Source of the DNA: an uncultured Lysobacterales bacterium
Lineage (GTDB): Bacteria; Pseudomonadota; Gammaproteobacteria; Xanthomonadales; SZUA-36
Length of the DNA: 37,387 nt
Reading direction: 5' to 3'
Assembly: GCA_937927755.1 (NCBI GenBank)
Contig: CALBDB010000072.1
Location: forward strand, 1-37,387
Shown: piece by piece, positions 1 to 37,387 of the stretch
Layout of the letters: every line of letters starts with the position of its first letter
Numbering within the stretch: the first letter of the stretch is position 1
Translations under genes and position numbers: made by a program
Notes under the pieces: model-generated
Seen by the model: only the letters and a program-made list of their open reading frames with translations
Database searches by the model: none
What the model was told of the DNA's origin: nothing

Positions 1-47
1 TTTTCCTTAATCAATTCGTCCATTTTATCCTGGCGGTGTTCAAACAT
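1..47 (-). CDS. Partial CDS, N-terminus only (function unknown)
   Basis: Only the first 15 codons of a minus-strand gene lie in the window. They begin at the ATG on bases 47-45 and read MFEHRQDKMDELIKE. A good Shine-Dalgarno (AGGAG) sits 8 bases upstream on the same strand, which is why this short fragment is accepted as real. A charged N-terminus starting MFEH is compatible with small YdcH/DUF465-type proteins, but 15 residues are too few to assign a family. The rest of the gene lies outside the window. Confidence 0.55.
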   Translation of the reverse strand, partial: MFEHRQDKMDELIKE

Positions 48-366
48 AGCTTTACTCCTGTACGGGATGAAATTCACGCAAAACTGCGGGCGAACACAAA
101 CGGCCCGCTGGTGCGTGGTTGTGATTTAATAAATTGCGAAATGGTTTGTAGCGGATATCAGGAAGGCACAGCGAGCGGCTTGGAACCCTCGCTGCCATTA
201 TTCGGAGACTCCGATTATAAAGACAAAAATAACCATAGCGTTAAGCTAACATTAGCGCAAAGTTTGGCTTCTGGCAAGTTACAACTTTCAACGCGATTCG
301 TGAAGCACGTATTATTTTTCGGGAAAGAGCAAGCCCCAAGAACTGGTTGAAACTTAACTGGTTTTA
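48..366. other. Intergenic region with possible minus-strand promoter
   Basis: This 319-base gap lies between the truncated gene at 1-47 and the stop of the OmpA-like lipoprotein. A consensus -10 (TATAAT on the minus strand, bases 219-214) could serve the 1-47 gene with a leader of about 160 bases, but I see no good -35 at 16-18 bases. A direct repeat of AACTGGTT (341-348 and 356-363) lies just after the lipoprotein stop. A 104-codon plus-strand frame at 36-350 has no ribosome binding site, overlaps the 1-47 gene start and resembles no family I recognise, so it is not called. Confidence 0.35.
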
Positions 367-1353
367 TTAATTGTCCAGCAGGATTACATCAACACGGCGA
401 TTACGCGCCCTGCCGGCTTCACTATCATTACTGTCGATCGGAAAATCTTCACCCATGCCGAGGGCAGTGACACGGTCTGCAGCGACACCCAGGCTTATCA
501 GCGCATCCCGCACCGCCTGTGCGCGTTTTTCTGATAATTGCATGTTGGTCTCTGCATCACCGAGTGAATCCGTATGACCTTCCACACGGATCTTCTTGTC
601 CGGCTCGGTCTGTAAAAGATCCACCACCTCTTCAAGGCTGGAAAGCCCTCCCTCAACCAACTCGGTTTCACCCGAGGCAAACAAGACATCACCAAGCGTG
701 ACCACCACGCCGCTTTCTGTCTGACGCAATTGCAGGTTTTCAAGTTGTCTTGTCAACGAATCAATTTGCTGGCTGGCGATCTCGGCTTCACGGCGTGCGT
801 ATTCGGCTTCAGACGCACGAGATTCCGCCAGCCGGCGGGCCTGGTCGGCCTCCTGCGCCGACAACTCTGCTGCCCGGGCCGATTCGGCTTCTTTCGCCAG
901 GGCATCTTCTTTTTCCTGTTTTGCCCGCTGCGCTTCTTCCGCGGTGGTTGCTACGAGCAACCTGGCCTGCTCAGCCTCCATGCGGGCATGATCAGCTTCG
1001 AGTTGGCTAGCCTTGATCAGCATCGCACTGTGTTCCTGCTGGAGTTCATTGAGCGTAGTTTCGTACTGCTCCCGCTCTGCCAACGTGCGGGCAATCTGGA
1101 TTCGACGGTCAGCCATGTACACCAGGTAAGCGCGATAGAGATCATCGCCTGTTGCCATTTCCGCATTTCTAAGCGCGCGTTCTGCCTCCCCCAGGGCCAA
1201 CGGTGCGTGCCCCGCCAATTCAGGATTCGATTTAAGGCTTTCCAGTTCATCCCTGACCCGCTCAAGCGCCAGGTCTTTCTTGGGAGCTGCGACACAAGCT
1301 GAAAGCAGTATGGCAATCAACACCAGGGAGAATCTTGTCAGCGGACGGCTCAT
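367..1353 (-). CDS. OmpA-family lipoprotein with DUF4398 and coiled-coil region
   Basis: Predicted outer-membrane lipoprotein of 328 residues that ties the membrane to peptidoglycan. The N-terminus is a lipoprotein signal with lipobox LSAC and Cys20 as the lipidation site. Residues about 25-110 resemble DUF4398. Residues about 110-210 are Glu/Ala/Arg-rich and likely form a long coiled coil. Residues about 215-325 form an OmpA C-terminal domain, with the peptidoglycan-binding signature VEGHTDS followed by LSEKRAQAV and ending in NRRVDV. The start overlaps the upstream DUF4398 gene by 4 bases (ATGA), so the two are probably translationally coupled and may act together. The architecture is clear; the exact role in envelope stability is inferred from the OmpA/Pal-like domain. 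Confidence 0.9.
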   Translation of the reverse strand: MSRPLTRFSLVLIAILLSACVAAPKKDLALERVRDELESLKSNPELAGHAPLALGEAERALRNAEMATGDDLYRAYLVYMADRRIQIARTLAEREQYETTLNELQQEHSAMLIKASQLEADHARMEAEQARLLVATTAEEAQRAKQEKEDALAKEAESARAAELSAQEADQARRLAESRASEAEYARREAEIASQQIDSLTRQLENLQLRQTESGVVVTLGDVLFASGETELVEGGLSSLEEVVDLLQTEPDKKIRVEGHTDSLGDAETNMQLSEKRAQAVRDALISLGVAADRVTALGMGEDFPIDSNDSEAGRARNRRVDVILLDN

Positions 1354-1715
1354 TTAAATTCATCTCCGAACGTTGCACGTAAACTGGCGTCGAGTTCTTC
1401 ATTGCTCTTGCGCTTCTCATTGACAAGGCGTCTTGATTTAGCCGTGCGGGATTTCTCTATTGCCAGTTCCGAATTGATTTCCGATTCATCCACCAGGTAG
1501 ACAACCACTTCGTACTTCTGCTTCTCCATGGCAAGACGCGCACTCGCCAGTTTCTCCCGTGCAAACCGCATTTCTACCGGTGCAAATTCTTCACCGCCGG
1601 CCGCTTCAGCAGCCTTGATTGCAGCTTCGGCAGGCTCAAAAACTTCGGGATCGGGTTGCACCGCCGTGCAGGCAGCAAAAAACAGACAAACAACTAAGAC
1701 AGAGATGAATTTCAT
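1350..1715 (-). CDS. DUF4398 domain lipoprotein
   Basis: Small predicted lipoprotein of 121 residues. The signal peptide ends in a lipobox FAAC with Cys16 as the acylated residue. The mature part is helical and charged, with the Ala/Glu-rich pattern of DUF4398: alternating AEAAIKAAEAAG and REKLASARLAMEKQKY segments. It is the first gene of a two-gene unit, and its stop overlaps the start of the OmpA/DUF4398 lipoprotein. DUF4398 lipoproteins commonly occur next to OmpA-domain proteins in Gammaproteobacteria, so a shared envelope function is likely. No enzymatic motif is visible. Confidence 0.8.
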   Translation of the reverse strand: MKFISVLVVCLFFAACTAVQPDPEVFEPAEAAIKAAEAAGGEEFAPVEMRFAREKLASARLAMEKQKYEVVVYLVDESEINSELAIEKSRTAKSRRLVNEKRKSNEELDASLRATFGDEFK

Positions 1716-1744
1716 GAATCGTATACCTGGAAAAATATCTTTTA

Positions 1745-1773
1745 ATTATGACCGAACATTAAGCAAGGTTGAA
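1745..1773 (-). promoter_or_regulatory. Sigma70-like promoter for the DUF4398/OmpA lipoprotein pair
   Basis: On the minus strand a -35 TTCAAC (1773-1768) and a -10 CATAAT (1750-1745) are separated by 17 bases. The predicted transcript would start around 1738 and reach the ATG at 1715 with a leader of about 23 bases. The -10 matches the consensus at 5 of 6 positions and the -35 at 3 of 6. The gap separates the lipoprotein pair from maiA, so an independent promoter is expected here. Confidence 0.5.
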
Positions 1774-1802
1774 CACCTAATTTATAATCGATGGGTTTTT
1801 GC

Positions 1803-2474
1803 TTAAACCGGCACTGCATCGGGCTGGTTTTCGGGTGCTGCATCCAGGAAAGCCGGCACAGTGCGACAGTGCGCGACAATTTGACGAATGCATTTAAAAC
1901 TTGAAATATCAATACCATAACGTTCTGCGTTGTAAACCTGGGGGACAAGAAAACACTCAAACAGTCCTGGTTTCTCACCCAGGCAGTCTGAAGCTCCGTG
2001 ATTCCGGTCATCAAGCTGTTTCTCAATGGCGGTGAAACCCAAGGTCATCCAGTGCGACATCCACTCTTGTGAATCCACGGCACCACCGCCCTGGTTGACC
2101 AGGTACTTTTGCACACGCAGGTTGTTGATCGGGTGTATCTCGCAAGCAACCTGCAACGCCAACGACCGTACCTGGGCCCGCTGCGCGGCATTGGCCGGCA
2201 ACAACGGGAACTTTGGGAAAACTTCATCCAGGTACTCGCAAATCGCCATGGATTGCGTCAGTACGTGGCCATCGTGCAAAAGAATCGGCACCAGGCCCTG
2301 GGGGTTGATCTTGCGATAGGCGTCACCGAACTGTTCCCCGCCATTCCGGACCAGGTTCACCGGTATGGTCTGAAATGGCAGCCGCTTCAGGTTCAACGCG
2401 ATACGAACGCGATAGGCGGCCGAACTGCGCCAGTAGCTATACAGCGTTAACCGATCGGTTTCTTCAGCTTTCAT
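1803..2474 (-). CDS. maiA: Maleylacetoacetate isomerase (zeta-class GST)
   Basis: Glutathione-dependent isomerase converting 4-maleylacetoacetate to 4-fumarylacetoacetate in tyrosine/homogentisate catabolism; cytosolic. The 223-residue length fits the family. The N-terminal thioredoxin-like domain carries the zeta-GST signature YWRSSAAYRVRIALNLK near residue 14, followed by NPQGLVPILL and a QSMAICEYLDE segment that forms the glutathione site. The helical C-terminal domain follows from about residue 90. The start overlaps the upstream fumarylacetoacetase-family gene by 11 bases, so the two form one unit. The next enzyme in the pathway is encoded directly upstream. Homogentisate dioxygenase is not in the window. 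Confidence 0.9.
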   Translation of the reverse strand: MKAEETDRLTLYSYWRSSAAYRVRIALNLKRLPFQTIPVNLVRNGGEQFGDAYRKINPQGLVPILLHDGHVLTQSMAICEYLDEVFPKFPLLPANAAQRAQVRSLALQVACEIHPINNLRVQKYLVNQGGGAVDSQEWMSHWMTLGFTAIEKQLDDRNHGASDCLGEKPGLFECFLVPQVYNAERYGIDISSFKCIRQIVAHCRTVPAFLDAAPENQPDAVPV

Positions 2475-3450
2475 ACCGCACTATCTGTTGATCAATGGCG
2501 CCGAAGATCGAGTTGCCATCCGGGCTGAACATCTCGATCCGTATCGCGTCACCAAATTTCATGAACGGTGTTGAGGGTTTGCCGTCGGCGATGATTTCCA
2601 GCATACGGATTTCCGCCAGGCAGGACGCGCCTTTTCCGGTATCTTCATTGGCGATGGTGCCCGAGCCCACAATTGTACCGGCGGTCAATGGGCGGGTTTT
2701 GGCTGCATGTGCAACCAGCTGGGCAAAGTTGAACTGCATATCCACGCCCGCTTCCGGGTCGCCAAAAAAGGCGCCGTTAAGCGTACTGTGAAGTGGCAGC
2801 GATAACTTGCTGTCCTGCCAGTGACCACCCAGTTCATCGGGTGTTGCCAACACGGGGGAAAGTGCCGAGCGCGGTTTGGATTGTAGAAAACCGAAACCCT
2901 TGGCAAGCTCGGCCGGAATAAGATTCCGCAGGCTCACATCGTTTATCAGGCCGATCAGCTGAATATGCGCTTCCGCCTGTTCGGCGCTGACCGCCATCGG
3001 CACGTCATCCGTGATGACTATGATCTCAGATTCAAAATCGATGCCATATTCCTCGCTGACCACGGGCACCGGGTCACGCGGGCCAAGAAACCCCGCCGAA
3101 GTTGCCTGGTACATCAGGGGGTCAACATAAAAAGACTCGGGAACCTCCGCTCCACGCGCCTTGCGAACCCTCTCTACGTGCGGAAGGTAAGCACTGCCGT
3201 CGACAAACTCAAAGGCGCGTGGCAATGGCGCCGCCAGTGCTTCAAATTTCAGTCTCTCGATACCGCTGCAGGCCCCCTTGTTCAACTCCGCATAACGTGC
3301 ATTCAATCTCGGCGCAGTTTGCTGCCAGTCATCAAGCGCGGCTTGCAGTGTGGGCGATATGTCAGCGGCGGACACATAATGTTCAAGGTCCCGGCTGACC
3401 ACAACCAGGCTGCCGTCACGGCCACCGGTTTTCAATGAAGCGAGTTTCAT
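2464..3450 (-). CDS. Fumarylacetoacetate hydrolase family protein
   Basis: Predicted fumarylacetoacetase, cleaving 4-fumarylacetoacetate to fumarate and acetoacetate, the last step of tyrosine breakdown. The FAH fold is recognisable from YGIDFESEIIVITDDVP, the metal/substrate region LIGLINDVSLRNL, GFGFLQSKPRSALSPV, and the C-terminal GSGTIANEDTGKGASC segment. The Glu pair in FESEI is expected to bind the divalent metal. The ATG at 3450 is preferred: a GGGAG Shine-Dalgarno lies 11 bases upstream and the protein then begins MKLASLK as relatives do. A GTG at 3477 would add nine residues. At 328 residues it is of the bacterial FahA-like type. Overlap with maiA supports the pathway assignment. Confidence 0.88.
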   Translation of the reverse strand: MKLASLKTGGRDGSLVVVSRDLEHYVSAADISPTLQAALDDWQQTAPRLNARYAELNKGACSGIERLKFEALAAPLPRAFEFVDGSAYLPHVERVRKARGAEVPESFYVDPLMYQATSAGFLGPRDPVPVVSEEYGIDFESEIIVITDDVPMAVSAEQAEAHIQLIGLINDVSLRNLIPAELAKGFGFLQSKPRSALSPVLATPDELGGHWQDSKLSLPLHSTLNGAFFGDPEAGVDMQFNFAQLVAHAAKTRPLTAGTIVGSGTIANEDTGKGASCLAEIRMLEIIADGKPSTPFMKFGDAIRIEMFSPDGNSIFGAIDQQIVRYES

Positions 3451-3809
3451 GTCTAAAGATACTCCCGTAAATGTCACACAATTGTACGGGATTTTGGATC
3501 AGAGTGAGGAAGGGCAGGTGGGCCCCGGGTCATGTCCGGGGTAACGGTATATTTGTCTGTATTGTTAAAACACAAATTTCAGTGCCGGTGAGGCATATTT
3601 GTGCAACCCCGCACTTGCCTGATACATTGATCGCGGGACATTAAGCCTGGTGGGAACAATCCCGGTGAAAAACTTGAACCAGCGTTCTGCGAGTCCATAT
3701 ACAGACTTGAACATAACGCATGTTTCGTAGATAAAAGCTATTTTTACGAAATTTGGAAACTACAACTAAATGTCTCTAACCCGTTACATTACATTGGAAT
3801 AACAAAACT
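3451..3809. other. Divergent intergenic region
   Basis: This region of about 359 bases separates the minus-strand fah-maiA unit from the plus-strand TPR gene. A possible minus-strand promoter has -10 TATACC (3551-3546) and -35 TTGTGT (3575-3570) with an 18-base spacer. A GC hairpin (CCCCGG 3523-3528, CCGGGG 3536-3541, 7-base loop) lies inside the predicted fah leader. For the plus strand I see no convincing promoter, only AT-rich sequence at 3720-3800. No coding frame is supported. Confidence 0.35.
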
Positions 3810-4547
3810 GTGCGTCCATTATCTGGTTTTCTCTGGCTCATCCAATTGATCCTGATCATTCATGTGCTGAAAACAGGCCGTAGTCGCTATTGGATATTAA
3901 TGTTGATTTTCATGCCCCTGATCGGAGGGCTTGCCTACCTGATCATTGAGTTAATCCCCGAGTTTTCAAGGAGTATTTCCGGGCAGCGAGCGGTTAGAAA
4001 CGTCAAGCAAACACTGAACCCAGGCGCAGACTTAAGACAGCACGAAGCCGCCTGGAAACAATCCCCCAATGTCGACAACAGCCGGCGCTACGCCGAAGCG
4101 CTACTCGACTCAGGAAAAACCGAAGAGGCTGAAGGGATCATAAACCAGGCGCTCAAAGGCCTGTTTGAAACCGAACCGACCTTGCTGCTGCTCAAGGCCA
4201 GGCTCCAGTTTGAAAATGGACGAACTACAGAGGTTGTACAAACCCTTGAGTCCCTGCAGGAACACAATGCTGATTTTCGCTCGGCAGAAGGACACCTGCT
4301 CTACGCACGTGCACTCGAAACTGAGGGTAACGTTGACGAAGCCATCCGGGAATATTCAGCCGTCTCAGGCTACTTCCCCGGAGTAGAAGCCAGGTACCGG
4401 TTGGCGCTGTGCCTGCAGGCCGCAGGTAAAAACGCGGCCGCCCAATCAGAATACGAGTCCATCCTGAACGACGCCAAACTTGCGCCCCCGCACTTTAGAA
4501 AAAGCCAAAAGAAATGGCTGGATGCTGTTAAGCAAGAGTTGGCTTGA
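3810..4547 (+). CDS. Membrane-anchored TPR protein
   Basis: A 245-residue protein starting with GTG at 3810; the Shine-Dalgarno is weak and no better in-frame start exists. Residues about 4-20 and 27-47 form two hydrophobic segments separated by a short basic loop (KTGRSRYW), like the paired helices of phospholipase-D-nuclease N-terminal-type anchors. From about residue 75 the protein is helical, with repeated TPR-like units (RYAEALLDSGKTEEAEGII, LLYARALETEGNVDEAIREY, RYRLALCLQAAGKNAAAQSEY). It is therefore probably an inner-membrane scaffold with a cytoplasmic or periplasmic TPR domain. It lies just before the rpsB promoter and seems independent of that operon. The function is unknown. Confidence 0.75.
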   Translation: MRPLSGFLWLIQLILIIHVLKTGRSRYWILMLIFMPLIGGLAYLIIELIPEFSRSISGQRAVRNVKQTLNPGADLRQHEAAWKQSPNVDNSRRYAEALLDSGKTEEAEGIINQALKGLFETEPTLLLLKARLQFENGRTTEVVQTLESLQEHNADFRSAEGHLLYARALETEGNVDEAIREYSAVSGYFPGVEARYRLALCLQAAGKNAAAQSEYESILNDAKLAPPHFRKSQKKWLDAVKQELA

Positions 4548-4613
4548 GTGCCCTGTTCAGGAACAGCAAGAGCAGAAATATCCACAGATTACCCCTTCAA
4601 TCCCCCATAATCA

Positions 4614-4642
4614 TTGCCCCATTAAAGCTTTTCTGGTATAAA
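4614..4642 (+). promoter_or_regulatory. Strong sigma70 promoter of the rpsB operon (extended -10)
   Basis: A -35 element TTGCCC (4614-4619) and a -10 TATAAA (4637-4642) are separated by exactly 17 bases. The -10 is preceded by TGG, giving an extended -10 (TGn). Transcription would begin near 4649, giving a leader of about 227 bases before rpsB. A strong promoter is expected for the ribosomal S2/EF-Ts operon. Confidence 0.75.
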
Positions 4643-4649
4643 GCCCTGC

Positions 4650-4876
4650 TCTCTCGGACGTGTTCGTCATGACCGGGGAACGGGGTGCCGGATTTGGCGG
4701 GGTTTTCCTGCCGGTCACTCGGCATCAAATACGCACACATACCGCAACCGTTCGGTTGGGTGCCCTGGGAAACCAGGGTTTCCGGACAGGGTATGTGGAG
4801 GATTAACCCGGAAAGTCAGCTACGCCAGATCAAGGATCATTGGCCGCTGGGTTTCTGTTATGTAAAGGATTTAATA
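4650..4876 (+). ncRNA. Structured rpsB 5' leader (S2/t44-type autoregulatory element candidate)
   Basis: The leader before rpsB is rich in local pairing. TGCCG 4686-4690 pairs with CGGCA 4720-4724. CAACC 4745-4749 pairs with GGTTG 4754-4758. CCCTGG 4763-4768 and CCAGGG 4773-4778 close a GAAA tetraloop. Directly after it, TTTCCGG 4779-4785 pairs with CCGGAAA 4808-4814 around a 22-base loop. Gammaproteobacterial rpsB leaders carry a conserved structured RNA (t44) through which S2 is thought to repress its own operon, and position and structure fit that class. Assignment rests on visible helices and context, not on a covariance-model match. Confidence 0.55.
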
Positions 4877-6061
4877 ATGCCTAACATCACCATGCGCCAA
4901 ATGCTTGAAGCCGGCGTGCACTTTGGTCACCAAACCAAGTACTGGGATCCCAAAATGGCTCCGTATATTTTCGGATCACGCGGGAAAATTCACATCATCA
5001 ACCTCGAAAAAACATTGCCCTTGCTGGTGGATTCCATGAATTTCATCGGCAAGATCGCCTCCAAGCGTGGCAGCGTGATTTTCGTGGGCACGAAGCGTGC
5101 AGCATCCAAGGCAATTGCCGAGGAAGCCCAGCGTTGTGGCATGCCTTATGTCTCGCACCGCTGGTTAGGAGGCATGCTGACCAATTTCCGCACCATCCGC
5201 CAATCAATCAAGCGTCTGCGCCAGATTGAGAAAATGGAAGAAGACGGCAGCTTCGGCCGTTTGGTAAAGAAAGAAATTCTGCAGCTTACGCGCGAACGCG
5301 ACAAGCTCGAGAAAAGCCTCGGCGGCATCAAGGACATGAAGGGCCTGCCCGACGCCATGTTTGTTATCGATGTCGGACATGAGGACATCGCGGTAAAAGA
5401 AGCGCGCAAACTGGGAATTCCGGTTATCGCCGTCGTTGATACCAATTGCTCGCCGCTTGGTATTGATTACGTTATCCCGGGTAATGATGACGCCATCCGC
5501 TCCATCCGTCTTTACACGCAGCTGGCAGCCGATGCCATCCTGGAAGGCCGTGCATCGGTACCTCACATTGAAGATGGTGATGAGTTTGTTGAATTGGACG
5601 AGCACGGCAACCCGATCAAGCATTCTTCCAAACCTGAAAAGCCCAAAGCAGCAAAGGTAGCTAAAAAGAAAGTTGCCAAGAAAGCCGTGGTTAAAAAGGC
5701 GCCCGTAGTAGAGGAAGCTGAAGCTGCAGAAGTAGAAGCTGCGCCTGCTGAAGCTGAGGCGGCACCCGCGGAAACCCCTGAAAAGCCAGAGGCAGAAGCC
5801 GCTCCTGAAAAAGTCGTTGAAAGCGTTGAAGAAAAAGACGAAACGGCTGAAAGCGCGGAAGTAGCTCCTGAAAAAGCCGCCGAAAACGTTGAAGAAAAGG
5901 ACGAAACGGCTGAAAGCGCGGAAGCAGCTCCGGCAAAATCTAAAGCTGAAAAAAAGGCAGCCCCAAAGAAAAAGGCCGCTGCCAAGAAAGTAGCTAAAAA
6001 GAAAGTTGCAAAGAAAAAAACGACCAAGAAAAAGGTCGCCAAAAAGGCAGCTGAAGACTGA
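4877..6061 (+). CDS. rpsB: 30S ribosomal protein S2 with long charged C-terminal extension
   Basis: Ribosomal protein S2 of the small subunit, needed for binding of S1 and mRNA. The ATG at 4877 ([19 protein letters not shown]) follows AAGGA at a good distance. An open frame extends upstream to 4685 but only through the structured leader. Residues 1-250 are a complete S2 core: [24 protein letters not shown], the [12 protein letters not shown] segment and [11 protein letters not shown]. The protein is 394 residues where E. coli S2 is about 241. The extra 143 or so residues (from about 252) are Lys/Ala/Glu-rich: basic KKVAKK blocks at both ends flank an acidic Ala-Glu middle with a tandem 21-residue repeat. 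First gene of the operon with tsf. Confidence 0.97.
5801..5926 (+). repeat. Tandem 63-base repeat in rpsB
   Basis: Two adjacent in-frame copies of a 63-base unit occupy 5801-5863 and 5864-5926, encoding two near-identical 21-residue segments of the form [17 protein letters not shown]. They differ at only a few bases, which suggests recent duplication. A second word, GTAGCTAAAAAGAAAGTTGC (5657 and 5990), flanks the acidic block on both sides, encoding the basic VAKKKVAKK segments. Confidence 0.85.
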
Positions 6062-6068
6062 GTTGGAA

Positions 6069-6118
6069 CGCCCCGTTTCGTAACGGGGCGCTCATCCGGC
6101 AATGCTGCCGGTTTGTTT
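6069..6118 (+). terminator. Tandem hairpins between rpsB and tsf (attenuator/terminator)
   Basis: Two hairpins fill the rpsB-tsf gap. The first has a perfect 9-bp stem (CGCCCCGTT 6069-6077, AACGGGGCG 6082-6090) with loop TCGT. The second has a 6-bp stem (CCGGCA 6096-6101, TGCCGG 6106-6111) followed by TTTGTTT, like a weak Rho-independent terminator. Partial termination here would lower tsf and downstream expression relative to rpsB. It may also protect the rpsB 3' end. Confidence 0.65.
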
Positions 6119-6144
6119 AAACTGATACGAAAAGGAATAGTACG

Positions 6145-7020
6145 ATGGCAGTAACTGCCTCAATGGTAAAAGAACTTCGCGAGCGCACCGGCGCTGGCAT
6201 GATGGAGTGCAAAAAAGCACTGGTTGAAACCAATGGTGATATGGAAGCCGCGGCAGAGAGCTTGCGTAAAGTCGGGCTCGCAAAAGCCGACAAGAAGGCT
6301 TCACGTATCGCTGCTGAAGGCAAGATCGCCCTGGCTTCGAACGATGACAATACAAAGGCTGTCATGGTTGAGGTAAACAGCGAGACCGATTTTGCGGCCA
6401 AGGATGCCAATTTCCAGGCATACGTAAAGATGGCGGCCGACCATGCCCTGGCCACGGATACCACTGATGTCGAAACATTGATGGCCGCTGACCTGGATGG
6501 CTCAACCCTTGAGATTGAACGCCAGGCGTTAATCGCAAAGATCGGTGAAAACATCCAGGTTCGCAGGATCAGCCGCATGGCCACTGATGGCAATATCGGT
6601 GCTTATGTCCATGGCGGACGTATCGGTGTACTGGTCGAACTTGAAGGTGGCAACGAAGAAGTTGCACACGATATTGCGATGCACGTCGCTGCCCTGAACC
6701 CGGCTTACGTCGATGTTGACGATGTGCCTGCTGATGTTCTTGAAAAAGAGAAGCAGTTCCTTATCTCGCAAGCAGCAGACAGCGGCAAACCGGCTGACAT
6801 CATCGAGAAAATGGTCTCCGGACGTATGCGCAAGCACCTGTCTGCAATTACCTTGCTGGGGCAGGATTTTGTAAAGGACGGTGAAATCACTGTTGCCAAG
6901 CTGCTGGAACAGAATGGCGCCAGCGTAAAAGGCTTCACCCGCCTTGCGGTTGGTGAAGGTATTGAGAAAAAGGTAGAAAACTTTGCTGACGAAGTCATGC
7001 AACAGGTGAAGGGTGGATAA
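6145..7020 (+). CDS. tsf: Translation elongation factor Ts
   Basis: Guanine-nucleotide exchange factor that regenerates EF-Tu-GTP in the cytosol. The 291 residues match the family length. The N-terminal UBA-like domain carries the signature [17 protein letters not shown], and the core shows [11 protein letters not shown], the EF-Tu contact region, followed by [12 protein letters not shown] and [13 protein letters not shown]. The start at 6145 is set by AAGGA 10 bases upstream. The last eight bases overlap pyrH, so the two are translationally coupled. Nothing unusual in the sequence. Confidence 0.97.
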
Positions 7021-7726
7021 ACCCGTCTACCAGCGCATCCTTCTGAAACTCAGCGGAGAAGCTCTGCTGGGTGATGAAGACTACGGCATAGATCCGGTCA
7101 TCATTGGCCGGATTGCCAATGAAATACGGGAAGTTCGCAATACCGGTGTGCAAGTTGCCATCGTAATTGGTGGTGGCAATATCTTCAGGGGAGCCGGATT
7201 GGCCCAATCCGGGATTGATCGCGTCACCGGCGACCACATGGGGATGCTGGCCACGCTGATGAATTCCCTGGCACTGCAGGACGCGCTGGAAAAAGCCGGT
7301 GTCGAGGCACGTGTAATGTCAGCGATCGCGGTACACGATGTCAGTGAAGACTACATACGCCGCCGCGCAACCCGGCACCTTGAAAAAGGCCGCGTTACTA
7401 TCATCGCCGGCGGCACAGGCAACCCGTTCTTTACCACAGATACCGCTGCCGCCCTGCGCGCGATTGAAATCGGTGCGGATATCGTCCTGAAAGCCACCAA
7501 GGTTGACGGTGTATATTCAGCAGATCCCAAAATCGATACCGGTGCAAAGCTTTATGAGACCCTCAGCTACGATGAAGTTATCGAAGGCAAGCTGGGCGTC
7601 ATGGATGCCAATGCAATCGTATTGTGCCGCGACCAGGGAATGCCAATACGTGTGTTCAACGTCTTCGGCACCGGCAACCTGATGCAGATTGTCAAAGGTG
7701 AGAAAGTCGGCACTCTTGTTTGCTGA
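7013..7726 (+). CDS. pyrH: UMP kinase (uridylate kinase)
   Basis: Phosphorylates UMP to UDP; cytosolic hexamer of the amino-acid-kinase fold, feeding UTP/CTP and nucleotide-sugar synthesis. The protein has 237 residues. Visible motifs are [11 protein letters not shown] (nucleotide-binding Lys and Gly loop), [22 protein letters not shown] (UMP contacts), [14 protein letters not shown] and [13 protein letters not shown]. It starts at GTG 7013 inside the end of tsf, with AAGGG just upstream. The reading frame overlap means ribosomes ending tsf can restart here. It is followed by a 153-base gap before frr containing hairpins. Confidence 0.96.
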
Positions 7727-7790
7727 GTAATCCCCAGTATTGGGATAAGGCAGGCTACATTTTCCTGTTTTGCTGTTAAAATCGGTTGTC

Positions 7791-7818
7791 CACTGCTTGA
7801 GCAGTGCGAATGATTTTT
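7791..7818 (+). terminator. Hairpin with T-run between pyrH and frr
   Basis: A 6-bp stem CACTGC (7791-7796) / GCAGTG (7801-7806) with loop TTGA is followed a few bases later by a run of six T (7813-7818). It resembles a weak intrinsic terminator or attenuator. A smaller imperfect hairpin (ATCCC 7730-7734 with GGGAT 7742-7746) lies right after the pyrH stop. These could modulate the amount of frr and downstream transcript. Confidence 0.45.
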
Positions 7819-7879
7819 TGATGCACAACAAAATCATACCGGTACACACAAACCCAACGCTGGCAGACGGGAGAAGAAA

Positions 7880-8437
7880 ATGCTCGATGACATTAAGAAA
7901 GACGCTCGAATCCGTATGGGTAAAACCCTGGTTTCACTGCGCACCGAATTGGCAAAGATACGCACTGGGCGGGCACACCCCAGCCTGTTGGAGCACGTCC
8001 ATGTTGATTACTACGGCAGCGAGGTTCCGATCAGCCAGGCAGCCAATGTTTCGGTTGAAGACGCCCGTACGCTGGCGGTTACCGCCTGGGACAAGACCAT
8101 GGTGCAGGCGCTTGAAAAAGCCATTATGAAGTCCGACCTGGGCCTGAACCCGGTAACCGCGGGAACCATCATCCGCATTCCTCTGCCGGCATTGACCGAG
8201 GAACGCAGAGTCTCCCTGGGCAAGGTGGTTCACCACGAAGGCGAGAATGCCAAAATTGCCATCCGCAACATCCGCCGCGATGCAAATCACCACATCAAGG
8301 AACTGTTGAAAGAAAAGGAAATTTCTGAAGATGACGATCACCGGGCTGAACAGGAAATTCAACAGTTGACCGATCAGCACTGTACCCAGGCGGACGAAAT
8401 TGTCGCGGTCAAGGAAAAGGAGTTACTGGAATTTTGA
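7880..8437 (+). CDS. frr: Ribosome recycling factor
   Basis: Splits post-termination ribosomes together with EF-G and IF3. The 185 residues form the usual two-domain L shape. Signature regions are [63 protein letters not shown] and the C-terminal helix with [21 protein letters not shown]. The ATG at 7880 has GGGAG about 6 bases upstream. Position between pyrH and uppS is the conserved gammaproteobacterial order. Confidence 0.97.
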
Positions 8438-8477
8438 TACCTGCTCCTGATGGCGGCGCCACGCTGAAGGAACACCA

Positions 8478-9218
8478 GTGACTGCGCTGCCAGCCATTCC
8501 CAGTCATATCGCAATTGTCATGGACGGGAACGGCCGTTGGGCAAAGAAAAGAAACCGGCCACGCACCATGGGTCACCAGGCCGGTCTCAAAGCGCTGCGC
8601 ACCACCATCGAACATTGTGCCCGTCTCGGGGTGGGAACACTGACAGTTTTCGCATTCTCGAGTGAAAACTGGAATCGGCCGCCCAGTGAGGTATCACGCC
8701 TGATGGAGCTTTTTCTGAGCGCACTGGACAAGGAAGTCAAAGAACTCCATGCAAACAGAATCTGCCTGCGTTTTATCGGCGATAAAGCTGCCTTCAAAAG
8801 CGCCATCCGGACAAAAATGACAGATGCCGAAAAACTGACCGCAGCCAATGATCTGCTGATCGCCAATATCGCGGTCAACTACGGGGGCCGCTGGGATATC
8901 ACACAGGCCGCACGACAGGTTGCCAGGGCAGCTATCGAGGGACGCCTGTCTCCCGATGATATAGACGAGTCCGGTTTCGCAGATTTCCTCGCCCTCTCGG
9001 CGTCACCGGACCCGGACCTGTTTATTCGTACAGGCGGTGAAATGCGGATCAGTAATTTTGTACTCTGGCAATCGGCGTATTCAGAGTTTTGGTTTACGCC
9101 GGTATTGTGGCCTGACTTTGATGAAACCACCCTTGACGAAGCCATTTTGGCGTTTCAATCGCGTCAACGCCGGTACGGCCGAACCGGTGACCAGGTAACG
9201 GGTGCCGCTGATGCTTAG
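8478..9218 (+). CDS. uppS: Undecaprenyl diphosphate synthase
   Basis: Cis-prenyltransferase that extends farnesyl diphosphate with isopentenyl diphosphate to make the C55 carrier lipid for peptidoglycan and LPS sugars. The 246-residue protein shows HIAIVMDGNGRWAKKR (catalytic Asp and diphosphate-binding residues), VFAFSSENWNRP, and near the C-terminus PDLFIRTGGEMRISNFVLWQ. The start is GTG 8478 with GAAGGA six bases upstream. The end overlaps cdsA by 8 bases. The product uses isoprenoid precursors whose pathway enzyme Dxr is encoded two genes downstream. Confidence 0.96.
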   Translation: MTALPAIPSHIAIVMDGNGRWAKKRNRPRTMGHQAGLKALRTTIEHCARLGVGTLTVFAFSSENWNRPPSEVSRLMELFLSALDKEVKELHANRICLRFIGDKAAFKSAIRTKMTDAEKLTAANDLLIANIAVNYGGRWDITQAARQVARAAIEGRLSPDDIDESGFADFLALSASPDPDLFIRTGGEMRISNFVLWQSAYSEFWFTPVLWPDFDETTLDEAILAFQSRQRRYGRTGDQVTGAADA

Positions 9219-10032
9219 ACAACGGGTGCAAACCGCTTTAATGCTCCTGCCTTTGGCCATTGCGGCCATTTTTGCACTGCCGGTGAAGTGGTTCCTTGCC
9301 CTGTTGGCTGTCATCCTGCTCGGAGGAAGCTGGGAGTACGTGCGGTTGGCGGGCTTTTCCGGTCACGCTGGCGGTTACTTACCGGTGCTTGTGCAGGCGG
9401 TCATCCTGGTAACGCTGTTCATCTATGCAGATCAGTGGGATTCGGGCATCTTGACCTACCTGTACATTATCTGTGCTGCATGGCTTTTGATGTTTATCCG
9501 TCTGCCACTGTACCGCCCCGGAACAGCCGTTGATAACAACTATCGGCTGGTTTCCTTTGTAACCGCCATCGTATCCGTCACCACGGGCTGGTTTGCGGTT
9601 TGCTGGTTACGGACCCAAACGGACGGCTCATGGTTAATCCTGTTACTTTTACTGATAGTCTGGGCGGCCGATACCGGCGCATATTTCACCGGCAGGACAT
9701 TTGGCAAGAAAAAACTGGCGCCACACATCAGTCCCGGTAAAACACGGGCAGGCCTGCTGGGCGGACTGGTATCCGGCCCGCTGGTTGCACTGCTGGCTGC
9801 CAGCCTGATGCCGCTGGAAAAGGTAGCGCCCGTAACGCTGGTCATGATCAGCCTGGTCACCGTACTCGCCTCCGTTGGTGGCGACCTGATGATTTCCCTG
9901 CACAAGCGCACCAGTGGGTTCAAGGATTCCAGCAACTTACTCCCCGGACATGGCGGCATACTTGACCGGTTGGACAGCCTGCTGGCCGCCGCGCCGTTTT
10001 TTGCGTTAAGCTGGGTGGTTCTGGGTGCTTAA
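9211..10032 (+). CDS. cdsA: Phosphatidate cytidylyltransferase (CDP-diglyceride synthase)
   Basis: Integral inner-membrane enzyme making CDP-diacylglycerol from phosphatidate and CTP, the branch point to all phospholipids. It has about eight hydrophobic segments across 273 residues. The CdsA signature is near the C-terminus: LHKRTSGFKDSSNLLPGH, then GGILDRLDS, with the Lys-Asp and Asp-Asp metal-site residues present. The ATG at 9211 (MLRQRVQTALMLL) is preferred over GTG 9202 because it matches the usual CdsA N-terminus and has GGGTG upstream. It overlaps uppS by 8 bases. Confidence 0.94.
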   Translation: MLRQRVQTALMLLPLAIAAIFALPVKWFLALLAVILLGGSWEYVRLAGFSGHAGGYLPVLVQAVILVTLFIYADQWDSGILTYLYIICAAWLLMFIRLPLYRPGTAVDNNYRLVSFVTAIVSVTTGWFAVCWLRTQTDGSWLILLLLLIVWAADTGAYFTGRTFGKKKLAPHISPGKTRAGLLGGLVSGPLVALLAASLMPLEKVAPVTLVMISLVTVLASVGGDLMISLHKRTSGFKDSSNLLPGHGGILDRLDSLLAAAPFFALSWVVLGA

Positions 10033-10043
10033 GGAATTGCAGC

Positions 10044-11234
10044 GTGCTTAGCCAAGGTATCACGGTACTGGGTTCAACCGGTTCTATAGGCAAAAGTACA
10101 CTCAACGTACTGGCGCAGCACCCGGACCGTTTCCACGTGGTGGCGCTAAGCGCTCATCGGAATATCAGCCGTCTTGCTGAGCAATGCCTGCAATTCGAAG
10201 CGCGTTATGCCGTGATAAGCGATCCTGCAAAGGCCGGAGAATTGCAATCAGCGCTTGATGGCCTGGGTAGTAAATCAAAGGTCATTGCAGGGCCGGATGC
10301 ACTCAGTATCGCCGCCTGCATGGAAGAAACCGATACCGTCATGGCCGCAATCGTTGGTGCAGCAGGGCTCGAGCCAACATTCCACGCCGTGCAACAAGGG
10401 AAACGCCTGCTTCTGGCCAACAAGGAATCAATGGTCATCGCCGGTGAACTGTTCCGCAAAGCCGCTGCCAGGCACCAAGCAACTATCATTCCCGTTGACT
10501 CCGAGCACAACGCCTTGTTCCAGGTTTTACCGGCAAACTTCGACGCCGGGCTCGACAGCGCCGGCGTGGAACGATTGATCCTGACTGCATCCGGCGGACC
10601 CTTCCTGCACAGGCCGCGGGGGAGTTTGAAGAACATCACCCCCGCCGAGGCGTGTAACCACCCGAACTGGGACATGGGCCGTAAAATATCCGTCGATTCA
10701 GCGACCCTGATGAACAAGGGCCTGGAGGTTATCGAAGCCCGTTGGCTGTTCAATGCGCGCCCCGATCAGATCGAGGTTACCATCCACCCACAGAGCATCG
10801 TGCATTCGATGGTTGCTTACCGCGACGGTTCGATCCTCGCCCAATTGGGTGTGCCTGATATGCGGACGCCCATTGCTTACGCACTTTCCTGGCCCGACCG
10901 CATTGAAGCCGGCGTAAAACGCCTCAATCTGGAAGACATGAGTAATCTCGAGTTTTACCCGCCTGACCTGGATAGTTTCCCGGGTCTCGGGCTCGCGTTC
11001 GAGGTTCTGGAGGCCGGTGGAAATGCGCCGGTGATATTCAACGCGGCAAATGAAGTGGCGGTCGATGCATTCCTTGGTGAGCGTATTACCTTTTTGGACA
11101 TTCCATCGGTCGTATCTGCAACCCTGGACGCGTGCGAACCGGGTAAAATTGATAGCCTGGACGAAGTGTTGGAATTTGACCAAATTGCACGTGAAATTGC
11201 CACAGGCATCATTTGCTCACATGAAGGTGTTTAA
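10044..11234 (+). CDS. dxr: 1-deoxy-D-xylulose-5-phosphate reductoisomerase
   Basis: NADPH-dependent enzyme converting DXP to 2-C-methyl-D-erythritol 4-phosphate, the first committed step of the MEP isoprenoid pathway; cytosolic. The 396 residues include the NADPH loop GSTGSIGKSTLNV, LLANKESMVIAG, metal-binding IIPVDSEHNALFQ, the flexible-loop region SGGPFLHRPR, HPNWDMGRKISVDSATLMNKG and IHPQSIVHSMV. The start is GTG 10044. It follows cdsA by 11 bases. It supplies precursors for UppS in the same operon. Confidence 0.97.
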   Translation: MLSQGITVLGSTGSIGKSTLNVLAQHPDRFHVVALSAHRNISRLAEQCLQFEARYAVISDPAKAGELQSALDGLGSKSKVIAGPDALSIAACMEETDTVMAAIVGAAGLEPTFHAVQQGKRLLLANKESMVIAGELFRKAAARHQATIIPVDSEHNALFQVLPANFDAGLDSAGVERLILTASGGPFLHRPRGSLKNITPAEACNHPNWDMGRKISVDSATLMNKGLEVIEARWLFNARPDQIEVTIHPQSIVHSMVAYRDGSILAQLGVPDMRTPIAYALSWPDRIEAGVKRLNLEDMSNLEFYPPDLDSFPGLGLAFEVLEAGGNAPVIFNAANEVAVDAFLGERITFLDIPSVVSATLDACEPGKIDSLDEVLEFDQIAREIATGIICSHEGV

Positions 11235-11243
11235 AAATTAACA

Positions 11244-12620
11244 ATGTCTGAGTTTCTTGGTTCAATCTGGTGGTTACTGGTAGCGCTGGGGCTGCTGATC
11301 ACATTTCACGAATTCGGCCACTTTTGGGTGGCACGGCGGATGGGGGTTCGTGTACTCAAGTTTTCCATTGGGTTTGGCAGCAAATTGTGGTCCAGAAAAG
11401 GGCGTGACGGCACCGAGTACGTGATTGCCGCCATTCCCCTTGGCGGCTATGTCAAAATGCTGGATGAACGCGAGGGCGAAGTCGATGAACGCGACCTGGA
11501 CCAGGCATTCAACCGCAAATCGGTCTGGGCACGCATCGCCATTGTCATCGCGGGGCCGGCATTCAACCTGATATTTACATTGCTTGCCTTCTGGCTGATG
11601 TTTCTCGTCGGCATGCCGGAATCCAGGCCGATAGTCGGCGAAGTCAGCGGTATTGCCGCCAGCGCCGGTATTAATGCCGACGACCGGATTGTTTCACTGG
11701 ACGGGGAATCGACAGACACGTGGTCTCACGTCATTCTCGGTATTGTCAACCAGGCACTGGACCGTGAAGAAGTCACGGTGGAACTGGAACGGCCTGACGG
11801 CCTGCAACGCCAGGTCCAACTGGACCTGGGCCAGTTGGACAGTGATTTTCAGGAAGAGAAAACACTCGAGGGAATAGGAATCACCCCCTGGCGGGCAAAA
11901 CTGCCGGCAATCGTGGGTGAAGTAAGCCCGGATAGCCCGGCCTTTAACGCGGGATTCAGGGTGGGCGACCGCATCATCAGTGTCGCAGGCGAGGAGGTTC
12001 CCGACTGGGCATGGGTGGGCGCGCTGATTCAGAAACACGGTTCCACCGATGCGCCCATGACGGTTGAGGTAAAACGCGGCCTGCGCACAGTGGAACTCGC
12101 AGTCACCCCGGCTAAAAGCAGTACAGGCGCTTTTTCAAACCGTTTGATTCTGGGCATCACCAACACGGGCCCGGATGCGGACATGCAGGCACAGATGGAC
12201 CGTGCCTATTTCCTGCATAAATACGGCTTGATAGACGGATTTACCGCCGCTGCTTCCGAAATGTGGCGCCTGACGCGTTCAACCGTGGGTCTGCTAGGCC
12301 GTATGCTGACCGGTTCAGCTTCCGTCAGGAACCTTTCCGGTCCGATCAGCATTGCACAGTTCGCCAACAGTTCGGCCAACGCCGGTGTCTCCAGTTTCCT
12401 GTTTTTCCTCGGCGCAATCAGCCTCAGCCTTGGAATCCTGAATTTACTGCCGATTCCTGTGCTGGATGGGGGGCATTTGCTCTATTACCTGATAGAATTG
12501 GCAAAGGGTAGCCCGGTGTCCGAACAGATGCAGGCAAAAGGCCAGTATATTGGCCTCATTGCATTGTTTGGTCTGATGGGTATTGCATTTTTTAACGATA
12601 TTTTACGTCTGGTCGGATAG
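11244..12620 (+). CDS. rseP: Site-2 intramembrane zinc metalloprotease RseP
   Basis: Inner-membrane protease that cuts RseA (and signal-peptide remnants) to release sigma-E during envelope stress. The 458-residue protein has the zinc motif HEFGH (His22, Glu23, His26) in the first membrane helix and the third ligand in LDGG (Asp408) near the C-terminal helices. Two periplasmic PDZ domains lie at about 125-200 and 215-300, containing GINADDRIVSLDG and GFRVGDRIISVAGEEVP. It starts 9 bases after dxr. Linkage to bamA and skp places the stress sensor protease beside the machinery it monitors. Confidence 0.96.
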   Translation: MSEFLGSIWWLLVALGLLITFHEFGHFWVARRMGVRVLKFSIGFGSKLWSRKGRDGTEYVIAAIPLGGYVKMLDEREGEVDERDLDQAFNRKSVWARIAIVIAGPAFNLIFTLLAFWLMFLVGMPESRPIVGEVSGIAASAGINADDRIVSLDGESTDTWSHVILGIVNQALDREEVTVELERPDGLQRQVQLDLGQLDSDFQEEKTLEGIGITPWRAKLPAIVGEVSPDSPAFNAGFRVGDRIISVAGEEVPDWAWVGALIQKHGSTDAPMTVEVKRGLRTVELAVTPAKSSTGAFSNRLILGITNTGPDADMQAQMDRAYFLHKYGLIDGFTAAASEMWRLTRSTVGLLGRMLTGSASVRNLSGPISIAQFANSSANAGVSSFLFFLGAISLSLGILNLLPIPVLDGGHLLYYLIELAKGSPVSEQMQAKGQYIGLIALFGLMGIAFFNDILRLVG

Positions 12621-12661
12621 ACTTCCTGCCTCGAAAAAGAAACCCGTACGGATTTTAATTC

Positions 12662-15154
12662 ATGAGAAGAATCATAATAATCCTGCTGTGTGGCCTGTTT
12701 TCAATAAAGACCGCCCTGGCACTCGATCCGTTTGTCATTTCTGATATCAGGGTCGATGGATTACAGCGTATTTCAGAAGGTACGGTGTTCAACTATCTGC
12801 CTTTGGACGCCAACGAACTGTTGACTGCTGCCAAGGCCCGCCAAGCCATACGTTCCCTGTTTCAGACCGGGTTTTTCCATTCCATCGACCTGGAGCGGGA
12901 AGGTGACATACTGGTCATCAAGGTCGAGGAACGGCCGGCCATCGCATCGATCTCCCTTTCCGGCAACAAGGCGATCAAGGATGAGGACATGTACCCCGTC
13001 CTCGCTGATATCGGCCTGGCCCAAGGCGAAGTGTTCCAGCCGCAATCCCTGGACCGTATCCAACAGGAACTGGTCAGGCAGTATTTCAGCCAGGGTCGTT
13101 ACGCGGTTAGCGTCGAAAGCCGCGTGGTTGAACTGGACCGCAACCGGGTACGCATCTCGATAGCCATCGAGGAAGGCAAGACAGCTGAAATCAAGCACAT
13201 CAATATCGTTGGTAATACCCTTTTCACCGACAAGGAAATCAAGAAGGAATTTGAGTCCAAGATACCGCCGTTCTGGAAAGTCTGGTCCAAGGATGACCAG
13301 TATTCACGTGAAAAACTTTCCGGCGATCTCGAAAAAATCCGCTCGTACTACCAGGACCGTGGGTATATCGACGCCAATGTTGAATCCACGCAGGTATCTA
13401 TCAGCCCGGATAAACAGCACATCTACATCACTGCAAATATCATCGAAGGTGAACAGTACACGATTGAGAAAACCCAGATTACGGGTGACCTGGTTATTGA
13501 AGAGGCGAGCTTGCAACGCCTGATCATGACCCAGGAAAATGACATTTTCTCACGCAAAAAAATGGAACAGAGTGTCGAGAACATTACGGCGATCCTGTCC
13601 AACATTGGTTATGCCTTCGCCAACGTAAACCCGATACCACAGATCGATCGTGAGAACCGCCTCGTGACCATCAATTACTTCGTGGACCCTGGCAAACGGG
13701 TATACGTCAGGCAAATAACTTTCGTTGGTAACAGTGGCACCAAGGACGAGGTGTTACGGCGTGAAATGCGGCAATTCGAAGGTGGTTGGTTCTCACAGGT
13801 GGCCATCGACCGCTCCAAGGTCCGCCTGCAGCGCCTGACCTATTTCGAGTCGGTAAATATAGAAACACCAGCCGTTCCAGGAACGGATGACCAGATCGAC
13901 GTCGTCGTCACCGTTGAAGAGCGCGCCGCCGGCAGTTTCTCCGTTGGTCTTGGCTACTCTCAAATCCAGGGCCTGATTGCTTCCCTGAGTGTTCAGCAGG
14001 ACAACTTCCTGGGCAGCGGTAAACGCGTTGGCCTGTCATTGTCGCACAGCAGCATTATCGACAGTTTCTCTCTGAACTATGACAACCCCTACTGGACCGA
14101 GGACGGAGTCAGCCGTGGCTTCTACCTCCGTTACCAGGAATTTGACCAGCAGGGCGCCAATATTTCAACATTCACCAGTACCGAGGCCGCCGCCGGCATG
14201 AGCTTTGGGATACCCATCACCGAGGTCGATTATCTACGCGCCGGGCTCGGCATCCGGCAAACCGACCTCAATATCGGCTCTTATGTCAGGGAAGTGGAAT
14301 TCGTTGACCCCGATGATCCGGATAACATCCTGTGTAACGACATTAACCAGAATGGAATATGTCCCGAGGAATATTTCGTTCCACGCGCATTCGACCCGCT
14401 GTCACAGTCACTTGACCACAATGGCGACGGTATACTTGACGATGAGGAACGGGATTTCAGGACCTATGATTTTACGGCCGCCTGGTCGCGTGATTCACGC
14501 AACCACTTCCTGAACCCGACACGTGGCTCGTCACAGCGCCTCAGCCTGGAAACCTCGCTGCCAGGCAGCAGCCGTCAGTTCTACAAACTCTTCTACCGTT
14601 ATGCAAAGTACATCCCGATCTGGGCCGACCTGGTATTTTCGTTCCATGGTGACGTTGGTTACGGTGACGCTTATGACGACTATGACAGCACCTCGCTGGC
14701 TACGCCGGTTGACACTGAACTACCCGAAGGCGTTGAAAGGGAATGTCTTGAGGAAGAGGTAATCTCACTGGATACCGGCCTGCCGTTTTTTGAACACTTT
14801 TACGGCGGCGGTGTGCGTGACATACGTGGTTTCGAAGACAATACACTCGGACCCAAGGATACCGCTTGCCGGGCAGTGGGCGGTGACTTCAAGGTATCCG
14901 GCGGTCTTGAACTTGCCATTCCAACACCGTTCACAAAGGGTGGCGGATCGCGTATCGCCCTGTTCGTGGATGTCGGTAACGTGTACGAAAATATCAGTGC
15001 TTTTGACGCAAACCTGTTCCGGGCATCCGCTGGCATTTCGGTTACCTGGCAGGCGCCCATCGGGCCCATCATCATGAACTATGCTTTCCCGATCAAGGAG
15101 CACTTCGGCGATCGTACAGAGAGCCTGCAATTCTCATTTGGAACAACATTTTAG
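12662..15154 (+). CDS. bamA: Outer membrane protein assembly factor BamA
   Basis: Central Omp85 subunit of the BAM complex that inserts beta-barrel proteins into the outer membrane. The 830 residues begin with a signal peptide ending TALA. Five POTRA domains occupy about 22-425, followed by a 16-strand barrel. The L6 lid motif appears as GGVRDIRGFEDNTLGP, and the C-terminal strand ends in QFSFGTTF with terminal Phe. Slightly longer than E. coli BamA (810). One barrel loop carries an insert with Cys residues, DINQNGIC (560-567) and a canonical EF-hand loop DHNGDGILDDEE (585-596). It lies between rseP and skp as in relatives. Confidence 0.97.
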   Translation: MRRIIIILLCGLFSIKTALALDPFVISDIRVDGLQRISEGTVFNYLPLDANELLTAAKARQAIRSLFQTGFFHSIDLEREGDILVIKVEERPAIASISLSGNKAIKDEDMYPVLADIGLAQGEVFQPQSLDRIQQELVRQYFSQGRYAVSVESRVVELDRNRVRISIAIEEGKTAEIKHINIVGNTLFTDKEIKKEFESKIPPFWKVWSKDDQYSREKLSGDLEKIRSYYQDRGYIDANVESTQVSISPDKQHIYITANIIEGEQYTIEKTQITGDLVIEEASLQRLIMTQENDIFSRKKMEQSVENITAILSNIGYAFANVNPIPQIDRENRLVTINYFVDPGKRVYVRQITFVGNSGTKDEVLRREMRQFEGGWFSQVAIDRSKVRLQRLTYFESVNIETPAVPGTDDQIDVVVTVEERAAGSFSVGLGYSQIQGLIASLSVQQDNFLGSGKRVGLSLSHSSIIDSFSLNYDNPYWTEDGVSRGFYLRYQEFDQQGANISTFTSTEAAAGMSFGIPITEVDYLRAGLGIRQTDLNIGSYVREVEFVDPDDPDNILCNDINQNGICPEEYFVPRAFDPLSQSLDHNGDGILDDEERDFRTYDFTAAWSRDSRNHFLNPTRGSSQRLSLETSLPGSSRQFYKLFYRYAKYIPIWADLVFSFHGDVGYGDAYDDYDSTSLATPVDTELPEGVERECLEEEVISLDTGLPFFEHFYGGGVRDIRGFEDNTLGPKDTACRAVGGDFKVSGGLELAIPTPFTKGGGSRIALFVDVGNVYENISAFDANLFRASAGISVTWQAPIGPIIMNYAFPIKEHFGDRTESLQFSFGTTF

Positions 15155-15156
15155 AA

Positions 15157-15180
15157 ATCCGCCGGCCATGGCTGGCGGAT
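15157..15180. terminator. Strong inverted repeat after bamA
   Basis: Immediately after the bamA stop, ATCCGCC (15157-15163) and GGCGGAT (15174-15180) pair, and the intervening bases extend the stem by a G-T pair plus GCC/GGC. No T-run follows. It could be a Rho-associated or mRNA-stabilising hairpin, not an intrinsic terminator. Confidence 0.45.
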
Positions 15181-15206
15181 CTCCAGAACAACCAAACACT
15201 TAAAAC

Positions 15207-15235
15207 TTAATACATTTGTCCAAAAAGGGTACAAT
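15207..15235 (+). promoter_or_regulatory. Possible internal promoter before skp
   Basis: A -10 TACAAT (15230-15235) matches the consensus at 5 of 6 positions; a -35 TTAATA (15207-15212) lies 17 bases upstream. The predicted start point falls at about 15242, two bases before the skp ATG. A transcript from it would be nearly leaderless. I see no sigma-E type promoter here. Confidence 0.5.
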
Positions 15236-15243
15236 TTGGCGTT

Positions 15244-15771
15244 ATGAAGCGCTTAATACTCATTTTGCTGCTGTTTTTCATGGGTGTGGCCACTTCGGCG
15301 ACAGCCCAGCAGTTGCGCGTGGGTTACGTAGATATGAAGCAGGTGCTTGATAATGCCCCGCAGGTCCTCGCGGGCCGGGAGAAGCTGGATCTTGAATTCC
15401 GCCCCCGCAATGAAACCATTGAGTTTCAGGAGAGGCAGGCACAAGCCATGGAAGACCGCTTGCAAATGGGCGACCTGACCGAAGATGCAAGACTTCGCCT
15501 GGATCGCGAGTTGCGGGAAATGCAGCGCAACGTCAACCGGCAAAAAGAAGACCTGCGGGATGAGCTTTCCTTCCGCCGCACCGAAGAGATCCAGAAACTC
15601 GAAGACCAGATTAACCAGGCTGTCGATGAAATTGCACGCAATAACGGTTACGACCTGATTCTTTCCAGCCCCGTAGTGTACGCTGACCCATCGCTGGATA
15701 TTACACAGCTAATCCTGGATCAACTCAGACTGGAATACGAAGCGGATAAAAGGGATCGGGCACAACGCTGA
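15244..15771 (+). CDS. skp: Periplasmic chaperone Skp/OmpH family
   Basis: Trimeric periplasmic holdase that carries unfolded outer-membrane proteins to BAM. The 175 residues start with a signal peptide (MKRLILILLLFFMG... cut near TAQQ). The mature N-terminus LRVGYVDMKQVLDNAPQ is the OmpH family signature. Residues about 55-135 form the long charged coiled-coil tentacle, and NNGYDLILSSPVVYADP returns to the body domain. The start has no clear Shine-Dalgarno; only a GGG lies 15 bases upstream. It lies between bamA and lpxD as in other Gammaproteobacteria. Confidence 0.93.
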   Translation: MKRLILILLLFFMGVATSATAQQLRVGYVDMKQVLDNAPQVLAGREKLDLEFRPRNETIEFQERQAQAMEDRLQMGDLTEDARLRLDRELREMQRNVNRQKEDLRDELSFRRTEEIQKLEDQINQAVDEIARNNGYDLILSSPVVYADPSLDITQLILDQLRLEYEADKRDRAQR

Positions 15772-15814
15772 CGCGTATTGTCCGCACCAGGAATAGCGAT
15801 CCGGGGGATCCTAA

Positions 15815-16864
15815 ATGCAACATTCTATCCGTCGACTTAAACTATCGGCGCTGGCCGAACAGTTCGAACTCCGGTACACAGGGGATGGTGACACGCTGAT
15901 CGATGGTGTCGGGACCCTGGCTGACGCCACGGCTTCGCAAATGACTTTTTTGTCCAATCCGGCGTACCGCAATCAACTGGAACATACCCGCGCCGGCGCC
16001 GTTGTCGCTACAGCAGAAGACGCTGAGAATTGCCCGGTTAATTGCCTTGTCGCTGATGATCCCTATGTCAGCTATGCAAAAATTGCCGCCCTTTTTGATA
16101 CCCGGCGGCCGCGAAACCCCGGCATACACCCTTCAGCCAGCATCGACCCTACTGCAAGCCTGGGCAACGATGTCCAGGTTGATGCAAACGTGGTAATCGG
16201 GCCCGGCTGTGAGATTGCCGATGCCTGCACCATTGGCCCGGGTTGCGTTCTGATTGCAGATTGCAAGCTGGATACAGGCAGCCGGCTGGTGGCAAATGTG
16301 ACCGTTTGCGAAGGTGTAAGCATCGGCAAACGAACGATTATCCATCCGGGTGCGGTAATCGGTGCAGATGGCTTTGGCCTGGCTTTCGACCATGACCAAT
16401 GGGTCAAGGTACCGCAACTGGGCAGCGTTCAGATCGGCGATGACTGTGAAGTGGGTGCAAACACGACTATTGACCGCGGCGCTATCGGCAATACCATCCT
16501 TGAAAACGATGTAAGAATAGATAATCAGGTTCAGATTGCACACAATGTACAGATTGGCGCCCATACGGCCATGGCCGGCATGGTGGGGATAGCCGGCAGC
16601 ACGAAAATTGGAAAGTACTGCATGTTCGCCGGAAACTCCGGTGCTGTAGGGCACATCCGGATAGCCGATCGTACGACCGTGCAATTCAGGGGCGTGATAA
16701 GTAAATCAATTGAAGAAGCGGGAACTGTTTGGAGTGCTGCCCTGCCAGCGCTACCATTGAAGGAATGGCAACGCACTGCGGTCCACCTGCGCAAGCTGGA
16801 CAAACTGGCCAAACGAATCAAGAAACTTGAGAAACAATCCGGAAACCAAGCTGAAGATGACTGA
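15815..16864 (+). CDS. lpxD: UDP-3-O-(3-hydroxyacyl)glucosamine N-acyltransferase
   Basis: Third enzyme of lipid A synthesis; adds the N-linked hydroxyacyl chain to UDP-3-O-acyl-glucosamine using acyl-ACP. The 349 residues have the N-terminal uridine-binding domain (TLADATASQMTFLSNPAYR), then hexapeptide repeats forming a left-handed beta helix from about residue 100 to 300. The catalytic His is His243 in VQIAHNVQIG. The C-terminus is a basic helix (LRKLDKLAKRIKKLEKQ). It ends in an 8-base overlap with fabZ. Confidence 0.96.
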   Translation: MQHSIRRLKLSALAEQFELRYTGDGDTLIDGVGTLADATASQMTFLSNPAYRNQLEHTRAGAVVATAEDAENCPVNCLVADDPYVSYAKIAALFDTRRPRNPGIHPSASIDPTASLGNDVQVDANVVIGPGCEIADACTIGPGCVLIADCKLDTGSRLVANVTVCEGVSIGKRTIIHPGAVIGADGFGLAFDHDQWVKVPQLGSVQIGDDCEVGANTTIDRGAIGNTILENDVRIDNQVQIAHNVQIGAHTAMAGMVGIAGSTKIGKYCMFAGNSGAVGHIRIADRTTVQFRGVISKSIEEAGTVWSAALPALPLKEWQRTAVHLRKLDKLAKRIKKLEKQSGNQAEDD

Positions 16865-17321
16865 ACATATGATCAAGACACCCATCGAAATCAATGAAAT
16901 AAAGAAGATTCTGCCGCATCGCTACCCTTTTCTATTGATCGACCGGGTACTCTCTTACACGCTTGAACCGGAAAAAACTCTTACCGCGATCAAGAACGTG
17001 ACTGTCAACGAACCATTTTTCGAAGGTCACTTCCCGGAGGAACCCGTCATGCCCGGCGTATTGATTCTCGAATCAATGGCACAGGCTTGTGGCGTGCTGG
17101 CGCATGTTGCACTGGCAACGTCAAAGGATACCGGCAGTGTCTATTACCTGGTGAAAATTGACAATGCCAAATTCAATCGAAAAGTGGTTCCGGGCGATCA
17201 ACTGCTATTGGAAGTCAAACAAACACGTGTAATGCGCGGTATGGGCAAGTATGAAGCCCGTGTAAGCGTCAATGGACAGCGGACCGCCAGTTGCGACATA
17301 TTATGTTCTGAAGGTAAGTAA
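16857..17321 (+). CDS. fabZ: 3-hydroxyacyl-[acyl-carrier-protein] dehydratase FabZ
   Basis: Hot-dog-fold dehydratase of type II fatty-acid synthesis, removing water from 3-hydroxyacyl-ACP. It competes with LpxA for 3-hydroxyacyl-ACP and so balances phospholipid against lipid A. The protein has 154 residues from ATG 16857 (MTEHMIKTPIEINEIKKIL). The ATG at 16869 is a possible alternative, and an open frame to 16827 lies inside lpxD. Catalytic His is in LPHRYPFLLIDRV, and the Glu in VMPGVLILESMAQACG. Start overlaps lpxD by 8 bases. Confidence 0.95.
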   Translation: MTEHMIKTPIEINEIKKILPHRYPFLLIDRVLSYTLEPEKTLTAIKNVTVNEPFFEGHFPEEPVMPGVLILESMAQACGVLAHVALATSKDTGSVYYLVKIDNAKFNRKVVPGDQLLLEVKQTRVMRGMGKYEARVSVNGQRTASCDILCSEGK

Positions 17322-17358
17322 CGATTACATTCCCATAAGCTTGAACGAGTGCAAAACG

Positions 17359-18129
17359 ATGATCCATCCAACAGCCATCGTAGACCCCAAAGCTGAACTC
17401 GCGGATGACGTTGAGGTCGGCGCATTTACAATCATAGACTCCAAGGTGCGGATAGATTCCGGTACCAAGGTCGGGCCGCATGCCGTACTGACCGGCCGCA
17501 CTACGATCGGAAAAAACAACCATATATTTCAGTTCACATCCATCGGTGAACAACCGCAGGACAAGAAGTATGCGGGTGAAGATACCGAGTTGATCATCGG
17601 TGATAACAACACCATCCGCGAGTTGTGCACGTTTAGCCGCGGCTCCATGCAAGGCGGCGGTGTTACCCGGATCGGCAGCAACAACTGGATCATGGCCTGT
17701 GTTCATATTGCCCACGATTGTGTCCTGGGTGACAACATCATCATGGCGAATAACGCATCCCTGGCCGGCCATGTCACCATTGGTGACCATGCAATTTTGT
17801 CCGGCTACTCGCTGATCCATCAATTTTGCTCCGTTGGCGAAAACAGCTTTACTTCTTTCGCCAGCCACGTGAACCAGAGTATCCCGCCCTACGTCACGGT
17901 TTCCGGGGAAAAAGCAAGGGTAAAGGGCATCAACTCAGAGGGGCTGAGGCGACGGGGCTTTACATCAGAGCAAATCAACCAGGTGCGGCGAGCTTACAAG
18001 GCGATCTATCGCGAAAGCCTTACGCTGGAAGACGCCACTGCCCGGTTGGCGGAAATGGCAATCAATTCTCCCGAAATCCAGCCCATGGTGGATTTTCTGA
18101 AAACAGCTGAGCGCGGCATCATCCGGTAA
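17359..18129 (+). CDS. lpxA: UDP-N-acetylglucosamine O-acyltransferase
   Basis: First enzyme of lipid A synthesis, transferring a 3-hydroxyacyl chain from ACP to UDP-GlcNAc. From ATG 17359 (MIHPTAIVDPKAEL) the protein has 256 residues, close to E. coli LpxA. The longer open frame to 17272 lies inside fabZ and lacks homology to the family start. The first two thirds are hexapeptide repeats; the catalytic His is His119 in VHIAHDCVLGD. The C-terminal helices include GLRRRGFTSEQI. Its stop shares one base with the lpxB start (TAATG). Confidence 0.96.
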   Translation: MIHPTAIVDPKAELADDVEVGAFTIIDSKVRIDSGTKVGPHAVLTGRTTIGKNNHIFQFTSIGEQPQDKKYAGEDTELIIGDNNTIRELCTFSRGSMQGGGVTRIGSNNWIMACVHIAHDCVLGDNIIMANNASLAGHVTIGDHAILSGYSLIHQFCSVGENSFTSFASHVNQSIPPYVTVSGEKARVKGINSEGLRRRGFTSEQINQVRRAYKAIYRESLTLEDATARLAEMAINSPEIQPMVDFLKTAERGIIR

Positions 18130-19295
18130 TGATTATCACCTTGGTGGCGGGAGAAGCATCCGGCGATCAACTGGGTGCGGCGTTAATCAGGGCAATTCGC
18201 TCAAGAAACCCGGATATCCGTTTCGCCGGGATCGGCGGGGCGTTGATGAAAGCTGCCGGCATGGATATCTGGTGGGGCTCCGATCAATTGTCTGTGATGG
18301 GGCTTTTCGAGGTCATCAACCACCTGCCCCGCCTGGCAGCGCTGCGGCGCCAACTCATTGCGCGGCTGTTAGAGCAAAAGCCGGACGTATTCATCGGCAT
18401 CGACGCACCTGACTTTAACCTCGGCGTAGAGAAGAAACTTAAAGCAGCGGGAATCCCGGTCATCCACTACGTCAGCCCAACAGTCTGGGCATGGCGCGCC
18501 GGCAGGGTTAAAACCATCGCACGCTCAACCGACCGTGTTCTGTGTCTCTTCCCTTTCGAGCCAGGCTATTACAAACAGTTCATTCCTGCGAATTACACCG
18601 GTCACCCGATGGCCGATGACATACCGCTTCAGAACAATAAAGAGGCTGCGAGAGCTGCTCTTGAAATCGGCCACGAAGGTGTATGTATCGCGCTATTGCC
18701 GGGAAGTCGCCAATCCGAGGTTCAAAAACTCTCCGTTCCGATGCTTGACGCTGCTGCCGACCTTACCTGGCGTTTCCCCGGCATCCGCTTTCTGATGCCG
18801 GCGGCGACTGAACTTGCCCGGGATATTTTCACAAAGGAATTGAAAAATTACCCTGCCGTGAACTGCCAGGTATTTCCATCGCGCAGCAAGGATATAATAG
18901 CGGCCTCGGATGTCGTGATTGTTGCATCGGGCACGGCGACGCTCGAAGTCATGCTGATCAACCGGCCAATGGTGGTTTGCTATCGCCTCGCAGGCATGAC
19001 ATACAGTCTTGCAAAATGGTTCAAGCTGGTAAAAAGCCACTTTTTCTCCCTGCCCAATATCCTGGCTACCGAAGCACTGGTGCCGGAACTTCTGCAACAC
19101 GAAGTAAACGGCCAGCGGATTGCTGACGAGGTTGCGAGGTGGCTGGAACAACCCCGGCTGCGCAAGACCCTTGAGCACCGTTTTGACCAACTGCATAAAC
19201 AATTGAAGATCGATGCTGCGGCCACCGCGGCCCAAGCCGTGCTTCAGCATATCGCAGACCCCGCCAGAGAAGATGAAACCGGCTCCAATTCTTGA
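18129..19295 (+). CDS. lpxB: Lipid-A-disaccharide synthase
   Basis: Peripheral inner-membrane GT-B glycosyltransferase (family GT19) condensing UDP-2,3-diacylglucosamine with lipid X to the tetraacyl disaccharide. The protein has 388 residues. The N-terminal signature LVAGEASGDQLGAALI is followed by GIDAPDFNLGVEKKLK, HYVSPTVWAWRAGRVK, LLPGSRQSEV and VASGTATLEVMLINRPMVV. The ATG at 18129 overlaps the lpxA stop by one base. LpxH, which makes the substrate, is not in this window. The end overlaps rnhB by 23 bases. Confidence 0.96.
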   Translation: MIITLVAGEASGDQLGAALIRAIRSRNPDIRFAGIGGALMKAAGMDIWWGSDQLSVMGLFEVINHLPRLAALRRQLIARLLEQKPDVFIGIDAPDFNLGVEKKLKAAGIPVIHYVSPTVWAWRAGRVKTIARSTDRVLCLFPFEPGYYKQFIPANYTGHPMADDIPLQNNKEAARAALEIGHEGVCIALLPGSRQSEVQKLSVPMLDAAADLTWRFPGIRFLMPAATELARDIFTKELKNYPAVNCQVFPSRSKDIIAASDVVIVASGTATLEVMLINRPMVVCYRLAGMTYSLAKWFKLVKSHFFSLPNILATEALVPELLQHEVNGQRIADEVARWLEQPRLRKTLEHRFDQLHKQLKIDAAATAAQAVLQHIADPAREDETGSNS

Positions 19296-19851
19296 AGCAG
19301 GGGTAGACGAAGCCGGACGCGGCCCCCTTGCCGGGCCTGTTGTAGTGGCTGCAGTTATACTCCCGGAAAATTACCAACTGGACGCCCTGGATGACTCAAA
19401 ACGCCTCAGCGCGATTCACCGGGAGCGGCTGACCCCACTGATCGAAACCCAGGCAATTGCATACAACGTGCAGTTTGTAGACGTGGACGAAATTGACCGG
19501 TTTAATATCCTGCAGGCCACGCTGAACGGGATGCAAAGGGCCGTGGAGAGCCTTTATCCCGCGCCCCTGAGAGCCGTGATTGATGGCAACCGCGCACCGC
19601 GCCTGGCCTGTGAAACCAGGACTGTCATCGGCGGAGACCGGCTTGTGGCTTGTATTTCAGCCGCATCAATACTGGCAAAAGTTTACCGTGATCGCCTGAT
19701 GCTGGACATGCACGATTTATATCCGGACTATGGTTTTGACCGTCATAAGGGCTATCCGACTGCACACCATCTTGAGCGTCTCAAGACGCTTGGGCCCTGT
19801 CCGATTCACAGGAAATCGTTTGCACCGGTACGGGCTGCCGGCGCCCTATGA
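19273..19851 (+). CDS. rnhB: Ribonuclease HII
   Basis: Type 2 RNase H that nicks DNA at misincorporated ribonucleotides and removes RNA from RNA-DNA hybrids. The ATG at 19273 (MKPAPILEAGVDEAGRGPL) has a purine-rich AGAGAAG just upstream and gives 192 residues, the usual size. Catalytic acids are in VDEAGRGPLAGPVV (Asp, Glu); DSKRLSAIHRERL, AVIDGN and AASILAKVYRD follow, and GYDxHKGYPT is present as FDRHKGYPTAHH. It overlaps the end of lpxB. In E. coli dnaE follows; here the operon ends and a convergent gene begins 19 bases later. Confidence 0.95.
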   Translation: MKPAPILEAGVDEAGRGPLAGPVVVAAVILPENYQLDALDDSKRLSAIHRERLTPLIETQAIAYNVQFVDVDEIDRFNILQATLNGMQRAVESLYPAPLRAVIDGNRAPRLACETRTVIGGDRLVACISAASILAKVYRDRLMLDMHDLYPDYGFDRHKGYPTAHHLERLKTLGPCPIHRKSFAPVRAAGAL

Positions 19852-19870
19852 ATTTCCCGCCTAAAGGGCG

Positions 19871-20347
19871 CTAGTATGCGTCGATAAATGACTCGATATG
19901 TTCCCCGGTAACAGGCCCTAGGTAAGTCTTAACCGGAATACCATCATAATTCAGGATAATCGTTGTCGGTAAAACCTTGGGGGCGCCAAACGGTTCGGGT
20001 GGTGAATAAACATCGACTAGTAGAATCGGGTAACTGGGATTAAACTCCTCGAGAAATTCATCAAAATTCTCGATTTCGGTATCCTCGAATGCCAGGCCCA
20101 GCACGACAACATCTTCACGGGCCTCGTGCAGGGCCGATAGATCAGGAATTTCCTTCCGGCAGGGTGCGCACCACGTGGCCCAGTAATTCAACACCACCCA
20201 TTTTTGCCGGTACTCATTCAGGCTGACAATGTCGCCATGCAACTGTTGCAGTTCGAAATCGACCGGGGTTTCACTTTCATAGGCTGCCTGGGTACAGGTG
20301 GTGACCATCACCAAGAGCATCAGAACCATACGTATCATTTTTGTCAT
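19871..20347 (-). CDS. TlpA/ResA-like periplasmic thioredoxin-fold protein
   Basis: Exported thioredoxin-like thiol-disulfide oxidoreductase. The first 20 or so residues are a Met-rich signal peptide ending near TQAAYES. The redox motif is WCAPC within VVLNYWATWCAPCRKEIPDL, as in TlpA/ResA proteins that keep periplasmic cysteines reduced. The cis-proline region is KVLPTTIILN. Length is about 158 residues from ATG 20347, which has GGA 7 bases upstream; TTG 20359 and ATG 20353 are alternatives. It follows yihY on the same strand after about 20 bases, so probably cotranscribed. The target protein is unknown. Confidence 0.85.
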   Translation of the reverse strand: MTKMIRMVLMLLVMVTTCTQAAYESETPVDFELQQLHGDIVSLNEYRQKWVVLNYWATWCAPCRKEIPDLSALHEAREDVVVLGLAFEDTEIENFDEFLEEFNPSYPILLVDVYSPPEPFGAPKVLPTTIILNYDGIPVKTYLGPVTGEHIESFIDAY

Positions 20348-20367
20348 TATCATTTCCAAATTCAGGC

Positions 20368-21585
20368 TTAAACCTGACTGTACATATCTTTCAAAGACTG
20401 TTGCATATTCATCTCACCCAGCTTAACAGACTTGAAAAACGCTGCGTCCCATAGGCTTTCACTGGCAAATTCCGGGGTCTCATCAATTGGCAGGAAGTAC
20501 TCACCCGCACGGTATAGGTCCAGCAAACTAAGCCTGTCAAGATCCCGGCACAAGAGCCAGTTCCCGCTCTCATTCCGCGTCACGATTCCGGCATCTTCCA
20601 ACAATTGAAGCTGGCCGGCTAACTCAATTTCAGTCGATCCTTCCAATAATTCCAACAACTCTTCTGCCGACAAGGCTGTACCCATCGTCTGTGCCGTCCA
20701 CAGGTGACCAACCATCCGGTAAGCGAGCAAAAACTCCCATTTATGCGGCCAACCCCAGTCGACCCGGCGATCATTGAAAGTTGTCAGGGATGCCGCGAGT
20801 GATGCACCCAGCAGGATAACTATCCAGACGAGGTACAGCCATAAAAGAAAAATCGGAATGGCCGCCAGCGCGCCGTAAATGACGTTGAAACTCGCATTTG
20901 CCACGAAGGCGACAAAACCTTTTTTTGCCAGGTAGAACAGTAAGGCGGAAATCAATGCACCGACAAGTGCGTGCGTGAAATTGACGCGACGGTTCGGAAC
21001 CAGCATAAACATGATTGTAAACGCCAGCCATGACAATAGAAAAATACCCAATGCACGCCAGTTCGAATGTGCAGATACGCCCAGGGTTACCTGTTCGAAT
21101 ACCGGTTGCGCACTGAGGGCTATGGCAGCGCCCAGGGCAAGCGGACCCAGGGTAAGAACTGCCCAGTACATCACCAGCCTGGTACGGAGACTGCGGGCGG
21201 TCGGTACCCGCCAGACCAGGTTAAACGCCCGTTCAATCCTGACCATTAGCAACAAGGCGGTCGCTATCAGAAACAGGGTGCCCGATAATGTTAATTTACC
21301 GACGCTGTCCAGGAAGCCGGACACGGTAGCCTGGACCTGGTCGCCGGCAGCTGGTACAAAATTTGTGAATACAAAGGTCTGTAGCTGGTCGCTCCACTGT
21401 TGGAAGACCGGGAACGCCGAGGCCACGCCAAACACGACAGCCAGCAAGGGCACCATCGACACCAGGCTGGTATAGCTCAGCGACGCCGCTTCATCAAAAA
21501 GCCTGTCTTCACCAAAATGGCGCCAAACGTGCGCAGCCAACCGCTTGACGCGGGGAATGCTACTGAAAGATTCCAGTACGTTCAC
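20368..21585 (-). CDS. YihY/virulence factor BrkB family inner-membrane protein
   Basis: Polytopic inner-membrane protein of 405 residues belonging to the YihY/BrkB (formerly RNase BN) family, whose biochemical role is not settled. Family features are EAASLSYTSLVSMVPLLAVVFG in the first segment, about six membrane helices to residue 265, the RIERAFNLVWRVPTAR loop and NRRVNFTHALVGAL. Residues about 290-405 are soluble and contain a winged-helix-like stretch (AEELLELLEGSTEIELAGQL). The start is GTG 21585 with a perfect AGGAGG Shine-Dalgarno 5 bases upstream. Confidence 0.9.
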   Translation of the reverse strand: MNVLESFSSIPRVKRLAAHVWRHFGEDRLFDEAASLSYTSLVSMVPLLAVVFGVASAFPVFQQWSDQLQTFVFTNFVPAAGDQVQATVSGFLDSVGKLTLSGTLFLIATALLLMVRIERAFNLVWRVPTARSLRTRLVMYWAVLTLGPLALGAAIALSAQPVFEQVTLGVSAHSNWRALGIFLLSWLAFTIMFMLVPNRRVNFTHALVGALISALLFYLAKKGFVAFVANASFNVIYGALAAIPIFLLWLYLVWIVILLGASLAASLTTFNDRRVDWGWPHKWEFLLAYRMVGHLWTAQTMGTALSAEELLELLEGSTEIELAGQLQLLEDAGIVTRNESGNWLLCRDLDRLSLLDLYRAGEYFLPIDETPEFASESLWDAAFFKSVKLGEMNMQQSLKDMYSQV

Positions 21586-21656
21586 AATATCCTCCTAAGA
21601 GGGGAGACCCCTGTATAATGATCCACCCATTCACGCATTGTAAGAAGGTTAACAGT

Positions 21657-22004
21657 TTGAAAGTTCAAATTCTGCATAATCCCCGTTGCTCAAAATCCCG
21701 TACCACACTCCAGCTATTACAGGAAAAAGGTATCGAACCTGAAATTATCCTGTATCTGGACACGCCGCCTGATGCGGATCAATTGGCTTCAATTCTCCGA
21801 AAGCTCGATATGAGCCCACGGGAACTGTTGCGTAAAGGCCAGTCAGAATATAAAGAAATGGGCCTGGATAACAAACAACTCGGTGACGAACAACTGATTG
21901 CCGCCATGCTGAAGGCCCCAATTCTTATTGAACGGCCTATTGTACTGGCAAACGGCCGGGCTGCCATCGGCCGGCCGCCCGAGTCAGTACTCAAAATTCT
22001 CTGA
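21657..22004 (+). CDS. ArsC/Spx-family reductase-like protein (glutaredoxin-type arsenate reductase family)
   Basis: Small cytosolic thioredoxin-fold protein of 115 residues. The catalytic-cysteine region is HNPRCSKSRTTLQLL, followed by the family pattern LRKLDMSPRELLRKGQSEYKEMGL and IERPIVLANGRAAIGRPPE, in which an Arg of the active site is kept. A TTG start at 21657 (then KVQILHNP) is preferred: AGAAGG ends 8 bases upstream and it fits the family N-terminus. An ATG at 21618 would add 13 unrelated residues and begin within a TATAAT sequence. Arsenate reduction is plausible, but many relatives (YfgD type) are not linked to arsenic, and no ars genes are nearby. Confidence 0.85.
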   Translation: MKVQILHNPRCSKSRTTLQLLQEKGIEPEIILYLDTPPDADQLASILRKLDMSPRELLRKGQSEYKEMGLDNKQLGDEQLIAAMLKAPILIERPIVLANGRAAIGRPPESVLKIL

Positions 22005-22019
22005 GCGGAACCCGCGTAA

Positions 22020-22346
22020 ATGAATAGCTGGTCACGTATCATGCTGGCCGCCTATGTCTGCACCTTGCTTTGGCAACCGGTCTGGCATGGGCTGCTACCG
22101 CCGCCCTATGGCGCGCGTAATGTCTGGCTTGCCGCCTTTGCCAGCCTGCCATTATTGATCCCCCTGCGTGGTCTGCTGCGCTCGAATTACCGCAGTATGA
22201 TCTGGGCCGGTTTATTGCTGCTGTTGTATTTTGCCATCGGCGTCATGGAGGCCTGGAGTAATCCATTACAAAGACTGCCCGCCCTGGTACAGGTCATTCT
22301 CCCGGTTTGCTACCTGCTGGCTTTCAAAGAACGTAACCGGTCTTAA
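22020..22346 (+). CDS. DUF2069 integral membrane protein
   Basis: A 108-residue membrane protein with four predicted helices (about 7-25, 33-50, 60-77, 85-101) and family features LLWQPVWHGLLPPP, RSNYRSMIWAGLLLL and AWSNPLQRLPALVQV. This fits DUF2069, a gammaproteobacterial family of unknown function. It starts 15 bases after the ArsC-like gene and is probably cotranscribed with it. Its stop codon overlaps that of the convergent 1015-residue gene by four bases. Confidence 0.85.
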   Translation: MNSWSRIMLAAYVCTLLWQPVWHGLLPPPYGARNVWLAAFASLPLLIPLRGLLRSNYRSMIWAGLLLLLYFAIGVMEAWSNPLQRLPALVQVILPVCYLLAFKERNRS

Positions 22347-25300
22347 CCGGGGCCCTGGAGGGGGAGGGATTCATCTACCGGTTCGGTAGCTTCCTTGATC
22401 TCCTGCAGCGGCTCGGGCCGGGGTATAAAGAAATGCCTGTAGATGATGTTGATACGTGTCATCGCGTGCATCAGGCTGGTGGGTATCGATCCCTGTTGAC
22501 GCATGGCTTCAGTTTGCTGTGACCAGGCCTGCCGGAGTTTAAGCAGGCGTTCAAAGGCAATCCCATTAACCGATGTCAGCGCGATGTCATCCTCGCGGAA
22601 ACGGCGCAAAATACGACCATCGAGAAGACCCGCGTCACCGGCGATGGCGGTGCGTATGGAATCGGAGTTCAAAAGCGATTCCGGATAAAACAGCATCATC
22701 TGCATACGGATCAATGCCTTGTTGATCGACACCTGTGACATTTCCGAAAACAAGGAAACATCATCACCCTCTGAATTGCGCGCATTTGGCAGTAACAGCC
22801 GTTGGTAAATTCCGGCCTGCTCCGCTTGGTAAAGGTTTTGAAGATGCTGACTCAAGCGGGTTGTGATGTCCTCAGCCGGCGGCAAATCCAATGGAGTTAC
22901 GCCGATTCCGGTAACAAACCAGTCACGCCACTCTGCACCCTGATCCCAATTGCTCTGTAGCAGCCGAGAGGGCAATTTCCTAGATGCGGCAAGATAGGTC
23001 AGACGATCAGGGACTATTCCGCCGCGGCTTTCACGCAGAGGCGTCACCACGCGGCTTCCGATCCATTCCACTGGACAACTGTCATCCAGAACTTCCCCGG
23101 ACGCCTGTGCAAACAGATAATGGTACTCATCCGGGCTGGTGAAGCGGAAACCAAAAATTTCACTGCTCTGGCCGTTTTCCACGTATTGTCCCACCAGGTC
23201 AAAACCCAGGCGGCCGAAATAATTGGCGACATTCTCATCGTCCGCCCTGACCAGTTCAGAACGGCGTTCAACCCATTCCATGTTCCTGTAACAAATCTCG
23301 ATCTGGCCCATGCCGGTCTGCTCTGCGACGAGGTATTCGTCGGGAAACAGGCCGATCAGCGCCCGCGTGGTACTGAGGCTGCCGGACATGTCACAAACCG
23401 CCCGGTTGTCACAAGGCTGAATGACAAGATCGTCAGGCCTGTAAGCCGTACTTTGCGTCGCATCCCTGTCAAGCAAGACATCGGACCCCGGGCGGAGTCT
23501 CTGCGTACGGAAATCAAGCTCGGCACTCTTTACACCTGAATCCAGTTCCCGCAAGGCAAGTTCATAATCCGTCATGCTGCGGCTGATCAGGTCATTGTTC
23601 CCGGTGCCGGCCGCGGCCAGGCATGCAGCCTGTTCAGACAACCCCAGGAACAACTGTTCACCCAAGCTTTGCATCTTTGCAATGCGAGCCTCGTTCTCCG
23701 GTGTGTAGAAGAATTCTGGAGAATGCCCGGCAAACCAGTTCACGGTATTGGCCAGGACAGCCCATTCCAGGGGATTAGGCAGTGCATTGGCAGGGGGCTG
23801 GCAAGTGCTGGCATAGCGCCGGTGTATATAGCCGATGCCGTAGTTTATTCTCTGCCAGGCGGCAACATTCAATTCACGCCGCAGGGTATCCGTAGTAAAC
23901 GGTCCATTGACATCGCCTGATAATTCGGCCAGGCGGGCATCCTGGTCGGCCAGTTTCACCATGGTTTCCATGCAGGCGTCAAATTGGCTGCGGGCCATGG
24001 CCGGGGCACCGTTCTCATCCCGGCTAGCGGCAATACTGACACATATATCAATTTCCTCGACAATCCTCGCTCTGACCGGCATATCGAAGTAATAGCCCAT
24101 ATCGGGGATTAATAACGCCATTTGTGCGACGGCATCGGCCAGGATTGCCCGTGACTCCTTAATCGGGAAATCAGCCACGGCCGCACCCCCGGCGTCCGCA
24201 TCCCCGCTTTCGGTACCGGCTGAATAGGCAATGTTTTGGAGTACCGTATAGGCGGCAGCCATTGCTGGATTCAAGCGCGAGTCCACCGCCGAAAAACCTG
24301 CAGCGTATCGCTCAGAAATGGCAGGTAACTCGGCCACCAACCAGTTAACCAGGAATGATGTTTCCGACTTATCCGCAGTGTCTTCGAGCAGCCTGGAGGT
24401 AATCGAAAGCAGGCCCTGGACAAACTCAAAATAACGGCCTTCATGCAGGCCATCAATTAGACTTGCCAGGTACAGGGAGTTTCCGGCCTGACCTTCCGCG
24501 CGTTTATTTTCAACCGGCACAGCTGCTGTCACATTCAACAACGTATATCGAATCTGCATTAACTCCCGGCCGTCAGGGGGGCTTACACCGACCACGCTCT
24601 CAACGAGTTTTGACATGACCTGCGGAATGTTTTCCAGGCCGGCTTGAAGGTCTGCCGGGATTTCTTCCGCTGACGGTAATCCACGACCGCTAAACCAGGA
24701 AACTTCAACCTCCTTCCATGCCGTATCCGGAGAGCCCGGGGGGCCAACCAATTCCAGGAACTGAGTCCACAGGTCTACGGCGCCGGGTTCAATTTCAAGC
24801 AGAAAAACCGGAAGATTTGCTGCCGCGAGACGTTGGCCGGATCGCTGAAAAACCTGGTAAACCAGACCACTGCCGGGTGTGCGGCCCGGAAACACCAGCG
24901 ACAAATCAGCAAGGTCGTGCTGCTGTAACTCCCCAACTACCAGCCAGGCTGCAGGATCGAGGACTGAACTGCGCGGTTCAACCCAGCCATAACGGTCCAC
25001 CAGCATTTCCAGCCAGGCGCGGTCTTCAAGAAAATTTTGCGCCAGCGCAGCGTGGTCCAACTCGGCCTTGCTGTTGGCACGGCTCAATACATTTGCAGCT
25101 GCTGCCAGGTCAAGTAAGGCCTGCTTGCGTAATTGTGGGGTTGCGAGCGCCAGCGCCATCTGCTGGCTGCCAGGCAGCGTTACGGTCACAACTTCCGGCA
25201 CTGCCGGTGCCTGGGCCGTTTTCTCCAACTCAGTTGCTGGGGGTTCAGCCGGCGCCTCCTCTACCTGGGCAGGCACAACGGCAGATAGCGACAACAACAA

Positions 25301-25390
25301 GACACACGACAATACCCCCTTCACGCCAGGTATTAGGCTGTGTTGAGGTTTCCCTGTTTCTGGATTACGCTGCCGGACTTTTAGAATCAT
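22343..25390 (-). CDS. Large exported protein of unknown function (1015 aa)
   Basis: I do not recognise this protein. It has 1015 residues and a long N-terminal region ending in a signal-like hydrophobic stretch (VLSCVLLLSLSAVVPAQ, residues about 26-42), followed by a Pro/Glu/Ala linker. The remainder is mostly helical and acidic, with no transmembrane segments and no obvious catalytic motif. Cysteine-bearing segments such as ACLAAAG, QPCDNRAVCDMSG, QIEICYRNMEWVERR and VLDDSCPVEWIG suggest disulfides and a periplasmic location. The region around residues 690-800 looks most globular and may be a compact domain. It appears to be a single-gene transcription unit, with start ATG 25390 and a weak GGA upstream. 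Composition matches neighbours, so no sign of recent transfer. Confidence 0.8.
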   Translation of the reverse strand: MILKVRQRNPETGKPQHSLIPGVKGVLSCVLLLSLSAVVPAQVEEAPAEPPATELEKTAQAPAVPEVVTVTLPGSQQMALALATPQLRKQALLDLAAAANVLSRANSKAELDHAALAQNFLEDRAWLEMLVDRYGWVEPRSSVLDPAAWLVVGELQQHDLADLSLVFPGRTPGSGLVYQVFQRSGQRLAAANLPVFLLEIEPGAVDLWTQFLELVGPPGSPDTAWKEVEVSWFSGRGLPSAEEIPADLQAGLENIPQVMSKLVESVVGVSPPDGRELMQIRYTLLNVTAAVPVENKRAEGQAGNSLYLASLIDGLHEGRYFEFVQGLLSITSRLLEDTADKSETSFLVNWLVAELPAISERYAAGFSAVDSRLNPAMAAAYTVLQNIAYSAGTESGDADAGGAAVADFPIKESRAILADAVAQMALLIPDMGYYFDMPVRARIVEEIDICVSIAASRDENGAPAMARSQFDACMETMVKLADQDARLAELSGDVNGPFTTDTLRRELNVAAWQRINYGIGYIHRRYASTCQPPANALPNPLEWAVLANTVNWFAGHSPEFFYTPENEARIAKMQSLGEQLFLGLSEQAACLAAAGTGNNDLISRSMTDYELALRELDSGVKSAELDFRTQRLRPGSDVLLDRDATQSTAYRPDDLVIQPCDNRAVCDMSGSLSTTRALIGLFPDEYLVAEQTGMGQIEICYRNMEWVERRSELVRADDENVANYFGRLGFDLVGQYVENGQSSEIFGFRFTSPDEYHYLFAQASGEVLDDSCPVEWIGSRVVTPLRESRGGIVPDRLTYLAASRKLPSRLLQSNWDQGAEWRDWFVTGIGVTPLDLPPAEDITTRLSQHLQNLYQAEQAGIYQRLLLPNARNSEGDDVSLFSEMSQVSINKALIRMQMMLFYPESLLNSDSIRTAIAGDAGLLDGRILRRFREDDIALTSVNGIAFERLLKLRQAWSQQTEAMRQQGSIPTSLMHAMTRINIIYRHFFIPRPEPLQEIKEATEPVDESLPLQGPG

Positions 25391-25488
25391 GTTTGTTTAT
25401 CCGTGACAATGGCCTGATATTGACACCTTAAGGCTATACTACCCGCTGCAACCCAACAGCGGCAATGAATTCAGTCGGACGATTAAAA

Positions 25489-25974
25489 ATGAAAAAATTA
25501 CTGATAATTACAACCGGCGGCACCATCGACAAAATTTATTTTGACGATCTGAGTGATTACCAGATCGGTGATCCACAGATCGGCCAGATACTCCACGATA
25601 TGCAGGTTGGGTTTACCTTTGAAGTCAATGCGCTAATGCGTAAAGACAGTTTGCACGTCACGGATGAGGACAGGCAGGTGATCCATGACGCAATCGCCGC
25701 CAGCGACGCCACACACGTACTGATCACCCATGGTACCGACTCCATGGTTAAAACCGCGTTGGTGCTGGACGATATTCCGGATAAGACCATGGTCCTGACC
25801 GGTGCCCTGAACCCCGCAAGGTTTCGTGATTCAGATGCAATATTTAACATCGGCTGCGCCGTAGGCGCCCTGCAGGCCTTGCCACACGGTGCCTGGATAG
25901 CCATGAATGGTTGTGTCTGGGACCCAAGAAATGTTCGCAAAAATCGCGATAAAAATCGTTTCGAAGCGAATTAA
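25489..25974 (+). CDS. Single-domain asparaginase-like protein
   Basis: The protein is about 161 residues and corresponds only to the N-terminal domain of L-asparaginases, which normally have about 330. It keeps the TTGGTIDK motif with the nucleophile Thr, the HGTDSMVKTA motif (Thr-Asp pair) and PDKTMVLTGALNP with the Lys of the second triad. It ends soon after, at DPRNVRKNRDKN, without the C-terminal domain. The ATG at 25489 (MKKLLIITTGG) is preferred to ATG 25465. No frameshifted remainder is visible: the minus-strand DUF445 gene follows. It could be a stand-alone amidohydrolase or binding protein; activity is unproven. Confidence 0.8.
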   Translation: MKKLLIITTGGTIDKIYFDDLSDYQIGDPQIGQILHDMQVGFTFEVNALMRKDSLHVTDEDRQVIHDAIAASDATHVLITHGTDSMVKTALVLDDIPDKTMVLTGALNPARFRDSDAIFNIGCAVGALQALPHGAWIAMNGCVWDPRNVRKNRDKNRFEAN

Positions 25975-26012
25975 GAGATCAGTTTGGTACCGTCATCCCG
26001 GGCTTGACCTTC

Positions 26013-27260
26013 TCAAACCCCGAGCGTAATCGCGTGTATCAGCAGTCCGACCAATCCGCCAACCAGGGTGCCATTTATACGGATAAACTGCAGATCACGG
26101 CCGATAGCAAGTTCGACCCGGCGACTGGTATCCAGGCCATCCCATGATTTGACCGTATCACTTATCAGGCTCGCGATCTGGGCACTATTGCGCCCGACCA
26201 CCAGTGTGATAGCGTCAACCAGCCAGGTATTGACCCGCGCCTGCATGTCCGGGTCCCCGTCCAGTTCTTCAGCAACTCCGCCAAGCCAATTCCCGACCTG
26301 TTGCCTGATCCCTGAGTCCGGTTTTTCAATATCCAGCTCGATATTTTCTGCAATTTCACGCCACAGGCCGTACAGGTAATCCTGCAGTTCATCATTCGCA
26401 AGCAACTGCTCTTTGAACTCCTCACCCGAGCGCTGATGTTCCGGACTGTTTTTCAGATCATGGGCAAGGTTTTGCACCCAATCGCTGAATTTGAAGCGCA
26501 TTGCGTGATCGGGGTCCAGCGCCATTTCCAATAACTGGTGCTCGATCCGCTCAAGCATTTTTTTGAGGATGCGGTCGTCCACAAAGCCGGGAACCCACCA
26601 GGGACTTTCCTGCTGTACTTTCGTGCGGATTGCATCGCGGTTATCGTGTACCAGGACGATGGTATAGCGCAGCACCTGCGTCAAGATCTGCTGGTGTCTT
26701 TGCCCCCGAACCAGCCATTCCAGTGTATTACCGAGCAATGACGCCAGGTTCACCTCTGCCAACTGCTTGTTTGAGAGCCGCGACAGGAAATGGCGGACGC
26801 GCTCTTCATGCAGGGCGCCAAGTGCCCATCTCAATACTGCGACCGTCAGTTCTTCCACACTGCGACGGCCTTTTTCACTCTTCAGCCAACTCACCACGAA
26901 GGCAGCCAGGTTGGTCCTCTGTAGTTTTTCGCGGACAACGTCCGGTTCAAGAAAGTGATCGGCCACAAAACGCGACATGCTCTCGCCGATATCATTTTTC
27001 CGGTTGGGAATGATGGCGGTGTGGGGGATGGGTATACCCAATGGATGACGAAACAACGCCACCACCGCAAACCAGTCAGCCAGTGCGCCAACCATGCCGG
27101 CCTCGGCGAACGCATGTAACCAACCCGCCCATGGGGCCGGGTGATGCAGGGTAAAGGCAAACAACAGAGCCATCAACAGCAGCAGAAACAGCGGTATGCG
27201 CTTCATGCGGCACAGTTGCAGTGCCTTGTCAGCTTCTCCGGTTAAAGCGGTGGGTTTCAC
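26013..27260 (-). CDS. DUF445 family membrane protein (YjiN-like)
   Basis: A 415-residue protein of the DUF445/YjiN family. It has a hydrophobic N-terminus (about residues 20-42), the conserved segment EAGMVGALADWFAVVALFRHPLG with IPHTAIIPNRKNDIGESM, a long helical middle, and a C-terminal membrane segment within GTLVGGLVGLLIHAITLGV that typically ends such proteins. The predicted topology is two membrane ends with a large soluble domain. Start is GTG 27260; an internal ATG at 27206 is an alternative and neither has a strong Shine-Dalgarno. It lies 48 bases downstream of the Rieske gene and could be read through from it, but a functional link is not evident. Confidence 0.88.
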   Translation of the reverse strand: MKPTALTGEADKALQLCRMKRIPLFLLLLMALLFAFTLHHPAPWAGWLHAFAEAGMVGALADWFAVVALFRHPLGIPIPHTAIIPNRKNDIGESMSRFVADHFLEPDVVREKLQRTNLAAFVVSWLKSEKGRRSVEELTVAVLRWALGALHEERVRHFLSRLSNKQLAEVNLASLLGNTLEWLVRGQRHQQILTQVLRYTIVLVHDNRDAIRTKVQQESPWWVPGFVDDRILKKMLERIEHQLLEMALDPDHAMRFKFSDWVQNLAHDLKNSPEHQRSGEEFKEQLLANDELQDYLYGLWREIAENIELDIEKPDSGIRQQVGNWLGGVAEELDGDPDMQARVNTWLVDAITLVVGRNSAQIASLISDTVKSWDGLDTSRRVELAIGRDLQFIRINGTLVGGLVGLLIHAITLGV

Positions 27261-27308
27261 GTCCAGGTCAATGCCTTTCCTGTCAGGTTACGCCTGAACC
27301 TTACCTGC

Positions 27309-28508
27309 TTAGGGCCGGATTGTCTGTAGGTACCAGGTCATGAATTTCCAGGTGTAGTCTTCCATATCAGAATATGGACCAGGCTTGTAGTAACGTGACC
27401 TGACACCTTCGGCATTGTACTCAATGATACGTTTATCGGCCACGGTGGTCACATCCCATAGCCATACCAGGCGGTCCTTGTCGTAGTCTTTTCCTTCCTC
27501 GGCGTCACCATTGACCAGCCAGGTGATATCGCATTCGCAGCGGCCCAATGAAACCGGCGTAAACCGGTAAATCACGACATAATCGCAATAGGCCAGGCCA
27601 AAGGTGACAGGCCCGACCTGGAAATCCGTGGTGCCGCCATCATAGCCCTTGATATCGCCCAGCAGCGGCGCCACCGCCTGGCCGTCTTCGCTGCCGGTTA
27701 GGTGACCCTTCCACATCGGGTAACGCTCAAAGGCAAAACCCATCCCGAAACCCGGCTCATCGAGGTATACACAGTTCATGGATTCCTCGCCAAGACCGCA
27801 GGCCGCGGCCCGTGACATGACCTCTTCCATCATTTCCGATGTTCTTGCCCCGGGTTTGGCCAATGCGTGACCACGGGTGTATTCGGGATGTGATGGCGCA
27901 CAATGGTAGCACTCTGTATAGTTTTCGACCGCCAGTTTCCAGTTGGCATCGATTGAATAAGTCTGCCGGTGGGCAACCTTGGCATCCACGAGGCGGTATG
28001 GTTTCAACTTATTCGTCAAACCTTCCCTGACAGCCTCAAAAGATGCAGGCTGTTCGGAAAAATTGATGAAAATCATTCCTTCCAATATGCCGGTATGAAG
28101 CTTCTTCAGGCTGACCCTGGATTTGTCGAAATCATCCGCCATGTATGCCGCAGCGCGTAAGCGACCGTCCAGCGCGTAGCTCCAGCCGTGGTAGCGGCAA
28201 ACGAGATTCCTGGAACAGCCCTTTTTCTCAAGACAGATTTTAGAACCCCGGTGCCGGCATACATTGATCAGGGCGCTGACCTCGTCGTCCGCGCTACGCA
28301 CCACGATGACCGACTCCCCTGCCATTTCAAACAGGAACCAGTCACCGGTGGCGGGAATCTCGCTTATATGACCCACATACAGCCAACTCTTGAGATACAC
28401 TTCCTCGATATCCCGCTGATAGATCTCATTGTCCGTATAGAACGCCTGCTTTAACGAGGTTCTGGCAGGCTGTGCATCAATCATTGCTTGTATTTCCTGT
28501 TTGTCCAT
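27309..28508 (-). CDS. Rieske non-heme iron oxygenase, alpha subunit (GbcA/CntA-like)
   Basis: Terminal oxygenase of a Rieske system. The [2Fe-2S] ligands are in CRHRG and CRYHGW (Cys84, His86, Cys104, His107, numbering from ATG 28508). The catalytic domain has NYTECYHCAPSHPEY with His202 and His207 as iron ligands, and a likely third ligand Asp358 in TTVADKRIIEYN. The bridging position has Glu199, as in CntA-type carnitine oxygenases, where classical aromatic dioxygenases have Asp. This suggests oxidation of a quaternary-amine or methylated compound, but the substrate is not proven. A reductase partner is absent from the window. It lies 20 bases after the TetR gene and likely shares its promoter. 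TTG 28511 is a neighbouring alternative start. Confidence 0.88.
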   Translation of the reverse strand: MDKQEIQAMIDAQPARTSLKQAFYTDNEIYQRDIEEVYLKSWLYVGHISEIPATGDWFLFEMAGESVIVVRSADDEVSALINVCRHRGSKICLEKKGCSRNLVCRYHGWSYALDGRLRAAAYMADDFDKSRVSLKKLHTGILEGMIFINFSEQPASFEAVREGLTNKLKPYRLVDAKVAHRQTYSIDANWKLAVENYTECYHCAPSHPEYTRGHALAKPGARTSEMMEEVMSRAAACGLGEESMNCVYLDEPGFGMGFAFERYPMWKGHLTGSEDGQAVAPLLGDIKGYDGGTTDFQVGPVTFGLAYCDYVVIYRFTPVSLGRCECDITWLVNGDAEEGKDYDKDRLVWLWDVTTVADKRIIEYNAEGVRSRYYKPGPYSDMEDYTWKFMTWYLQTIRP

Positions 28509-28528
28509 CAATGCCTGTCCGCCGTTGT

Positions 28529-29218
28529 TCAGTCAGAAAAATGGCGCGGGAATACCCCCCGCAAATATGCCATGCTTATTTCGTGCGCCTGCTCCAGGTT
28601 CATTTCAGAGGGGCTGAGCAATAAATCCAGCCACAGGCCTGCGTGCATCGCCACCAGGCCGGTTGCAATATGCTCCGAGTCCACAGCGTACCCCCCCTGC
28701 CTGGCGATCTCCTCACATAACCCGGTCAGCATTTGCTTGTACTCCCGGCCGAGTTCCGCATAGATCTTGCGATAGGTGAGCCGTGAACGACCTTCACCCC
28801 AAAAGGCAAACCAGACGGCAAGCTTGTTGCGCTGACATATTCGTTTATCAAAATCCACGCACACCAGAGCACGCAATTTCTCGGCTGCATTATCTCCGCT
28901 GTTCTGCAGGGCCTTGTGCCAGGCCACACGGTACTCATCCACGACAAACAGTAATGTTTCTTCCAGCAGGCGTTCCTTGCTTTGGAAGTGCAGGTTGATA
29001 ATACCCTGGCTGAGCCCTGCTTCATTGGCCACCGCAGCCAGTGTTGTAACCGACAGACCATGTTTTGCAATCGAACGAATTGTCGCCTTGATCAACTGTT
29101 CCTGGCGCTCCTCCTTGGGGGCTGTACGCCTCTGGCTGCGGGGCTTTGTGATGGGCTGGCTCAAACCGTATCCTCGTTCGGGTTCAACATATATTCGACT
29201 GCTTTCTCCAATCAGCAT
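28529..29218 (-). CDS. TetR-family transcriptional regulator, BetI-like
   Basis: Predicted repressor of about 229 residues. The helix-turn-helix lies in TLAAVANEAGLSQGIINLHFQ, followed by SKERLLEETLLFVVDEYR. The C-terminal ligand domain resembles BetI (the choline-sensing repressor), with KLAVWFAFWGEGRSRLTYRKIY. ATG 29218 is preferred: AAGGA lies just upstream, while the longer frame from 29257 would start inside the operator-like inverted repeat. About 25 residues before the HTH (SQPITKPRSQRR) are a basic tail. It is divergent from the flavoprotein genes and upstream of the Rieske gene, so it probably controls both arms. Confidence 0.85.
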   Translation of the reverse strand: MLIGESSRIYVEPERGYGLSQPITKPRSQRRTAPKEERQEQLIKATIRSIAKHGLSVTTLAAVANEAGLSQGIINLHFQSKERLLEETLLFVVDEYRVAWHKALQNSGDNAAEKLRALVCVDFDKRICQRNKLAVWFAFWGEGRSRLTYRKIYAELGREYKQMLTGLCEEIARQGGYAVDSEHIATGLVAMHAGLWLDLLLSPSEMNLEQAHEISMAYLRGVFPRHFSD

Positions 29219-29243
29219 AATTCCTTTTAACAGGCTTTTCAAT

Positions 29244-29263
29244 GAATGAATAGCCATTCATTC
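29244..29263. promoter_or_regulatory. Perfect inverted repeat, likely TetR operator
   Basis: GAATGAAT (29244-29251) and ATTCATTC (29256-29263) form perfect 8-base arms around the 4-base spacer AGCC, 20 bases in all. It lies in the short divergent gap between the TetR start (29218) and the first flavoprotein start (29284). The size and symmetry are typical of TetR dimer operators, and binding here would block both promoters. A weak plus-strand -35 (TTAACA, 29227-29232) precedes it. Confidence 0.75.
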
Positions 29264-29283
29264 GTATGGACAGGAATGGTAAG

Positions 29284-30978
29284 ATGTGCGACTCTATGCC
29301 AAGCTCGAAACAGCCGCAGAACCGTCTGGCTGGCAATTACACCCGGGAGCCCGAGAGCGTGAAAAAATACGATGCCATCGTCATCGGCGCAGGCCATAAC
29401 GGCCTGACCAATGCTGCATACCTCGCCAAGGCGGGACTTGATGTCCTGATGGTGGAGAAAAACTCTTATATTGGTGGCGCCACCGCCAGTCGTGAACTTC
29501 ACAAAAACTGGATATATTCCAACGCCTCTTACGTCAGCAGCCTGTTGCGGCCGGAAGTGTTCCGCACCCTGGAACTGTCCAGGTACGGTCTGCAGATCGT
29601 CCCCTACGCCGGCGGAAACGTAACCATGTCCGAGGACGGCAACTATATCGGTTCATATGTTAACCCGGATGTATCACGCCGGGAAATGGCCCGGATCAGC
29701 CCGCGTGATGCAAATGCCAAGGTCCGTTTTGATCGTGACCTGATGCGTCAGTGCCGCTTTATCAGGCAGTTCATGCTAAGCACCGCCCCGGATCCAACCT
29801 CTTTCAAGCCCCGTGACCTGATGGGCATGCTGCAAATGGGCAAAGCACTGCTGGATCTTGGTGAAGACGTTATCTATGACATGATTCGTCTTTATACCAT
29901 GAGTATTTCGGAGTACCTGGATGAGTATTTCGAACACCCGTTGATCAAGGCCGCCAAGGCAGGCAGCGGGATTATCGGTTCCGCCATGGGTGTCATGTCC
30001 CCGGGCACGGCTTACGTCCTGTTACACCATGCGATGGGTGACGTTGACGGCACCATGGGTGCCTGGGGGTTTGCACGCGGCGGCACGGGCGCCATCGCCC
30101 GCGCAATGAAAGACTCATTCGAGGACAACGGTGGTACGCTCCTGACAGGTTCCGGTGTCGAACAAATCCTGGTCAAAAACGGCAAGGTCGCAGGTGTTGC
30201 ACTGGAAAACGGTGATGAGTACCAGGCTGACATCGTAGTTTCCAACATGACACTGCCACGTACTTTCCTTGAGTGCATGGACCAGAAAGACCTTGATCCG
30301 GAATTTATCCGCAGGGTCCGAAACTTCAAGATTCGCGGTTCATCCGGCAAGGTCAACATGGCACTGGATGGCTTGCCCGAATTTACTGCTTTTGAAGGCA
30401 ACACCGAACTCATCACCGGCGATATGCACGTTATCGACTCCGTCGAGCGACTGGAAATTGCCTACGACGACTGGAAGAACGGAACGTGGTCCAAGGACCC
30501 CTATCTCGACATCCTCATACCATCACTGACAGACCCGACCATGGCGCCGCCCGGTAAACACTTCATGTCGGTATTCGTGCAATATGTGCCGCCCAAAGTA
30601 AATGGCAAGGACTGGACCGATGATCAGCGCGACCAGTTTGGCCAGACCGTCATGAACCAGATCGAAAAACATGCGCCGGGTTTCAAAGACCTGGTCCTGC
30701 ATGCGGAAATCCGTACTCCACGTGAACTCGAAAACGAAATCGGTCTGACCCAGGGCAATATCTTCCAGGGTGAACTGACTATGGACCAGTTGCTTTTCAA
30801 CCGGCCGATACCCGGTTATGCCCAGTATCGCGGACCCGCAAAGGGTCTGTATATGTGCGGTTCCTCGAACCACCCCGGCGGCGGCATAATGGCAGCCCCC
30901 GGCGCCAATGCGGCACGCGAAATCCTGAAGGATATCCGCAAACCCAATACCGTACCGGAGGGCTGGGCAGATGACTGA
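29284..30978 (+). CDS. FAD-dependent oxidoreductase, PYROXD2/phytoene-desaturase-like (paralog 1)
   Basis: Flavoprotein of about 564 residues. The FAD-binding Rossmann motif is VIGAGHNGLTNAAYLAKAG, followed by the ribose-binding Glu in VLMVEKNSYIGG. The C-terminal FAD motif is MCGSSNHPGGGIMAAPGANA. The insert between is the substrate domain of the phytoene-desaturase/PYROXD2 group, with LHHAMGDVDGTMGAWGFARGGTGAIARA. No membrane segments. ATG 29284 has AGGA 8 bases upstream; ATG 29266 and GTG 29359 (with GGAG upstream) are alternatives. The stop overlaps the next flavoprotein by 8 bases. The substrate is unknown; context suggests amine or methyl-compound catabolism, and carotenoid synthesis is unlikely as no crt genes are near. 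Confidence 0.85.
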   Translation: MCDSMPSSKQPQNRLAGNYTREPESVKKYDAIVIGAGHNGLTNAAYLAKAGLDVLMVEKNSYIGGATASRELHKNWIYSNASYVSSLLRPEVFRTLELSRYGLQIVPYAGGNVTMSEDGNYIGSYVNPDVSRREMARISPRDANAKVRFDRDLMRQCRFIRQFMLSTAPDPTSFKPRDLMGMLQMGKALLDLGEDVIYDMIRLYTMSISEYLDEYFEHPLIKAAKAGSGIIGSAMGVMSPGTAYVLLHHAMGDVDGTMGAWGFARGGTGAIARAMKDSFEDNGGTLLTGSGVEQILVKNGKVAGVALENGDEYQADIVVSNMTLPRTFLECMDQKDLDPEFIRRVRNFKIRGSSGKVNMALDGLPEFTAFEGNTELITGDMHVIDSVERLEIAYDDWKNGTWSKDPYLDILIPSLTDPTMAPPGKHFMSVFVQYVPPKVNGKDWTDDQRDQFGQTVMNQIEKHAPGFKDLVLHAEIRTPRELENEIGLTQGNIFQGELTMDQLLFNRPIPGYAQYRGPAKGLYMCGSSNHPGGGIMAAPGANAAREILKDIRKPNTVPEGWADD

Positions 30979-32539
30979 AATCAATAATCAAATCGTCATC
31001 ATCGGCGGCGGCCATAACGGTCTTGTCTGTGCCAGCTACCTTGCGAAGGCTGGCAAACAGGTCACTGTGCTGGAAGCGGCCGGCCAGGTGGGCGGTGCAG
31101 CCATCACACGGGAATTTGCACCCGGCTTCAAGGTATCAGCCGGCGCGCACCTGTTGTTCATGCTTGATAAAACCGTGTGCAAAGAACTGTCGCTGGAATC
31201 AGCGGGGCTGTCATTTTCACAACAGAACATGACGAGCACAGCGCTGGCCGAAGACGGCAATCATCTGATGATCGCGGGGGATTCGTTACAGGGCGCAAAC
31301 ATCAGCAGCGCAGACCAGGCAGCCATGAAGGAATACCGGCGCTTTATGAACCGCTTTGCAGGTATCATCAATCGCCTGAATAACCGTATTCCGCCCAGGG
31401 TTGGAACTAAAAATCGCAGCGACTGGATTGGCCTGGCAAAAACTGCACTGGATGTGCGTATGCTGGGTCGGGACGATATGCGTGAATTCCTGCGTATCGC
31501 CGGTATTAACATTTACGACATCCTGCAGGAAAACTTCGAAAATCCGTTGCTCAAGGGCGCGTTAAGCCTTGACGGTGTGCTGGGCACAAACCTGGGGCCC
31601 CGGTCCAACAACAGTGTCTTTTGTGCATTGCACCGCCTCAGCGGCCTGCAAGGCATGGCTGTACCCCGGGGCGGCATGGGCGCGGTCAGCAACACGCTGG
31701 CAATGGTGGCAAAACAACATGGCGCAACGATCAGGACCTCTGCCACGGTCTCGCGCATCCTGATGGATGGTGACCGTGTATCAGGTGTTGAGCTACAGGA
31801 CGGCGAGCAGATCACAGCCCGAACCGTCGTATCAAACGCTGACCCCAAGAAAACCTTCTTCGACCTGCTGGGTGCACGTAACCTTGAGGCCGGTTTTGCA
31901 CGCCGGATCCAGAATATCCGTATGCGCGGCAATGTGGCCAAATTGCACCTGGCCCTGGACGGCGTGCCTGACTTCAACGGTTTGAATCAGAACCAACTGG
32001 CAGACCGCTTGCTGATTGCACCGGACCTGGACTACGTGGAAAGGGCCTTTAACCACTCGAAGTATGGTGAATACTCGGTCAAGCCGGTGGCAGAGATCTC
32101 CATCCCAAGCCTGCATGACGACAGCCTGGCCCCTCCGGGCAAACACGTGCTCTCCGCTGTTGTGCAGTACGCGCCATATCAGCTGAAAGCGGGCTGGTCT
32201 GAAGAGAAAGCCGTTTTGACCGATAAGGTTATCGATTTACTCGCGGCTTACGCACCGGGAATCCGTTCCCAGCTTGTCCACAAGGAACTGTTGACCCCGG
32301 TGGATATCGAAAACGAATTCCGCATAAGCGGCGGCCACTGGCACCACGGTGAGCTGGCAATTGACCAGTTCCTGATGTTACGTCCAGTTCCTCATTCCGC
32401 GCAGTACGCCAGCCCGGTCAACGGCCTGTTCCTGTGTGGTGCGGGCAGCCACCCCGGTGGCGGTGTGATGGGTAGCGCCGGTCGCAATGCCGCACACGCC
32501 GTGTTAGGTGCAAAAGATATTGAGGGTGAAAACTCATGA
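30971..32539 (+). CDS. FAD-dependent oxidoreductase, PYROXD2/phytoene-desaturase-like (paralog 2)
   Basis: Second flavoprotein of 522 residues, homologous to its upstream neighbour. The N-terminal motif IIGGGHNGLVCASYLAKAG and TVLEAAGQVGGAAITREFAPG bind FAD. RLSGLQGMAVPRGGMGAVSNT matches the GG region of paralog 1. The C-terminal CGAGSHPGGGVMGSAGRN closes the FAD site. Divergence from paralog 1 is high, so this is an old duplication and the pair may form a heteromer or act on successive substrates. Its start lies inside the end of paralog 1 and its end overlaps the GcvT-like gene by 4 bases. Confidence 0.85.
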   Translation: MTEINNQIVIIGGGHNGLVCASYLAKAGKQVTVLEAAGQVGGAAITREFAPGFKVSAGAHLLFMLDKTVCKELSLESAGLSFSQQNMTSTALAEDGNHLMIAGDSLQGANISSADQAAMKEYRRFMNRFAGIINRLNNRIPPRVGTKNRSDWIGLAKTALDVRMLGRDDMREFLRIAGINIYDILQENFENPLLKGALSLDGVLGTNLGPRSNNSVFCALHRLSGLQGMAVPRGGMGAVSNTLAMVAKQHGATIRTSATVSRILMDGDRVSGVELQDGEQITARTVVSNADPKKTFFDLLGARNLEAGFARRIQNIRMRGNVAKLHLALDGVPDFNGLNQNQLADRLLIAPDLDYVERAFNHSKYGEYSVKPVAEISIPSLHDDSLAPPGKHVLSAVVQYAPYQLKAGWSEEKAVLTDKVIDLLAAYAPGIRSQLVHKELLTPVDIENEFRISGGHWHHGELAIDQFLMLRPVPHSAQYASPVNGLFLCGAGSHPGGGVMGSAGRNAAHAVLGAKDIEGENS

Positions 32540-33768
32540 GCCAGATAAATCAGGATGACAAAGTGAAACCGATCGATTTTTCCACCAAGGCGCACTACCT
32601 GACCAAGGCTTTTCGCAGCCCGTTTTACTCGCGCCAGGAACCTTTGAACCACTTGAAAGAATGGGGGCGCTGGGCAGACTACCTGTCGCCGCATGCCTAT
32701 ACCTGTTCGGGTATCGAGTATTTTGCCGCCCGCAATGCCTGCACGGTGTTTGACCTGACACCGATGACCAAGTACCACATCAGTGGGAAGGACGCCCTGC
32801 CTTTTCTGAACCGACTGGTCACGCGGGATGTCAGCAAGATAAAGCCGGGCCGTGTCGGTTACTGTTGCTGGTGCGACGACGCTGGCCAGGTGATCGACGA
32901 CGGCACTATATTTCACCTGTCTGAAAACACCTACAGACTGTGTTCACAGGAACGCCACATGGATTGGTTAATGACCAACACGCTGGGGTTCGACGTGCTG
33001 CTGTCGGAAGAGACCCACAATGTCGCAGCGCTTGCGCTGCAGGGCCCCACCAGTTGCGCAACACTCAAGAGAATGGGCCTTGATGGTATCGAAAACATGA
33101 AGTTGTTCGATATCAGGCACTTCAATTTTGAAGATACCCAGCTGATGGTATCCCGGACCGGTTTTACCGGCTACCTGGGCTATGAGCTTTGGATAGACCC
33201 GGAGCACGCCGAAGTTTTGTGGGACCGTTTGTTTGAAGCCGGCAACCTGCATGGCATAAAGCCGATGGGTGACGAGGCATTGCAAATGCTGCGGGTTGAA
33301 GCCGGTTTTATCCAGGCTGCTCACGATTTCATGCCCGCCAATGCCACCATTCGCACCGGGCACACCCGTTCACCGTTTGAGCTTGGGCTTGGCTGGCTGG
33401 TCGACTTCAAGAAACCGGTATTCAATGGCCGCAGGGCATTACTGGAAGAAAAAAAGCGTGGCCACCGTTACAACCTGGTCAAGCTGGATATTGACGGCAA
33501 CAAACCCGGTTGTGATTCATACGTATTTACAAAAAATAAAAAGCGCGTCGGCACGGTAACATCTGCAACATGGTCGCCTTCGGCCAAGGCGAGTGTTGCA
33601 TTGGCATCACTGGAAGCACCACATGGCAAACCCGGTGAAGAACTCCTGGTCGAGATTTACTACCAGAAAGAGTTGAAGTGGAGCCGGGTCATGGCCAAAG
33701 CCAGGGTTGTAAAAGAAGTGTTTTTCGATCCGCCGCGTAAACGCCAGACGCCACCGGCAGATTTCTGA
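32536..33768 (+). CDS. GcvT-family aminomethyltransferase-like protein (THF-dependent)
   Basis: A 410-residue protein of the GcvT/DmdA fold that in known members transfers a methyl or methylene group to tetrahydrofolate. It has the typical Asp pair in AGQVIDDGTIFHL (Asp121/122, like the catalytic Asp of glycine cleavage T-protein), LALQGPTS, FTGYLGYELWIDPEHAEVLW, GDEALQMLRVEAGF and a C-terminal beta domain with GTVTSATWSPSAKASVALASL. Unlike GcvT it lies apart from gcvH/gcvP, and with a Rieske oxygenase and two flavoproteins it resembles stand-alone demethylase modules. It overlaps the preceding gene by 4 bases (ATGA). The C1 donor is unknown. Confidence 0.85.
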   Translation: MSQINQDDKVKPIDFSTKAHYLTKAFRSPFYSRQEPLNHLKEWGRWADYLSPHAYTCSGIEYFAARNACTVFDLTPMTKYHISGKDALPFLNRLVTRDVSKIKPGRVGYCCWCDDAGQVIDDGTIFHLSENTYRLCSQERHMDWLMTNTLGFDVLLSEETHNVAALALQGPTSCATLKRMGLDGIENMKLFDIRHFNFEDTQLMVSRTGFTGYLGYELWIDPEHAEVLWDRLFEAGNLHGIKPMGDEALQMLRVEAGFIQAAHDFMPANATIRTGHTRSPFELGLGWLVDFKKPVFNGRRALLEEKKRGHRYNLVKLDIDGNKPGCDSYVFTKNKKRVGTVTSATWSPSAKASVALASLEAPHGKPGEELLVEIYYQKELKWSRVMAKARVVKEVFFDPPRKRQTPPADF

Positions 33769-33818
33769 ACGGGCAGACTATTCGATGTCGGCGCGCATGT
33801 TTATCGCACCGGCATCGA

Positions 33819-34832
33819 TCAGCGGCAAATAACCGGCGTTTTGGATAGCCTGCCCGGTATCTCCTCTACCATTAGCGGAAGCAGGTAACCGGGCAACCGG
33901 CTGCGTAATTCCCTGTAGATACCACAGGCTTCCTTTCGCGATAAATCAAAATGCGCGGCACCCTCCACCTTGTCCAGGCAATGCAGGTAGTAAGGGACAA
34001 TATGACTTTCAATCAGCCGGTTGGATAATTCAGCCAATGTCTGCGCGCTATTATTTACCCGTTTGAGCAAAACAGTTTGGTTAAAAAGCCCGTGGCCCTG
34101 CTGTGACAGCCGATGAAATGCAGCCCGGTTGTGAGCGGATATTTCATTTGGATGATTGATATGGGTAACAAACACTACCCGCCCCGCGAACTGCTTGATG
34201 GTGTCGATAAAGACTTTGGTAATACGCTCCGGCAATACGGATAATGCCCGGCTGTGGATACGTAACAGGCGGATGTGGGGAATGCAATTCAGTTTGGCGA
34301 TCAGCTTTGCGAGCTTTTGATCACTAAGCATCAACGGATCACCACCGGAAAGAATGACTTCATTGACCTCTTCGTGCCCGGACAGGTACCTCATGACGGG
34401 GCCGTCAGACCCGTAATCAACACCGGCCTCGCCATAGGCAAAGTGGCGCCGAAAGCAATAGCGGCAATGGATTGGGCAGGCCCCGGTCAAGGTGAGAAGG
34501 ACCCGGCCATGATACTTGTGTATCAAGCCAGGAACAGGCATTGACTGGCGGTCACCCACAGCGTCCCTGCTGTATCCATCTACATGCTGAAGTTCTTGTA
34601 CGGTGGGCAGCACCTGGAGCAATAACGGATCCAGGGGATTGCCTTTTTCTATCAGTGACGCAAAATACCTGGTTACCCGGGTGGTAAATTCCACGCCGTC
34701 CGTGCTGACGGAACCTGACCGGTCAATCTCACAATACTCGAGCAAATCATCAAGATTTCGAAATGATTCCGAATTAACGATTTTCCAGTCGCGGACTTGT
34801 TGCGGCCACCCGGATTCGGGTCTGATAAGCAT
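33819..34832 (-). CDS. epmB: EF-P beta-lysylation protein EpmB (lysine 2,3-aminomutase-like)
   Basis: Radical-SAM enzyme converting (S)-alpha-lysine to (R)-beta-lysine for attachment to elongation factor P by EpmA, which relieves stalling at polyproline. The protein has about 337 residues, the size of E. coli EpmB. The [4Fe-4S]/SAM motif is CPIHCRYCFRRHF, followed by VILSGGDPLMLSD, RLLRIHSRALSVLPERI (PLP/substrate region) and VPYYLHCLDKVEGAAHF. ATG 34832 is chosen; a TTG at 34844 would add 4 residues. It follows the peroxiredoxin-like gene by 20 bases. The efp gene usually found near epmB is not in the window. Confidence 0.93.
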   Translation of the reverse strand: MLIRPESGWPQQVRDWKIVNSESFRNLDDLLEYCEIDRSGSVSTDGVEFTTRVTRYFASLIEKGNPLDPLLLQVLPTVQELQHVDGYSRDAVGDRQSMPVPGLIHKYHGRVLLTLTGACPIHCRYCFRRHFAYGEAGVDYGSDGPVMRYLSGHEEVNEVILSGGDPLMLSDQKLAKLIAKLNCIPHIRLLRIHSRALSVLPERITKVFIDTIKQFAGRVVFVTHINHPNEISAHNRAAFHRLSQQGHGLFNQTVLLKRVNNSAQTLAELSNRLIESHIVPYYLHCLDKVEGAAHFDLSRKEACGIYRELRSRLPGYLLPLMVEEIPGRLSKTPVICR

Positions 34833-34852
34833 TTCAATAACCAATCATCACA

Positions 34853-35539
34853 TCATTTTTTCTTGGCCTGTTTGCGCCTGTTCTCCAGCCGTTTATCCGC
34901 ACCTTCTGTGTAAGCCCTGGCCGCCGCCAGCAATACATCCGGGTGCAGTCGCACCTTGTAGTCCGGGTTGACGTAGGCAAAATTGATGATTCCATCGCTT
35001 CCGATAATATAGGTTGCAGGCGCCGGGAGGACATGGTGTGTCTCGCCCGAGGCCTTCTCAATATCGATATTAAAACCCAGGTATCGCTGATGCAGATCAT
35101 CGCTTACACGAAAAGCAAGCCCGAACGCCCTGGTCGCGTCAAGTGCGGAATCTGAATAAATGGTATAGCCGATGTCAGGGTCATCAAGGCTCTCCAACAG
35201 CAATTCTGGTTTATCAATACTGATGAACCAGATGTTGAAACCCATTTCTTTCAATTCCTTTTCTGCCAGGCGTAACTCCGACAAGTGCAGGTTGCAATAA
35301 GGACACCAGCCGCCACGGAAGAATGTCAATACGAGTGGTTTTTCCAGGCCATTGGGCTCAAAACTGAAATCCTTGCCCTCTGCGTCCTTGACGGTGAATG
35401 ACGGTGCATCCATCCCGGGTAAAAGTGGCTGAACCAGGTCTGCACTGGCGTGGATAGCATTGCGGTCTTCTGCCGCCGTGCTTGCGGTTGAAACTACCAG
35501 TAAAAATGCACATGCAAGTGCCAGGGTTATTCTTGTCAT
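34853..35539 (-). CDS. Exported peroxiredoxin-like protein (AhpC/TSA family)
   Basis: Thioredoxin-fold protein of about 228 residues with a signal peptide (MTRITLALACAFLLVVST... cleaved near TAAED), so probably periplasmic. The peroxidatic/redox motif is FFRGGWCPYCNLHL, a CxxC variant of the AhpC/TSA family, after LVLTFF. Later segments TIYSDSALDATRAFGLAF and VLPAPATYIIGSDGIINFAYV, with the Pro near the active site, are typical. The ATG at 35539 is preferred over ATG 35581, as it places the signal peptide at the N-terminus. The C-terminus is Lys/Arg-rich. It lies upstream of epmB and divergent from ompW. Confidence 0.86.
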   Translation of the reverse strand: MTRITLALACAFLLVVSTASTAAEDRNAIHASADLVQPLLPGMDAPSFTVKDAEGKDFSFEPNGLEKPLVLTFFRGGWCPYCNLHLSELRLAEKELKEMGFNIWFISIDKPELLLESLDDPDIGYTIYSDSALDATRAFGLAFRVSDDLHQRYLGFNIDIEKASGETHHVLPAPATYIIGSDGIINFAYVNPDYKVRLHPDVLLAAARAYTEGADKRLENRRKQAKKK

Positions 35540-35714
35540 TGTTTTATGTCTACCTTGGTGGTTGTCAATATGACCTTCCAAACCATAATTCTATTACATT
35601 AATTAGCGTTTCCGTTAATTGGTATCCACGCAGATCGCCATGGTTTAAAAGTGTTTGGGGAAGAGCCGACTCTGCTGAGACTGATAGTTTCATTCAACTT
35701 TTATTGATCACCTG

Positions 35715-35756
35715 TTGATTTGTGTCAATATCCATACTTAAAGTATTGAATACTCT
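35715..35756 (+). promoter_or_regulatory. FNR/CRP-family box and ompW promoter
   Basis: TTGAT TTGT GTCAA at 35715-35728 matches the FNR consensus TTGAT-N4-ATCAA at 9 of 10 positions. A -10-like TACTCT lies at 35751-35756, giving a start point around 35763. The box is then centred 41.5 bases upstream, the exact class II activator position. An extra palindrome AGTATT-G-AATACT (35742-35754) overlaps the -10. The predicted leader is about 36 bases with GGGGA before the ompW ATG. Confidence 0.65.
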
Positions 35757-35798
35757 TATTTGACTAGTTTTTTTTAACCATTTTCGGGGAACCATGAT

Positions 35799-36410
35799 AT
35801 GAAAATCCATTTGAAAGCAGCCGCATGTGTAACGGTGGCATTGAGTTTGGGCATTGCCAACGCCGCAATCGCGTTTGAACCGGGTGACTGGCTGATTCGG
35901 GCAGGCGTTACAAACGTTGACCCCAAATCAAACAACCATGATGTTGTTTCGGTTGATGACGGGACCAGTGCAACGATCAATTTCACCTACATGATGACTG
36001 ATATCTGGGGATTGGAACTGCTCGCAGCTTATCCCTTTGAGCATGATATTGAATTGCTGGACGGTACTGAAGTTGGCAGTACCAAGCATTTACCGCCCAC
36101 GATCAGTATCCAGTATCACTTCAGGCCTACAGAGAGTTTCCAGCCGTATATTGGCGTGGGCATCAACTACACCGACTTTTTCAGTGAAAAAACCACTGGT
36201 CCGCTTGAAGGCACAAACCTTAAGCTGGGCGCCAGTTGGGGATTGGCAGGGCAGATCGGTTTTGATGTCCTCATCAGTGAAAACTGGTTCCTGAACCTGG
36301 ACCTGCGTTATATAAATATCGAATCCGATGCCAAGTTGAATGGTGCCAGCCTGGGTACAGTGAAAATTGATCCCTGGATATATGGCGCGCATATTGGGGT
36401 TCGTTTCTAA
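35799..36410 (+). CDS. ompW: OmpW family outer membrane protein
   Basis: Small eight-strand outer-membrane barrel with a hydrophobic lumen; the family is implicated in uptake of small hydrophobic molecules and in stress responses. The 203 residues have a signal peptide (cut near AIAFEP), then the OmpW start FEPGDWLIRAGVTNVDPKS, FTYMMTDIWGLELLAAYPF, TISIQYHFRPTESFQPYIGV and the C-terminal strand ending HIGVRF. Shine-Dalgarno GGGGA lies 8 bases before ATG 35799. It is probably monocistronic, with its own FNR-type promoter and a strong terminator. Confidence 0.95.
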   Translation: MKIHLKAAACVTVALSLGIANAAIAFEPGDWLIRAGVTNVDPKSNNHDVVSVDDGTSATINFTYMMTDIWGLELLAAYPFEHDIELLDGTEVGSTKHLPPTISIQYHFRPTESFQPYIGVGINYTDFFSEKTTGPLEGTNLKLGASWGLAGQIGFDVLISENWFLNLDLRYINIESDAKLNGASLGTVKIDPWIYGAHIGVRF

Positions 36411-36440
36411 ACTACCCGCTTGATGATTTTCTGTTAAGCA

Positions 36441-36466
36441 AAAAGGCCCGGTTTCCCGGGCCTTTT
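36441..36466. terminator. Bidirectional Rho-independent terminator
   Basis: AAAAGGCCCGG (36441-36451) and CCGGGCCTTTT (36456-36466) form a perfect 11-bp stem with loop TTTC, flanked by A-run on one side and T-run on the other. It can stop transcription from ompW on the plus strand and from the DUF11-repeat gene, which ends at 36490, on the minus strand. Confidence 0.9.
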
Positions 36467-36489
36467 CCTTTCCTTACTCCTGGGTTAAA

Positions 36490-37387
36490 TCAGGATTTAC
36501 GTACTGCTGCCGGCCTGAAGTACCAACCAGTGGCCAATAACATCAAGACCAACAAGGCTAATGTGATCGCGCTGTTAACCGGTACCGGCACGGTTGGGTT
36601 CACCACGGGTGGATCTTCGTCTTCCGGATCAACCGGAATACTAAGGCTGTCAGTCACTTCCGCTGTCTCATCTGAATCGACCGTTGCAATATTATCTATT
36701 GAAAGGAGACTGGCGATCTCCAGCTCCGATACAGTCTTGGCGGCTGTACAATTCATGACCGCAGCAGGCGCCAGTACAGCTGGTTGTGCCGGCACACAGA
36801 CAGGAACGGCATCCGTGTTGTCATCTACCAATGTGACATTGGTCAGCGTCGTATTGCCAGTGTTGGTGACTACGTAGGCGTAATCAATTACATCGCCGGC
36901 CTCTATCACTACAAACGTAGTGGAAGACTTCTCCAAAGTCACAGTAGACATCGCATCCAAGAAGACTATAGCACTGTCGCTGTCATCCCCCAGTTCGTTG
37001 CTGGAAACGGTCGCGGTATTGTCGATGTCGCCATCTCCACCACCATTATCGTCGAGATCGGCCTGCAGCACCGTGTAGCTGCCGGTGTAGGTCCAGGTCT
37101 CACCCACGTCCAGTTCGCCATTGGCCGTACCGGATTCAACCGGCCCCGCCAGGGCGCCCAACAGCGGATCAATGACCGTTACGCCGGTGATGGACTGATT
37201 ACCGGTATTGGTCACCACGATCTGGTAGCTGATCACATCACCGGCCGCGTCTACTTCACCGGCAGGGCCATCGCCGCCCACGTCCGTGACGCTCTTGGCA
37301 ATGGTATAGGCCGGCACCTGTGCAATAGGTACCGTCGCACTGTCGGTATCGTCTGCCAGTTCATTACTGGAAACGGTCGCGGTGTTG
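36490..37387 (-). CDS. DUF11-repeat surface protein, C-terminal part (partial)
   Basis: The open frame runs off the window end, so only the last 298 or so residues are present. It holds two DUF11-type beta-sandwich repeats: VTNTGNQSITGVTVIDPLLG and VVTNTGNTTLTNVTLVDDNT, each followed by WTYTGSYTVLQADLD or a Cys pair (CVPAQPAVL...MNCTAAKTV). After a Pro/Glu/Asp linker comes a C-terminal anchor: VPVNSAITLALLVLMLL, then the basic end RPAAVRKS, similar in form to IPTL-CTERM/exosortase-type sorting tails. It is therefore probably a large cell-surface or secreted protein. The apparent start inside the frame at 37317 is a GTG within a repeat, not the real start. Confidence 0.85.
   Translation of the reverse strand, partial: NTATVSSNELADDTDSATVPIAQVPAYTIAKSVTDVGGDGPAGEVDAAGDVISYQIVVTNTGNQSITGVTVIDPLLGALAGPVESGTANGELDVGETWTYTGSYTVLQADLDDNGGGDGDIDNTATVSSNELGDDSDSAIVFLDAMSTVTLEKSSTTFVVIEAGDVIDYAYVVTNTGNTTLTNVTLVDDNTDAVPVCVPAQPAVLAPAAVMNCTAAKTVSELEIASLLSIDNIATVDSDETAEVTDSLSIPVDPEDEDPPVVNPTVPVPVNSAITLALLVLMLLATGWYFRPAAVRKS
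37001..37387 (-). repeat. 366-base tandem repeat unit in the DUF11 gene
   Basis: The 17-base word CTGGAAACGGTCGCGGT occurs at 37001-37017 and again at 37367-37383, a spacing of 366 bases, or 122 residues. The encoded stretches NTATVSSNELGDDSDSA and NTATVSSNELADDTDSA are nearly identical. The gene thus contains in-frame long tandem repeats that continue beyond the window. Confidence 0.7.

Follow-up and report, generated by a model that had tools for sequence, protein, structure and literature searches.

Which compound is attacked by the products of the five neighbouring genes in a 37,387-nt stretch of DNA (the window) from an uncultured Lysobacterales bacterium, and by what route? Methylated amines matter as sources of nitrogen and carbon both at sea and in soil, and to our knowledge the catabolic genes for many of them are not known. 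An initial annotation, made from the sequence of the window, had described a Rieske oxygenase and a TetR repressor facing two flavoproteins and a GcvT-like transferase; the open reading frame check and the Pfam matches agreed with these five frames and their domains (Table 1). Our analysis indicates that the cluster probably resembles an uncharacterised route in which methyl groups are removed from a nitrogen compound, possibly a polyamine, and their carbon is handed on to folate.

Table 1 Features of the five-gene cluster, in window positions
Feature	Positions	Strand	Basis
Rieske non-haem iron oxygenase gene	27309-28511	-	Pfam Rieske + Ring_hydroxyl_A
TetR-family repressor gene	28529-29257	-	Pfam TetR_N + TetR_C_6 (BetI type)
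Putative TetR operator TGAATGAATAGCCATTCA	29243-29260		One mismatch to TGAATGA-N4-TCATTCA
Flavoprotein 1 gene (amine oxidase/CrtI superfamily)	29266-30978	+	Pfam Amino_oxidase/NAD_binding_8
Flavoprotein 2 gene (amine oxidase/CrtI superfamily)	30971-32539	+	Pfam Amino_oxidase/NAD_binding_8
Stand-alone GcvT-like folate-binding protein gene	32536-33768	+	Pfam GCV_T + GCV_T_C

The rightward genes (the triad) overlap by 8 bases between flavoproteins 1 and 2 and by 4 bases between flavoprotein 2 and the GcvT-like protein, and similar overlaps were seen in relatives (40 of the 43 called flavoprotein 1/2 pairs and 37 of the 45 flavoprotein 2/GcvT pairs). Overlapping or near-abutting frames had been described for the whole cluster; the description holds for the triad, whereas the near-abutment of the TetR and flavoprotein 1 genes is a product of first-start calling. 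In relatives, flavoprotein 1 begins at the counterpart of GTG 29359 or close to it, and in the long form block pLDDT values are 33–37 for residues 1–29. Translation of flavoprotein 1 is likely to start at this GTG, giving about 539 amino acids; because of the later start in relatives and the low N-terminal pLDDT, the divergent gap is probably larger than annotated, with the palindrome inside it. The true start of the TetR protein is probably internal as well, for example at a Met codon near 29218.

Co-occurrence in relatives had been put forward as the test on which the proposal could fail, and it came through: among non-redundant loci with 3.5 kb or more of upstream sequence, the triad genes were neighbours in every one (61 of 61), and where 8 kb or more was available, all five genes were found together in 18 of 52 loci. 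The Rieske gene was undetected in 27 of these 52 loci, some of which have it further out or on other contigs. The arrangement was retained where the GcvT-like protein is only 44–47% identical (41% in locus L178), and since it is kept in such strongly diverged loci it reflects more than chance. Within the family, a GcvT-like ortholog was present in 22 of the 25 genomes examined, and the Rieske ortholog accompanied it in 19 of these 22 and occurred in none of the three genomes that do not have it. A wider sample of 397 other genomes from across the phylum yielded the orthologous triad in 10; the cluster is conserved in many uncultured Proteobacteria.

The two operons also share a palindrome. Of 33 regions separating the divergent operons, 30 contain its pattern (it is missing in L049, L051 and L109), compared with expectations of 0.1 for base shuffles, 0.17 for dinucleotide shuffles and 0.08 for random genome pieces. 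The site in the window is the only one with at most one mismatch in its genome, and none was found in 35 control loci (607,799 bp). Nine of the ten genus genomes carry an operator-like site at the corresponding locus; the tenth (G193, 82% complete) is without the GcvT-like ortholog. At the sequence level, these counts strongly support the earlier guess of one operator. The candidate regulator has a BetI-type C-terminal domain by Pfam and scored 112.7 and 114.3 bits with the BetI models TIGR03384 and NF001978 (cut-offs 201.3 and 118).

The nearest NCBIfam models of the cluster proteins are those for GbcA, BetI, CrtO and TMAO demethylase/GcvT, each scoring under its own cut-off. In the Rieske protein, the sole Ring_hydroxyl_A match in the window's genome, residues C85, H87, C105, H108, E200, H203, H208 and D359 are invariant across 31 of 31 aligned Rieske proteins; we take them to be the 2Cys-2His cluster ligands, the 2-His-1-Asp iron ligands and the carboxylate bridge (E200). 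The ligands and the bridge place the protein among the Rieske non-haem iron oxygenases, and the Glu-bridged centre proposed initially recurs in every aligned homologue. Its best solved-structure alignments were to 3n0q and 3vca/4qup, followed by carnitine monooxygenase; going by the record name 3vca/4qup is a demethylase, presumably that of stachydrine.

The GcvT-like protein matched GCV_T with 195 bits and GCV_T_C with 46 bits, and its folate-site aspartate D122, which aligns with D96 of 1woo and presumably has a catalytic role, is invariant in 71 of 71 GcvT-like proteins. Both domains and this residue assign it to the GcvT/aminomethyltransferase superfamily, and the invariant residue is consistent with the suggested role of folate as C1 acceptor. 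Its best alignments were those with T-proteins and with TMAO demethylase, whose folate domain was the part aligned and which is also the top solved structure. Scores remained below the cut-offs of the models for the glycine cleavage T-protein (TIGR00528; 161.9 bits, cut-off 235.85), the DMSP demethylase DmdA (NF009133; 147 bits, cut-off 410), SoxA (154, cut-off 1164) and TMAO demethylase (NF053776; 256 bits, cut-off 1100, covering only model positions 388–760 of 763).

Flavoproteins 1 and 2 are 33% identical to each other, and both contain an Amino_oxidase domain above the Pfam cut-off. The initial annotation had called them PYROXD2-like; their nearest NCBIfam models are of CrtO/CrtI types, with 110.6 and 155.2 bits, respectively, for crtI_fam (cut-off 238.1) and 277.3 and 261.9 for CrtO (cut-off 1000); flavoprotein 1 also has a weak Rossmann-part match to SoxB (28 bits). 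By sequence models and fold, carotenoid desaturases are closer to both than amine oxidases are, the fold being common to the two groups. One could read the pair as carotenoid or isoprenoid desaturases whose Rieske and GcvT neighbours have no joint function. The invariable adjacency of the triad, its frequent frame overlaps and the single palindrome between both operons make this very improbable, as does the fact that the annotated recurring neighbours included no recognised gene for carotenoid synthesis.

Glycine betaine is one candidate substrate, its route combining a Rieske first demethylation, flavin-linked later demethylations and folate-bound C1 units. In a split-gene version, the Rieske enzyme would yield dimethylglycine, the two flavoproteins sarcosine and then glycine, and the GcvT-like protein would take the C1 units. 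Five genes would be enough for this, and the BetI-type domain of the regulator fits. Furthermore, the window's genome has only three GCV_T matches, namely the cluster's own, a strong T-protein-like one (G000:C162) and a weak one just at the cut-off, so that neither a dimethylglycine dehydrogenase nor a sarcosine oxidase of the fused kind was found. The Rieske protein, however, scored 308.6 bits with the GbcA glycine betaine monooxygenase model (NF058607, cut-off 670), and the best of the 31 cluster Rieske proteins was hardly better (E 2.8e-94; the window's protein gave 4.7e-92). Nor would aminotransferase, CoA ligase and PotF-type transport genes be expected to flank the same palindrome in relatives, and we consider a glycine betaine pathway decidedly unlikely.

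These additional genes belong to longer versions of the cluster. Some relatives add a PotFABC-type transporter, a class III aminotransferase, an acyl-CoA dehydrogenase, a CoA ligase, an aldehyde dehydrogenase, an enoyl-CoA hydratase and a PuuA-like (gamma-glutamyl-ligase-like) protein; this is a minority context, with PotF in 9 and the aminotransferase in 23 of the 52 loci whose upstream sequence reaches 8 kb or more. PuuC was the best model for the L013 aldehyde dehydrogenase, and gamma-glutamylputrescine synthetase was among the best for the amine ligase (NF045547; 197.4 bits in L013 and 152.4 in L042, the two scanned; cut-off 650). The two binding proteins scanned with the PotF putrescine-binding model (NF007962, cut-off 636) scored 316.2 (L051) and 317.2 bits (L027). 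In the window's genome there was no PotF match, in a search without a positive control, and no aminotransferase or PuuA-like ortholog was found; this genome therefore seems to hold a reduced form with the demethylation part only, and only relatives supply the polyamine context. The initial annotation had left N-, O- and S-methyl oxidation with C1 transfer to folate in view. Because relatives carry PotF-type binding proteins, class III aminotransferases and the PuuA-like ligase, N-methyl is favoured; the initial interpretation as a whole is partly supported, its reactions and substrate being putative.

The PotF pocket is formed by D39, D247 and D278 together with aromatic box residues (PMC8666671). 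Of 27 distinct binding proteins, 14 (including those of the window's family, L027, L034 and L051) retain all three acidic residues, a pattern more in keeping with a diamine than with a zwitterion. In the other 13 (L049, L050, L052 and ten more) they are replaced (G39, T/A247, C278) with the Trp box kept, so the ligand there is probably no ordinary polyamine; W37 and W244 are present in 34 of 34 aligned rows, and residue 276 is Trp in 33 and Phe in 1. Such altered pockets would suit an omega-amino-acid betaine (gamma-butyrobetaine, delta-valerobetaine or similar), demethylated stepwise by the Rieske enzyme and flavoproteins to an amino acid that the relatives' aminotransferase, aldehyde dehydrogenase, CoA ligase, acyl-CoA dehydrogenase and hydratase would finish. 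The GbcA-like Rieske model, the solved relatives 4qup and carnitine monooxygenase, and an acyl-CoA dehydrogenase whose nearest models include crotonobetainyl-CoA dehydrogenase, at a score far under cut-off (165 versus 540), agree with this substrate, for which the PuuA-like ligase has no obvious role; we regard it as unlikely. We give still less credence to a methylated ring compound (homarine, trigonelline or a proline betaine), to which the kinship with 3vca/4qup points, as does a 678–679-aa flavoprotein near the plasmid clusters L049 and L050, of old-yellow-enzyme type by NCBIfam matches in L049 and by annotation in L050. No ring-opening gene was recognised among the annotated recurring neighbours, and homarine breakdown reportedly involves the N-methylglutamate dehydrogenase Mgd (cited in PMC13390433).

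On balance, we consider it probable that the five genes act as a single regulon whose task is oxidative N-demethylation with C1 passed to folate, the accessory genes of the fullest relatives making an N-methylated polyamine, diamine or omega-amine the most likely substrate. The BetI-like TetR would bind the single palindrome and probably be released by the substrate. The Rieske oxygenase, supplied by a presumed electron donor (no reductase gene linked to the cluster is present in the window), would hydroxylate an N-methyl of a quaternary ammonium, the methyl departing as formaldehyde. Flavoproteins 1 and 2 would then oxidise those N-methyls that are left, tertiary and secondary, or do so as one complex, and the GcvT-like protein would capture the methylene on tetrahydrofolate as 5,10-methylene-THF. 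More tentatively, the full clusters may be dedicated to polyamines that are N-methylated or quaternised, for instance plant N-methylputrescine or the long-chain methylated ones in diatom biosilica: PotFABC-type import would be followed by demethylation to methylene-THF by the Rieske and CrtI-type enzymes, with the aminotransferase, CoA ligase and beta-oxidation-like enzymes taking the chain, and bacteria of the window's type would keep only demethylation, for C1 units. Such a pathway would give a function to two flavoprotein families whose nearest models bear carotenoid-enzyme names and, if the polyamine reading is true, would make CrtI-like flavoproteins a new class of folate-coupled amine demethylases; the candidate operator and the small gene set make it directly testable.

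Compared with known systems, no described pathway with this five-gene set was found in the literature searched, a comparison that leaves the 2026 homarine pathway outside, and no close characterised homologue of any triad enzyme among those searched. Glycine betaine catabolism by GbcAB, dimethylglycine dehydrogenase and sarcosine oxidase, to whose GbcA model the cluster Rieske enzyme is nearest, resembles the proposed route in its Rieske first step, flavin-linked later steps and folate-bound C1; it differs in that the cluster Rieske scores less than half the GbcA cut-off, the neighbours are other genes, the GcvT part is separate and the flavoproteins are of CrtI/amine-oxidase type, whereas those of dimethylglycine dehydrogenase and sarcosine oxidase are of DAO type. 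With the Puu pathway for gamma-glutamylated putrescine, the relatives share a PotF-like binding protein, a PuuC-like aldehyde dehydrogenase, an amine ligase and an aminotransferase; the scanned proteins are, however, under the Puu and PotF cut-offs, the window's cluster has no polyamine gene, and the cluster adds the Rieske enzyme, two CrtI-type flavoproteins, the GcvT-like protein, a CoA ligase and an acyl-CoA dehydrogenase. N-methylglutamate dehydrogenase (MgdABCD) and heterotetrameric sarcosine oxidase are likewise multi-gene flavin and folate demethylases, but the cluster GcvT-like protein is far under SoxA and the flavoproteins match CrtO/CrtI best and SoxB weakly. DmdA is a stand-alone GcvT-like THF-dependent protein, as in the cluster, yet its chemistry is methyl transfer and has no need of the flavoproteins to which the cluster protein is linked. 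TMAO demethylase and dimethylglycine oxidase carry a GcvT-like folate domain fused at the C terminus, whereas the cluster's folate protein stands alone, with no fused N-terminal domain, beside two flavoproteins and a Rieske enzyme. Dimethylglycine dehydrogenase, sarcosine oxidase and TMAO demethylase perform such chemistry with fused domains, and the cluster would be their split-gene counterpart.

The ORF table and the Pfam and NCBIfam matches bear out the initial annotation's description of the five open reading frames (ORFs) and their domains, with the genes for a Rieske enzyme and a TetR-type regulator oriented opposite to two flavoprotein genes and a GcvT-like gene (the triad). The flavoproteins are paralogues (33% identical), and overlaps of 8 and 4 bases join flavoprotein 1 to flavoprotein 2 and flavoprotein 2 to the GcvT-like gene, respectively. 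Flavoprotein 1 starts in relatives at or near the equivalent of the GTG at 29359, and the additional N-terminus of the longest ORF is poorly predicted (block pLDDT 33–37); the divergent promoter region is therefore probably wider than in the ORF table. The Rieske enzyme is the sole Ring_hydroxyl_A match in the window's genome (3.4 Mb, 97% complete), and an unlinked reductase of the same genome, itself nearest to BenC (117 bits, below the cut-off), could be its electron donor. Elsewhere in the window lie a long ORF without Pfam match at 1e-8, resembled by ORFs near the cluster in the relatives' loci L005, L006 and L007, a short ORF whose only match is an asparaginase N-terminal domain, and housekeeping genes (ribosomal protein S2, DXP reductoisomerase, M50 protease, Omp85 family, LpxD and LpxB).

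Coordinates of the cluster and of associated features
Feature	Location	Strand	Length
Rieske enzyme	window 27309-28511	-	
TetR	window 28529-29257	-	
Palindrome, window's copy	window 29243-29260		
Flavoprotein 1	window 29266-30978	+	
Flavoprotein 2	window 30971-32539	+	
GcvT-like protein	window 32536-33768	+	
Housekeeping genes	window 4685-19295	+	
Long ORF	window 22343-25390	-	1015 aa
Short ORF	window 25465-25974	+	169 aa
Ferredoxin-FAD-NAD reductase, BenC-nearest	G000:C159 (window's genome), L151:1435-2436	-	333 aa
Distant flavoprotein 1 relative	L027:15746-17338		
Distant flavoprotein 1 relative	L042:10543-12135		
Distant flavoprotein 1 relative	L043:8099-9697		
Small protein adjoining Rieske gene	L087:992-1840	-	
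Palindrome site in a relative, single mismatch	G186:C27:32462		

Scanning genomes for the GcvT-like protein yielded 45 loci, which together with four annotated plasmid regions, 30 further genome stretches and the window made a set of 80; 73 were kept as non-redundant on the criterion of shared GcvT-like DNA, and the relatives' genes were called by a purpose-written script rather than a standard gene finder. Residue counts covered 31 Rieske and 71 GcvT-like proteins, stretches of <250 residues and weaker matches being excluded. Both flavoprotein genes adjoin the GcvT-like gene in all 61 loci with at least 3.5 kb upstream (60 by searching with the cluster proteins, L103 by gene calling), a count conditional on the GcvT-like gene, by which most loci were picked. 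The triad is also present in L107–L109 and L169–L178, picked through flavoprotein 1 instead, and all 13 loci from the flavoprotein 1 search of phylum and class carry it. Orthologues of flavoprotein 1 (at least 53% identity) were found in 10 of 397 other phylum genomes and 3 of 184 class genomes; 43 of 398 phylum genomes gave weaker matches only (35–41%). Where a locus extends at least 8 kb upstream (52 loci), TetR is found in 31, the Rieske gene in 25 and all five genes together in 18. Within the window's family, 22 of 25 genomes have a GcvT-like ortholog, and a Rieske ortholog (at least 57%) occurs in 19 of these 22 versus none of the three others (Fisher P=0.009, uncorrected for shared ancestry or for the completeness of the genomes, some of them incomplete). 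Chance clustering is rejected on the basis of this conservation and of the shuffle and control-locus comparisons given below.

The order of the flavoprotein genes is reversed in L046 and L102–L105, which represent a second, more distant version of the triad (GcvT-like protein 46–50% identical); both versions are present in genomes G186, G188, G190 and G208. More distant flavoprotein 1 relatives (35–41% identical) occur in L027, L042 and L043, near aminotransferase genes in the latter two and near a PuuA-like ligase gene as well in L042; with the weaker matches in the 43 phylum genomes, they possibly represent a wider amine-related family.

The fullest clusters are L108, L090 with L160, and L096 with L162. 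To the left of a palindrome between the divergent operons they encode TetR, an acyl-CoA dehydrogenase (ACAD), the polyamine-type transporter PotF, PotA, PotB and PotC (PotF in two copies in L090), and then the Rieske enzyme (L160, L162); to the right, a class III aminotransferase, flavoprotein 1, flavoprotein 2 and the GcvT-like protein are followed by an NDP-forming CoA ligase, an aldehyde dehydrogenase (ALDH), an enoyl-CoA hydratase and a PuuA-like ligase. The hydratase was undetected in L096, and the contig of L108 ends without a Rieske gene (L168 is the wider region). In Parasedimentitalea, Shinella, Fuscovulum and Rhizobium, the triad is found on plasmids, likewise accompanied by genes for TetR, an aminotransferase, a polyamine-type transporter and the Rieske enzyme. 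Each additional gene is found in a minority of the 52 wide loci (aminotransferase 23, PotA, ALDH and ACAD 14 each, CoA ligase 12, PotF 9, PotB and PuuA 8 each, PotC and hydratase 6 each). Their annotation comes from Pfam and NCBIfam, most scores for named NCBIfam functions falling below the cut-off. PotA, ALDH, ACAD, DAO, GcvT and class III aminotransferase alone are weak evidence, because the controls are matched too: 20 random regions gave PotA 3, ALDH 3, ACAD 2, DAO 2, GcvT 2 and class III aminotransferase 1, and 15 canonical gcvT regions gave, besides GcvT itself, ALDH 3 and aminotransferase 1. PotF, PotB, PotC, PuuA, CoA ligase, hydratase, Rieske, TetR and both flavoproteins were matched in none of the 20 random or 15 canonical regions.

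A reading of short flanks, that the Rieske enzyme and the Pot transporter are alternatives, was ruled out, since the Rieske gene adjoins PotC in L159–L162 and L166. In others of these ten wider regions (L159–L168) it lies near ACAD with a gap (L163), adjoins flavoprotein 1 (L164) or ACAD and a gene resembling methylenetetrahydrofolate reductase (L165), or stands apart from any triad (L167). The small protein encoded beside the Rieske gene in L087 weakly matches that reductase (27 bits), and L165 has a relative with 27% identity; this, too, hints at C1 chemistry on folate. In L159, L162 and L167 a gene of the arginase/agmatinase family and a further aminotransferase gene lie about 10 kb or less from the Rieske gene.

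The window's genome and loci L004, L005, L007 and L083 from among its nearest relatives have a short form comprising the Rieske, TetR and triad genes, so assigned for the window's genome because searches there gave no PotF match (in a search run without a positive control), no aminotransferase closer than a distant one at 32% and, for the PuuA-like ligase, nothing beyond a partial match at 36%. In G189, a genome of the same genus, the left side is long and includes Pot genes (L085, L159). Glycine betaine is a possible substrate of the short form; against it, the Rieske enzyme scores far under the GbcA cut-off, and the long form is at odds with it.

The motif TGAAT-N2-8-ATTCA is present in 30 of the 33 regions that separate a divergent TetR gene from its neighbouring gene (L049, L051 and L109 lack it), compared with means of 0.1 in base shuffles, 0.17 in dinucleotide shuffles (maximum 2 each) and 0.08 in random genome pieces. 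When its refined form, TGAATGA-N4-TCATTCA, was sought with no more than one mismatch, the 93 loci scanned, which include overlapping stretches from the same genomes, held 34 sites, and 35 control loci totalling 607,799 bp held none; all 34 lie directly upstream of the gene for flavoprotein 1 or for an aminotransferase, on the TetR-facing side (in L010 the TetR gene is truncated by the contig end). Nine of the ten genomes of the window's genus have the palindrome at the cluster locus, and the tenth (82% complete) lacks both it and a GcvT-like ortholog. We infer that TetR binds this palindrome. A regulon dispersed over the window's genome is unsupported, as the palindrome occurs once there at this stringency; relatives have single-mismatch sites elsewhere, one of which, in G186, would lie just past the ALDH-gene-bearing end of L095.

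The PotF of L108 aligns with E. coli PotF across almost its full length, and we compared the pocket residues given in PMC8666671. Of 27 distinct binding proteins, 14 retain D39, D247 and D278, and 13 have G, T/A and C in their place; all 34 aligned rows, including 7 duplicates, retain W37 and W244. Asp-replaced proteins with W37, W244 and W276 retained occur in L049, L050, L052, L170, L171 and L173–L177. The two groups therefore probably differ in ligand, the residues pointing to a diamine-like cation where Asp is retained and to a compound lacking a free primary amine where it is replaced; the Trp box would fit methylated ammonium groups.

Read parsimoniously, the cluster would remove N-methyl groups oxidatively, step by step, with folate capturing the C1 unit, a predicted series of reactions in which the flavin and folate parts would be separate proteins. 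Omega-amino-acid betaines are the strongest rival as substrate, and O- or S-methyl compounds, which the initial annotation had also entertained, are less likely given the gene context. A carotenoid role for the flavoproteins is very unlikely in view of the conserved triad and the palindrome between the operons. No description of a pathway with this gene set was found in the titles and abstract starts of the open-licence papers searched, a comparison outside which stands the homarine gene set (PMC13390433 cites a 2026 paper on the homarine pathway). Within that same scope, again apart from the homarine genes, what appears to be new is the link to two CrtI-type flavoproteins and a polyamine-like context, Rieske demethylation and folate-linked demethylation both being known already.
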